Below, piece by piece: positions 1 to 64,000 of a stretch of 64,000 nt of DNA; within the stretch, counting starts at the first letter, position 1, and each line of letters starts with the position of its first letter. The notes under the pieces were generated by a model that was not told where the DNA came from, searched no databases, and was given only the letters and a program-made list of their open reading frames with translations. Made by a program: the position numbers and the translations under genes. This stretch comes from Hydractinia symbiolongicarpus. Taxonomy: Eukaryota; Cnidaria; Hydrozoa; Anthoathecata; Hydractiniidae. Location: assembly GCF_029227915.1 (NCBI RefSeq), contig NC_079888.1:19572001-19636000 (forward strand). The letters run 5' to 3'.

Positions 1-1044
1 GAGTCGTGAACTTTATAGATATGTCGTAAATATCTTGACATCTTCTCCAACAGCAAAAACATTTAACCATGTTTGTATGTACCATTCCTTTTATTAGACA
101 GCACCAAGCGAAAGATAACTGTATTTACATTAGCACTGCAATGCGATGCACATTTTTTGTAAATGTAATACATCAGTAGCCGAACTGGTTTAAATCAGTG
201 AGTGATTTTCATCAATATAGAAGAGCAGCATTGCTCAGTTTTTTTCAAGTTGAAATAAGATCCTATGCAAACAATTGGTTTATGTCCATCTACAGGAATT
301 GCTCAAACAGTTCTTTAATTCCATCAAAGTAACAATTGTTCTTATCTAAAAATATACAGGTATTTTAATATTTAAATATACATAAACAAGACCTTTAAAG
401 CAAGAAGAAGATACTTTTGGCTAATACAACAGTTTAGTTACCAAAGCAAATGCGTAGGTTACTTAAAAAAACTGAAAGTCAAAAGTATAAAATACAAGTA
501 ATATGATAAAATTATATTTCTCTCACCTTGACAAAAATTGGCATCCATGAACTGAAATTTATCTGAAATTTCAAAATACTACAACACAAGTAGACACCAA
601 CTGCGTTTCACAAACGCAGTTACCAATTGTAAAGTTATATTTTGATACAAATAATTTTAGCAATTGAAAACGTGAATGCTATGTTTATTTTTAGCTCTGT
701 TTATATACAGTGCACCCAGGTATAAATTAGCTAGAATTATGAGCGAGTAAAACTAGGAGAAACGATGCCAACAAAACATATCCTGGTTGGAAGTATTGAA
801 AATCATTACATTTGGTACTTCAAATCCACGTCTGACAGCAATTTTTAGTTCAGAACTTTCAATTGGTAATAAGAATTGCGGTAGTAGTAATATATGCTAT
901 TTCACTGACAAGTAACTTCTATTTTAGTTTGGGGAGCAACATTTGTAGAAGAAATGCTGTACAAGAAGCCCAAAATACCGTAGGAAAGACAAATCCAAAA
1001 TAGGTGAAAGCTTAAAGCTAAAAAATAATTACAAACCCAGGGAA

Positions 1045-1889
1045 AGGGGGTTGCCCTGCATCATCAGTATTCGCAGAAATATACATGCAAGCACAATCAG
1101 AAGATCTCATCTAAAAGAGTTCCATGAACACATCAACGGCCTACATCGACAAATCAAATTCACTGTTGAGCTTGAACACGATGGAAGTATCGCTTTCCGG
1201 GACACTTTGGTCAAACGCAAGAATGGTTCCATTTCAGTTCAGTTTCAGTGTATCGTAAACCAACACACACTGACCAGTACCTTGATTCAAACCATCAGAA
1301 AACTTGTAAAGAAATGTCATATCTTCATTACTGAATCGTGCCAACAGCGTAGTCAGTGACAAACAGGAGAGGAAAGAAGAAATTCGACGTAAGGAATGCA
1401 TTAATCGCAATTGGATACAGTTATAAAGTCATCACGCAAGTAGAAAATAAAATGAAGAGAAAATGCAACGGAGACAACAAGGAAACATTAGAGGAATTTA
1501 TCGCATCAGCATCCCTACCCTTTGTACCAGGTACTAGCGAGACACCCTAAGAAGCACTTTGTCTAAACCAAAAGACAAAATAAACCTGGAACAACAATGC
1601 AATGTTGTTCACGAAATCCCGCGAAACAAAAAGAAAGTTTAAGCAACGAGTACAAGAACATATGCGCGCAGCGAGAAACGGAGATGTGAAGAAAAACAAA
1701 ATTGCGGACCACAGCTGGAGCAGAAGTCATCAGTTTAATTGGGATGAGAAGAAAATCATTGACAGAGAATCCAGAACAACGGCCAGGAAGATTAAAGAAA
1801 CCATTAACAGCGTAGCACGTAACAAACACATAAACAGCATCTCGTATAAACTTCCTAAGATTTGGTTACCAGCCCTACAGAAGAAGTAG
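1045..1889 (+). pseudogene. Penelope-like retroelement remnant, left arm (RT end + GIY-YIG), broken
   Basis: Matches the better-preserved copy at 32,341-33,256. It holds the C-terminal end of a Penelope-type reverse transcriptase and the following GIY-YIG endonuclease region, with the RT core missing (5' truncation). It is broken in at least three ways relative to the right arm. A small insertion near 1,235-1,250 shifts the RT frame. About 48 bp are lost near 1,540 between AGA microhomologies. A 29-bp deletion near 1,620 removes the CxxC-VYIGET segment, i.e. the YIG half of the nuclease motif. The later part (1,602-1,889) keeps the helical region with KRKFKQRVQEH and the RES glutamate. It cannot encode an active nuclease. 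Confidence 0.85.
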
Positions 1890-2021
1890 TTACCTACATC
1901 TAGGTCCGAAAATGTTAATTACCATAATTAACTGTAATTATCAGCTCGTTTCTGACTGGTTTTTTTATGACTTTCGATCGTCTGCAATTATACAAATACA
2001 TGCTTAACATCATTTTACTTT

Positions 2022-2058
2022 GCCCGATGACGGAAGAAGGATCTCCCTAAACGTCGCC
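2022..2058 (+). ncRNA. Degenerate hammerhead-ribozyme-like motif 3' of the Penelope remnant (left)
   Basis: CCCGATGA, a short hairpin (GGAAGA, loop, TCTCCC) and then TAAACGTCGCC resemble the hammerhead layout CUGAUGA / stem II / GAAAC. Penelope-like elements are known to carry hammerhead motifs near their ends. Here U4 reads C and GAAA reads TAAA, and stem II has one mismatch, so activity is unlikely. Confidence 0.4.
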
Positions 2059-3450
2059 TACTAAACTATATGTTCAAGATGTTGATATTCTATTGTTTCT
2101 GTAGATAATAATAATATCTTTAATAATAACTCATGCTGCACTGTAACTAAGATCGTTGTCAGGTTGCTTCTGTTTTACATACGACACATGGGCTTGCTTT
2201 CCATGTTAAATGGAATTATATTGTTTGTCGTAATAAGTAAATTTGTTTTTTTTTCAGTTATTGTAACTGCCACCAATGTGTAAGTAATTTTAGCTGAGAG
2301 AATTATTTTACTTTCTGGAAACTAACTCTTATTCCGCATCTGAGGAAACGATACTGACGTTAACAAAAGGAAAAACGGTATGTAATTTTCGCGACAATTA
2401 TTTCCCGCAAAGTTGGCAAGTCCCTATGTCTTGGCAAAAATATATTCCGCACAATTTAATTCCCTGAAAGTATTGTTAAAACAATCGGCAAAATATATTT
2501 GTTTTGTTTTGTTTTCCATACGGAGATTCTTTTACCTATATCTTCATTTTTACGTAGCTGTATGTATATTCAACATCAAGAGAATAATGACATTCATTTA
2601 ATTCAATGTAATTCCTAATGCAAATAAATGTTTTAAAAAATATTATAATAACTAGTCGATAATGTCAAATCGCATTGAATCCCACATATAACCGACAGTA
2701 ACAACACTTGTTACAATACAGCTATTGTGATTATGTTGAAAACCCTAATATTTTAATCTGAAGTGTCAATAAGAAAGGCTTAATCTTTATACATTAAGTG
2801 TTTTACCAAATTAAAGAAGAGTATACACGATACAATACATTAGCCGCATCAACTTTTTGTCATTTAGAAAACCGACCAAACATACTATTTATATCATTCT
2901 TGTATAAGAGTCCCTGCAGTTGATTATTAAATTATTGTGTACAGTATACTGTACACTTTAGGGATGAACTAATTTACTTTCTCTCACTGACTTTTCTGAT
3001 TTGATGTGAAATTTTAATAACCTTATATAAAATCTGTAAATGGATATTACATTAGCAAATTATTAATTTTTTATTTTATTTTCAATCGCCAATATTGTAT
3101 CGAGGGTAAAATATAGAAATACTTATTTGGTAATTTCTAGCTCTAAATGAATACCTCCAACGTTATAATTACAATTTAAATGGGCTATAACCTTAACATT
3201 TACTTTTATTGTGATTTTCGCGGGCTAGCACTATATTAAACAGCAGACGCAAACTAAAGTTTTACAGCTACTTCATAACAGTAGGAAAGCCTTGTTTTCA
3301 CATCATCGAAACTACATGCAGCGTAAAATATGAAATTATTTATTTTATTTGAAAACCAACATATATGAAGGCAACTGATTTCTTAAAATCGCGAATTTCT
3401 TTAAAATCGCGAATATTAGGATAAGTGGCGAGTAGAATTTATTCAGCACT

Positions 3451-4062
3451 TATACACTTTCTGTTTATTTAATAGAAGGCGATGGAAAAGAAAATTGAAA
3501 AACTGAGCGTTAATTCTTCTACTTATTATTTCGAAAAACAAAAAACATTATATCACAACGCAGAAAGTATAAAACTATTACATTTGGCGCATAAATAAAT
3601 TATATATATATAAATTAAATAAATTATATTTCCAGTCAAAGACCAGTTTTCAGATCCATCTTGCGTTTTAATGTAGTCCATTTCATTAGTGCGATATTAT
3701 TTTAAACATAAGCACGATGACAACATCTAAGTTTGTTTTTACAATTTATGCACGATAAAAAATGTTAAGTTATACACTTTCTGCTTATTTAATAGAGGGC
3801 GATGGAAAAGAAAATTGAAAAACTGAGCGTTTATTTTTCTACTTATTATTTCGAAAAACAAAAAATATATCACAACCAGAAAGTAAAAACTATTTCATTT
3901 GGCGCATAAATAAATTATATATATATAAATCAAATAAATTATATTTCCAGTCGAAGACCAGTTTTCAGATCCATCTTGCGTTTTAATGTAGTCCATTTCA
4001 TTAGTGCGATATTATTTTAAACATAAGCACGATGACAACATCTAAGTTTGTTTTTACAATTT
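3451..4062. repeat. Left-arm-specific 320-bp tandem duplication
   Basis: 3,451-3,770 (starting TATACACTTTCTG) is repeated at 3,771-4,062, ending in TCTAAGTTTGTTTTTACAA. The right arm (about 30,500-30,850) has one copy. Small indels separate the two copies. It arose in the left arm after the palindrome formed. Confidence 0.85.
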
Positions 4063-4984
4063 TTATCAATAACTTAGTTGGTTTGTTAAGTTCATACTCC
4101 AGCAGAATATCAACTCACTGTTAGTAAAGTTTCGTTCAAATCAAACAATTATTTTAAAGTGAAATTTAAATTCTTGATTGCATCTTTGTTATTACTACTA
4201 CAAAATTAGCAACTAGAGCACGTGCTCTACAGCAAAAAAACGGATTTCTGGAATTGGAAATTATTTTTACAGTTAAAGTAAATATGGACCTTCCACAAAT
4301 TTGGCCGGTCCCTGCTTATCAGTTTTTTTTTTCATATAACTTTCAAATTAAATGCGTTAAAGGAATACAGAAAATAATTGTTTATCACCTGTTTTCTATG
4401 AAATGAGAAGTTAATAAATTTACAAACCGGAAGCAATGTCCAGTAGTAAGCCAGGAGGCGGAGTTTAGTAGGACAGGAGAGGAATAAAAGTGTTTATCTT
4501 ATTCATTGTCGTCGATATATTTCGTAAGCATTACTGGAATCAATTTAAGTTGGCAAGTCCTAGTATTTCGTGAAATATATAAAATCTTCTGAAGGTATTA
4601 TTAAACAATCCGTAATATTTTTTTGTGTTGTAAATAAATATATTTTACCAAAAAGTTTTTTAAATTTTTTTACTCTTTTTACTCCGCCAAAGGGAAAGCG
4701 GCGTAACTTAGTAATATCTGGAGTTTGTCGCTACATTCCTCTTGGTACGAATGTGTGATGCAACCGTTGAAACACGGACGCATTTCGAACGGTAGAAATT
4801 GAATGAAATGTAGTTTTGAATTTTTTTACATAATCTTGAATTGGAACTGTGTTACAAGACGAACTTTAAAGATGGTCTGTAGCAACAAAACCTAAAATGT
4901 ATTTTCTTATTCCTCAACTTGTCGTTGTTGATATAACTTAGAAATTTTCAAATTAAGATTAGGCAACTAATTTTTGCGACAATT

Positions 4985-5278
4985 AATTTTGGAAGGTCCA
5001 AATACTTCGCGTAATAAAGTTTTAGTTTTGCTTGAACTTATAATGAAACTACACAGCTAAAATGTTGAAGAATTACGGCAGAAATAAAGTTAAAAACCTA
5101 TAGCTATATCAAATATTTCTACACTAAATTTTCAAGATGCATTAACACAAAAATATGCCGTGTAATTAAAGTTCAGAAGAGGGACTTTTTGACCCTGTTT
5201 AAAGAATAAATAGAAATCAACTGTTAAAAAGATCTGCTTTATAGTTGTATTTCTTATATTTTAATGCTCAATAATGGT
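4985..5278. other. Left-arm-only segment (indel between arms)
   Basis: About 290 bp here have no partner in the right arm, where the flanks meet near 29,535. I cannot tell insertion from deletion. It is AT-rich, with no open frame and no terminal repeats that I could see. Confidence 0.6.
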
Positions 5279-6482
5279 CCTCACCCTTTTTTTAAAAATT
5301 TTTGAGTTTTTTGGGACACTGAACTCGTACGTAACACAAAACACAAGTTGCATCCTCAAATATATATTATATGGCTCATTTTCGAAAGTAAATGCAAACC
5401 TAAATTTACAGATATTTTGAGGAAATGTTTGTCCTGGTTTGCAGGATTGAATATTTGCTTATTTTAAGACACTGTTTAACCGCCTTTGTTAACAGCGAGT
5501 TTAAGATAATATATAAATTGTGACAGTTTTGCACTTTTTTTGATTACATCGCGGAGAAAAAATGATGATCCTAGCTACATATCTTAGCAGAACTAAATAC
5601 ACAATGTCTACTATAAATGACACACCTACTACACACTGTTATTTGCTTACTGCTTCGCTTTATAGAAATGCATACACAAAATTATAAAAACATTTCATAC
5701 CACCTTTGAACAACCTCTCTGCGCCAATCAATTTTTTTTCATAGCAACTTTTTGTTGTCATCATTATCTTGTTAAAATCATCTAAGTAAATACAAAATCG
5801 TTAAAGAACTGAAACTGTCGTATATTGTAGAGAGGATTTAGCTGGAGTAACCGAGACCTTGTTAACCCCAAATCCTGATTAACGAAAGCAGCGGCAAAAG
5901 TTCATTAGACACATAAATATTGTTATTTTGATATCTGTAATCATGAAATTCGAATTTATTCCATTTCCCAAAAATAAATAAAATAATTAAATAAATAAAA
6001 ACAACAAAGCAGTCCGGAAAAGCGTGATAAACACAGACGTAAAATATGAGTGCCTATAAAACCGAATATTTTTTCTACATTTATTTACGGACTAAACATT
6101 AATGTTAATATAATTTGCAGTAAAAAGATGCAAGAAATTTGCTTTTGTAGAGCATAAGTGTAATTACTTTAGAAAGGTACCAGAACTTTAAAAATTTAGA
6201 TACAAATACAAAAAGCTTCGGTTTTAATGAATTGATTTTATTCTTTGATATATCTTTTTAAATTGCTCATAGCTACTATTTATTTTTCCTTCGAAAAAAT
6301 ATTACTTTGCACAACGTTTAGATGGTTTTCGGAAAAACATCTAAACTCGAAACAATATCTTGTCTGACAGAAGAACAATGAAAATTTATTTGCCTTGCTT
6401 CCCTCTTTTCGTGTACTTCTGAATTGTTTTTAAAAAAATGATTTGTTATTTAGAAAAGAACAATTTAGGTTTAGCCTAAACA

Positions 6483-6829
6483 TTACAAAAATTTAAAGGA
6501 TGTTTTCCAACATCTCTGATATTTAACGCTATTTTGTACTTCAGTTATTGCCTACCAAAAAATAACGATGTTTTACACAAACTTTTACGCACTTCAAATA
6601 CTAAGAATTAAATATATTACTTACTTTTTTGAAACACGTTGTTGCTATTGGTAAAATTCTGTGATTTCCTTTTACACTATAAACGAAATACAACATTTTT
6701 TATAATCTGTATTCAGAAAACTTATGGATGAAAAATAGTTTTTTTAATATAAACTTTATTTCTAAATGAAAAAATTAAAATTAACTCACCAGATAAAACA
6801 CTTCAATTCCTTCCTTTGTATAAAAATGT
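6483..6829 (-). pseudogene. Exon-like trio in left arm (decayed gene fragment)
   Basis: Three segments bounded by splice-like sites on the minus strand join in frame: 6,790-6,829 (40 nt, donor GTGAGT), 6,625-6,676 (52 nt, acceptor TTTGTTTATAG, donor GTAAGT) and 6,483-6,551 (acceptor TTTTTTGGTAG, 22 codons then TAA). Peptides seen include FIWCVKGNHRILPIATTC, FKKAITEVQNSVKYQRC and WKTSFKFL. A 33-nt segment at 9,145-9,177 could be an upstream exon in the same frame. The arm copies differ at three positions in the last exon, all amino-acid changing, which suggests decay. No family is recognised. Confidence 0.33.
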
Positions 6830-7627
6830 CTATGAAGCATCATGGTTTGTCTTAAAACTTTAAGTAAGCAAATTTTCTTGGTTCATTAATTTTTGAAAAC
6901 AGAAAATTTCCATTGCGTCAATTTATGGTAACTTCACTAACTTTATATGCGCTTAGAGATTAGTGATTATCAATTTCATTTGGAAGGCGGGAATAAAATT
7001 AACAAGAGACCATTAATGTTAATTTCATGTGACAGTCGCACAGTTCACGCTTTATAACTCTGGATTTAAGGCTGGGGTTTTGACAGAAATTAAAAGTATA
7101 TTAGAGCTTAAAAACAAATTTATATGGTATAAAAACAAATTATTTCTTTAAAACCGGTTAAAATTATACTTGTACGATTTTTTACGACGAACATATCATA
7201 AGCAACAACAAGTAGCATTCTTCAAAAATTAAAGCAATTAAGACAACCTAAGTAAACCGAGTAAAATGAGACACTCGCAAGGTAAACGACTAACAAATCA
7301 TTATAGGAAATTAAAAGGAAAAAGCAAGTTAAAGTCATCCCGGCAAAGTTTTCATTCCGAAAAGTATACAGCCTTTCATATAAACAGGTCCTAAAATTAA
7401 AGGTTTTTTGTCCTAAAACTAAATTTTCTCTATTGACAATCAGAAAATACTTTTAGCTAGGGTTTCCGTGCGGATCTTTGCTTATCACATAGGAACGAAT
7501 CTCCCATCAGACATAGAGACATATGGATTGGCGGTGACTATTACTGGAATTTCTGTAATACATTAACTTTTAAGGGTGACGGGAATAGTCCTGTTGACAA
7601 TGTTTTTCTTAATTATTATTGAAATTA

Positions 7628-7910
7628 TTTACCCAGGATAGCCTCTTCAGTTCCTATTGGTGCTGCTTTCCAAGAAGATGCTTCGAAGGGGGTCCTAACC
7701 TAGTTGAAACTCCCATTTATAGCTACAAAAGTTGTGCAAGCACAGCAATCGCTCAACTAGACAACTGGCTAAAATAACAATCCTATTCTCATGCCGAGCG
7801 TTAAGTAGAGAGGACAGATTCACACTTTTATAGTCTCTGGCATGACCCAGTCGGGGTATGACTCCAAGACCTCCCGTGCTGAAAGCGAACACTCTACCAC
7901 AAGGCTACCA
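7628..7910 (-). mobile_element. tRNA-derived SINE (left arm)
   Basis: Read on the minus strand, the head (7,908-7,848) is tRNA-like: GTAGCCTTGTGGTAGAGTG matches a D-arm/A-box layout, and GGTCTTGGAGTCATACCCC matches a T-arm/B-box layout, as in tRNA-Ala-like SINE heads. The body follows (GGCATGACCCAG on plus marks the join) and ends near CTATCCTGGGTAAATA. Related copies lie at 27,068, 39,880 and 59,456. Confidence 0.72.
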
Positions 7911-8567
7911 GTCTACGAAGCGAAAATACCGAAGAAGATTGCAGTATTTCTACAAATGTTGGCAGTAAACATGTGTTCATGGATAGATAGGAAATATTCT
8001 CTCACCCGAATTACTTATGATTAACATTAACAAAATGTCATGAACGGTGTAAATCTTTTGTTACAGTACAAATGAAGCCGTGCTCTACTAACATATATAA
8101 AGTCAAATCCATAGTTATTCAAGTTTTTAAGAAAATTTGAACATTGTGCGATTTTTGTAATTTCAGGATATTAACAATGTAAATTTGAAAATTGCAAGAG
8201 AAATGAGATAACTGATTATCGTTATGTGGCGCATTATTCGTCATAAACCTGTCGTCGCTTCTATTTATATCGGCGTGTTACCCATATTCTGTGGATGTTT
8301 CGGCAATTTTTTATAAACCAAATAAAGCAAGTTAATTATTTTCTCTAATTATTTTAATTTATTTATTTCACCGCTCCCGTTATTTTTATTATTTTCAATG
8401 CATTATGGAAATATTCAAACTTTAAATAATTTTGTTGATTCTTACCGTTTTTTTAGCATTAAATTTAAAAAGCTAAAAATGGGTTGACTTGCACATTACA
8501 CTTGTACTTACATATTTTTTCCTTAACATTTATTATATAGCTAACGGGAAAGAAAACTTTGGAAAAA

Positions 8568-8860
8568 TTAAGTGGAATTTACTGTTCGGGAAATTGGCAA
8601 CATACAACAGTAAATGTCTGAGTAGTAGGTGTTTCCACGACATTTGCTGAGATGTAGGCGATGCAACGACAGTTGTTGTGCTGTAGGCATTTCCACGTGA
8701 TTCGCTGAGAGAGTTTGCGCGAGAAACAGCCCAGGTGACCACTGTTTCCACGAGGGACGCATTTATTTCCCCGAGAGACACCTCAGGTAAGTAATGTTTC
8801 CACGAGAGACACTCCATGTCAATTTGCGTTTTAACGAGAGACTCAGACATTTTCATATGT
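8568..8860 (-). repeat. Degenerate minisatellite, left arm
   Basis: On the minus strand the motif TCTCTCGTGGAAAC recurs in degenerate form about every 30-35 bp (TCTCTCGTTAAAAC, TCTCTCGTGGAAAC, TCTCTCGGGGAAAT, TCCCTCGTGGAAAC, CACGTGGAAATG, TGTCGTGGAAACAC). A 107-codon frame spans it and is identical in both arms. The inner arms are identical generally, so I treat the frame as a by-product. A short real peptide cannot be excluded. Confidence 0.6.
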
Positions 8861-9144
8861 CTTAATAAGGGGTAAGGATGGAAACAGAGGCATCTGGAAA
8901 CGGACGCAGTCTCAGAACTTTTTCATCTCATATTTTCCTCGAATTCCAATGAATTGTAAAATGTTTGCTAACATTGCGATAAATCAAAGTTTTTAAAAAA
9001 TGAAAAATATTAAAAAAATATCAAATTAAGTACTTAAATCCAACAAGTGGTGCCATTCGTCTAAAGAAAAAAAATGCTGTACAACATCATACTTATTCTT
9101 AGAATTTCCAAGGTATTAATGAAAATTGCAAAAAACAAACTTAC

Positions 9145-9177
9145 ATGGTGTTGGACACCGGGAGCTTGTCTCACCAT
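9145..9177 (-). other. 33-nt microexon-like segment, left arm
   Basis: Mirror of 25,801-25,833 with the same acceptor and GTAAGT donor. It lies in the inner, nearly identical part of the arm, so identity alone does not show selection. Confidence 0.33.
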
Positions 9178-10033
9178 CTAAAAGGTAGAAATACGTAATA
9201 TAATAAATATATATGCATTTATATCAAAGCAGATTAAATTAAAACAGAAGTATACCCATACCCGTGTAATGCTCCTCAACTACAAATATAAAAAATTTAT
9301 ATAAGCTTATAAGCAGAAGAAATCATAAACATATAGAATTATAAGTAAATGGTTTATTATCTCAAATTATATTAGGTAGGTTTTGCGTAAAATTTACAAC
9401 TTAAAGTATATCCAGCGCATGGTGATAAAGGTAATTTGAGGTTTAAGTATCCTATCACTAAACATGAGATATCATATGTACTATCTAGCGGTGGACAAAC
9501 TTGGGCAGCAGGTGACCAGAATACACTTTTTCCGAATTAGATTTCTTCAATATGCAGACCCGAAACTTATTCATAAGGTTAAAGTCCAAAGTCAGTTCAA
9601 TTAGGTCCCACGGTCAATCGTTTCACTGTTAAAAGCAATGAAACCTAGTAACATCGGAAAAACATCGCTAAATACATGTTGGTACCAATTGCTGACGCAA
9701 CCGTTGTAACTCAAATGGACTGATACCGTAAGAAAGTTAATGAAATGAAGTTTTTGAAACTGTCTCTATTTCTTTAACGCGCGCTAATGGCTAGGATTAG
9801 TCCCGCAGTAAAAATGACTTATTGATCTAAATTTGTAAATAAAGAGCTAACACAAAGGCGCAGAGTAACTTCTGAGTTCCACTAATCATGCCAAAGTAAG
9901 AAGAATGTTAATTCTTGGAGTTCAATTTTCTCATTTACCACATTTATAAGATCAAAGTCCAAAAACAGATCAATTAGGTCCCACGGTCAATCGTTTCATT
10001 TAAAAAAGCGATGATTTCTTTCATTTATCATTC

Positions 10034-13000
10034 CTCGTTGACGGCACGTGGCATGGCGCATGCGTCAGCACTGTCAAATAGGGAAAAAGTACCAAATTGT
10101 TTTCGCTAATTAAAACCAATTCTCTACGAGTTATGACTTGCACTTGTCAGCATTCGAACAGCCTTGACATGTAGATTTCAAAAATGGGCTTAGAATTCTC
10201 GTAGCGTAATGGCGAAAAGGTTTAAATGCTGCATAATACTTTAAAAAAAATAGCAATTTTGGGCACCTGAATTAAAGTAATTGCTCCTGACCAGGCTTGA
10301 TCCCAGGTACCTTCGGATTAAAGTACAGATCAATGACTACAGGACCGCCTTGACCTGACACAGAGCGTTAGAGTTGATGTAGAGAATGTCTCGCAGAGTC
10401 ATCGTTGACAACACGAGACATGACGCAAGCGTCAGCACTGTCAAATAGGGCAAAGTACCCAAATGTTTTTGCTAATTAGACAAACGTCCCGTACGACTTT
10501 TGACTTGCGTTTTTCAGCATTCGAACCGCCTTGACATTGAAATTTAGAAAATGGGGTTGGTATTCTCGCAACGTCGTGGCAAAGTGGTTTAAATACTGCA
10601 TAATTTTGCAATAAAATAGCCATTCAGGGCAGATGGGGTAAAGCAATTGTTCCTGACCGGGCTCGATCCCAGTTACCTTCGGATAGAAGCGCAGATCAAT
10701 GACAATAGGACCACCTTGTCCTGACACGGAGTGTTAGAGTTGATGGAGAGAATGTCTCGCAGATTCCCCGGTGAGTGCACGTGGCATGGTGCATGCGTGA
10801 GCACCGTCAAATAGGGAAAAATACCTAAATATTGTCGCTAATTAAACGTACTTCCCGTACGACTTTTGACTTGTCGTTTTCAGAATTCGAACCGCCTTGG
10901 CATGTACATTTCCAAAATGAGCTTGGAGTTCTCGAAACGTCATAGCAAAGTGGTTTAAATGCTGCATAATAATTTCAATAAAATAACAACTTTGGACAGC
11001 TGAAATGAAGTAATAGTTCCTGGCCGCGCTTAATCCCAGGTATCTTCGGATTAAAGAACAGATCAATGACTACGGGACCGCCTTGACCTGACAAAGAGCG
11101 TTAGAGTTGATGTAGAGAATGTCTTGCAGAGTCATCGTTGACAACACGAGACATGACGCATGCGTCAGCACGGTCAAGTAGGGCAAAGTACTCAAATAAT
11201 ATCGCTTATTAAACCCACTTTCCGTACGAATTTTGACCTGCGGTTCTCAGTATTTGAACCACCTTGACTTGTGGATTTCAAAATTGCGCTTGGAATTCTC
11301 GTAACGTTATGGGAAAGTGGTTTAAATGCTGCATAATTTTGCAAATAAGTAGCCATTCTGGGCAGGTGAAGTAAAGTAGTTGCTGCTGACTGGGCTCGAT
11401 CCCAGGTACCTTCAGATGAAAGCGCAGATCAATGACCACAGGACCGCCTTGACCTGCATGGGGTGTTCGGGTTGTTGTAGAGAATGTCTTGCAGATTCCT
11501 TGTTGACGGCACGTGGCATGGCGCATGCGTCAGCACTGTCAAATAGGCAAAGTACCCAAATATTTTCGCCAATTAAACGCACTTCTTGTACGCATTTTGA
11601 CTTGTGGTTTTCAGAATTTAAACTGCCCTGACATGTAGATTTTCAAAATGCGCTTGGAATTCTCGCAACGTCATGGCGAAGTGGTTTCAATACTGCATAA
11701 TATTTTCAAAAAAATAGCAATTTCGTGCAGCTGAAATAAAGTAATTGCTCCTGACCAGACTCGATCCCACGTACCTTCAGATGAAAGCGCAGATCAATGA
11801 CCACAGGACCGCCTTGACCTGACACGGAGTTTTAGAGTTGATGTAGAGAATGTCTCGCAGATTCCTCGTTGAGGGCACGTACCATGGTGCATGCGTCAGC
11901 ACTGTCATATAGGGAAAAATACCTAAATATTGTCGCTAATTAAACGCACTTCCAGTACGCATTTTGACTTGTGGTTTTCAGAATTCGAACTGCCCTGACA
12001 TGTAGATTTTCAAAATGCGCTTGGAATTCTCGCAATGTCATGGCAAAGTGGTTTCAATACTGCATAATATTTTTAAAAAAATAGCAATTTCGTGCAGCTG
12101 AAATAAAGTAATTGCTCCTGACCAGGCTGCACCAGGTACCTTCAGATGAAAGCGCAGATCAATGACCACAGAACTACCTTGTCCTGAAAGGAGTGTTAGA
12201 GTTGATGGAGAGAATGTCTCGCAGATTCTGCGTTGACGGTACGTGGCATGGTGCCTGCGTCAGCACTGTCAAATAGGGCAAAGTATCCAAATGTTTTTGC
12301 TAATTAGACAAACGTCCCGTATGAGTTTTGATTTGCGGTTTTCAGCATTCGAACCGCCTTGACATGTAGATTTTAAAAATGCGGATGGAATTCTCGTAAT
12401 GTCATGGGAAAGTGGTTCAAATACTGCATAATTTTGCAAAACAATTGCACCTGTGGGCAGCTGGAATAAAGTAATTGCTCCTGACCAGGCTCGATCCCAC
12501 GTACCTTCAGATGAAAGCGCAGATCAATGACCACAGGACCGCCTTGACCTGACACGGAGTTTTAGAGTTGATGTAGAGAATGTCTCGCAGATTCCTCGTT
12601 GAGGGCACGTACCATGGTGCATGCGTCAGCACTGTCATATAGGGAAAAATACCTAAATATTGTCGCTAATAAAACGCACTTCCAGTACGCATTTTGACTT
12701 GTGGTTTTCAGAATTCGAACTGCCCTGACATGTAGATTTTCAAAATGCGCTTGGAATTCTCGCAATGTCATGGCAAAGTGGTTTCAATACTGCATAATAT
12801 TTTTAAAAAAATAGCAATTTCGTGGAGCTGAAATAAAGTAATTGCTCCTGACCAGGCTGCACCAGGTACCTTCAGATGAAAGCGCAGATCAATGACCACA
12901 GGACCGCCTTGACCTGACACGGAGTGTTAGAGTTGATGGAGAGAATTTGTCGCAGATTCCTCGTTGAGGGCACGTGGCATGGTGCATGCCTCAGCACTGT

Positions 13001-14124
13001 CATATAGGGCAAAATACCTAAATATTATCGCTAATTAAACGCACTTCCCGTACGAATTGTGACTTGTGGTTTTCAGAATTCAAACCGCCTTGACATGTAC
13101 ATTTCCAAAATGAGCTTGGAGTTCTCGAAACGTCACGGCAAAGTGGTTAAAATGCTGCATAATTTTGCCAAAAATAACCATTCTGGGCCGGTGAAGAAAC
13201 GTAATTGCTCCTGACCTGGCTCGATCCCAGGTACCTTCAGATGAAAGGGCAGATCAATGGTCACAGGACCGCCTTGACCTGACACGGAGTGTTAGAGTTG
13301 ATGTAAAGAATGTGTCGCAGATTCCTTGTTTACGGCACGTGGCATGGCGCATGCGTCGGCACTGTCAAATAGGCAAAGTACCCAAATATCTTCGCCAATT
13401 AAACGAACTTCTTGTAGAACTTTTGACTTGTGGTTTTCAGCAATTAAACTGCCTTTAAATGTAGATTTCAAAAATGGGCTTGGAATTTCCATAACGTCTT
13501 GTCAAAGTGGTTTAAGTACTGCATAATAACTTCAAAAAAGAAGCAATTTTGGGCAGCTGAAATAAAGTTATTTCTCCTGACCAGGCTTGATCCCAGGTAC
13601 TTTCCAATTAAAGCACAGATCAATGACCACAGGACCGCCTTGACCTGACACGGAGTGTTAGAGTTGATGCAGAGAATGTGTCGCAGATTCCTTGTTTACG
13701 GCACGTGGCATGGCGCATTCGTCACAACTGTCAAATAGGCAATGTACTCAAAATATTTCGCCAATTAAACGAACTTCTTGTAGAAATTTCGACTTGTGGT
13801 TTTCAGCATTCGAACTGCCTTTAAATGTAGATTTCAAAAATGGGCTTGGAATTCTTGTAACGTCATGGCAAAGTGGTTTAAATACTGCATAATATTTTCA
13901 AAAAAATAGCAATTCTGGGCAGCTGAAGTAAAGTAATAGCTCCTGACCGGGCTCGATCCAAGTAGCTTCGGATGAAATCGCAGATCAATAACCACAGCAC
14001 TGCATTGTCCAGACACGAAGTTTTAGAGGTGATGTAAAGAATGTGTCGCAGATTCCTTGTTTACGGCACGTGGCATGGCGCATGTGTCAGCACTGTCAAA
14101 TAGGCAAAGTACCCAAATATTTTT
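10034..14124 (-). repeat. Satellite array, left (inverted) block, about 365-bp monomer
   Basis: About 11 tandem monomers. A landmark (GATGTAGAGAATGTCTCGCAG-like) recurs near 10,376, 10,741, 11,110, 11,475, 11,840, 12,205, 12,571, 12,935, 13,300, 13,667 and 14,032, which gives a spacing of about 365 bp. Every monomer contains a conserved core with a CACGTG box next to GCATGCGCCATGCC (read on the minus strand). Short open frames here are repeat shadows. The monomers are diverged from each other by several percent or more. Confidence 0.93.
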
Positions 14125-15659
14125 GAACATTCTCTACATCGACTCTAACACCCTTTGTCAGGTCAAGGCGGTCCTGTGGTAATTGATATGTGCTTTAATC
14201 CGAAGGTACCTGGGCTCTTGCTTGGTCAGGAGCATTTAATTTATTCCATCTGCCAAGATTGGCTATTTTTTGCAAAATTATGCAGTATTTAAACCACTTT
14301 GCCATGAAGGTACGAAAATGTCAAGCCGGGAAATCTACATGTCAAGGCTGTTCGAATGCTGAAAACCACAAGTCAGTATTTGTACAGGAAGTGCCTTCAG
14401 TTAGCTTAAACATTTGAGTACTTTGCCCTATTTGACAGTGCTGACGCATGCGCCATGCCACGTGCCGTCAACGAGAACTCTGCGAAACACTCTCTACATC
14501 AACTCTAATACTCCATGTCAAGACATGACTGTCCTGTGGTCATTGTTCTGCGCTTTCATCCGAACGTACCTGGCATCGAGCCTGGTCAGGAGCTATTACT
14601 TTATTTCAGATGCCCAGAATTGCTATTCTTTTAAAAATATTATGCATTAATTAAACCACCTTCCATGACGTTACAAAAATCACAATCCGATTTGTGAAAT
14701 CTACATGTCAAGGTTGTTCAAATGCTGAAAACTGCAAGTTAAACCTCGTACCGAATTTTTTTTAATTAGCGAAAACACTTGGGTAGTTTTTCCCTATTTG
14801 ACAGTGCTGATGAATGCGCCATGCCACGTGCCATTAACGAGGAATATGCGATTCATTCTCTACATCACCTCTAAAACTCCGTGTCAGGACAATGCGGTCC
14901 TGTGGTTATTGATCTGCGATTTCATCCGAAGCTACTTGGATCGAGCCCGGTCAGGAGCAATTACTTTATTTCAGCTGCCCAAATTTGCTATTTTTTGAAA
15001 ATATTATGCAGTATTTAAACCACTTTGCCATGATGTTACAAGAAATCATGCTCATTTTTGAAATGTGCATGTCAAGGCTGTTCGAATACTGAAAACCACA
15101 AGTCAAAATTCGTACGGGAAGTGCGCTTAATTAGCGAAAACATTTGGGTACCTAGCTCAATTCGACAATGCTGACGCATGCGCCATGCCACGTTTCGTCA
15201 ACTAGAAATCTTTGAAATATCTCTACATCAACTCTAACACTCTGTGTCAGGCCAAGGTGGACCTGTGGTCATTGATCTGCGCTTTCATCTGAAGGTACGT
15301 GGGATCGAGTCTGGTCAAGAACAATTGCTTTACTCCACCTGCCCTGAATGGCTATATTTTTGCAAAATTATGCAGTATTTAAACCACTTTGCCACGACGT
15401 TGCGAGAATACCTAGCCCATTTATTAAATCTACATGTAAAGGGGGTTCGAATGCCGGGAGTCAGAAATCAAAGTTTGTACGGGAAGTACGTTTAATTAGC
15501 GAAGACATTTAGGTACTTTTCCCTACTTCACCGTGCTCACGCATGCGCCATGCCACGGGCCATCAACGAAGACTCTGCGATACATTCTCTACATCAACTC
15601 TAACACTCCGTGTAAGGTGAAGCCGGTCCTATGGTCATTAATTTGCCCTTTCATCCGAA

Positions 15660-18600
15660 GCAACTCGGATCGAGCCCGGTCAGGAGCTATTACTTCACTT
15701 CAGCTGCCCAGAATTGCTATTTTTTTGAAAATATTATGCAGTATTTAAACCACTTTGCCATGACGTTACGAGAATTCCAAGCGCTTTTTTGAAATCTATA
15801 TGTCAAGGCGGTTCGAATGCTGGAAGTCACAAGTCAAAGTTCGCACGAGAAATACGTTTAATTACCGAAAACTGTTGAGTAATTTGCCCTACTTGACCGT
15901 GCTGAGGCATGCGCCATGCGACGTGCCGTCAACGAGGACTCTGCGAGACATTCTCTACATCACCTCTAACACTCCTTGTCTGGACAATGCGGTCCTATGG
16001 TCATTGATCTGCGCTTTCATCGGAAGGTAACTGGGATCGAGCCCTGTCCAAAGTTGTTATATTTTTGAAATTATGACGCAGTATTTAAACCACTTTGCCA
16101 AGACGTTAGGGGAATTCCAAGCCCATTTTTGAAATCTACATTTAAAGGCAGTTCGAATGCTGAAAACCACAAGTCAAAATTTCTACAAGAAGTTTGTTTA
16201 ATTGGCGAAATATTTTGAGTACATTGCCTATTTGACAGTGCTGACGAATGCGCCATGCCACGTGCCGTAAACAAGGAATCTGCGACACATTCTCTACATC
16301 AACTCTAACACTCCGTATCAGGTCAAGGCGGTCCTGTGGCCATTGATCTGACCCTTCATCTGCAGGTACCAGGTATCGAGCCAGGTCAGGAGCAATTACG
16401 TTACTTCACCGGCCCGGAATGATTAATATTGGCAAAATTATGCAGCATTTAAGCCACTTTAACATGACGTTACAAGAACTCCAAGCTTATTTTCAAAATG
16501 TACCAGTCAAGGCTGTTCGAATACAGAAAACCACAAGTCAAAAGTCGTACAGGAGATGCGTTTAATTAGCGAAAACATTTGGGTACCTAGTCCAATTTGA
16601 AAGTGCTGACGCATGCGCCATGCCACGTGCCGTAAACAAGGAATCTGCGATACATTCTCTACATCAACTCTGACACTCCGTGTCTGGACAATGCGGTCCC
16701 GTGGTCATTGATCTGCGCTTTCATCCGAAGCTAACTGGGATCGAGCCCGGTCAGGAGCTATTACTTTATGTCAGCTGCCCAGAACTTCTATTTTTTTAAG
16801 TATTATTCAGTATTTAAACAACTTTGCTATGATGTTATGAAATTCACAATTCGAGCGGAAAGTACGTTTAATTAGCGAAAAAATTTTGGTACTTTTCCCT
16901 ACTTAACCGTGCTCACGCATACGCTATGCCACGGCCCGTCAACGGAGACTCTGCGATACATTCTCTACATCAACTCTAACACTCCGTGTAAGGTGAAGCC
17001 GGTCCTATGGTCATTGATCTGCGCTTTCATCATAAGGTAACTGGGATCAAGCGCTGTCCACATTGTTTCTTTTTTGAAAGTATTATGCAGCATGTAAAGC
17101 TTCTTGACATTACTCTACGACAATTCCAAGCCCATTCTTGAAATCTCCATGTCAAGGCTGTTTGAATGCTGAAAACTGCAAGTCAAAACTCGTAGAGAAT
17201 TGTTTACTTTGCCCTATTTGACAGTGCTCACGCATGCGCCATTCCACGGGCCGTCAATGAAGACTCTGTGATACAATCTCTACATCAACTCTAACACTCC
17301 GTCTCAGGTCAAGGCGGTCCTATGGTCATTAATCTGCCCTTTCATCCGAAGGTAACTGGGATCGAGCCCTGTCAAGAGCTATTACTTTAGTTCAGCTGTC
17401 CAAAGTTGTTATTTTTTTGAAAGTATTATGCAGCATTTAAACCTTTTTGTCATTACGCTACGAGAATTCCAAGCCCATTTTTGAAAACTAAATGTCAAGG
17501 TTGTTTGACTTGCTGAAAACTGCAAGTCAAACCTCGTACAGAATTGTTATTAATTAGCGAAAACACTTGGGTAGTTTTTCCCTATTTGACAGTGTTGACG
17601 CACGCACCATGCGACGTGCCATCAACGAGGAATATGCGATATATTCTCTACATCACCTCTAAAACTCTGTGTCGGGACAATGCGGTCCTGTGGTTATTGA
17701 TCTGCGTTTTCATCCGAAGCTACTCGGATCGAGCCCGGTCAGGACCTATTACTTCACTTCAGCTGCCCAGAATTGCTATTTTTTTGAGAATATTATGCAG
17801 TATTTAAACCACTTTGCCATGACGTTACGAGAATTCCAAGCGCTTTTTTGAAATCTACATGTCAAGGCGGTTCGAATGCTGGAAGTCACAAGTCAAAGTT
17901 CGCACGGGAAATACGTTTAATTACCGAAAACTGTTGAGTAATTTGCCCTACTTGACCGTGCTGAGGCATGCGCCATGCGACGTGCCGTCAACGAGGACTC
18001 TGCGAGACATTCTCTACATCACCTCTAACACTCCTTGTCTGGACAATGCGGTCCTATGGTCATTGATCTGCGCTTTCATCGGAAGGCAACTGGGATCGAG
18101 CCCTGTCCAAAGTTGTTATATTTTTGAAATTATGACGCAGTATTTAAACCACTTTGTCAAGACGTTAGGGGAATTCCAAGCCCATTTTTGAAATCTACAT
18201 TTAAAGGCAGTTCGAATGCTGAAAACCACAAGTCAAAATTTCTACAAGAAGTTTGTTTAATTGGCGAAATATTTTGAGTACATTGCCTATTTGACAGTGC
18301 TGACGAATGCGCCATGCCACGTGCCGTAAACAAGGAATCTGCGACACATTCTCTACATCAACTCTAACACTCCGTATCAGGTCAAGGCGGTCCTGTGGCC
18401 ATTGATCTGACCCTTCATCTGCAGGTACCAGGTATCGAGCCAGGTCAGGAGCAATTACGTTACTTCACCGGCCCGGAATGATTAATATTGGCAAAATTAT
18501 GCAGCATTTAAGCCACTTTAACATGACGTTACAAGAACTCCAAGCTTATTTTCAAAATGTACCAGTCAAGGCTGTTCGAATACAGAAAACCACAAGTCAA

Positions 18601-20240
18601 AAGTCGTACAGGAGATGCGTTTAATTAGTGAAAACATTTGGGTACCTAGTCCAATTTGAAAGTGCTGACGCATGCGCCATGCCACGTGCCGTAAACAAGG
18701 AATCTGCGATACATTCTCTACATCAACTCTGACACTCCGTGTCTGGACAATGCGGTCCCGTGGTCATTGATCTGCGCTTTCATCCGAAGCTAACTGGGAT
18801 CGAGCCCGGTCAGGAGCTATTACTTTATGTCAGCTGCCCAGAACTTCTATTTTTTTAAGTATTATTCAGTATTTAAACAACTTTGCTATGATGTTATGAA
18901 ATTCACAATTCGAGCGGAAAGTACGTTTAATTAGCGAAAAAATTTTGGTACTTTTCCCTACTTAACCGTGCTCACGCATACGCTATGCCACGGCCCGTCA
19001 ACGGAGACTCTGCGATACATTCTCTACATCAACTCTAACACTCCGTGTAAGGTGAAGCCGGTCCTATGGTCATTGATCTGCGCTTTCATCATAAGGTAAC
19101 TGGGATCAAGCGCTGTCCACATTGTTTCTTTTTTGAAAGTATTATGCAGCATGTAAAGCTTCTTGACATTACTCTACGACAATTCCAAGCCCATTCTTGA
19201 AATCTCCATGTCAAGGCTGTTTGAATGCTGAAAACTGCAAGTCAAAACTCGTAGAGAATTGTTTACTTTGCCCTATTTGACAGTGCTCACGCATGCGCCA
19301 TTCCACGGGCCGTCAATGAAGACTCTGTGATACAATCTCTACATCAACTCTAACTCTCCGTCTCAGGTCAAGGCGGTCCTATGGTCATTAATCTGCCCTT
19401 TCATCCGAAGGTAACTGGGATCGAGCCCTGTCAAGAGCTATTACTTTAGTTCAGCTGTCCAAAGTTGTTATTTTTTTGAAAGTATTATGCAGCATTTAAA
19501 CCTTTTTGTCATTACGCTACGAGAATTCCAAGCCCATTTTTGAAAACTAAATGTCAAGGTTGTTTGACTTGCTGAAAACTGCAAGTCAAACCTCGTACAG
19601 AATTGTTATTAATTAGCGAAAACACTTGGGTAGTTTTTCCCTATTTGACAGTGTTGACGCACGCACCATGCGACGTGCCATCAACGAGGAATATGCGATA
19701 TATTCTCTGCATCACCTCTAAAACTCTGTGTCGGGACAATGCGGTCCTGTGGTTATTGATCTGCGTTTTCATCCGAAGCTACTCGGATCGAGCCCGGTCA
19801 GGACCTATTACTTCACTTCAGCTGCCCAGAATTGCTATTTTTTTGAGAATATTATGCAGTATTTAAACCACTTTGCCATGACGTTACGAGAATTCCAAGC
19901 GCTTTTTTGAAATCTACATGTCAAGGCGGTTCGAATGCTGGAAGTCACAAGTCAAAGTTCGCACGGGAAATACGTTTAATTACCGAAAACTGTTGAGTAA
20001 TTTGCCCTACTTGACCGTGCTGAGGCATGCGCCATGCGACGTGCCGTCAACGAGGACTCTGCGAGACATTCTCTACATCACCTCTAACACTCCTTGTCTG
20101 GACAATGCGGTCCTATGGTCATTGATCTGCGCTTTCATCGGAAGGCAACTGGGATCGAGCCCTGTCCAAAGTTGTTATATTTTTGAAATTATGACGCAGT
20201 ATTTAAACCACTTTGCCAAGACGTTAGGGGAATTCCAAGC
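15660..20240 (+). repeat. 2,059-bp higher-order repeat, about 2.2 copies
   Basis: The segment 15,660-17,718 recurs nearly base for base at 17,719-19,777 and again partly at 19,778-20,240. The offset is a constant 2,059 bp, for example for the frames starting at 15,800, 17,859 and 19,918. Each unit spans six satellite monomers, two of them shortened to about 306-314 bp. Identity between units is far higher than between neighbouring monomers, so the duplication is recent. Confidence 0.92.
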
Positions 20241-20870
20241 GCATTTTGAAAATCTACATGTCAGGGCAGTTCGAATTCTGAAAACCACAAGTCAAAATGC
20301 GTACTGGAAGTGCGTTTAATTAGCGACAATATTTAGGTATTTTTCCCTATATGACAGTGCTGACGCATGCACCATGGTACGTGCCCTCAACGAGGAATCT
20401 GCGAGACATTCTCTACATCAACTCTAAAACTCCGTGTCAGGTCAAGGCGGTCCTGTGGTCATTGATCTGCGCTTTCATCTGAAGGTACGTGGGATCGAGT
20501 CTGGTCAGGAGCAATTACTTTATTTCAGCTGCACGAAATTGCTATTTTTTTGAAAATATTATGCAGTATTGAAACCACTTCGCCATGACGTTGCGAGAAT
20601 TCCAAGCGCATTTTGAAAATCTACATGTCAGGGCAATTTAAATTCTGAAAACCACAAGTCAAAATGCGTACTGGAAGTGCGTTTAATTAGCGACAATATT
20701 TAGGTATTTTTCCCTATATGACAGTGGTGACGCATGCACCATGGTACGTGCCCTCAACGAAGAATCTGCGAGACATTCTCTACATCAACTCTAAAACTCC
20801 GTGTCAGGTCAAGGCGGTCCTGTGGTCATTGATCTGCGCTTTCATCTGAAGGTACGTGGATCGAGCCTGG

Positions 20871-23800
20871 TCAGGAGCAATTACTTTATTCCAGCTGCCC
20901 ACAGGTGCAATTGTTTTGAAAAATTATGCAGTATTTGAACCACTTTCCCATGACATTACGAGAATTCCAACCGCATTTTTGTAATCTACATGTCAAGGCG
21001 ATTCAAATGCTGAAAACCGCAGGTCAAAGTTCGTACGGGACGTTTGTCTAATTAGCAAAAGCATTTGGGTACATTGCCCTATTTGACAGTGCTGACGCAT
21101 ACGTCATGTCTGGTGGCGAGAAATTATCTACATCAAATCTAAGGCTCTGTGTCAGGCCAAGGCGGTCCTGTAGTCATTGATATGTACTTCAATCCGAAGG
21201 TACCTGGGATCAAGTCCGGTCAGGAACTATTTCTTTATTTCGGCTGTCCAAAGTTGTTATTTTATTGAAAGTATTATGCAGCATTTAAACCACTTTGCCA
21301 CGACGTTGCGAGAATACAAAGCCCATTTTCTAAATCTACATGTCAAGGCGGTTCGACAGGTGGAAGTCACAAGTCAAAGTTCGTTCGGGAAGTACGTAAA
21401 TTACCGAAAACAGTTAAGTAATTTGCCCTACTTGACCGTTCTGACGCATGCGCCATGCGACGTGCCGTCTACGCGGACTCTGCGAGACATTCTCTACATC
21501 ACGTCTAACACGCCGTGTTTGGACAATGCGGTCCTGTGGTCATTGATATGCGCTTTCATCCGAAGCTAGCTTACTTTTTTTCAACTGCCCAGAATTGCTA
21601 TTTTTTAAAATATTATTCAGTTTTTAAACAACTTTGCTATGAGGTTATGAACCTCAAAATTCGTACGGGAAGTACGTTTAATTAGCGAAAACATTTAGGT
21701 ACTTTTCCCTACTTGACCGTGCTCAAGCATGCGCCATGCCACGTGCCGTCAACGAGGAATCTGCGATACATCTCCACATCCACTCTAACACGCAGTGTCA
21801 CGTTAAGGCGCTCCTGTGGTCATTGGCTGCGCTTTCATCTGAAGGTACCTAGGGTCGAGCCTGGTCAGGAGCAATTACTTTATTTCGGCTGCCCAAAATT
21901 GCTATTTTTTTGAAAATATTATGCAGTATTTAAACCACTTTCCCATAACGTTACGAAAATACCAAGCGCAATTTTGAAATCCACATGTCAAGGCGGTTCA
22001 AATACTGAGAACCGCAAGTCAAAATTCGTACGGAAAGTGCGTTTAATTAGCGAGATTATTTGAGTACTTTGCCCTACTTGACCGTGCTGACGCATGCGCC
22101 ATGCCACGTGCCGTCAATGAGGACTCTACGAGACATTCTCTACATCCACCGTAACACTTTGTGTCAGGAAGAGGCGGTCCTGTGGTCATTGATCTGCGCT
22201 TCTATCCGAAGGTAACTGTGATCGAGCCCGGTCAGGAGCTATTACTTTATTTCAGCTGCCCAGAATTGCTATTTTTTTGAAAAAATATTCAGTATTTACA
22301 CCACTTTGCTATGCCTTCACGAGAATTCCAAGTGCATATTTGAAATCAACAATTTAAGGCGATTCGAATGCTGAAAATCACAAGTCAAAATTTGTAGGGG
22401 AAGTACGTTTAATTAGCGAAAATATTTGGTACTTTTCCCTACTTGATCGTGCTGACGCATGCGCCATGCCACGTGCCGTCAACGAGGACTCTGGGAGACA
22501 TTATCTACATCATCTCTAACACTTCGTCTCAAGACATGGCGGTCCTGTGGTCATTGTTCTGCGTTTTCGTCCGAAGGTGCCTGGGATCGAATCCGCTCAG
22601 GAGCAATTACTTTATTCCAGCTGCCCACAGGTGCAATTGTTTTGAAAAATTATGCAGTATTTGAACCACTTTCCCATGACATTACGAGAATTCCAACCGC
22701 ATTTTTGTAATCTACATGTCAAGGCGATTCAAATGCTGAAAACCGCAGGTCAAAGTTCGTACGGGACGTTTGTCTAATTAGCAAAAGCATTTGGGTACAT
22801 TGCCCTATTTGACAGTGCTGACGCATACGTCATGTCTGGTGGCGAGAAATTATCTACATCAAATCTAAGGCTCTGTGTCAGGCCAAGGCGGTCCTGTAGT
22901 CATTGATATGTACTTCAATCCGAAGGTACCTGGGATCAAGTCCGGTCAGGAACTATTTCTTTATTTCGGCTGTCCAAAGTTGTTATTTTATTGAAAGTAT
23001 TATGCAGCATTTAAACCACTTTGCCACGACGTTGCGAGAATACAAAGCCCATTTTCTAAATCTACATGTCAAGGCGGTTCGACAGGTGGAAGTCACAAGT
23101 CAAAGTTCGTTCGGGAAGTACGTAAATTACCGAAAACAGTTAAGTAATTTGCCCTACTTGACCGTTCTGACGCATGCGCCATGCGACGTGCCGTCTACGC
23201 GGACTCTGCGAGACATTCTCTACATCACGTCTAACACGCCGTGTTTGGACAATGCGGTCCTGTGGTCATTGATATGCGCTTTCATCCGAAGCTAGCTTAC
23301 TTTTTTTCAACTGCCCAGAATTGCTATTTTTTAAAATATTATTCAGTTTTTAAACAACTTTGCTATGAGGTTATGAACCTCAAAATTCGTACGGGAAGTA
23401 CGTTTAATTAGCGAAAACATTTAGGTACTTTTCCCTACTTGACCGTGCTCAAGCATGCGCCATGCCACGTGCCGTCAACGAGGAATCTGCGATACATCTC
23501 CACATCCACTCTAACACGCAGTGTCACGTTAAGGCGCTCCTGTGGTCATTGGCTGCGCTTTCATCTGAAGGTACCTAGGGTCGAGCCTGGTCAGGAGCAA
23601 TTACTTTATTTCGGCTGCCCAAAATTGCTATTTTTTTGAAAATATTATGCAGTATTTAAACCACTTTCCCATAACGTTACGAAAATACCAAGCGCAATTT
23701 TGAAATCCACATGTCAAGGCGGTTCAAATACTGAGAACCGCAAGTCAAAATTCGTACGGAAAGTGCGTTTAATTAGCGAGATTATTTGAGTACTTTGCCC

Positions 23801-24330
23801 TACTTGACCGTGCTGACGCATGCGCCATGCCACGTGCCGTCAATGAGGACTCTACGAGACATTCTCTACATCCACCGTAACACTTTGTGTCAGGAAGAGG
23901 CGGTCCTGTGGTCATTGATCTGCGCTTCTATCCGAAGGTAACTGTGATCGAGCCCGGTCAGGAGCTATTACTTTATTTCAGCTGCCCAGAATTGCTATTT
24001 TTTTGAAAAAATATTCAGTATTTACACCACTTTGCTATGCCTTCACGAGAATTCCAAGTGCATATTTGAAATCAACAATTTAAGGCGATTCGAATGCTGA
24101 AAATCACAAGTCAAAATTTGTAGGGGAAGTACGTTTAATTAGCGAAAATATTTGGTACTTTTCCCTACTTGATCGTGCTGACGCATGCGCCATGCCACGT
24201 GCCGTCAACGAGGACTCTGGGAGACATTATCTACATCATCTCTAACACTTCGTCTCAAGACATGGCGGTCCTGTGGTCATTGTTCTGCGTTTTCGTCCGA
24301 AGGTGCCTGGGATCGAATCCGCTCAGGAGC
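20871..24330 (+). repeat. 1,726-bp higher-order repeat, two copies
   Basis: 20,871-22,596 and 22,597-24,322 are near-identical with a constant 1,726-bp offset (frames at 21,177/22,903, 21,713/23,439 and 22,443/24,169). The breakpoints fall in the same monomer segment (CAGGAGCAATTAC), as expected for unequal exchange between homologous monomers. Confidence 0.92.
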
Positions 24331-25800
24331 AATTACGTTATCTCGGCTGCCCAAAATTGCTATTTTTTTGAAAATATTATGCAGTATTTAAAAAAATTTC
24401 CCATAACGTTACGAGAATCCAAGTGCAATTTAGAAATCCACATGTAAAGGTGGTTCAAATACTAAGAACCACAAGTCAAAATTCGTACGGAAAGTGCGTT
24501 TAATTAGCGAGATTATTTGAGTACTTTGCCCTACTTGACCGTGCTGAGGCATGCGCCATGCCACGTGCCGTCAATGAGGACTCTGCGAGACATTCTCTAC
24601 ATCAACCGTAACACTCTGTGTCAGGAAGAGGCGGTCCTGTTGTCATTGATCTGCGCTTCTATCCGAAGGTAACTGGGATCGAGCCCGGTCAGGAACAATT
24701 GCTTTACTCCCTCTGCCCTGAATGGCTATTTTATTGCAAAATGATGCAGTATTTAAACCACTTTGCCACGACGTTGCAAGAATTCTAAGCCCATTTTTGA
24801 AATCTACATGTCAAGGCTGTTCGAATGCTGACAAGTGCAAGTCATAACTCGTAGAGAATTGGTTTTAATTAGCGAAAACAATTTGGTACTTTTTCCCTAT
24901 TTGACAGTGCTGACGCATGCGCCATGCCACGTGCCGTCAACGAGAAATGATAAATGAAAGAAATCATCGCTTTTTTAAATGAAACGATTGACCGTGGGAC
25001 CTAATTGATCTGTTTTTGGACTTTGATCTTATAAATGTGGTAAATGAGAAAATTGAACTCCAAGATTTAACATTCTTCTTACTTTGGCATGATTAGTGGA
25101 ACTCAGTAGTTACTCTGCGCCTTTGTATTAGCTCTTTATTTACAAATTTAGATCAATAAGTCATTTTTACTGCGGGACTAATCCTAGCCATTAGCGCGCG
25201 TTAAAGAAATAGAGACAGTTTCAAAAACTTCATTTCATTAACTTTCTTACGGTATCAGTCCATTTGAGTTACAACGGTTGCGTCAGCAATTGGTACCAAC
25301 ATGTATTTAGCGATGTTTTTCCGATGTTACTAGGTTTCATTGCTTTTAACAGTGAAACGATTGACCGTGGGACCTAATTGAACTGACTTTGGACTTTAAC
25401 CTTATGAATAAGTTTCGGGTCTGCATATTGAAGAAATCTTATTCGGAAAAAGTGTATTCTGGTCACCTGCTGCCCAAGTTTGTCCACCGCTAGATAGTAC
25501 ATATGATATCTCATGTTTAGTGATAGGATACTTAAACCTCAAATTACCTTTATCACCATGCGCTGGATATACTTTAAGTTGTAAATTTTACGCAAAACCT
25601 ACCTAATATAATTTGAGATAATAAACCATTTACTTATAATTCTATATGTTTATGATTTCTTCTGCTTATAAGCTTATATAAATTTTTTATATTTGTAGTT
25701 GAGGAGCATTACACGGGTATGGGTATACTTCTGTTTTAATTTAATCTGCTTTGATATAAATGCATATATATTTATTATATTACGTATTTCTACCTTTTAG

Positions 25801-25833
25801 ATGGTGAGACAAGCTCCCGGTGTCCAACACCAT
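25801..25833 (+). other. 33-nt microexon-like segment, right arm
   Basis: A pyrimidine-rich acceptor (TTTCTACCTTTTAG) precedes 33 nt starting ATGGTGAGACAAGC, and a consensus donor GTAAGTTTG follows. It is open in two frames. The mirror copy at 9,145-9,177 (minus) is identical. It may be the upstream exon of 28,124-28,471; no transcript evidence is available. Confidence 0.35.
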
Positions 25834-26117
25834 GTAAGTTTGTTTTTTGCAATTTTCATTAATACCTTGGAAATTCTAAGAATAAGTATGATGTTGTACA
25901 GCATTTTTTTTCTTTAGACGAATGGCACCACTTGTTGGATTTAAGTACTTAATTTGATATTTTTTTAATATTTTTCATTTTTTAAAAACTTTGATTTATC
26001 GCAATGTTAGCAAACATTTTACAATTCATTGGAATTCGAGGAAAATATGAGATGAAAAAGTTCTGAGACTGCGTCCGTTTCCAGATGCCTCTGTTTCCAT
26101 CCTTACCCCTTATTAAG

Positions 26118-26410
26118 ACATATGAAAATGTCTGAGTCTCTCGTTAAAACGCAAATTGACATGGAGTGTCTCTCGTGGAAACATTACTTACCTGAGGTGT
26201 CTCTCGGGGAAATAAATGCGTCCCTCGTGGAAACAGTGGTCACCTGGGCTGTTTCTCGCGCAAACTCTCTCAGCGAATCACGTGGAAATGCCTACAGCAC
26301 AACAACTGTCGTTGCATCGCCTACATCTCAGCAAATGTCGTGGAAACACCTACTACTCAGACATTTACTGTTGTATGTTGCCAATTTCCCGAACAGTAAA
26401 TTCCACTTAA
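26118..26410 (+). repeat. Degenerate minisatellite, right arm
   Basis: Mirror of 8,568-8,860 with the same five to seven degenerate TCTCTCGTGGAAAC units and the same 107-codon frame (26,122-26,445). No known domain is visible in the frame, which is rich in S, L and V. Confidence 0.6.
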
Positions 26411-27067
26411 TTTTTCCAAAGTTTTCTTTCCCGTTAGCTATATAATAAATGTTAAGGAAAAAATATGTAAGTACAAGTGTAATGTGCAAGTCAACCCATT
26501 TTTAGCTTTTTAAATTTAATGCTAAAAAAACGGTAAGAATCGACAAAATTATTTAAAGTTTGATCATTTCCATAATGCATTGAAAATATTAAAAATAACG
26601 GGAGCGGTGAAATAAATAAATTAAAATAATTAGAGAAAATAATTAATTTGCTTTATTTGGTTTATAAAAAATTGCCGAAACATCCACAGAATATGGGTAA
26701 CACGCCGATATAAATGGAAACGACGAATGGTTTACGACGAATAATACGCCACATAACGATAATCAGTTATCTCATTTCTCTCGCAATTTTCAAATTTACA
26801 TTGTTAATATCCTGACATCACAAAAATCGCACAATGTTCAAATTTTCTTAAAAACTTGAATAACTATGGATTTGACTTTATATAAGTTAGTAGAGCACGG
26901 CCTCTTTTGTACTGTAACAAAAGATTTACACCGTTCATGACATTTTGTTAATGTTAATCATAAGTAATTCGGGTGAGAGAATATTTCCTATCTATCCCTG
27001 AACACATGTTTACTGCCAACATTTGTAGAAATACTGAAATCTTCTTCGGTATTTTCGCTTCTTAGAC

Positions 27068-27335
27068 TTGTAGCCTTGTGGTAGAGTGTTCGCTTTCAGC
27101 GCGGGAAGTCTTGGACTCATACCCCGACTGCGTCATGCCAGAGACTATAAAATTGTGAATCTGTCCTTTCTACTTAACGCTCAGCATGAGAATAGGATTG
27201 TTATTTTAGCCAGTTGTCTAGTTGAGCGATTGCTGTGCTTGGGAGTTTCAAATAGGTTAGGACCCCCTTCGAAGCATCTTCTTGGAAAGCAGCACCAATA
27301 GGAACTGAAGAGGCTATCCTGGGTAAATAATTTCA
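27068..27335 (+). mobile_element. tRNA-derived SINE (right arm)
   Basis: Mirror of the left-arm SINE. The tRNA-like head is 27,070-27,130, and the tail reads GGCTATCCTGGGTAAATA near 27,330. About 17 bp of body present in the left arm are missing here. Open frames over it are shadows. Confidence 0.72.
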
Positions 27336-28123
27336 ATAATAATTAAGAAAAACATTGTCAACAGGACCATTTCCGTCACCCTTAAAAGTTAATGTGTTAC
27401 AGAAATTCCAGTAATAGTCACCGCCAATCCATATGTCTCTATGTCTGATGGGAGATTCGTTCCTATGTGATAAGCGAGATCCGCACGGAAACCCTAGCTA
27501 AAAGTATTTTCTGATTGTCAATAGAGAAAATTTAGTTTTAGGACAAAAAACTTTTAATTATAGGACCTGTTTATATGAAAGGCTGTATACTTTTCGGAAT
27601 GAAAACTTTGCCGGGATAACTTTAACTTGCTTTTTCCTTTTAATTTCCTTTAATGATTTGTTAGTCGTTTACCTTGCGAGTGTCTCATTTTACTCGGTTA
27701 CTTAAGTTGTCTTAATTGCTTTAATTTTTGAAGAATGCTACTTGTTGTTGCTTATGATATGTTTGTCGTAAAAAATCGTGCAAGTATAATTTTAACCGGT
27801 TTTAAAGAAATAATTTGTTTTTATACCATATAAATTTGTTTTTAAGCTCTAATATACTTTTAATTTCTGTCAAAACCCCAGCCTTAAATCCAGAGTTATA
27901 AAGCGTGCACTGTGCGACTGTCACTTGAAATTAACATTAATGGTCTCTTGTCAATTTTATTCCCGCCTTCTAAATGAAATTGATAATGACTAATCTCTAA
28001 GCGCATATAAAGTTAGTGAAGTTACCATAAATTGACGCAATGGAAATTTTCTGTTTTAAAAAATCAATGAACCAAGAAAATTTGCTTACTTAAAGTTTTA
28101 AGACAAACCATGATGCTTCATAG

Positions 28124-28471
28124 ACATTTTTATACAAAGGGCAAGAGGAAGGAATTGAAGTGTTTTATCTGGTGAGTTAATTTTTATTTTTTCATTTAGA
28201 AATAAAGTTTATATTACAAAAACTATTTTTCATCCATAAGTTTTCTGAATACAGATTATAAGAAATGTTGTATTTTGTTTATAGTGTAAAAGGAAATCAC
28301 AGAATTTTACCAATAGCAACAACGTGTTTCAAAAAAGTAAGTAATATATTTAATTCTCAGTATTTGAAGTGCGTAAAAGTTAACATCGTTATTTTTTGGT
28401 AGGCAATAACTGAAATACAAAATGGCGTTAAATATCAGAGAAGTTGGAAAACATCCTTTAAATTTTTGTAA
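28124..28471 (+). pseudogene. Exon-like trio in right arm (frameshifted copy)
   Basis: Mirror of 6,483-6,829: 28,124-28,171, 28,285-28,336 and 28,403-28,471, each with GT/AG-like borders. The first exon has an 8-bp insertion (GGCAAGAG region) that shifts the frame and would bring in a stop. The second exon is identical to the left arm. Reading direction is outward from the satellite. Confidence 0.33.
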
Positions 28472-31400
28472 TGTTTAGGCTAAACCTAAATTGTTCTTAT
28501 ATTTTAAATAACAAATCATTTTTTAAAAAACCATTCAGAAATACACTAAATGAGGGAAGCAAGGCAAATAAATTTTCGGGACATTGTTCTTCTGTCGGAC
28601 AAGATATTGTTTCGAGTTTAGATGTTTTTTCGAAAGTCATCTAACGTTATCAAAGAATAAAATCAATTCATTAAAACCGAAGCTTTTCGTAAACATTAAT
28701 GTTCAGTCTGTAAATAAATGTAGAAAAAATATTCGGTTTTATAGGCGCTCATATTTTACATCTGTGTTTATCACGCTTTTCCGGACTGCTTTGTTGTTTT
28801 GGTTTATTTAATTATTTTATTTATTTTTGGAAAATGGAATAAATTCGAATTTCATGATTACAGATATCAAAATAACAATATTTATGCGTCTAGTGAACTT
28901 TTGCCCCTGCTTTCGTTAATCAGGATTTGGGGTTAACAAGGTCTCAGTTACTCCAGCTAAATCTTCTCTACAATATACGACAGTTTCAGTTCTTTAACGA
29001 TTTTGTATTTACTTAGATGATTTTAACAAGATAATGATGACAACAAAAAGTTGCTATGAAAAAAAATTGATTGGCGCAGAAAGGTTGTTCAAAGGTGGTA
29101 TGAAATGTTTTTATAATTTTGTGTATGCATTTCTATAAAGCGAAGCAGTAAGCAAATAACAGCGTGTAGTAGGTGTGTCATTTATAGCCGACATTTTGTA
29201 TTTAGTTCTGCTAAGATATGTAGCTAGGATCATCATTTTCTCTCCGCGATGTAATAAAAAAAGTGCAAAACTCTCATAATTTATATATCATCTTCAAATC
29301 GGTGTTAACAAAGGCGACTAAACAGTGTCTAAAAATCAGCAAATATTCAATCCTGCGAACAAGGACAAAAATTTCCTCGAAATATCTGTAAATTTAGGTT
29401 TACATTTACTTTCAAAAATGAGCCATATATTATATATTTGAGGATGCAACTTGTGTTACGTACGAGTTCAGTGTCCCGTAAAATACAAATTTTGTACAAA
29501 AAACTCAAAAATTTTTAAAAAAAGGGTGAGGACGTCGCAAGAATTAGTTGCCTAATCTTAATTTGAAAATTTCTAAGTTATATCAACAACGACAAGTTGA
29601 GGAATAAGAAAATACATTTTAGGTTTTGTTGCTACAGACCATCTTTAAAGTTCGTCTTGTAACACAGTTCCAATTCAAGATTATGTTTGCGATAATCTTA
29701 GGGTATTATTGTCTACGCTAGCATTTTTTTAAAAAAAAAATTAAAACGAAAGTACCAATTCCGCGCTAGGGAAGTAAAAAAATTCAAAACTACATTTCAT
29801 TCAATTTCTACCGTTCGAAATGCGTCCGTGTTTCAACGGTTGCATCACACATTCGTACCAAGAGGAATGTATCGACAAACTCCAGATATTACTAAGTTAC
29901 GCCGCTTTCCCTTTGGCGGAGTGAAAAGAGTAAAAAAATTTAAAACTTTTTGGTAAAATATATTTATTTACATAAAAAAATAAATATCTTCGATCTTCGG
30001 AATCTAAATAAAGATCTTCAACACAAAAAAATATTACGGATTGTTTAATAATACCTTCAGAAGATTTAATATATTTCACGAAATACTAGGACTTGCCAAC
30101 TTAAATTGATTCCAGTAATGTTTACAAAATATATCGACGCCAATGAATAAGATAAACACTTTTATTCCTCTCCTGTCCTACTAAACTCTGCCTCCTGGCA
30201 AAAAAAACTGATAAGCAGGGACCGGCCAAATTTGTGGAAGTCCATATTTATTTTAACTTTAAAAATAATTTCCAATTCGAGAAATTCGTTTTTTTGCTGT
30301 AGAGCACGTGCTCTAGTTGCTAATTTTGTAGTAGTAATAACAAAGATGCAATCAAGAATTTAAATTTCACTTTAAAATAATTGTTTGATTTGAAAGTGAG
30401 GTGATATTCTGCTGGAGTATGAACTTAACATTTTTTATCGTGCATTTTTTAATGTTTTAAAGAAATGACTTAACAAAACTTTCAACAAAGAATTAACCAA
30501 CTAAGTTATTGATAAAAATTGTAAAAACAAACTTAGATGTTGTCATCGTGCTTGAGCCCGTTGTCGTGTCTAGAAGTTAGAAATAGGCTATGTTTAAAAT
30601 AATATCGCACTAATAAAATGGACTACATTAAAACGCAAGATGGATCTGAAAACTGGTCTTCGACTGGAAATATAATTTATTTGATTTATATATATATAAT
30701 TTATTTATGCGATAAATGAAATAGTTTTATACTTTCTGCGTTGTGATATAATGTTTTTTGTTTTTCGAATAATAAGTAGAAAAATAAGCGCTCAGTTTTT
30801 CAATTTTCTTTTCCATCGCCTTCTATTAAATAAACAAGTGTATAAGTGCTGAATAAATTCTACTCGCCACTTATCCTAATATTCGCGATTTTAAAGAAAT
30901 TCGCGATTTTAAGAAATCAGTTGCCTTTGTATATGTTGGTTTTCAATTAAAATAAATAATTTCATATTTTACGCTGCATTTAGTTTCGATGATGTGAAAA
31001 CAAGGCTTTCCTACTGTTATGAAGTAGCTGTAAAACTTGAGTTTGCGTCTGCTGTTTAATATAGTGATAGCCCGCGAAAATCACAATGAAATTAAATGTT
31101 AAGGTTATAGCCCATTTAAATTGTAATTATAACGTTGGAGGTATTCATTTAGAGCTAGAAATTACCAAATAAGTATTTCTATATTTTACCCTCGATACAA
31201 TATTGACGATTAAAAATAAAAAAAAATTAATGATTTGCTAATGTAATATCCATTTACAGATTTTATAAAGGTTATTAAAATTTCACATCAAAAGTCAGTG
31301 AGAGAAAGTAAATTAGTTCATCCCTAAAGTGTACAGTATACTGTACACAATAATTTAATAATCAGTTGCAGGGACTCTTATACAAGAATGATATAAATAG

Positions 31401-32171
31401 TATGTTTGGTTGGTTTTCTAAATGACGAAAAGTTGATGCGGTTAATGTATTGTATCGTGTATACTCTTCTTTAATTTGTTAAAACACTTAATGTATAAAG
31501 ATCATAGATATGTGCTTGATCTTGCAAGCCTTTCTTATTGACACTTCAGATTAAAATATTGAGCTGTTGTGACTGTCGGTATTGTAACAAGTGTTGTTAC
31601 TGTCGGTTATATGTGGGATTCAATGCGATTTGACATTATCGGCTAGTTATTATAATATTTTTAAAACATTTATTTGCATTAGGAATTACATTGAATTAAA
31701 TGAATGTCATTATTCTCATGATGTTGAATATACATACAGCTACGTAAAAATGAAGATGTAGGTAAAAGAATCTCCGTATGGAAAACAAAACAAAACAAAT
31801 ATATTTTGCAGATTGTTTTAACAATGCTTTCAGGGAATTAAATTGTGCAGAATATATTTTTGCCAAGACATAGGGACTTGCCAACTTTGCGGGAAATAAT
31901 TGTCGCGAAAATTACATACCGTTTTTCCTTTTGTTAACGTCAGTATCGTTTCCTCAGATGCGGAATTAGAGTTAGTTTCCAGAAAGTAAAATAATTCTCT
32001 CAGCTAAAATTACTTACACATTGGTGGCAGTTACAATAACTGAAAAAAAAACAAATTTACTTATCACGACAAACAATATAATTCCATTTAACATGGAAAG
32101 CAAGCCCATGTGTCGTATGTAAAACAGAAGCAACCTGACAACGATCTTGTCTTGAACATATTAGTTTAGTA

Positions 32172-32207
32172 GGCGACGTTTAGGGAGATCCTTCTCCCAT
32201 CATCGGG
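32172..32207 (-). ncRNA. Degenerate hammerhead-ribozyme-like motif (right arm)
   Basis: Counterpart of 2,022-2,058. On the minus strand CCGATGAT is followed by a perfect GGGAGA/TCTCCC stem II with a 4-nt loop, then TAAACGTCGCC. The two core substitutions (U4 to C, G12 to T) are shared with the left arm and so predate the palindrome or were homogenised. Stem I and stem III were not verified. Confidence 0.42.
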
Positions 32208-32340
32208 CAAAGTAAAATGATGTTAAGCATCTATTTATATAATTGCAGGGGATCGAAAGTCATAAAAAAACCAATCAGAAACGAACTGATAATTACAGTT
32301 AATTATGGTAATTAACATTTTCGGACCTAGATGTAGGTAA

Positions 32341-33256
32341 CTACTTCTTCTGTAGGGCTGGTAACCAAATCTCAGGAAGTTGATACGAGATGCTGTTTAT
32401 GTGTTTGTTACGTGCTACACCGTTAATGGTTTCTTTAATCTTCCTGGCCGTTGTTCTGGATTCTCTGTCAATGATTTTCTTCTCATCCCAATTAATCTGA
32501 TGACTTCTGCTCCAGCTGTGGTCCGCAATTTTGTTTTTCTTCACATCTCCGTTTCTCGCTGCGCGCATATGTTCTTGTACTCGTTGCTTAAACTTTCTTT
32601 TTGTTTCACCTATGTACACTGCATCACAATCTTTACACGGGATTTCGTGAACAACATTGCATTGTTCTTCCAGGTTTATTTTGTCTTTTGGTTTGACAAA
32701 GTGCTTCTTAGGGTGTCTTGAGTTAAGAATGCATTTGATCTTGTGTTGCCTTAAAACTCGACGAAGGATCTCGCTAGTACCTGGTACAAAGGGTAGGGAT
32801 GCTGATGCGACAAATTCCTCTAATGTTTCCTTGTTGTCTCCGTTGCATTTTCTCTTCATTTTATTTTCTACTTGCGTGATGACTTTATGACTGTATCCAA
32901 TTGCGATTAATGCATTCCTTACGTCGAATTTCTTCTTTCCTCTCCTGTTTGTCACTGACTACGCTGTTGGCACGATTCAGTAATAAAGATATGACACTTT
33001 CTTTACAAGATTTCTGATGGTTTGAATCAAGGTACTGGTCAGTGTGTGTTGGTTTACGATACACTAAAACTGAAATTGAACCATTCTTGCGTTTGACTAA
33101 AGTGTCCAGGAAAGCGATACTTCCATCGTGTTCAAGCTCAACAGTGAATTTGATTTGTCGATGTAGGCCGTTGATGTGTTCATGGAACTCTTTTAGATGA
33201 GATCTTCTGATTGTGCTTGCATGTATATTTCTGCGACTACTGATGATGCAGGGCAA
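32341..33256 (-). pseudogene. Penelope-like retroelement remnant, right arm (RT end + GIY-YIG)
   Basis: Two overlapping frames. 33,256-32,885 (123 codons) carries the distal RT region with FLDTLVKRKNGSISV and VYRKPTHTDQYLDSNHQ, typical of Penelope-like elements. 32,955-32,341 (204 codons) carries the linker and a GIY-YIG domain: CKDCDAVYIGET, then KRKFKQRVQEHMRAARNGD, HSWSRSHQINWDE and a glutamate in DRESRTTARK. The two frames are offset by one base near 32,950, where one protein would be expected, so this copy carries a frameshift. The RT catalytic core upstream is absent, as in 5'-truncated insertions. Family placement is from established motifs; inactivity is inferred. Confidence 0.87.
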
Positions 33257-34324
33257 CCCCCTTTCCCTGGGTTTGTAATTATTTTTTAGCTTTAAGCTTT
33301 CACCTATTTTGGATTTGTCTTTTCTACGGTATTTTGGGCTTCTTGTACAGCATTTCTTTTACAAATGTTGCTACCCAAACTAAAATAGAAGTTACTTGTC
33401 AGTAAAATAGCATATATTACTACTACCGCAATTCTTATTACCAATTGAAAGTTCATGTCGCATAATTTTCAATTGAACTAAAAATTGCTGTCAGACGTGG
33501 ATTTGAAGTACCAAATGTAATGATTTTTAATACTTTTAACCAGGATATGTTTTGGTGGCATCGTTTCTCCTAGTTTTACGGCTCATAATTCTAGCTAATT
33601 TATACCTGGGTACACTGTATATAAACAGAGCTAAAAATAAACATAGCATTCACGTTTTCAATTGCTAAAATTATTTGTATCAAAGTATAACTTTACAACT
33701 GGTGGTAACGTTTGTGAAACGCAGTTGGTGTCTACTTGTGTTGTAGTATTTTGAAATTTCAGATAAATTTCAGTTCATGGATGCCAATTTTTCACAAGGT
33801 GAGAGAAATATAATTTTATCATATTACTTGTATTTTATACGACTTTCAGTTTTTTTAAGTAACCTACGCATTTGCTTTGGTAACTGAACTGTTGTATTGG
33901 CCAAAAGTATCTTCTTCTCGCTTAAAGGTCTTGTTTATGTATATTTAAATATTAAAATACCTGTATATTTTTAGATAAGAACAATTGTTACTTTGATGGA
34001 ATTAAAGAACTGTTTGAGCAATTCCTGTAGATGGACATAATCCAATTGTTTGCATAGGATCTTATTTCAACTTAAAAAAAACTGAGCCATGCTGCCCTTC
34101 TATATTGATGAAAATCGCTCACTGATTTAAACCAGTTCGGCTACTAATGTATTACATTTACAAAAAATGTGCATCGCATTGTAGTGCTAATGTAAATACA
34201 GTTTCTTTCGCTTGGTGCTGTCTAATAAAAGGAATGGTACATACAAACATGGTCAAATGTTTTTGCTGTTGGAGAATTTAATATGTCAAGATATTTACGA
34301 CATATCTCATAAAGTTCACGACTC

Positions 34325-36290
34325 GTTAAAAGCAACGGATGGTATAGATGCAAAATTTTGACTCGATCTATCATACAAGAAATGCTACAAAAAATTCTTG
34401 GTAGTAGATGATTGCTTTTCCGATACTCAAGAATATATTATGTGGAAAAATCCAATAAAATGTGAAACTTAAAAATATTTAAAACAATACTTCATAACGA
34501 AGAATTTTTCAAATATTTGTTAATATGGATGTATACGTAGCGATTTTAATTATTGGAAATCGTGACCTTTTAAATGCTAAACTTTCATAAAAACATTTTT
34601 CACAGCATACATGAACTGAAATTTTCGGAATGATTTCTGCGGTTAATAATAATTAAGTAACAATCACATTAACTCCGTTTCACAAACACAACCACCCAAT
34701 TCTGTTCCTATATTGTAAATTCAAACCAACTCAAAGTTAAATGCGAAAAAAACGGGACAAAATTTTTTTGCACATAAAATAGGGATATTACCACCTACAT
34801 CCGAATAAAGTCATTCCTTGTGTGTAAGGTTTCTCTTTTTCTGTAAATTTAGGCCATCGCGTTATCATCAGGTTGGAGCGTTGTTTTAATTAAAATCATT
34901 AATAGGTTGACATCTGAAACGTATTGAATTTTCGTCAGAACACTCCTCAACACCATCAAATACCTCTTTGTTTCTACTTTTAGTCATGTTGTTGCGTGCA
35001 CATGCCTAAACGTTTCCGTGACTTTTAGCAGTACTTAAATTGAGGATATCCTATAAACTCGTGTGGATTGTTCCTTGGATCTTATCAACTAGTTATTTAT
35101 ATGCAAACATTTTTAATGCTTAGTGTTTTAAAATAATCATTTTTTTGCTGGGGACGAATTTCCGTTAGCGAGAACAGCAAGTGTGATTACATTTCGAGCA
35201 ATTATTTAATTATCTTGGGCTTTCTCTCTCTTCTTTCCCATCTGCGGCTTTGGCCAAGTAGCTCTTTTCCGTATTGTCAAAAATAACAAGGAAAACAATT
35301 TTTTTTAATTCCTTCTTCAATCCGCCTTTTAAGGCACATTTTATATTCATAGCGAAATTAGTTGTGTACTAGCTGAATTCCCGTCGAAGAATCCATTGAA
35401 TCTCTCATTAAACCGATGTAAAGGATACCATACGAAACTTACAACACAGTTATTTGAATTTTCAAACCTCACATTTAAACCTCGACCCTGGGCTCTTCTC
35501 TTTTACAACGGGATGGCATCAAGAAAAAAAGCCCTGGGATAGAGGTTGCTCACAATCTGCATTATTCTATGTTTGAAAACGCTGAAACAAAAAATCTAAG
35601 AAAAAAATAATAATAAGCGAAATATTTCAATCCAAAATATTAAAAGAACAGTTTGCTTTAACAACTTATAATCAAGAAAATCACGCATAAAATCAAAGAA
35701 GCTAACAATGCAGCGTTTTCAAATTTAAGAATCGAATATATTTCAAATGATCGTTTAGGTTTTAAGTTTAGGTTTATAACGACATCAAAACTGAATCACA
35801 CAATCTGTAGTGTTAAAACCAGTAACAACGGAAAAATTACTTTTTACAGTTTATGTAAATTCTCTGATACACACGCTGTGTGTTTTCGTTTCAGCGTTGA
35901 TGTTCTTAACCTATTTGACAAATGCTATTCTTATTATTCTCAACATGTTGTTACCATAACTATGGCCTGAAAATATGCAATGCCTTAATATAATAAATCC
36001 TGGTTATAAGTTACTATAGCTAGCTAATATCAATTTTTACATGTAAAGGCCCATTGCTTGGAAAGAAAAAAATTCAGTTCGTTCGATATACAATAAAAAA
36101 GTAAACTTCTAACCAATTTTGTGCGTCATACAAATGTTTATATTTCAGCTATTAAGCTCAAACATATTCTTAGGATATTCTAAACTTCAGACCCATTTTT
36201 CAGCAAACTTAATATTTAAGGAAAAATTTAGGTATGGAAGAAACGGCTAAAAAATCGTTATACACCCAAATCCATTTCTCTATCAAATAA
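34325..36290. other. Unique AT-rich sequence between palindrome and first A segment
   Basis: I see no coding exon and no copy elsewhere in the window, apart from a small inverted-repeat element at 35,478-35,547. Further 3' exons of gene 1 could lie here, but no good acceptor/donor pair with an open phase was found. Confidence 0.6.
35478..35547. mobile_element. Tiny MITE-like inverted repeat
   Basis: AACCTCGACCCTGGGCT at the left end pairs imperfectly with AGCCCTGGGATAGAGGTT at the right end, enclosing about 35 bp. It is compact, GC-richer than its surroundings and foldable. No target-site duplication was identified. Confidence 0.4.
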
Positions 36291-36426
36291 TATCAATAAT
36301 TCTAGCCTCCTATAGTTTTGTGTTGTTAAACATTCCGATAAGTTTTGTTGTTTAAAAATGAAAATCCGCTCATCACCAAAAAACACCCTGTCGCAACTTA
36401 GATAAATAGCGAAAAAGTATTATTAC

Positions 36427-37090
36427 CGGATAGTTGGGGCGACCTTTCAACTAAAAAAGAAAAATTAAAAAATGATTAATAAACCTGGACAATGTAGGCG
36501 GGGAAGAGAACAACGAAATGCAATATCAACAACAGCGATAGTAAATAATTCTAAAAGGAATTTTCCACACCTTTGATATCTTTCTAGCAAAACAATTATG
36601 AATCAAAATAAAATTATCAGAAACCAGACACTATGTAACGCCTAAATCAACTGCTGATTAAATTAAGTTAAAGCCCGAGTGTGGAGAAATATACTGCAAA
36701 AATTGAATACATCTTTATAAACATTAATAACTTACACTGGATGAACGAAAAGTCTAAAAAAAAAATCAAAATTAAAATCAAAATTAAATGCTACAAAAAT
36801 CCTAGAGCGTACAAAATAGTAAATAAATGAAACTTACCTACACTTGGAAGATCGTCTAAAACAATTGTAATCGTTACTAATAAGAAAATATTTAACATTG
36901 CGGAAAAGAAACGCTAACTTTATGCTTGGAGGTGAACGGTAATGTCACATACAATCTGCGACAGGCTCTAAAGAAAGAGATGTATAATTTAAGTCAAAAT
37001 TTGAGTGATAACATTAATTTCTTAAATGCGCACAAACAATACCATACCTAAGTATAACTTATAATGTAGTACCTTCTATTGATATTCGAT
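36427..37090 (-). CDS. Gene 1 microexon cassette A1 (five of six exons)
   Basis: 37,073-37,090 RISIE; 36,953-36,967 PVAD; 36,838-36,855 DLPSV; 36,736-36,753 FSFIQ; 36,427-36,450 ERSPQLS. The PKNE/PRNE exon is missing because about 68 bp, including its acceptor and nearly all of its bases, are deleted near 37,050. The remaining exons still join in frame because the lost exon is 15 nt. Confidence 0.72.
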
Positions 37091-40000
37091 CTAAATCAGA
37101 AAAGAAAAAAAATAGTGTCGTAATATGACCATTTATTTGCTTAAAGATGTTCACATAGGTGTTATCTTTAATTTGCAATATCTATTAGAACACTTGTATT
37201 ATCGTCACACAAGGGCAAGGTTATTGGGCGCATTCGCACTGTAAATAAAATTGCCACATCACCTTTCACAAACGTTGCATTGAATAATAAAGGCGCCTCT
37301 AATAGAGCCAATAGTGAGTACGGTGAGCTACACAGGATTGGAAAAGGAACCGGCAGCATTTATATCTGCTTTGGCGTTTGATGATGATGAAAAAAAGAGA
37401 ATTAATGATTAATAATTTAGTACTAGTCGATGGCCCGTGAAAAACCTTACGGGTTCGCCCGAATTTTTATACAGCTTTGCGTGCGTCTCGCTACTTGCGG
37501 TATTATTTTGCGTGACAGACAGACGCATACGGGTATTATAATATAGACTAGCCGGGAAACGCGGCTTAGAAACGCCGGTGTAAGCCACAAGGCAATATGT
37601 AACCCGGCATTGAACGCCCTGAGGAGCGGTTAATAAGAACCGCACACTGTGCGACATGGTGAGGTGAAGCGCTTTAGTACATTCATGCAGTATATATGTC
37701 GTTAATCAGGCGAAGCGCATACACCATTGTAGTATTGTGACTTTTTTAAAAAAAAATAATATACCCGCAACAAAAGCTGAAATAAAAACAGAATTAACAA
37801 ACCGTTGTTACTTCAACATAGCAGAAACAATCGGTCAATATTACTTTTTTTGTGGAATAAGTTTTTGTGAAAGTTAATAAATTCATCGTAACATGGGGCT
37901 GATAAACAATGTTGAACATTCATACAGGTGTGATTCCCGAGAAAGTATAAATATCAATTGTTACAAATGGACTGACCCCTTAATATATGTAAACCGCGTT
38001 GCAAATGCGCATAAAAATAACAGCCTTTTACAAAAAACAATCTGTTGTTAACACTGGGCTAACCGCTTAGTACAGTTAAACATAGTTGAACAGGTGAGTA
38101 AGCGTAATAGACTTTTCCAAAAAACTTCATTGTGAAAAACACAGGGAACAGGCTGTCGTTACCGACTCGTCCAGCTAAAACAATTGCTCAGCCATTTTAT
38201 TTGCAGAAAAATTTTCAGGAAAATAAAAAAAGATGTATATAGCTAGCTCCTATAGCTAGCTAGGTAATTGCATTTAGCATAAGAATTATTGCTTAAGAAT
38301 ATTGTTGTAGCATAACTGCATTTTTATACTCTCAGTTTTTGGCCAAAGATTGGAGCTAGCAAAATGGCTACAGCCTCAACATAAAAATAAATGTTGGGTA
38401 GGATAAAAAACCATACAAAAGAGTAATAAGTAGGGCTTTAGCTGGCTAGCTAAGTAGCGAAATCTTCGTTCCTAGCCAAAAATTCTAAAACTGGTACGTT
38501 TAAGATCTTTACATGGCTAAAAAACGTGAAGATTTATTCTTGTTTCTACAAACAATTTCAGAAATAATTAACTGTGATCAATAACTAACCTTTTCTCTTT
38601 TCATTGCTTTTAAAAAGCGCATCCTCCTATAAGTAAGAATTTCTTATTCATTATTTTGATACAGTTGACTCCCTCTAATTCAGATCTCCATAATTCGGAT
38701 ATTTCTATAATTCGAACCATTGCTCAGTCACCGTCACTTTTCCTTAAGGAACTCTTATAAAAAACTAACTTTCTCTAATTCGAACAATCCTTCAGTCCCT
38801 TCAGCACGATTCTCTCCCTAATTGGAATTTTAGAGTGTAAACAGGGCTTAAATTGTTTTTCAAACGTTAATTTTTTTTAAAATGTTGGTCTTTCTACATT
38901 TTTTCACTTCTTTATACAATCAAATATTCAAATAGAGTTTATTTTTTGTGTAAACTATGAACATAAAGATTGAATGAAACTGGAATAGTGTTTTTTTGAT
39001 TTTGAAATTAACGTAATTTCTCTTCGTAATTCGAATTTTCACTCTCTGAAGGTAAAAGTTCGAATTACAGAGAATTTCTATAATTCGAATCTCTCAATAA
39101 TTCGAACTAAAAATTTTCCCCGTGGAAATTCGTATTAGGTAGAGTCAACTGTAATTACAACTTTTCTGCGTGACGAATTACCAAAAAACAAAAACAGTTA
39201 GTCTTACCAGTTGATGCACTTTTGATTTCAATCTTATTCTGCACATGAAAAAAAAATATTTAGAACAAGAGAGGAAGAAGAATAACAACATATTTTTTTG
39301 ATGTTGCAAAAAGCTTTAGCAAAGAAGTGTTTGTTAACCGTCTGGATTATGCAAGCGGGCAATATCTGTTTTGAGGCATTGTAATTGACTTACCGCTCTT
39401 GCCGACAGCCTGGTTTATGCAGGCCCCTGGTCAAGAGTAGTGAAAGAAAAATTATAGGGATTTAGTGCATAGAGAATTCTGCTTTGGATGTATTTTTTTT
39501 TCTGCTTCTAATTTCTACAAGGACAGTAGTAAAGTACCGTAAAATGCCGAAATCAAGCGCAGCCAATTAGAAGCGCACCCATTGTTAAACGTACCAAATC
39601 CTTATCAAGATTTTATTCCCGTTTATAGGCGCACCCTCAAACAAGCGCATAATGCAGAATTTTCTGTAAAACAAAACAAAAATTTGATAATTAGGTCTTT
39701 TTTGAAGTGTGGAATATTAAACACTCCGACGGATCGAAAGATCAGAACTGATGACGATTCAGAATCCCCTGACACAGATGGTATGAGTACGAACAAAGTA
39801 ATTTTCGTTCTGATATTTCTTCTGACGATTCAACAACTGATGAAGATTAAGGAATATTATTACTATTATTTTACTATTATTTACCCAGGATAGCCTCTTC
39901 AGTTTCTATGGGAACTGTTATCACACTTTTATAGTCTCTGGCATGATTCGGTCGGGGTTTGAAAACAAGACCTTCCGCACTGGAGGCGAACCGCATTGTA

Positions 40001-42673
40001 CAAAAAGATACACAAAAAAGAATATGCATCATCGAAAAAAATTATTTACTTTTTCTTTCTTTTTTTTCCTTGCACTTTTTATACTTGTTTATAAGCGGAC
40101 CCTCAGATAAGCGCATCAAAATCTTGATTTCAGCATTTCACGGTATTATTACAGTATAAAATTATTCTTTATTTTTATCTAAGCTGGACGGTTAACAAAT
40201 GCAGTAATGACTGATTAGCCAGTGCTGTACCAAAAATATCGCCCCCAGTCATTGCACTGACCCCGCAAGCTTGCTCGGCACTTACACTACTCTAACCGAT
40301 AAGAAAATCGTTAAAGAAATACTGTTGCAGATGACATATCGCAGTCCAGCCGACAAGAAAGGTGTAGCTAAGTAAAATTTATGCTCCAACTGCAGTTTCA
40401 TATTAAAATTATTATTTAATAAAAATGTATTTCAACTTGTTCCACTATCGCCATTTTGAGAACATAGGCCAATTCGAAAACACACAAAATATCATTTGTG
40501 GAAATCGATTCTAATTATTGTTTTTACTTACATCTCTAAGTTCATAGTATTGCGCTAAAAAAAGAATCAAAAGAGAAATAAGTCATAAAAGATTGACCAG
40601 CTTTTTGTTTTATAGTTTACTCGAAAATAAGTTGTGCTCATATAAAAAATCTTTAAAGCTATCCCGGAATCTATTTATTATAAAAAAATCTTTTTCGATT
40701 CTTGATTATTCGTTTCGAAAGCTGCGCTAATTATGCAAAATTATCTCCAAAACATGTATTTGCTTTTGAGCTTAATTATAGAAAGTAAATATAAAAATTT
40801 GTGAAAAATGTTCAAAACACCAAAGTGAACGGCTGAAAACATTCTCTAATCAAAATTGACATCATGCATAATTAGTAAAATTAGCCAATTCTTAAGAACC
40901 AATCAAAAAAGCTGAAAATATACAAATTTTTAGACAACTTTTGAAGCTTTTCCATATGAAATTAACTTTTCGCATCAAATCAACAAATAGTAATTAATCG
41001 AAGAAGATTTTATCAACTACATCTTTTTGTTGATCTGATTAATTTGTTTTAATTCATCAATATATTGAGATGAAATATTATAATAAGATGTGAATAATGA
41101 TTACTTACTATATTTTCATTTTCATTTTTTAAATCCGTACTAAGTTAAAAGAAAAAACACAACATGTTAATCTTCAAATTGTTAGCAATGTATAAAGTGA
41201 AGAACGCAACGTTTGGTAACCTAAATTTAGTCAGGTTAGAAACGACATCAAAATTCAGAAAAATTAACACTTTTTAAATTTGATATCCCCTTACATCCCC
41301 ACTTACTACTATTCCCTTACATCCCCACTTACTACGATTAGATTTCTCCCACTCTCCGCAATGTTTCTTAATTTTTACCACTCATTTCAATTTATTATCG
41401 TCCCCTTACATTCCCTTATACTACTTTTAAATTTCAAGCAGGGTAATATTTTTTGAACAGAAGGCTTTTTCGAACGTGATTATGTTTTATTTCATGGATT
41501 ACCCTGCACATTAACAAAACAAACGTAGCTAATTATCACTTTGTGTTTAGCTACCGCAAAATTATTACCAATGGTGAAAGTAGCTGTGCGTTAATGCGAA
41601 TACAAACTTCACTTACATTTCTTTCCGGAGTCGATCCACCTGAAAAAAAAGTTGAAAATTTTTTAAAAAAATTACATTACTAATTCTATCCTCAATTCAA
41701 ATCAATCGAACATACCAGCGTTAATTGTTTAGGCTGCTGAGGCCGACGTTTCTCGCTAGCAGCTTGTTGCCGATTACGTCGGCGCTCAGCAACCTCTTCA
41801 AATATTTTACGTTGCCTCCTAGAAATGAAAATAAATTATGAAAGAACTGGTTGCAACAAATTTATGCTTTCATGAATATTCGACGTGAACGTATCTTACC
41901 AAATTTTTTGCACATTCTTTTCAGCCCTTGTGCCTTTTTTGAGGAATATTGCATTCCTCGGGCTGTAAAAAGGTAATATATTTTACTATTAGTGTCCAAG
42001 CTACTACAAAGTTACTCCTTTAATCTATAAATACACTATCGAACGAGGCAACAATACAAAACTTTTAGTCTTTGTATTTGCGTTCATTTTTTGCAAACTA
42101 ATTAATTTTAGGAATCCATGTTTATAATAAAACGGTGCCAAATTGCAGTGGGGCAATAACTGCCAAGAACGTTACGACTCTTACCTTGGAAGGAGTTTGA
42201 GACTTTCATAGAATGATATATGTATTGTTTGTTTGAAGTTTCAACATGAATATTTTTAAATTCTCGCTATATTCTCGCCACGGTTGGGATTGAAAAATGT
42301 AAGAATGCGAACTGTTGCAAGAATCACCACTAAGATACTAAGGGAGCCATACTTAATTAACAAAGAGACAACTATATTTTGGTAAGAAAAGTAATTACCT
42401 CCATTGATTTAGCAAATATTATAAAAATGGAAAAAGATGCCGTTGGATTTTAATTATCACCAACTCAATTAAGACTATAAACAGCAACTATGACATAACT
42501 TACGCAGACTGCGGGCTCTAAAAGAAAAGAAGCAATTGTTATGAGAGAAAATAACAATAACAAGAATATAATTTTGTTGGTTTACTTACTGTCCTTCTCA
42601 GGAATTTAATACCGGCAACACCCTTGAAAATGGTTGACATCGACTCAACGGTCGAGTTTGTCTCAGCATACAA
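36427..42673 (-). CDS. Gene 1: shorter paralogue of the micro-exon gene
   Basis: Exons in transcript order: 42,590-42,673; 42,504-42,517; 41,900-41,962; 41,716-41,818; 41,617-41,639; 41,110-41,140; 39,208-39,238; 38,163-38,174; 37,073-37,090; 36,953-36,967; 36,838-36,855; 36,736-36,753; 36,427-36,450. The frame is open throughout in the same phases as gene 2. It has one microexon cassette rather than two, lacks the D microexons and has lost the PKNE/PRNE microexon by a deletion. Neither a start nor a stop was found, so it may be truncated at its 3' side. It lies in tandem with gene 2 on the same strand. Confidence 0.62.
37410..37575. mobile_element. Hairpin-headed repeat at the end of A1
   Basis: Begins near ACTAGTCGATGGCCCGTG with the hairpin CCCGTG-AAAAACCT-(C/T)ACGGG, then an ACAGACAGACGC-rich stretch and ends near ATATAGACTAG. 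It looks like a non-autonomous mobile repeat, present in all three A copies. Class unknown. The 63-codon minus frame at 37,168-37,359 is conserved in the A copies but has no recognisable domain. Confidence 0.45.
37678..38066. other. Spacer between A1 and C1, absent between A3 and C2
   Basis: About 390 bp plus the end of A are missing at the A3/C2 junction, so this is either a deletion in the second copy or an insertion here. I see no exon or repeat inside. Confidence 0.6.
38662..39151. mobile_element. pogo/Tigger-like MITE in C1
   Basis: Ends CAGTTGACTC and GAGTCAACTG form terminal inverted repeats flanked by TA on both sides. The interior is full of AATTCGAA motifs, a style common in pogo/Tigger elements. 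490 bp, no transposase. It shares its position with 58,134-58,681, so the insertion predates the C duplication. Confidence 0.75.
39208..39238 (-). CDS. Gene 1 exon, 31 nt (NKIEIKSAST)
   Basis: Counterpart of 58,738-58,768, with consensus splice borders. It is followed by a 12-nt exon at 38,163-38,174 (GRV; acceptor TTGTTTTAG, donor GTAACG). Confidence 0.71.
39655..39850 (+). pseudogene. pogo/Tigger-type transposase C-terminal fragment, C1
   Basis: The frame reads FSVKQNKNLIIRSFLKCGI, then LNTPTDRKIRTDDDSESP. LIIRSFLKCGI followed by an acidic tail is typical of the C-terminus of pogo/Tigger-type DDE transposases (compare the I-KSF-KCGI type motif). A one-base shift restores the acidic ending SDISSDDSTTDED before a TAA, so the fragment is frameshifted. 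The catalytic domain is absent. Confidence 0.6.
39880..40000 (-). mobile_element. tRNA-derived SINE with internal deletion, C1
   Basis: Tail CTATCCTGGGTAAATA (minus) and a tRNA-like head are present, but 150 bp of body are missing between TCA microhomologies when compared with 59,456-59,725. Confidence 0.62.
40286..40291 (-). other. Possible 6-nt microexon, C1
   Basis: AGTAGT with GTAAGTGC donor and TTAG acceptor, the counterpart of 60,006-60,011. Confidence 0.25.
40532..40554 (-). other. Phase-breaking 23-nt cassette exon, C1
   Basis: Counterpart of 60,253-60,275, identical in sequence and splice sites. Including it would break the frame of gene 1 in the same way. Confidence 0.5.
41716..41818 (-). 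CDS. Gene 1 exon, 103 nt, basic region
   Basis: Same exon as 61,540-61,642, ending CTG instead of TTG. A rival frame also stays open for 31 codons but ends in TAA before the donor and does not continue into the 23-nt exon at 41,617-41,639, so the basic frame is preferred. Confidence 0.79.
41900..41962 (-). CDS. Gene 1 exon, 63 nt (PRNAIFLKKGTRAEKNVQKI)
   Basis: Identical in structure to the gene 2 exon at 61,724-61,786. It is preceded by the 14-nt exon at 42,504-42,517 (acceptor CTTTTCTTTTAG, donor GTAAGT). Confidence 0.77.
42590..42673 (-). CDS. Gene 1 exon, 84 nt (LYAETNST...FLRRT)
   Basis: Same borders and phase as 62,416-62,499; reads IFKGVAGIKFLRRT at its end. An upstream exon is required because the exon begins at an acceptor. 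Upstream in 42,700-43,709 I found no exon that I could support. Confidence 0.84.
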
Positions 42674-43709
42674 CTGAAAAATAAGTAAAACAAAACAAAC
42701 TTAAAGAGAAATTCGTAGTTGTTGTCATAGTTATTAAAAAAAGACTGGTTCAGAAGATCGGCAAATTCCCAATGATACTCGCTCGATCTTTTAATGTACG
42801 TCACTTGACCCTGAAAGTGCACGATCATTCAAAAAGGCTAGTATTGGTGGAATTGAAGATGTGTTTTGGCATCATTAGATAATTTTGAGGATGACTGATA
42901 ATCTTATGGAAGTTTCAGACGAAGATAATTACTTAAATGAATTTTGTTTTGTTTTTTTCTGAATATTTATACAGGATGAAACCGCCAGTTTATATGTACA
43001 TTATATATAAAGAACTGCTATCATTGACCGTCCTGTTGAAAATGAAGTATTTTAGTTTAGTTTATGCAGTCAGGGAATACTATGTTGATATGACCTCATT
43101 ATTATTTCTTTAAGAAGAGGCGAACTGTGCACGGCACGGCTGCTGAACAAAAGTTCATGATGCCAATGTTGATTTTGAAGACCAGACCGACTGGCTTGGT
43201 CTGCTGATCCACAATAAATTAATCTGCATGTTACAGCCATGATAAAAAAAAAGTCATAAAGCAAAGACTAAGAATGTTTTGATATTAAAAATATTTGTAG
43301 AGTTCGTATTCGTAGAGATATAATTTGATGTGTTACGCATACAAGAAATGTTGCAAAACGACACCGCAATAGACCCAAAATACAAAACACTTTTGTTTAC
43401 ATCTTGCTGTGCTGAATTATAGATAATACAGTATTTTTACTGAATCGCCAAACGGGTGGCTTAATTTAAAAAACAATGAAATATATTTCTCTCTTCATTG
43501 TAATAGCCACGGGTCAATGCACACGAAATAATTAAACAAGAAAGCTGTGGATCAAAACAGCAAAAATGTTGAAGAACATTTGACGGAAATATTTTTATTA
43601 TTTAAAACTGACCATACTGAAACAAAATTTGATTAAAGAAGGTTAGGAAATTAAAGATTCGTTAATAAAGATGAAGCCTCCATATTGTGCGTTCAATTTG
43701 TTGTTGAAT
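42674..43709. other. Region upstream of the first gene 1 exon found
   Basis: It should contain the missing 5' exon(s), but no segment with good borders and phase-0 exit could be supported. A 57-codon minus frame beginning MAVTCRLIYCGSADQASRSG (near 43,070-43,240) is open and is shared with C2, but without informative differences. Confidence 0.4.
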
Positions 43710-45196
43710 ATATTGCTGTTGCTATGTAGTTTATTTAAATTTTGGTCCAGAATAAGAAATGTTGCCCATTTTTCACTGGTCCACCATACACTAAGTTTGA
43801 AATGCAACGTCGATAGCCGAAGCTAGCTAACAAGTTTAAAGGCTGGTTTTTTTCAAAAGTTTTTAAGAAATAGAGGTATATAACTCTTTGTAACCAGAAG
43901 ATATAAAATAATTATTCTCCTTACTAAAAAACGTTTTTTTACATTTTTATAAAGAAAGATCTTGAGTTCCAGTTATACTTTCCCAAAACTTATTAGAAGA
44001 TATAAAACAAATATGGACAAATATAATATGTTAAAACTCAAAAAATCAAGACAATTAAAAATTGATTTTTAAAATGAATAAAGACCTCAAAAATTAATTA
44101 CAGAACTTTCTTGATCTTAAGCCACTTTTTCCCTGTTCCAAATTTCCTTTTTTGACATTTTTTGTGTTCTCACCTTTGACAACTCAGGTACAAATTTTGT
44201 ATAATATAGTTTGTCATACCAATATAACTGAGACACGAATATCATAAGCCAGTGTACATTAACATTTTTTTGTCGAATTAAAAATAAAAAAACACTCGAA
44301 GTTCAAACTTTTTTTTGGAGTAAAATGATCTTAAGAAAGTAATGTCAATGCATCCTGTATCTGAGAAGGAAAGAGAACCCGGATTTAAAGCACTAGAATT
44401 ACTTTCGTTTTTATTGTTTAGATAATAAATCAAAAGCTTGTTTTCTCGACCGATTTCTCGTCCTAAAAAATTTTATTAACAATTTGTTAACAATTGATAT
44501 CAAATGGGTTATTTAAAATGTTGAAGACAACCTTTTGTACAGAAAATTTTCACCATTTTTAGTTAATAGTCGTAAATTTACCGATTTTGTAAATACTCTA
44601 TAAAAATATCAGTATTATTAATTTAGCACATGCGTTGGATCGCCCAATATTCAATTAATTTTTAAAAAGACAAAAGCAGATGATAATAGAACGAGAAAAA
44701 ATTGTCCCCTTTCCCTTCACCTTCTCTCCCTTCTTAGAAATAGTGACAGCTAAGGCAAGTAAACATTATTTAACATGATCAGAACAGAATACATTAATTA
44801 CTTTTACTGAAACAATCTTCAATATGTTAATACAACAAAAACAATAATTAAAGCATTCCTCTGTATGTGTGTTACCATCTGTCATAAACGGTAATTAGGT
44901 ATAATGTAAATGCAATGCATGATCTTTGCCATGTCATGAAGCTCTGACGGAGATAGGTAAAACAGCAATCAGTTTGAACAGGACAGCAGGATTAAAGTGA
45001 TAAGCAACTCAGTGTTGCGTAAACTAGACATGTTAGACATCTGCTTGCAAAAACCTGCATAGTGGATGTGCATAAATTTCTTACTACAAACTCTTGAACA
45101 AAGCAAAACATTTGTACTACAATATAGAACTTTATGTAAGGATGCGTACTTTCTCAAACATAAAAACAAATTGGAAGGTATTAGTAAAACATCCAA
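43710..45196. other. Unique spacer between genes 2 and 1
   Basis: AT-rich sequence with no partner elsewhere in the window. The 75-codon minus frame at 44,969-45,196 has no recognisable domain. I see no exon. Confidence 0.5.
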
Positions 45197-45640
45197 TGAT
45201 TTGATTTGATTTGATTTGATTTCTCTTTATTTAACGTCGATAGATACAATAGTATTTAAATAACTAATTTAAATCGACAACATAACGTAAAACAAGGCAA
45301 ACAGCGATAAAAAATAAGAAAAATAAATAAATAAATAAGTAAAGTTAAAATATGTATGGTATATCCATGCATATTTTACAGGTGCAAACATCACCTTCCC
45401 AAAATTTTATTGAGCTACGGAAGGCTTCGAGAGAAGGAGCATTCTTTGTAGCGTCAGGCACAGATATCCATAGCTTCCCTGCAATATTTGATAAAGTATT
45501 TAAGCCATAGTACGTTGTCCGACAAGTTGGTCGCCTGATCAAATTAAAGCAACGAAGGTTGTACTTGTTTTCCCTAACAGAAAATATCTCGTTCATATAT
45601 AGAGGTGACAATCCATTTAAAATAGCACTCAAAGTAAAGC
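45197..45640 (-). mobile_element. 5'-truncated LINE 3' end
   Basis: The minus frame 45,632-45,345 encodes a typical non-LTR retrotransposon C-terminus: MNEIFSVRENKYNLRCFNL, RTTYYGLNTLSNIAGKLW, EAFRSSIKFWEGDVCTCKIC. The CTCKIC ending matches the CxCxxC tail seen in many invertebrate LINEs. A 3' UTR follows, ending in an AAATC microsatellite at 45,197-45,221, the usual tail of CR1/L2-type elements. The RT core is missing. Confidence 0.78.
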
Positions 45641-45689
45641 AAGAAAAAAATATAAACCACCATTCCTTATTATCCTAATTTATAAATGA

Positions 45690-46365
45690 TTTACCGCCTC
45701 CAAAATTCATTGACCCATTCACACAGGTCCCTTAATGCTTGACCAACCGACCAAGCATTATCATGGGGAACCCGACGTGAAGGAGGCAATGGATTTTGAA
45801 GAATAATATTGGAACGGTGGTGTGGGAGTGGACGGGGTACAATGTGTGTGCGTATAGAACGGCGAGGAACAATAACAGACGATAAAGAACGTGTAGAGGA
45901 TGGCGGTGTTTGCAAAGGTGATCGGCGGCGGCATCGATATCGATGCCATTGTTGAATCACCACCACCGTGTGAAAGAATTCGAAATGAACGCAGTGCAGG
46001 AAGTAATAGGGTGGAATGTTGGGTGGACGTAAGGGTGAATATGGAGGCGAATATGGATGGTGTCGTAAGTATGGATGTAATTGTGGACGGTGAGAAGACT
46101 GACGCAACGTAGACGAAGACGAGGACAAAAACGACACAGAAGGATGAAAAAGTGGATTAAGAAGTGGATGAAGGTGTTTAAAGAAGTGAGAAATGCAAAG
46201 AAGAAGGTAAAGACGAGGACAATAAGGACGGTAAGGAAGGTGCAGAGAAAGACAAAGAAATTGCAGACAAGAAAGAGGAGAAGGTGGAGGATGAGGAGGC
46301 AGAACATCAAATAGAAACAGATCGTAGGCGTACCCTGGTTTGATACCTCCGTTGAAAGTCTTGCT
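45690..46365 (-). other. Pyrimidine-rich minus strand, possible 3' UTR of gene 2
   Basis: Directly follows the proposed terminal exon. The minus strand is strongly C/T-rich, so all three frames stay open for 60-168 codons (for example 46,137-45,691, proline/arginine-rich, ending LCEWVNEFWRR). Lack of stops follows from lack of purines. A real protein in one of these frames is possible but not shown. Confidence 0.4.
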
Positions 46366-49300
46366 CTATTGCCTAAGTAAGAAAAAGGAAATATCAGTTT
46401 AAAGCAATTTTTTCTGCCTGGAGCATGTAATTGACATTCAAGTAACTTTGAACTGGCGTGCATAGGGACTGTTATTTGTAGCTATTACGTCATCGTACGC
46501 TTTTAATCAAATTAATAGCCCTCGTAAAGTGAATTTTATTACAACATGCAAAGTAATGGGCAAGGTTGCAAGAAATAGTAATAAAAGAAATATGTATGAC
46601 TGGCAAATTTTTCTGGAATTATTCGCACAAGAGAGATATTTTCGTGTCTTCCTTTCGTCTATAAATGCGAAGTCCACTTCAATCACAAAGCAACACACAT
46701 TCTATGCGGTCACTCCTCAAAGAGACAAAAATCTCCACTGTTCTACCGATTTGCTAAGATAAATCATAAGCCCCCCTGGTTTCTAAAAATTCGTGGTAAG
46801 ATTAAAGGAATATCGGTAACCCTTTTGAACACACAAAATACGGCTATTATAATAGAGATGACATTGTTCAGTTAAAAGACAATAGATTTTTAGCTACGAT
46901 TACATATTCTAACTGAAACAATTGCATCGTGATGAACACGGTTTTAATTTTTTATATGATCGTGAAACTCACGATGCATTTTCTTTTTTCTTTCTTAATT
47001 TATTAAACGTCGGAGAAATAACTAAATAAAATAAATAAATACATATTTACAAATATATAGGAAACTAATCAAATCCGACAAAAATTTGTTTATAGTTTTT
47101 GAAAATGTATAAAAATTAAATAGACCGAGTGACCGAGTGACTGAAATTTCCAAATTTAAGTCCAATGAGCGAAGATATTTTTCCCCAAAATTCTTAGTAT
47201 TAGTAAGTTCAATGTTTTAAGATTATTTACATATTGACTTCGTACTGGCCTGTTTGTTTCGCTGCGTTGAAAGATGTCCAACATAAATGGCGGATTTAAA
47301 TTATTAAGAGATTTAAAAATCTCTAGCTATACAGAGATTTCTTATTCGCATAATTTTCATGTAGTTACTTTTGTTCTTGCTAGAAATGTACTTTTCTTTT
47401 CCCTCTGAATATTCGCTATCTACAAAATTTAGGGCTCGCTTATGGAGTTTTTCGACCCTAGAAAGTGATTTTGAGGATGAGAAATTCCAAATAAGTGGAC
47501 GGTAGTTAAAGTTTGAATACACAAAATTTTTTGCTAAGAACCTCTTAGCTTTGAAAGGAAGTATGTTTTTAAATATATACAAAGCATTTAGTTGCGCAGA
47601 TGCTTTCTTGCAAACTTCATTTAAGCGCTGATCAAATCTAAGGTTATTGTCAATTTTAACTCCTAACAATTTGACTGTGTCTTCCGAATATATGTTTTTA
47701 TGCATCGTGACACGATAACTCGCGTCTTTCACGATAGCATTATTTCACATTTAAGCACAAAGATAGTGGATCGTGGTTGTCGCGCATGATACACGATGTT
47801 AGGCTTCCTGAGAGCTGTACTGTATGTGGCTTCAAATATTACCGTTCTCAATAATCCAAATGGATGTAAATCAAAATTTTAAATAAATATGTTTGCAAAA
47901 AGAACAGGAGCCAGTAAACTGATGAAAAAAGAGAAAGAATTGATCCATTTTACATCCAATTATACCACATTTTAAAGTTTGGGAAAGGTTTTTAACCATA
48001 CTTGAAGGCCCGAATTGCAGCACCTAGCAAGTAATGTAGAGCTAGGTAAAGGTTGGTCGACAAAGCTAAAAAATTGTTTGTATTCTGCTCATAAATACTG
48101 ACTAGCTTGTGCATGTTGGAGCAATAGGATGTCCTACTTTCTATTCCATACATGTTTTTCCATAAAATTACCGCTAAAAATTTCTATGACATGTGAATGG
48201 ATTAATTAGTGAAAAACCCGCATCAAATATGGTTAAACAGAGGAAAATAGAGGAAAATATATATTAAGAAAATTTACCTTCCATCCATTTCCTTCTTTTT
48301 GCTAGAGGGAAAAGACCGATATATTGACAAAATATAAACGCTCTGTCTCTTTACATTAAAAAAAACACGCATAGATATCTAAAGTAGATGTCTGCTTAAA
48401 GAAGCGGCTTGGTTATTCTAAGTATGCTAAATTTATTGTATACATACCTGACTCCTCTAGGTCTCTGATCATGGTATCTATAAAAAAATGCAATAGCAGG
48501 AATGAACAAGAAAGCTACTAATGGATTAATATACAACAAATGATTTAATTGGTAACAACAGCAGTATAGAAGTATCTGTAGAAAAATTTACTTACTAAAG
48601 CTTAAACGTTTTGGTGTTTCTGAGAAAAATAAGAAGGAAAAATAATTGATTAATAATGTATGCAAACTCAGTATAAATATATACCTGAAATACGTAACCA
48701 CTAATACTAAATTTGCTCCGGAATCCAACTACTTTGACAGTTTTTTAATAACATTTTGATATGCTGCTAGCAAAAATTTTTATACACTTTTTTAAAGATA
48801 TCTATTTTACACCTGCCTGTCGAAATTTTAGGTACCATACTTCCAGATACTTTCCTAGAATTTTAATGAAATTACTTCGGTTGACATCTCAATGTACGCT
48901 GATATAAGAGAAAAGTATTGCAACTAATGTGTTGTTTCACAAATTGAGAAAGCTGATACGTTTAAGAAGGCTGAAAAAAAGTCACAAAGAAGGTAGGGGC
49001 AGAATTCGCCGCATCCTATTTTACAAGATTAAAAAAGCTTAGTATATTTAGGCTAATGAAACTGTGCAATGATTGTCTATGCATATAAAAAATTAATAAC
49101 TTAGTGATCATTAAACTGATGATAAAAATAAAATAAAGACGAAGTAATGAAGCAAACCTTCTTTTCTTCTTTTATCAGCTAAAAGCAAATGAACGATGTA
49201 GCGTAAAGTAGTTGATTAGACTATTTTCAATTAAGACAAAAATAGCTCTCCGCCATTTCAAACGTGTCAAGGTAATGAAAGTTTACCTGATTCTTGGAGC

Positions 49301-52300
49301 TGCTTTAGCATGTCTTCGTTACCTATACAATAAACACGACAGAAACTAAAATTTCAAACTCTTTACGACAGAATTTCGCGGCACTAGGCTGCACCAAGGG
49401 AATCATCAAATTTGTTACACATTCATCTTAACTAGTTTACTTACTGTTTAACTACTTTCGCAGGCAAGAAGCTGTGTGGAGTTCAAGGTTTCGTGAAATT
49501 TTGCGAAAACAGATCGAGAATTGCTACGAAATTCTAATATTATTTAATTACTAATCTCTCTAACATCTGTTTTAAAGTTACATGATATAGTGTCACTTCT
49601 CTTAAAAAAATGAAATTAGATATTTTGTGACCCAATATTATATAGAGTCCATCTTTTGAAAATTTAAAGGTACTGTCTTTATACACTTTTTCATTAGATG
49701 CTAGCGTTCCCGTAGTTAATTTACAATGTTTTGCATGTCCAAAGCTTTAATTAACATTATTATTTCTGTATCTTCATTGAATAACCCTTTTGTTTTTCTT
49801 CGTCACTGGTAGCTGAAGCTTAAGAAGGATATCAAGCAATAACTTTCGTTACATCTACAAACTGCTTATGAAGTAAAAATAAAACCGTCTACCAAGCCAC
49901 CCCCGGGTAAAAAATAGTACTTTAACAGGTATATGCGTAAATATCTGTTCGAACTATGAAAAGTTTTAGGAATTTGTTGTTGTTATAACAAACATTTGTT
50001 TATTTCTTTCAGTGGTACATTCTAGAACAAAAATAAAGGCAAAAGACATGCAAAAGCGTTAGAGAAAACACGGATGTAGAAAAGCAACAACAAAAAGTAA
50101 TTGTTAAGTATGGTGTTGTAGAAAAATAGTAAAGAAGAGCTTAAATAATCATGCTTTTAAATACACTAATTAAAAACGATATTTTGGGGTAAATTGATCG
50201 CTACTTCTATTATACTATTTCCGTCATTTGCAAATTATGAGATAGTAAAGATCTCCTAATCTGAAATTTTTACAGCCTAATATCTGCAGAACAATTAATG
50301 CTCTTTGTAAAATCTAAACACATGACTCAATCAACAATTTAGTTATTTTTGTGATACTTATTACTGATAATACATCTAGCTTTATAGATTTTGGATATAA
50401 ATAGAATACGCAATACTGTAAAACTTAAAATTAAATAGTATAATTCTATAAAGAATAAATTTGACTTACTCCTTAAACGAGGGATTTTGTCAACTAAACA
50501 TAAAGCAATTTAATTATTAAAACTTATGGATGTTTCAATGCAAATATCACAAATTGTATACATCCTAACAATGTTAGCACTTTGTCTAACGTCAAAACTT
50601 ATCCGGCGAATTGTATTTTGTGCAATCTACTTTTTAGCAACAGTTTTTTTTAAAATTTTAAAAAAATTAAGACAGGGATTACAATAAATGAAAAAGCATA
50701 ATTTTTGGCTTAATTTAAAGTTTACATATACCATCATCTATTATTGTACTTACAACTTTGTCTGTCCTTGACTTCAGCTAAAAGGCAAAAGAGATTGAAA
50801 GTTGCGTACGAAAATCTAATTGTGCTTAACCCTACTCAAATTGGTGTCTGAATGAAATTGGTGAAATTGGTGTTTGACAAATAATAGGCACAAGTGTTAA
50901 ATGTCCTTAAAGAATTAAAATGGCAGTAAAATTTTTGGTTTTGGTCCCGTGATAATTTTATGACGTTAGCAAAATTTGAAAAATTGCTGTTCTTTTATGT
51001 TTTTGAGTATGAAATATGCAAATATGCTCCAAATGATATCAAAATACACAACTTTTTTTTCTTCTGAGCCAATGGGGTGCCAAACCGATAAAAAGAGATT
51101 TACCGCAACATATGGGCGTTAATTACGCCCACATGGAGCAAAATAATATGCGAGGGCGTAATAAAGGCGTAGGCACCCCACAATGAAATATGAATCTAAT
51201 ATATTGATCACATATCACAAAATGCGCTTAATAATTCAAAAAAATATTTCATGCTTAATTTTTGCATAAGGGACGTTAGAAATAGGGGAGTACCTGATGT
51301 TATGTTAAGGGCGCAAATTTATTTTTTTCTTGTTAAATCAACTTTATAAAAATAAAAACTCAGCTAGTAAAAATTTCAAGCAAAATTTACAAGTAAAGAA
51401 CAGAATAGGCTGAAGAGTCAATTACTAAACTCTTCAACAAAGTTATCATGGCATTTTTATTTCCCTTTGTCTTATTTTCTTTCTTTAAAGAGTGACCACA
51501 ACATCCCTTTAGTCAAGAAATGTAGATTGACCAAACAATGTCTCTTTGGTTCTTTTCCCTGAAACCATACTTCGAATTTAAACATGCACTTTAAAAAGCG
51601 AGGACATTTTGTTAAACCACCCTCCACATAAAAACTGAGAAAAAATTCCCCCGCATAATTATACCAAAATCCAGCGTGTTTGGAAGGGCGAATTGTGACA
51701 TGTTCCTTTTTCACCAAAAAAGGAATTGCTAAACGCTACGTCAGAACGAACATAGATGTTTTTAATTATAATGCTAAAGTCACTGGATTGAAGGTATAAT
51801 TTTGACTCAAAAAACTTTAAAACTAGTAGGTAACTTTGGACCTTAGATAAAAATGGAACTAATTTTCCAAAGCTGGGTAAACGAACCATTTTCTTTCAGG
51901 CATACATTAGCAAATCATCAAATGTTGGTACATGAAAGTTTTTTCTTTTTAGATATTAAAAATAGGTGCGTAATGCGATCCTCAAAATAGTGCTTAACTG
52001 TAATATTAGATCACAGGAGATATGGTAAAACCAGTTTTATGTCGGTTAACGATGTTCGAGTGCTACAATTATCACAAAACAAAATGTTGTTATAACTTAT
52101 CTCTGTACGAAATGACGTCAAATATTACGTGCAATCTTATCTTAATTTTATCAATAATTCTAGCCTCCTATAGTTTTGTGTTGTTAAACATTCCGATAGG
52201 TTTTGTTGTTTAAAAATGAAAATCCGCTCATCACCAAAAAACACCCTGTCGCAACTTAGATAAATAGCGAAAAAGTATTATTACCGGATAGCTGGGGCGA

Positions 52301-55300
52301 CCTTTCAACTGAAAAAGAAAAATTAAAAAAATGATTAATAATCCTGGACAATGTAGGCGGGGAAGAGGACAACGAAATGCAATATCAACAACAGCGATAG
52401 TAAATAATTCTAAAAGGAATTTTCCACACCTTTGATATCTTTCTAGCAAAACAATTATGAATCAGAATAAAATTATCAGAAACCAGACGCTATGTAACAC
52501 CTAAATCAACCGCTGATTAAATTAAGTTAAAGCCCGAGTGTGGAGAAATATACTGCAAAAAATTAATACATCTTTATAAACATTAATAACTTACACCGGA
52601 TAACCGAAAAGTCTAAAAAAAAATCAAAATTAAAATCAAAATAAAATGCTACAAAAATCTTAGAGCGTACAAAATAGTAAATAAATGAAACTTACCTACA
52701 CTTGGAAGATCGTCTAAAACAATAATTGTAATCGTTACTAACAAGAAAATATTTAACATTGCGGAAAAGAAACGCTAACTTTATGCTTGGAGGTGAACGG
52801 TAATGTCACATACCATCTGCGACAGGCTCTAAAGAAAGGGATGTATAATTTAGATCAAAATTTGAGTGATAACATCAATCTCTTAAATGCGCACAAACAA
52901 TACCATACCTTCATTTTTCGGCACTAAAAAGTAAAACAAAAGTAATTTAGCTAAACGTAATCGTATTTCGTATTTATTAAGCATAACTTATAATGTAGTA
53001 CCTTCTATTGATATTCGATCTAAATCAGAAAAGAAAAAAAAAATAGTGTCGTAATATGACCACTTATTTGCTTAAAGATGTTGACATAAGTGTTATCTTT
53101 AATTTGCAATATCTATTGGAACACTTGTTTTATCGTCACACAAGGGCAAGGTTATTGGGCGCATTCGCACTGTAAATAAAATTGCCACATCACCTTTCAC
53201 AAACGTTGCATTGAATAATAAAGGCGCCTCTAATAGAGCCAATAGCGAGTACGGTGACCTACACAGGATTGGAAAAGGAACCGGCAGCATTTATATTGCT
53301 GGTTTGGCGTTTGATGATGATGAAAAAAAGAGAATTAATGATTAATAATTTAGTACTAGTCGATGGCCCGTGAAAAACCTCACGGGTTCGCCCGAATTTT
53401 TATACAGCTTTGCGTGCGTCTCGCTACTTGCGGTATTATTTTGCGTGACAGACAGACGCATACGGGTATTATAATATAGACTAGCCGGGAAACGCGGCGT
53501 CGAAACGCCGGTGTAAGCCACAAGGCAATATGTAACCCGGCATTGAACGCCCTGAGGAGCGGTTAATAAGAATCGCACACTGTGCGACATGGTGAGGCGA
53601 AGCGCTTTAGCTTAAATAATCATGCTTTTAAATACACTAATTAAAAACGATGTTTTCGGGGTAAATTGATCGCTACTTCTATTTATACTATTTCCATCAC
53701 TTGCAAATTATGAGATATTAAAGCTCTCCTAAAGTGAAATTGTTACAGCCTAATATCTGCAGAACAATTAATGCTCTTTGTGAAATCTAAAAAAATGACT
53801 CAAGCGACAACTTAGTTATTTTTGTGATACTTATTACTGATAATACATCTAGCTTTATAGATTTTGGATATAAATAGAATACGCAATACTGTAAAATTTA
53901 ACTTGAAATTAAATAGTATAATTCCATAAAGAATAAATTTCACTTACTCCTTAAACGAGGGATTTTGTCTAGTAAACATAAAGCAATTTAATTATTAAAA
54001 CTTATGGATGTTTCAATGCAAGTATCACAAATTGTATACATCCTAACAATGTTACCACTTTGTCTAACGTCCAAACTTATCCGGCGAATTGTATTTTGTG
54101 CAATCTACTTTTTAGCAACAGTTTTAACAAATTTTAGAACAATTAAGACAGGGATTAGAATAAATAAAAAAGCATAATTTCTGGCTTAATTTAAAGTTTA
54201 CATATACCATCATCTATTATTGTACTTACAACTTTGTCTGTCCTTGACTTCAGCTAAAAGGCAAAAGAGATTGAAAGTTGCGTACGAAAATCTAATTATG
54301 CTTAACCCTACTCAAATTGGTGTCTGAATGACCCGGTCTAAGAGTGGGAGGATGCCATACCCCTATATTTTCTGATCTACTGGCTTATTTTGACAAATAA
54401 TAGGCACAAATGTTAACTGTCAATAAAGAATTAAAATGGCGGTAAAATTTTTGGTTTTGGTCCCGTGATAAATTTATGACGTCAGCAAAATTTGAAAAAT
54501 TGCTGTTTTTTTATGTTTTTGAGTATGAAATATGCAAATATGCTCAAAATGATATCAAATTGCACAATTTTTTTTTCTTCTGAGCCAATGGGGTGCCAAA
54601 CCGATAAAAAGAGTTTTACTGCAACATATGGGCGTTAATTACGCCCACATGGAGCAAAATAATATGCGAGGCCGTAATAAAGGCGTAAGCACCCCACAAT
54701 GAAATATGAATCTAATATACTGATCACATATCACAAATTGCGCTTAATAATTCAAAAAAATATTTCATGCTTAATTTTTGCATAAGGGACGTTAGAAATA
54801 GGGGAGTACCTGGTGTTATGTTAAGGGCGCAAATTTATTTTTTTCTTGTTAAATCAACTTTATAAAAATAAAAACTCAGCTAGTAAAAATTTCAAGCAAA
54901 AGTTACAAGTAAAGAACAGAATAGGCTGAAGAGTCAATTACTAAACTCTTCGACAAAGTTATCATGGCATTTTTATTTCCCTTTGTCTTATTTTCTTTCT
55001 TTAAAGAGTGACCACAACATCTCTTTAGTCAAGAAATGTAGATTGACCAAACAATGTCTATTTGGTTCTTTTCCCTGAAACCATACTTCGAATTTAAACA
55101 TGCACTTTAAAAAGCGAGGGCATTTTGTTAAACCACCCTCAACAAAAAAACTGAAAAAAAAATTCCCCTGCATAATTATACCAAAATCCAGCGTGTTTGG
55201 AAGGGCGAATTGTGACACGTTCCTTTTTCACCAAAAAAGGAATTGCTAAACGCTACGTCAGAACGAACATAGATGTTTTTAATTATAATACTAAAGTCAC

Positions 55301-58300
55301 TGGATTGCAGGTATAATTTTGACTCCAAAAACTTTAAAACTAGTAGGTAACTTTGGACCTTCGATAAAAATGGAACTAATTTTCCAAAGCTGGGTACACG
55401 AACCCTTTTCTTTCAGGTATACATTAGCAAATCATCAAATGTTGGTACATGAAAGTTTTTTCTTTTTAGATATTAAAAATAGGTGCGTAATCTGATCCTC
55501 AAAATAGTGCTTAACTGTAATATTAGATCACAGGAGATATGGTAAAACCAGTTTTATGTCGCTTAACGATGTTCGAGTGCTACAATTATCACAAAACAAA
55601 ATGTTGTTATAACTTATCTCTGTACGAAATGACGTCAAATATTACGTGCAATCTTATCTTAATTTTATCAATAATTCTAGCCTCCTATAGTTTTGTGTTG
55701 TTAAACATTCCGATAAGTTTTGTTGTTTAAAAATGAAAATCCGCTCATCACCAAAAAACACCCTGTCGCAACTTAGATAAATAGCGAAAAAGTATTATTA
55801 CCGGATAGTTGAGGCGACTTTTCAACTGAAAAAGAAAAATTAAAAAATGATTAATAATCCTGGACAATGTAGGCGGGGAAGAGGACAACGAAATGCAATA
55901 TCAACAACAGCGATAGTAAATAATTCTAAAAGGAATTTTCCACACCTTTGATATCTTTCTAGCAAAACAATTATGAATCAAAATAAAATTATCAGAAACC
56001 AGACACTATGTAACGCCTAAATCAACTGCTGATTAAATTAAGTTAAAGCCCGAGTGTGGAGAAATATACTGCAAAAATTGAATACATCTTTATAAACATT
56101 AATAACTTACACTGGATGAACGAAAAGTCTAAAAAAAAAATCAAAATTAAAATCAAAATTAAATGCTACAAAAATCCTAGAGCGTACAAAATAGTAAATA
56201 AATGAAACTTACCTACACTTGGAAGGTCGTCTAAAACAATAATTGTAATCGTTACTAATAAGAAAATATTTAACATTGCGGAAAAGAAACGCTAACTTTA
56301 TGCTTGGAGGTGAACGGTAATGTCACATACCATCTGCGACAGGCTCTAAAGGAAGGGATGTATAATTTAAGTCAAAATTTGAGTGATAACATTAATTTCT
56401 TAAATGCGCACAAACAATACCATACCTTCATTTCTCGGCACTAAAAAGTAAAACAAAAGTAATTTAGCTAAACGTAATCGTATTTCGTATTTATTAAGTA
56501 TAACTTATAATGTAGTACCTTCTATTGATATTCGATCTAAATCAGAAAAGAAAAAAAAAATAGTGTCGTAATATGACCATTTATTTGCTCACATAGCCTA
56601 TATATATGATAACACCTATATGTGAGCACCTATATGATAACACCTATATGTTCACATAGGTGTTATCTTTAATTTGCAATATCTATTAGAACACTTGTAT
56701 TATCGTCACACAAGGGCAAGGTTATTGGGCGCATTCGCACTGTAAATAAAATTGCCACATCACCTTTCACAAACGTTGCATTGAATAATAAAGGCGCCTC
56801 TAATAGAGCCAATAGCGAGTACGGTGAGCTACACAGGATTGGAAAAGGAACCGGCAGCATTTATATCTGCTTTGGCGTTTGATGATGATGAAAAAAAGAG
56901 AATTAATGATTAATAATTTAGTACTAGTCGATGGCCCGTGAAAAACCTCACGGGTTCGCCCGAATTTTTATACAGCTTTGCGTGCGTCTCGCTACTTGCG
57001 GTATAATTTTGCCTGACAGACAGACGCATACGGGTATTATAATATAGACTAGCCGGGAAACCCGGCGTCGAAACGCCGGGGTAAGCCACAAGTCAATATG
57101 TAACCCGGCATTAAACGCCCTGAGGAGCGGTTAGTACAGTTAAACATAGTTGAACAGGTGAGTAAGCGTAATAGACTTTTCCAAAAAACTGTGAAAAACA
57201 CAGGGAACAGGCTGTCGTTACCGACTCGTCCAGCTAAAACAATTGCTCAGCCATTTTATTTGCAGAAAAATTTTCAGGAAAATAATAAAAGATGTATATA
57301 GCTAGCTCCTATAGCTAGCTAGGTAATTGAATTTAGCATAAGAATTATTGCTTAAGAATATTGTTGTAGCATAACTGCATTTTTATACTCTCAGTTTTTG
57401 GCCAAAGATTGGAGCTAGCAAAATGGCTACAGCCTCAACATAAAAATAAATGTTGGGTAGGATAAAAAACCATACAAAAGAGTAATAAGTAAGGCTTTAG
57501 CTGGCTAGCTAAGTAGCGAAATCTTCGTTCCTAGCCAAAAATTCTAAAACTGGTACGTTTAAGATCTTTACGTGGCTAAAAAACGTGATAATATATTTAT
57601 CTTAACATTAATAACAAACAAAAAACAAATATAACAAAAATATAAAGCTTTCAGAAGATAAAAGCCTACAAAACTGACCACACATGACCACTTTCAAAAT
57701 GGCCTTCGTCAAAATGGCCTTCGTCAAAATGGCCTTCGTCAAAATGGCCTTCGTCAAAATGGCCTTCGTATAGCCGCGAAAATATTGGATTGTTTTTTTA
57801 AGCGAAAGTCTTGCTTTGTTTTTTAAAGAATCAGGCGTCGTGATTGGTGTACTACGTGGGAGCGGTCAAAAAAAAGTCGGTAAAAATATATCGTTTTTGC
57901 TATCGGTGCGTATTTTACAAAATTTCGTGTTCCTGTAACGGAGGCGGCTTTCGCGGACACACAGACAGACAGACGACGGCTATTATTAAAGAGATGAATG
58001 AAGATTTATTCTTGTTTCTACAAACAATTTCAGAAATAATTAACTGTGATCAATAACTAACCTTTTCTTATTTCATTGCTTTTAAAAAGCGCATCCTCCT
58101 ATAAGTAAGAATTTCTTATTCATTATTTTGATACAGTTGACTCCCTCTAATTCAGATCTCCATAATTCAAATATTTCTATAATTCGAACCATTGCTCAGT
58201 CACCGTCACTTTTCCTTAAGGAACTCTTATAAAAAACTTTCTACAATTCGAATTTCTCTAAGTCGAAACTTTCTCTAATTCGAACAATCCTTCAGTCCCT

Positions 58301-61300
58301 TCAGCACGATTCTCTCCCTAATTGGAATTTTAGAGTGTAAACAGGGCTTTGACAAATTCGATTTTTTTTCTAAAATTCAAAAATTGTTTTTCAAACGTTA
58401 TTTTTCTTTAAAATGTTGGTCTTTCTACATTTTTTCACTTCTTTATACAATCAAATATTCAAATAGAGTTTATTTTTTGTGTAAACTATGAACATAAAGA
58501 TTGAATGAAACTGGAATAGTGTTTTTTTGATTTTGAAATTAACGTAATTTCTCTTTGTAATTCGAATTTTCACTCTCTGAAGGAAAAGTTCGAATTACAG
58601 AGACTTTCTATAATTCGAATCTCTCAATAATTCGAACTAAAAATTTTTCCCGTGGAAATTCGTATTAGGTAGAGTCAACTGTAATTACAACTTTTCTGCG
58701 TGACGAATTACCAAAAAACAAAAACAGTTAGTCTTACCAGTCGATGCACTTTTGATTTCAATCTTATTCTGCACATGAAAAAAAAATATTTAGAACAAGA
58801 GAGGAAGAAGAATAACAACATATTTTTTTGATGTTGCAAAAAGCTTTAGCAAAGAAGTGTTTGTTAACCGTCTGGATTATGCAAGCGGGCAATATCTGTT
58901 TTGAGGCATTGTAATTGACTTACCGATCTTGCCGACAGTCTGGTTTATGCAGGCCCCTGGTCAAGAGTAGTGAAAGAAAAATTATAGGGATTTAGTGCAT
59001 AGAGAATTCTGCTTTGGATGTATTTTTTTTTTCTGCTTCTAATTTCTACAAGGACAGTAGTAAAGTACCGTAAAATGCCGAAATCAAGCGCAGCCAATTA
59101 GAAGCGCACCCATTGTTAAACGTACCAAATCCTTACCAAGATTTTATTCCCGTTTATAAGCGCACCCTCAAACAAGCGCATATAAGGAAAAGAGATAGAG
59201 CATACAATGATCGTTTCGGTTAAAATGCAGGATTTTTCTGTAAAACAAAACAAAGATTTGATAATTAGGTCTTTTTTGAAGTGTGGAATATTAAACACTC
59301 CGACGGATCGAAAGATCAGAACTGATGACGATTCAGAATCCCCTGACACAGATGGTATGAGTACGAACAAAGTAATTTTCGTTCTGATATTTCTTCTGAC
59401 GATTCAACAACTGATGAAGATTAAGGAATATTATTACTATTATTTTACTATTATTTACCCAGGATAGCCTCTTCAGTTTCTATGGGAACTGTTATCAATG
59501 AGGGTCCTGGGAAGGGGGTTCTAGTGCATTTAAAACTCCCATTTGAGCTAAAGAAGGCGTGCAAGCACAACAACCGCTTAACTAGACAACCGCCTAAGAT
59601 ATCAATCCTTTTCTCATACTGAACGTTAAGCACAAAGGATCGATTCACACTTTTATAGTCTCTGGCATGACTCGGTCGGGGTTTGAAAACAAGACCTTCC
59701 GCACTGGAGGCGAACGGCATTGTACAAAAAGATACACAAAAAAGAATATGCAAAAAAAATTATTTACTTTTTCTTTCTTTTTTTTCCTTGCACTTTTTTT
59801 ATACTAGTTTATAAGCGGACCCTCAGATAAGCGCATCAAAATCTTGATTTCAGCATTTCATGGTATTATTACAGTATAAAATTATTCTTTATTTTTATCT
59901 AAGCTGGACGGTTAACAAATGCAGTAATGACTGATTAGCCAGTGCTGTACCAAAAATATCGCCCCCAGTCATTGCACTGACCCCGCAAGCTCGCTCGGCA
60001 CTTACACTACTCTAGCCGATAAGAAAATCGTTAAAGAAATACTGTTGCAGATGACATATCGCAGTCCAGCCGATAAGAAAGGTGTAGCTAAGTAAAATTT
60101 ATGCTCCAACTGCAGTTTCATGTTAAAATTATTATTTAAGAATAATGTTTTTCAACTTGTTTCACTATCGCCATTTTTGAGAACATAGGCCAATTCGAAA
60201 ACACACAAAATATCATTTGTGGAAATCGATTCTAATTATTGTTTTTACTTACATCTCTAAGTTCATAGTATTGCGCTAAAAAAAGAATCAAAAGAGAAAT
60301 AAGTCATAAAAGATTGACCAGCTTTTTGTTTTATAGCTTACTCGAAAATAAGTTGTGCTCATATAAAAAATCTTAAAAGCTATCTAGGAATCTATTTATT
60401 ATAAAAAAATCTTTTTCGATTCTTGATTATTCGTTTCGAAAGCTGCGCTAATTATGCGAAATTATCTCCAAAACATGTATTTGCTTTTGAGCTTAATTAT
60501 AGAAAGTAAATATAAAAATTTGTGTAAAATGTTCAAAACACCAAAGTGAACGGCTGAAAACATTCTCTAATCAAAATTGACATCATGCATAATTAGTAAA
60601 ATTAGCCAATTCTTAAGAACCAATCAAGAAAGCTGAAAGTATACAAATTTTTAGACAACTTTTGAAGCTTTTCCATATGAAATTAACTTTTCGCATCAAA
60701 TCAACAAATAGTAATTAATCGAAGAAGATTTTATCAACTACATCTTTTTGTTGATCTGATTAATTTGTTTTAATTCATCAATATATTGAGATGAAATATT
60801 ATAATAAGATGTGAATAATGATTACTTACTATATTTTCATTTTCATTTTTTAAATCCGTACTAAGTTAAAAGAAAAAACACAACATGTCAATCTTCAAGT
60901 TGTTAGCAATGTATAAAGTGAAGAACGCAACGTTTGGTAACCTAAATTTAGTCAGCTTGGAAACGACATCAAAATTCAGAAAAATTAACACTTTTAAATT
61001 TGATATTCCCTTACATCCCCACTTACTACTATTCCCTTACATCCCCCCTTACTACGATTAGATTTCTCCCACTCTCCGCAATGTTTCTTAATTTTTACCA
61101 CTTATTTCAATTTATTATCGTCCCCTTACATTCCCTCTAACTACTTTTAAATTTTAAGCAGGGTAATATTTTTTGAACAGAAGGCTTTTTCGAACGTGAT
61201 TATAATGATCATTATAGCGATGTCACTTTATAGCCAATGAGGTTTGCTGAAATATTTGTAGCTCCTCTTTTTATGCTAATACCAATAGGAAGGAAAGAGA

Positions 61301-62499
61301 TACCTATGTTTTATTTCATGGATTACCGTGCACATTAACAAAACAAACGTAGCTAATTATCACTTTGTGTTTAGCTACCGCAAAATTATTACCAATGGTG
61401 AAAGTAGCTGTGCGTTAATGCGAATACAAACTTCACTTACATTTCTTTCCGGAGTCGATCCACCTGAAAAAAAAGTTGAAAATTTTTTAAAAAAATTACA
61501 TTACTAATTCTATCCTCAATTCAAATCAATCGAACATACCAACGTTAATTGTTTAGGCTGCTGAGGCCGACGTTTCTCGCTAGCAGCTTGTTGCCGATTA
61601 CGTCGGCGCTCAGCAACCTCTTCAAATATTTTACGTTGCCTCCTAGAAATGAAAATAAATTATAAAAGAACTGGTTGCAACAAATTTATGCTTTCATGAA
61701 TATTCGACGTGAACGTATCTTACCAAATTTTTTGCACATTCTTTTCAGCCCTTGTGCCTTTTTTGAGGAATATTGCATTCCTCGGGCTGTAAAAAGGTAA
61801 TATATTTTACTAGTAGTGTCCAAGCTACTACAAAGTTACTCCTTTAATCTATAAATGCACTATCGAACGAGGCAACAATACAAAACTTTTAGTCTTTGTA
61901 TTTGCGTTCATTTTTTGCAAACTAATTAATTTTAGGAATCCATGTTTATAATAAAACGGTGCCAAATTGCAGTGGGGCAATAACTGCCAAGAACGTTACT
62001 ACTCTTACCTTGGAAGGAGTTTGAGACTTTCATAGAATGATATATGTATTGTTTGTTTGAAGTTTCAACATGAATATTTTTAAATTCTCGCTATATTCTT
62101 AGCACGGTTGGGATTGAAAAATGTAAGAATGCGAACTGTTGCAAGAATCACCACTAAGATACTAAGGGAGCCATATTTAATTAACAAAGAGACAACTATA
62201 TTTTGGTAAGAAAAGTAATTACCTCCATTGATTTAGCAAGTATTATAAAACTATGGAAAAAGATGCCGTTGGATTTTAATTATCACCAACTCAATTAGGA
62301 CTATAAACAGCAACTATGACATAACTTACGCAGACTGCGGGCTCTAAAAGAAAAGAAGCAATTGTTATGAGAGAAAATAACAATAACAAGAATATAATTT
62401 TGTTGGTTTACTTACTGTCCTTCTCAAGAATTTCACTCCGGCAACACCCTTGAAAATGGTGGACATTGATTCGACGGTCGAATTTGTCTCGGCATACAA
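46366..62499 (-). CDS. Gene 2: micro-exon gene (multi-exon model, 5' end unknown)
   Basis: Exons in transcript order: 62,416-62,499; 62,330-62,343; 61,724-61,786; 61,540-61,642; 61,441-61,463; 60,830-60,860; 58,738-58,768; 57,222-57,233; 56,519-56,536; 56,426-56,440; 56,331-56,345; 56,213-56,230; 56,111-56,128; 55,802-55,825; 54,230-54,253; 53,948-53,968; 53,002-53,019; 52,909-52,923; 52,814-52,828; 52,696-52,713; 52,595-52,612; 52,285-52,308; 50,754-50,777; 50,470-50,493; 49,287-49,322; 49,158-49,178; 48,596-48,619; 48,448-48,477; 48,278-48,301; 48,002-48,023; 46,366-46,372. All borders are AG/GT. The spliced frame stays open for 277 codons and then TAG. The N-part is basic then coiled-coil-like; the C-part is strings of 4-11 residues. 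No family is recognised. The start codon and earlier exons were not found. The last two exons are the weakest. Confidence 0.68.
46985..47732 (-). mobile_element. 5'-truncated LINE, RT thumb region
   Basis: The minus frame 47,732-47,313 reads VKLLGVKIDNNLRFDQRLN, ASAQLNALYIFKNILPFKAK, FVYSNFNYRPLIWNFSSSKS and LSRVEKLHKRALNF, the well-known region after the RT core in Jockey/CR1-like LINEs. After a frame break it continues with NLNPPFMLDIFQRSETNRPV. The 3' tail ends in AT-rich, AAAG-containing sequence near 46,985. The catalytic motif is absent and the copy is dead. Confidence 0.8.
48002..49322 (-). CDS. Gene 2 unique 3' microexons
   Basis: 49,287-49,322 NEDMLKQLQES; 49,158-49,178 DKRRKE; 48,596-48,619 TPKRLSF; 48,448-48,477 TMIRDLEES; 48,278-48,301 KRRKWME; 48,002-48,023 AAIRAF. 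The first five are multiples of three in the common phase. NEDMLKQLQES and TMIRDLEES look related, hinting at old exon duplication. The DKRRKE donor (GTTTGC) is weak. The 22-nt AAIRAF exon shifts the phase so that the final exon gives KQ-stop. Confidence 0.62.
50138..52148. repeat. Segmental duplication D, copy 1
   Basis: Starts AGCTTAAATAATCATGC and is repeated at 53,609-55,665. D and A together form a tandem unit of about 3.5 kb (50,138-53,608, then 53,609-57,131). It holds two microexons; the 51.0-52.1 kb part shows only short conserved frames that I cannot call genes. Confidence 0.92.
50470..50777 (-). CDS. Gene 2 microexon pair D1
   Basis: 50,754-50,777 EVKDRQS (acceptor TTGCCTTTTAG, donor GTAAGT) and 50,470-50,493 DKIPRLR (acceptor TTTATGTTTAG, donor GTAAGT). 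Both are 24 nt, 2-in/1-out. Other frames of DKIPRLR contain a stop. Confidence 0.74.
52285..53019 (-). CDS. Gene 2 microexon cassette A2 (six exons)
   Basis: 53,002-53,019 RISIE; 52,909-52,923 PKNE; 52,814-52,828 PVAD; 52,696-52,713 DLPSV; 52,595-52,612 FSVIR; 52,285-52,308 ERSPQLS. Same lengths and phases as A3. CAA/CAG in the last exon is silent; FSFIQ to FSVIR is replaced at two residues. Confidence 0.75.
53343..53508. mobile_element. Hairpin-headed repeat at the end of A2
   Basis: Same element as 37,410-37,575, with the hairpin fully paired (CCCGTG/CACGGG). Confidence 0.45.
53609..55665. repeat. Segmental duplication D, copy 2
   Basis: Second copy of D. It differs by scattered substitutions and by a replaced stretch near 54,330-54,390 (GACCCGGTCTAAGAGTGG, absent from D1). 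Confidence 0.92.
53948..54253 (-). CDS. Gene 2 microexon pair D2
   Basis: 54,230-54,253 EVKDRQS (24 nt) and 53,948-53,968 KIPRLR (21 nt). The second has its acceptor AG three bases further in than the D1 copy, so one residue is lost and the frame is kept. Confidence 0.72.
55802..56536 (-). CDS. Gene 2 microexon cassette A3 (six exons)
   Basis: 56,519-56,536 RISIE; 56,426-56,440 PRNE; 56,331-56,345 PVAD; 56,213-56,230 DLPSV; 56,111-56,128 FSFIQ; 55,802-55,825 EKSPQLS. Sizes are 18, 15, 15, 18, 18 and 24 nt, all multiples of three. Each enters with 2 nt of a split codon and leaves 1 nt. Differences from cassettes A1 and A2 include silent GAT/GAC and CCC/CCT and conservative K/R changes. Confidence 0.75.
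56587..56667. repeat. Nested palindromic insertion in A3
   Basis: GATAACACCTAT occurs directly twice (56,608 and 56,636) and once inverted (56,656-56,667), and GCTCACAT at 56,587 pairs with ATGTGAGC at 56,620. A1 and A2 have only the last arm. The pattern fits fold-back copying of the local sequence. Confidence 0.85.
56926..57091. mobile_element. Hairpin-headed repeat at the end of A3
   Basis: Third copy of the hairpin-headed element. Just after it the A segment is cut and joined to C2. Confidence 0.45.
57589..58000. mobile_element. 412-bp insertion private to C2
   Basis: C1 reads AACGTGA/AGATTTATTC without interruption; C2 has 412 bp between these. It ends in a GACAGACAGAC-rich stretch like the hairpin-headed repeat in A, which suggests a related non-autonomous element. 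It contains a 15-bp minisatellite. Flanking duplication is at most 3 bp (TGA). Confidence 0.55.
57694..57768 (+). repeat. Perfect 15-bp minisatellite, five units
   Basis: TCAAAATGGCCTTCG is repeated five times without error, inside the C2-specific insertion. Confidence 0.95.
58134..58681. mobile_element. pogo/Tigger-like MITE in C2
   Basis: Fuller copy (548 bp) of the element at 38,662-39,151, with the same CAGTTGACTC ends and TA flanks and about 58 bp more internal AATTCGAA-type sequence. Confidence 0.75.
58738..58768 (-). CDS. Gene 2 exon, 31 nt (NKIEIKSAST)
   Basis: Acceptor TTTTTTTCATGTGCAG, donor GTAAGAC. It enters in phase 0 and leaves 1 nt, which switches the transcript into the phase used by all downstream microexons. 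The single difference from gene 1 (39,208-39,238) is TCG/TCA, silent in this frame and replacing in the rival frame. Confidence 0.72.
59225..59424 (+). pseudogene. pogo/Tigger-type transposase C-terminal fragment, C2
   Basis: Same fragment as at 39,655 (QNKDLIIRSFLKCGI), with the same one-base shift before the acidic tail. The frameshift therefore predates the C duplication. Confidence 0.6.
59456..59725 (-). mobile_element. tRNA-derived SINE, C2
   Basis: Same SINE family as in the palindrome arms (shared GGCATGACTCGGTCGGGG and AGGATAGCCTCTTCAGTTTC), inserted inside the pogo-like element. It joins the palindrome and the gene region only through the shared repeat family. Confidence 0.68.
60006..60011 (-). 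other. Possible 6-nt microexon, C2
   Basis: AGTAGT between a CTAG acceptor and the consensus donor GTAAGTG; it would insert two residues without changing frame. The acceptor lacks a strong pyrimidine tract. The same arrangement lies at 40,286-40,291. Confidence 0.25.
60253..60275 (-). other. Phase-breaking 23-nt cassette exon, C2
   Basis: Excellent borders (acceptor TTCTTTTTTTAG, donor GTAAGTAAAAAC) and identical to 40,532-40,554. Its inclusion shifts the frame and brings a stop in the RISIE microexon, so I left it out of the gene model. It could be a regulated poison exon. Confidence 0.5.
61204..61307. other. About 104-bp block in C2 absent from C1
   Basis: C1 joins GTGATTAT/GTTTTATTTC; C2 has 104 bp between, starting with the palindrome AATGATCATT and ending ACCTAT. 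TAT flanks both sides. Insertion in C2 or deletion in C1 cannot be decided. Confidence 0.55.
61540..61642 (-). CDS. Gene 2 exon, 103 nt, basic region
   Basis: Encodes RQRKIFEEVAERRRNRQQ followed by AASEKRRPQQPKQLTL in phase with the exons on both sides; donor GTATGT. The basic stretch followed by a coiled-coil-like segment (VDRLRKEITDLKNENENI across 61,441-61,463 and 60,830-60,860) recalls a nucleic-acid-binding basic region plus helix, but bZIP heptads are not convincing. The only difference from gene 1 is the last codon, CTG/TTG, both leucine. Confidence 0.8.
61724..61786 (-). CDS. Gene 2 exon, 63 nt (PRNAIFLKKGTRAEKNVQKI)
   Basis: Acceptor CCTTTTTACAG, donor GTAAGA. It enters with 1 nt completing the alanine codon from the 14-nt exon SPQS(A) at 62,330-62,343 and leaves 2 nt that make W with the next exon. 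The other two frames are stopped or do not fit the neighbouring phases. It is lysine/arginine-rich. Confidence 0.78.
62416..62499 (-). CDS. Gene 2 exon, 84 nt (LYAETNST...FLRRT)
   Basis: The acceptor TTATTTTTCAG and donor GTAAGT enclose exactly 28 codons in phase 0: LYAETNSTVESMST, then IFKGVAGVKFLRRT. Against the gene 1 copy there are 10 nucleotide differences; eight codons change silently and one is I/V. The flanking introns are almost identical. This is the strongest single sign of protein coding in the window. Confidence 0.85.
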
Positions 62500-63560
62500 C
62501 TGAAAAATAAGTAAAACAAAACAAACTTAAAGAGAAATTCGTAGTTGCTGTCATAGTTATTAAAAAAAGACTGGTTCAGAAGATCGGCAAATTCCCAATG
62601 ATACTCGCTCGATCTTTTAATGTACGTCACTTGACCCTGATAGTGCACGATCATTCAAAAAGGCTAGTATTGGTGGAAGTGAAGATGTGTTTTGGCATCA
62701 TTAGATAATTTTGAGGATGACTGATAATCTTATGGAAGTTTCAGACGAAGATAATTACTTAAATGAATTTTCGTACGAACTATGTGAATTTGTTTTGTTT
62801 TGTTTTTTTCTGAATATTTATACAGGATGAAACCGCCAGTTTATATGTACATTATATATAAAGAACTGCTATCATTGACCGTCCTGTTGAAAATGTAGTC
62901 TTTTAGTTTAGTTTATGCAGTCAGGGAATAGTATGTTGATATGACCTCATTATTATTTCTTAAAGAAGAGGCGAACTGCGCACGGCACGGCTGCTGAACA
63001 AAAGTTCATGATGCCAATGTTGATTTTGAAGACCAGACCGACTGGCTTGGTCTGCTGATCCATAATAAATTAATCTGCATGTTACAGCCATGATAACAAA
63101 AAAGTCATAAAACAAAGACTAAGAATGTTTTGATATTGAAAATATTCGTACAGTTCGTATTCGTAGAGATATAATTTGATGTGTTACGCATACAAGAAAT
63201 GTTGCAAAACGACAACGCAATAGACCCAAAATACAAAACACTTTTGTTTACATCTTGCTGTGCTGAATTATAGATAATACAGTATTTTTACTGAATCGCC
63301 AAACGGGTGGCTTAATTTAAAAAACAATGAAATATATTTCTCTCTTCATTGTAATAGCCACGGGTCAATGCACACGAAATAATTAAACAAGAAAGCTGTG
63401 GATCAAAATAGCAAAAATGTTGAAGAACATGTGACGGAAATATTTTTATTATTTAAAACTGACCATACTGAAACAAAATTTGATTAAAGAAGGTTAGGAA
63501 ATTAAAGATTCGTTAATAAAGATGAAGCCTCCATATTGTGCGTTCAATTTGTTGTTGAAT

Positions 63561-64000
63561 GTTTCCTGTCTGTATATGTATCAAATTTGGCGCCATCACA
63601 TCATAACAAACTTCATCGTTCGAAGCTCGAAGTATTTTGTGGAAAAGGAACTCAAAACATGAAAAAAATATTGTTGTTGGTCATAAAAAAAATTCCTTAA
63701 GTCCAAAGAAGTTAAAACAAAGGTTATAAGAAGCTGTTTCTACTATAGTACGTAAAAAATACTTGGTTAACTCAAGTCAAAGATGTTATTTTTGATGTTT
63801 ACTGAAAAGTAAATCTAAAACCTACTTATTTTGTTCGCCCCTCATTTAAGATCCGATTATGCACTTTTCCTTGTGGGCTATGTGACAAAGTATGTAAAAG
63901 TCATCAAGACGCACAATGATGATAATCTTAGTGGCTAGGGAAGAGGATCAAGAGGAAGAACTAGTTAATGAAAAGAACTAGTTAATGCTTCTAGAAATTG
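63561..64000. other. Unique sequence after C2
   Basis: The C1/C2 match ends at GTTGTTGAAT. Beyond it I see no gene; the 5' exons of gene 2 may lie here or past the window end. A short direct repeat AGAACTAGTTAATG occurs twice near 63,957-63,987. Confidence 0.5.

Follow-up and report, generated by a model that had tools for sequence, protein, structure and literature searches.

On the minus strand of the window, the whole 64,000-nt stretch of Hydractinia symbiolongicarpus DNA analysed here, lies a chain of 30 exons that read together as 284 codons (853 nt), and all 30 keep AG/GT borders and the frame. In this chain 21 of the 30 exons are symmetric and no longer than 36 nt, making up about half of the 853 nt by length. 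The first-pass annotation had proposed an unrecognised gene of the micro-exon type; a gene structure of that type is supported, although it is not a lone array, being preceded by a leucine-zipper-like front and represented by paralogs elsewhere. Besides the main copy, referred to as A, the window holds a second one:

36291..43719, minus strand: copy B, a truncated duplicate with E1-E7, E9, E10 and five microexons of the first set

Copy B (36.3-43.7 kb) duplicates the 55.7-63.6 kb part of A, from which it differs at 0.7-2.1% of the aligned non-exon sites, with some larger gaps. Its PRNE microexon is deleted, and it contains nothing beyond EKSPQLS.

The rest of the window is rich in repeats. An imperfect inverted repeat of about 34 kb (140-34157) has arms at 0.14-10.7 and 23.6-34.2 kb; its core is richer in G+C (0.43) and includes tandem repeats of about 365, 1726 and 2059 bp. 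In each arm there is one piece of what we take to be a Penelope-like element (949-1889 and 32341-33358), and over 84% of its length the ORF at 32344-32958 shares 88% identity with a protein of H. symbiolongicarpus. Between the last array exon and a possible last exon lies a fragment, 47313-47744, presumably of LINE reverse-transcriptase type.

The microexon array

The array consists of 22 minus-strand segments between 57233 and 48278, each preceded by AG and followed by GT, 12-36 nt long and a multiple of three. All 22 are open in the phase in which two nucleotides of a codon enter and one leaves (2 in, 1 out), whereas 13 are open in either of the other two, and the earlier description of the 57.2-48.3 kb segments as sharing size class and phase thus stands. 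The segments fall into the following blocks:

50142..57136: 3.5-kb tandem duplication, halves at 50.1-53.6 and 53.6-57.1 kb, carrying both microexon sets
53948..56536, minus strand: first tandem set of eight microexons, all 2 in, 1 out, with AG/GT borders: 56536-56519 (RISIE), 56440-56426 (PRNE), 56345-56331 (PVAD), 56230-56213 (DLPSV), 56128-56111 (FSFIQ), 55825-55802 (EKSPQLS), 54253-54230 (EVKDRQS) and 53968-53948 (KIPRLR)
50470..53019, minus strand: second tandem set (53019-53002 to 50493-50470), repeating the eight microexons of the first
48278..49322, minus strand: five further microexons with splice borders and the common phase: 49322-49287 (NEDMLKQLQES), 49178-49158 (DKRRKE), 48619-48596 (TPKRLSF), 48477-48448 (TMIRDLEES) and 48301-48278 (KRRKWME)

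Because the 3.5-kb tandem duplication doubles eight exons, which supply 16 of the 22 segments, there are 14 distinct array segments, not 22, and the count of about 30 exons given in the first-pass annotation is not supported as one of independent exons. Its statement that AG acceptors and GTAAG or GTATG donors occur nearly throughout is borne out for the AG/GT borders of the array, but such donors flank only 23 of its 31 segments overall; within the array they follow 14 of the 22, the other eight having different ones. Weak donors in the first set belong to RISIE (gtacta) and EKSPQLS (gtaata). The two KIPRLR exons differ in length by exactly 3 nt through the use of a different acceptor, and the phase is kept. 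The 12-nt segment at 57233-57222 (minus strand) is doubtful; it lies inside a repeat (57126-57998), and the stretch containing it also matches at 12 and 64 kb of contig C15.

In a strict splice-site scan of 57.3-48.2 kb the longest single-phase chain has 17 members, 16 of them segments already listed in the first pass and one a 12-nt candidate at 50847; with the first tandem copy removed, the chain is 10. In 100 dinucleotide shuffles the mean is 2.5 and the maximum 7. The controls were 25 places (21 loci and four parts of the window), read on both strands to give 50 stretches; their mean is 2.4, and non-satellite controls do not exceed 5. The only controls above 5, with chains of 22 and 13, are both arrays of a 373-bp satellite (L018, C2:10000001-10010000, and L010, C14:19665501-19675500), which mimics microexon arrays in such scans because its unit holds a splice-like segment of 27-33 nt. 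The single-phase array thus exceeds both the shuffles and the non-satellite controls, which confirms the core observation. That splice-like sites in this AT-rich, repeat-rich DNA merely fell into such a chain by chance is extremely improbable: it is true that the original segments were picked by eye and that two of them fail, but a chain of this length is far outside both comparisons, and the codon-position signal of E1 and the exact loss of an intron in relic L004, described below, also speak against it.

Any microexon can follow E10 or another microexon in frame, since E10 ends with one nucleotide out and the microexons are 2 in, 1 out. The claim that exons may be skipped without change of frame is accordingly sound as regards the shared phase, but a stop codon arises in 6 of the 231 in-order array joins; the other 225 are stop-free.

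Front exons and the ends of the gene

Upstream of the array the corrected chain contains nine exons:

62416..62499, minus strand: E1, phase 0 to 0, LYAETNSTVESMSTIFKGVAGVKFLRRT
62330..62343, minus strand: E2, 14 nt, 0 in, 2 out (SPQS), with splice sites, identical in A and B
61724..61786, minus strand: E3, 63 nt, 1 in, 2 out
61540..61642, minus strand: E4, basic stretch RQRKIFEEVAERRRNRQQAASEKRRPQQPKQLTL, 1 in, 0 out
61441..61463, minus strand: E5, 0 in, 2 out, VDRLRKE, start of the zipper
60830..60860, minus strand: E6, 1 in, 0 out, TDLKNENENI, identical in A, B and the copy on contig C10
60253..60275, minus strand: E7, 0 in, 2 out, RNTMNLE, with one synonymous change in C10
58738..58768, minus strand: E9, frame corrected to 1 in, 0 out, IRLKSKVHRL, in which the zipper goes on
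58062..58098, minus strand: E10, 0 in, 1 out, EDALFKSNEIRK, overlooked in the first pass

The front thus reads as a basic segment followed by a leucine-zipper-like coiled coil of about 48 residues. The heptad register runs unbroken over E5, E6, E7, E9 and E10; 10 of its 14 a and d positions are hydrophobic, no other register has more than 8 of 14, and an Asn occupies one a position.

E1 carries a coding signal. Among six of its eight copies (two were dropped, deletions having altered their first bases), 13 of 19 variable sites fall at third positions of frame 0, with 14 synonymous against 7 nonsynonymous changes and no stops; the other frames give 4:17 and 1:20, with stops. These counts support the view that frame 0 of E1 is coding and under coding selection. 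Between A and B, 10 of the 84 sites of E1 differ, nine of them synonymously in frame 0 by hand count, as compared with 30 of 1951 non-exon sites nearby. Expressed otherwise, 62416-62499 and its counterpart in copy B, 42590-42673, differ by 12% inside the exon and by 1.5% in the flanks, a pattern that looks like exon-limited gene conversion. By eye, A shares several E1 states with C10, and B with a relic on C15; the A-B synonymous excess is confined to E1, and its most likely source would be a diverged paralog acting as donor in gene conversion.

E2 is uncertain in the C13 and C16 copies, as the intron ahead of it is merely 34 nt there (by eye). E3 leans towards the model frame, with 4 synonymous to 5 nonsynonymous changes against 1:8 and 1:7 in the others (eight copies, of which C10 has a stop). 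The single difference between A and B in the 103 nt of E4 is synonymous; no codon signal was found in E4 among eight copies (3:9, another frame giving 5:8), and E4, being without a synonymous excess among them, is counted against the gene model. For E9, five copies show 2 synonymous to 6 other changes in the frame first assumed, and 5:3 one base later. E10 is open in copy B with one change, and its donor, gttagt, is weak; its phase is exactly the one needed to enter the array from E9. With two segments doubtful, the frame of E9 wrong and the exon at 58098-58062 missed, the exact chain of 277 codons put forward earlier does not survive. Its 16-nt entry to the array, 58939-58924 (minus strand), is probably no exon: its acceptor lies behind a nearer AG, and, judged by eye, no coding frame accounts for the way A, B, C10 and C16 differ in it. 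The first searches were run with this segment in the chain, where E10 now stands.

In a diverged copy of the region on C15, relic L004, E9 runs straight into E10, and precisely the predicted 639-nt intron is gone. The 12 best-scoring joins share one deletion length, that of the 639-nt intron; the predicted E9-E10 join is among four tied best (54/66), and the joined frame is open: IRLNSKVRQLEDTLLKSEVKKK. This loss probably passed through spliced RNA. In the same relic PVAD and DLPSV are joined nearly exactly, with two extra bases, and this was not counted as an intron loss.

For the corrected chain no start codon, signal peptide or agreed stop was found, and a scan of 62.5-72 kb for an upstream donor fitting E1 gave only three trivial candidates. 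The highest 19-residue Kyte-Doolittle mean is 0.753 in the 284 residues, which do not include the first exon. Two features near the ends are listed as candidates:

62815..62822, minus strand: tentative TATA-like TATAAATA upstream of E1, in A and B
49443..49471, minus strand: candidate alternative last exon, conserved, ending in SCLRK stop (2 in) or LLACESS stop (phase 0), with a weak acceptor

Downstream of the TATA-like site an ORF, 62536-62654, starts at 62654 (MIVHYQGQVTYIKRSS..., beginning MIVHYQGQVTYIKRSSEYHWEF). Over the 77 nt compared it is open in A, B, C10, C13 and C16, and it is interrupted by a stop in L038 and, as judged by eye, also in L037. It could be the first exon; it is left out of the chain because it is out of frame with E1 unless an unseen intron intervenes.

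At the other end, the candidates considered for the last exon were the acceptors at 47918 and 46372 and the stretch at 49471, none of which was decided upon. The terminal TAG reported in the first pass is not in frame, as the phase of the array, entering from the acceptor at 46372, reads on (GNRARLSTEV...). Up to 36 nt within 49440-49475 have hardly changed in C10, C16 and the compact copies L036-L038; in L036-L038 the stretch follows E4 at a distance of about 50 nt, and it is recognisable in the C15 relic L012. It contains stop codons in two phases as well as GTAAGT, a perfect donor-like sequence.

Such an end would suit an arrangement of two overlapping units, a basic-zipper gene that stops near E9/E10 or at the 49471 stretch and a separate microexon transcript with a first exon of its own. 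The copies on C10, C13 and C16 are without E10, and E9, with 0 out, could run into the 49471 stretch (LLACESS stop). Against this, E10 supplies just the phase that the array requires, and the E9-E10 junction is recorded in relic L004; we regard two units as quite unlikely and prefer a single gene running from the basic-zipper front into the array.

Copies, relics and the state of the gene

Searches of 480.9 Mb of genomic DNA on 76 contigs give a lower bound on the number of copies. At least three further copies of E1-E5 are present (C10:6.996, C13:24.652 and C16:0.221 Mb), along with at least four smaller E1-E5 pieces (C10:7.03, C13:24.60, and C15:0.056 and 2.786 Mb) and further short matches elsewhere to an intron stretch. 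The 49.4-48.2 kb part matches the same regions of C10, C13 and C16 and, in addition, C15:2.764 Mb. The C13 and C16 copies share 98.8% identity over 1080 nt and possibly represent two haplotypes.

The paralogs carry reordered and partly lost microexon sets. Next after E9 in both C10 and C16 come NEDMLKELQES and DKRRKE, whose sites and phase are intact. C10 keeps TMIKDLEES in phase and has an additional in-phase microexon of 27 nt, QSWTAERV; the acceptors of TPKRLSF, EVKDRQS and KIPRLR are lost in it, and its E3 has a stop. C16 contains DAKDRKR, a version of EVKDRQS with intact sites, which stands behind DKRRKE instead of ahead of NEDMLK; TPKRLSF and TMIKDLEES no longer have their acceptors in C16. 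None of C10, C16 and C13 (the last judged from 501 nt compared with C16) contains the E10 region, so that in these paralogs the array does not continue the frame of E9, and they are the less likely to be working genes. The C15 pieces and the compact C10 and C13 pieces are decayed.

Between copies the microexons differ more than the introns, although the numbers are small, and there is no sign of conservation of their sequence. The two tandem sets differ at 8 of 153 microexon sites (5.2%) and at 103 of 3259 sites in the remainder (3.16%), and four of the eight microexon changes alter a residue by hand count. The five microexons shared by A and B differ at 4 of 93 sites, against 0.7-2.1% in the rest of those stretches. 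Such an excess would fit relaxed or diversifying selection.

It would also be in keeping with a young pseudogene; A would then have ceased to be expressed, as would the relics on C10, C13 and C15, and would be the least damaged of several copies. That several relatives have decayed (C15, the compact C10 and C13 copies, and the main C10 copy with its E3 stop and lost acceptors), that no annotated protein was found within the length ranges searched, and that start and stop are unclear all point in this direction. Yet splice borders and frame are kept in every exon of the corrected chain of A, when the relics have lost several, and across E2-E7 copies A and B differ at one site in 257 nt, synonymously, as compared with 1.5-1.9% in the introns there. 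A pseudogene is on this evidence unlikely, and a gene that still functions remains our preferred reading.

Proposed working and comparison with known systems

We put at roughly 0.6 the probability that the locus holds an H. symbiolongicarpus gene with a basic and zipper-like front and a tail of symmetric microexons, varied by skipping and by block turnover. The 5' part (E1-E7, E9 and E10) would encode the basic segment and then the leucine-zipper-like coiled coil, and the 3' part, with its 14 distinct microexons (one doubtful) of 4-12 residues each, a charged and probably unstructured tail. The gene would be transcribed today with the whole array in use, and its product would be a dimerising, DNA-binding coiled-coil protein, possibly derived from bZIP proteins and nuclear. 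Exon skipping would vary the tail within the gene, and duplication, loss and rearrangement of microexon blocks would have varied it over evolution. How such arrays originate could then be traced through the gains, losses and rearrangements that separate recent copies, in an animal amenable to culture and editing in the laboratory.

The earlier statement that the gene matches no family agrees with the searches, within the protein length ranges covered, Pfam and solved structures. The protein database includes proteins of H. symbiolongicarpus; the whole chain found no match at E <= 1 among candidates of about 155-494 aa, and the front part none at E <= 10 among those of about 374-1190 aa, shorter proteins lying outside these ranges. 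Either the gene has no annotation, or its product falls outside these lengths, or it is not expressed. None of the Pfam families attains its cut-off, the sub-threshold ones being mostly coiled-coil-like (best DASH_Spc19, E 0.0071, and FAP206, 0.008), and no bZIP model appears among the Pfam matches listed at E <= 5 or 10. One search of solved structures gave no match, and the others gave weak matches of coiled-coil type (best E 0.019). Rfam and tRNA searches gave no result, and in Hydractinia-titled work microexons were not found among the matches listed, nor was Hydractinia named in any paper listed by a further literature search.

A basic stretch followed, at an unusual spacing, by heptads with an Asn at an a position may correspond to the arrangement of Jun/AP-1 bZIP proteins. 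Residues 64-121 align with Jun at E 0.88 to 1.5, or 0.44 to 1.2 with a shorter query, values that are not significant. Unlike in bZIP proteins, extra residues and prolines lie between the basic part and the zipper, the Pfam bZIP model is not matched, and other coiled coils give alignments at least as good (Spc110, E 0.019; HIP1, 0.14). The Jun alignment serves as a lead and no more. Small exons of a common phase, used variably in splicing, also occur in known muscle proteins, vertebrate titin (its PEVK region) and troponin T; here the likeness is in exon layout alone, with no relation implied.

Schistosomes and aphids are on record as having exposed or effector-type genes with arrays of tiny exons in one phase (PMC8293314, PMC9168663). 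In the schistosome micro-exon genes (MEGs), exons are described as symmetric, no longer than 36 bp and dispensable without a frame shift, and the genes as being duplicated in repeat-rich DNA (PMC8293314). The hydroid array likewise consists of symmetric exons of at most 36 nt and is duplicated. The same source reports MEGs with a signal peptide and as restricted to schistosomes (PMC8293314); the hydroid gene differs in its basic-zipper front and in the animal that carries it. In the part recovered, which does not include the first exon, no signal peptide was found, and general protein searches gave no sequence similarity within the lengths covered. The bicycle genes of aphids, described as a rapidly evolving family, have many micro-exons, nearly all starting from codon position 2 (PMC9168663), as do all 22 array segments here, the front exons having other phases. 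They are unlike the hydroid gene in belonging to a different phylum, and neither similarity to them nor a secretion signal was found; a CYC motif is absent, since there is no cysteine in the 284 residues, the first exon not being included.

If the preferred reading is true, the MEG or bicycle layout, and even its phase, would exist in a hydroid behind a coiled-coil front, which would suggest that this architecture comes about repeatedly and without a bond to parasitism or secretion. A wider proposal, which we consider doubtful, is that of a nuclear, dimerising, bZIP-derived cnidarian protein whose tail is combinatorial, drawn from a bank of microexons shuffled between paralogs, and which arose independently of the systems of parasites and plant-feeding insects. 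Judged by sequence, within the protein lengths searched, the hydroid gene is a member of neither the MEGs nor the bicycle genes, but it has the exon layout that characterises them.
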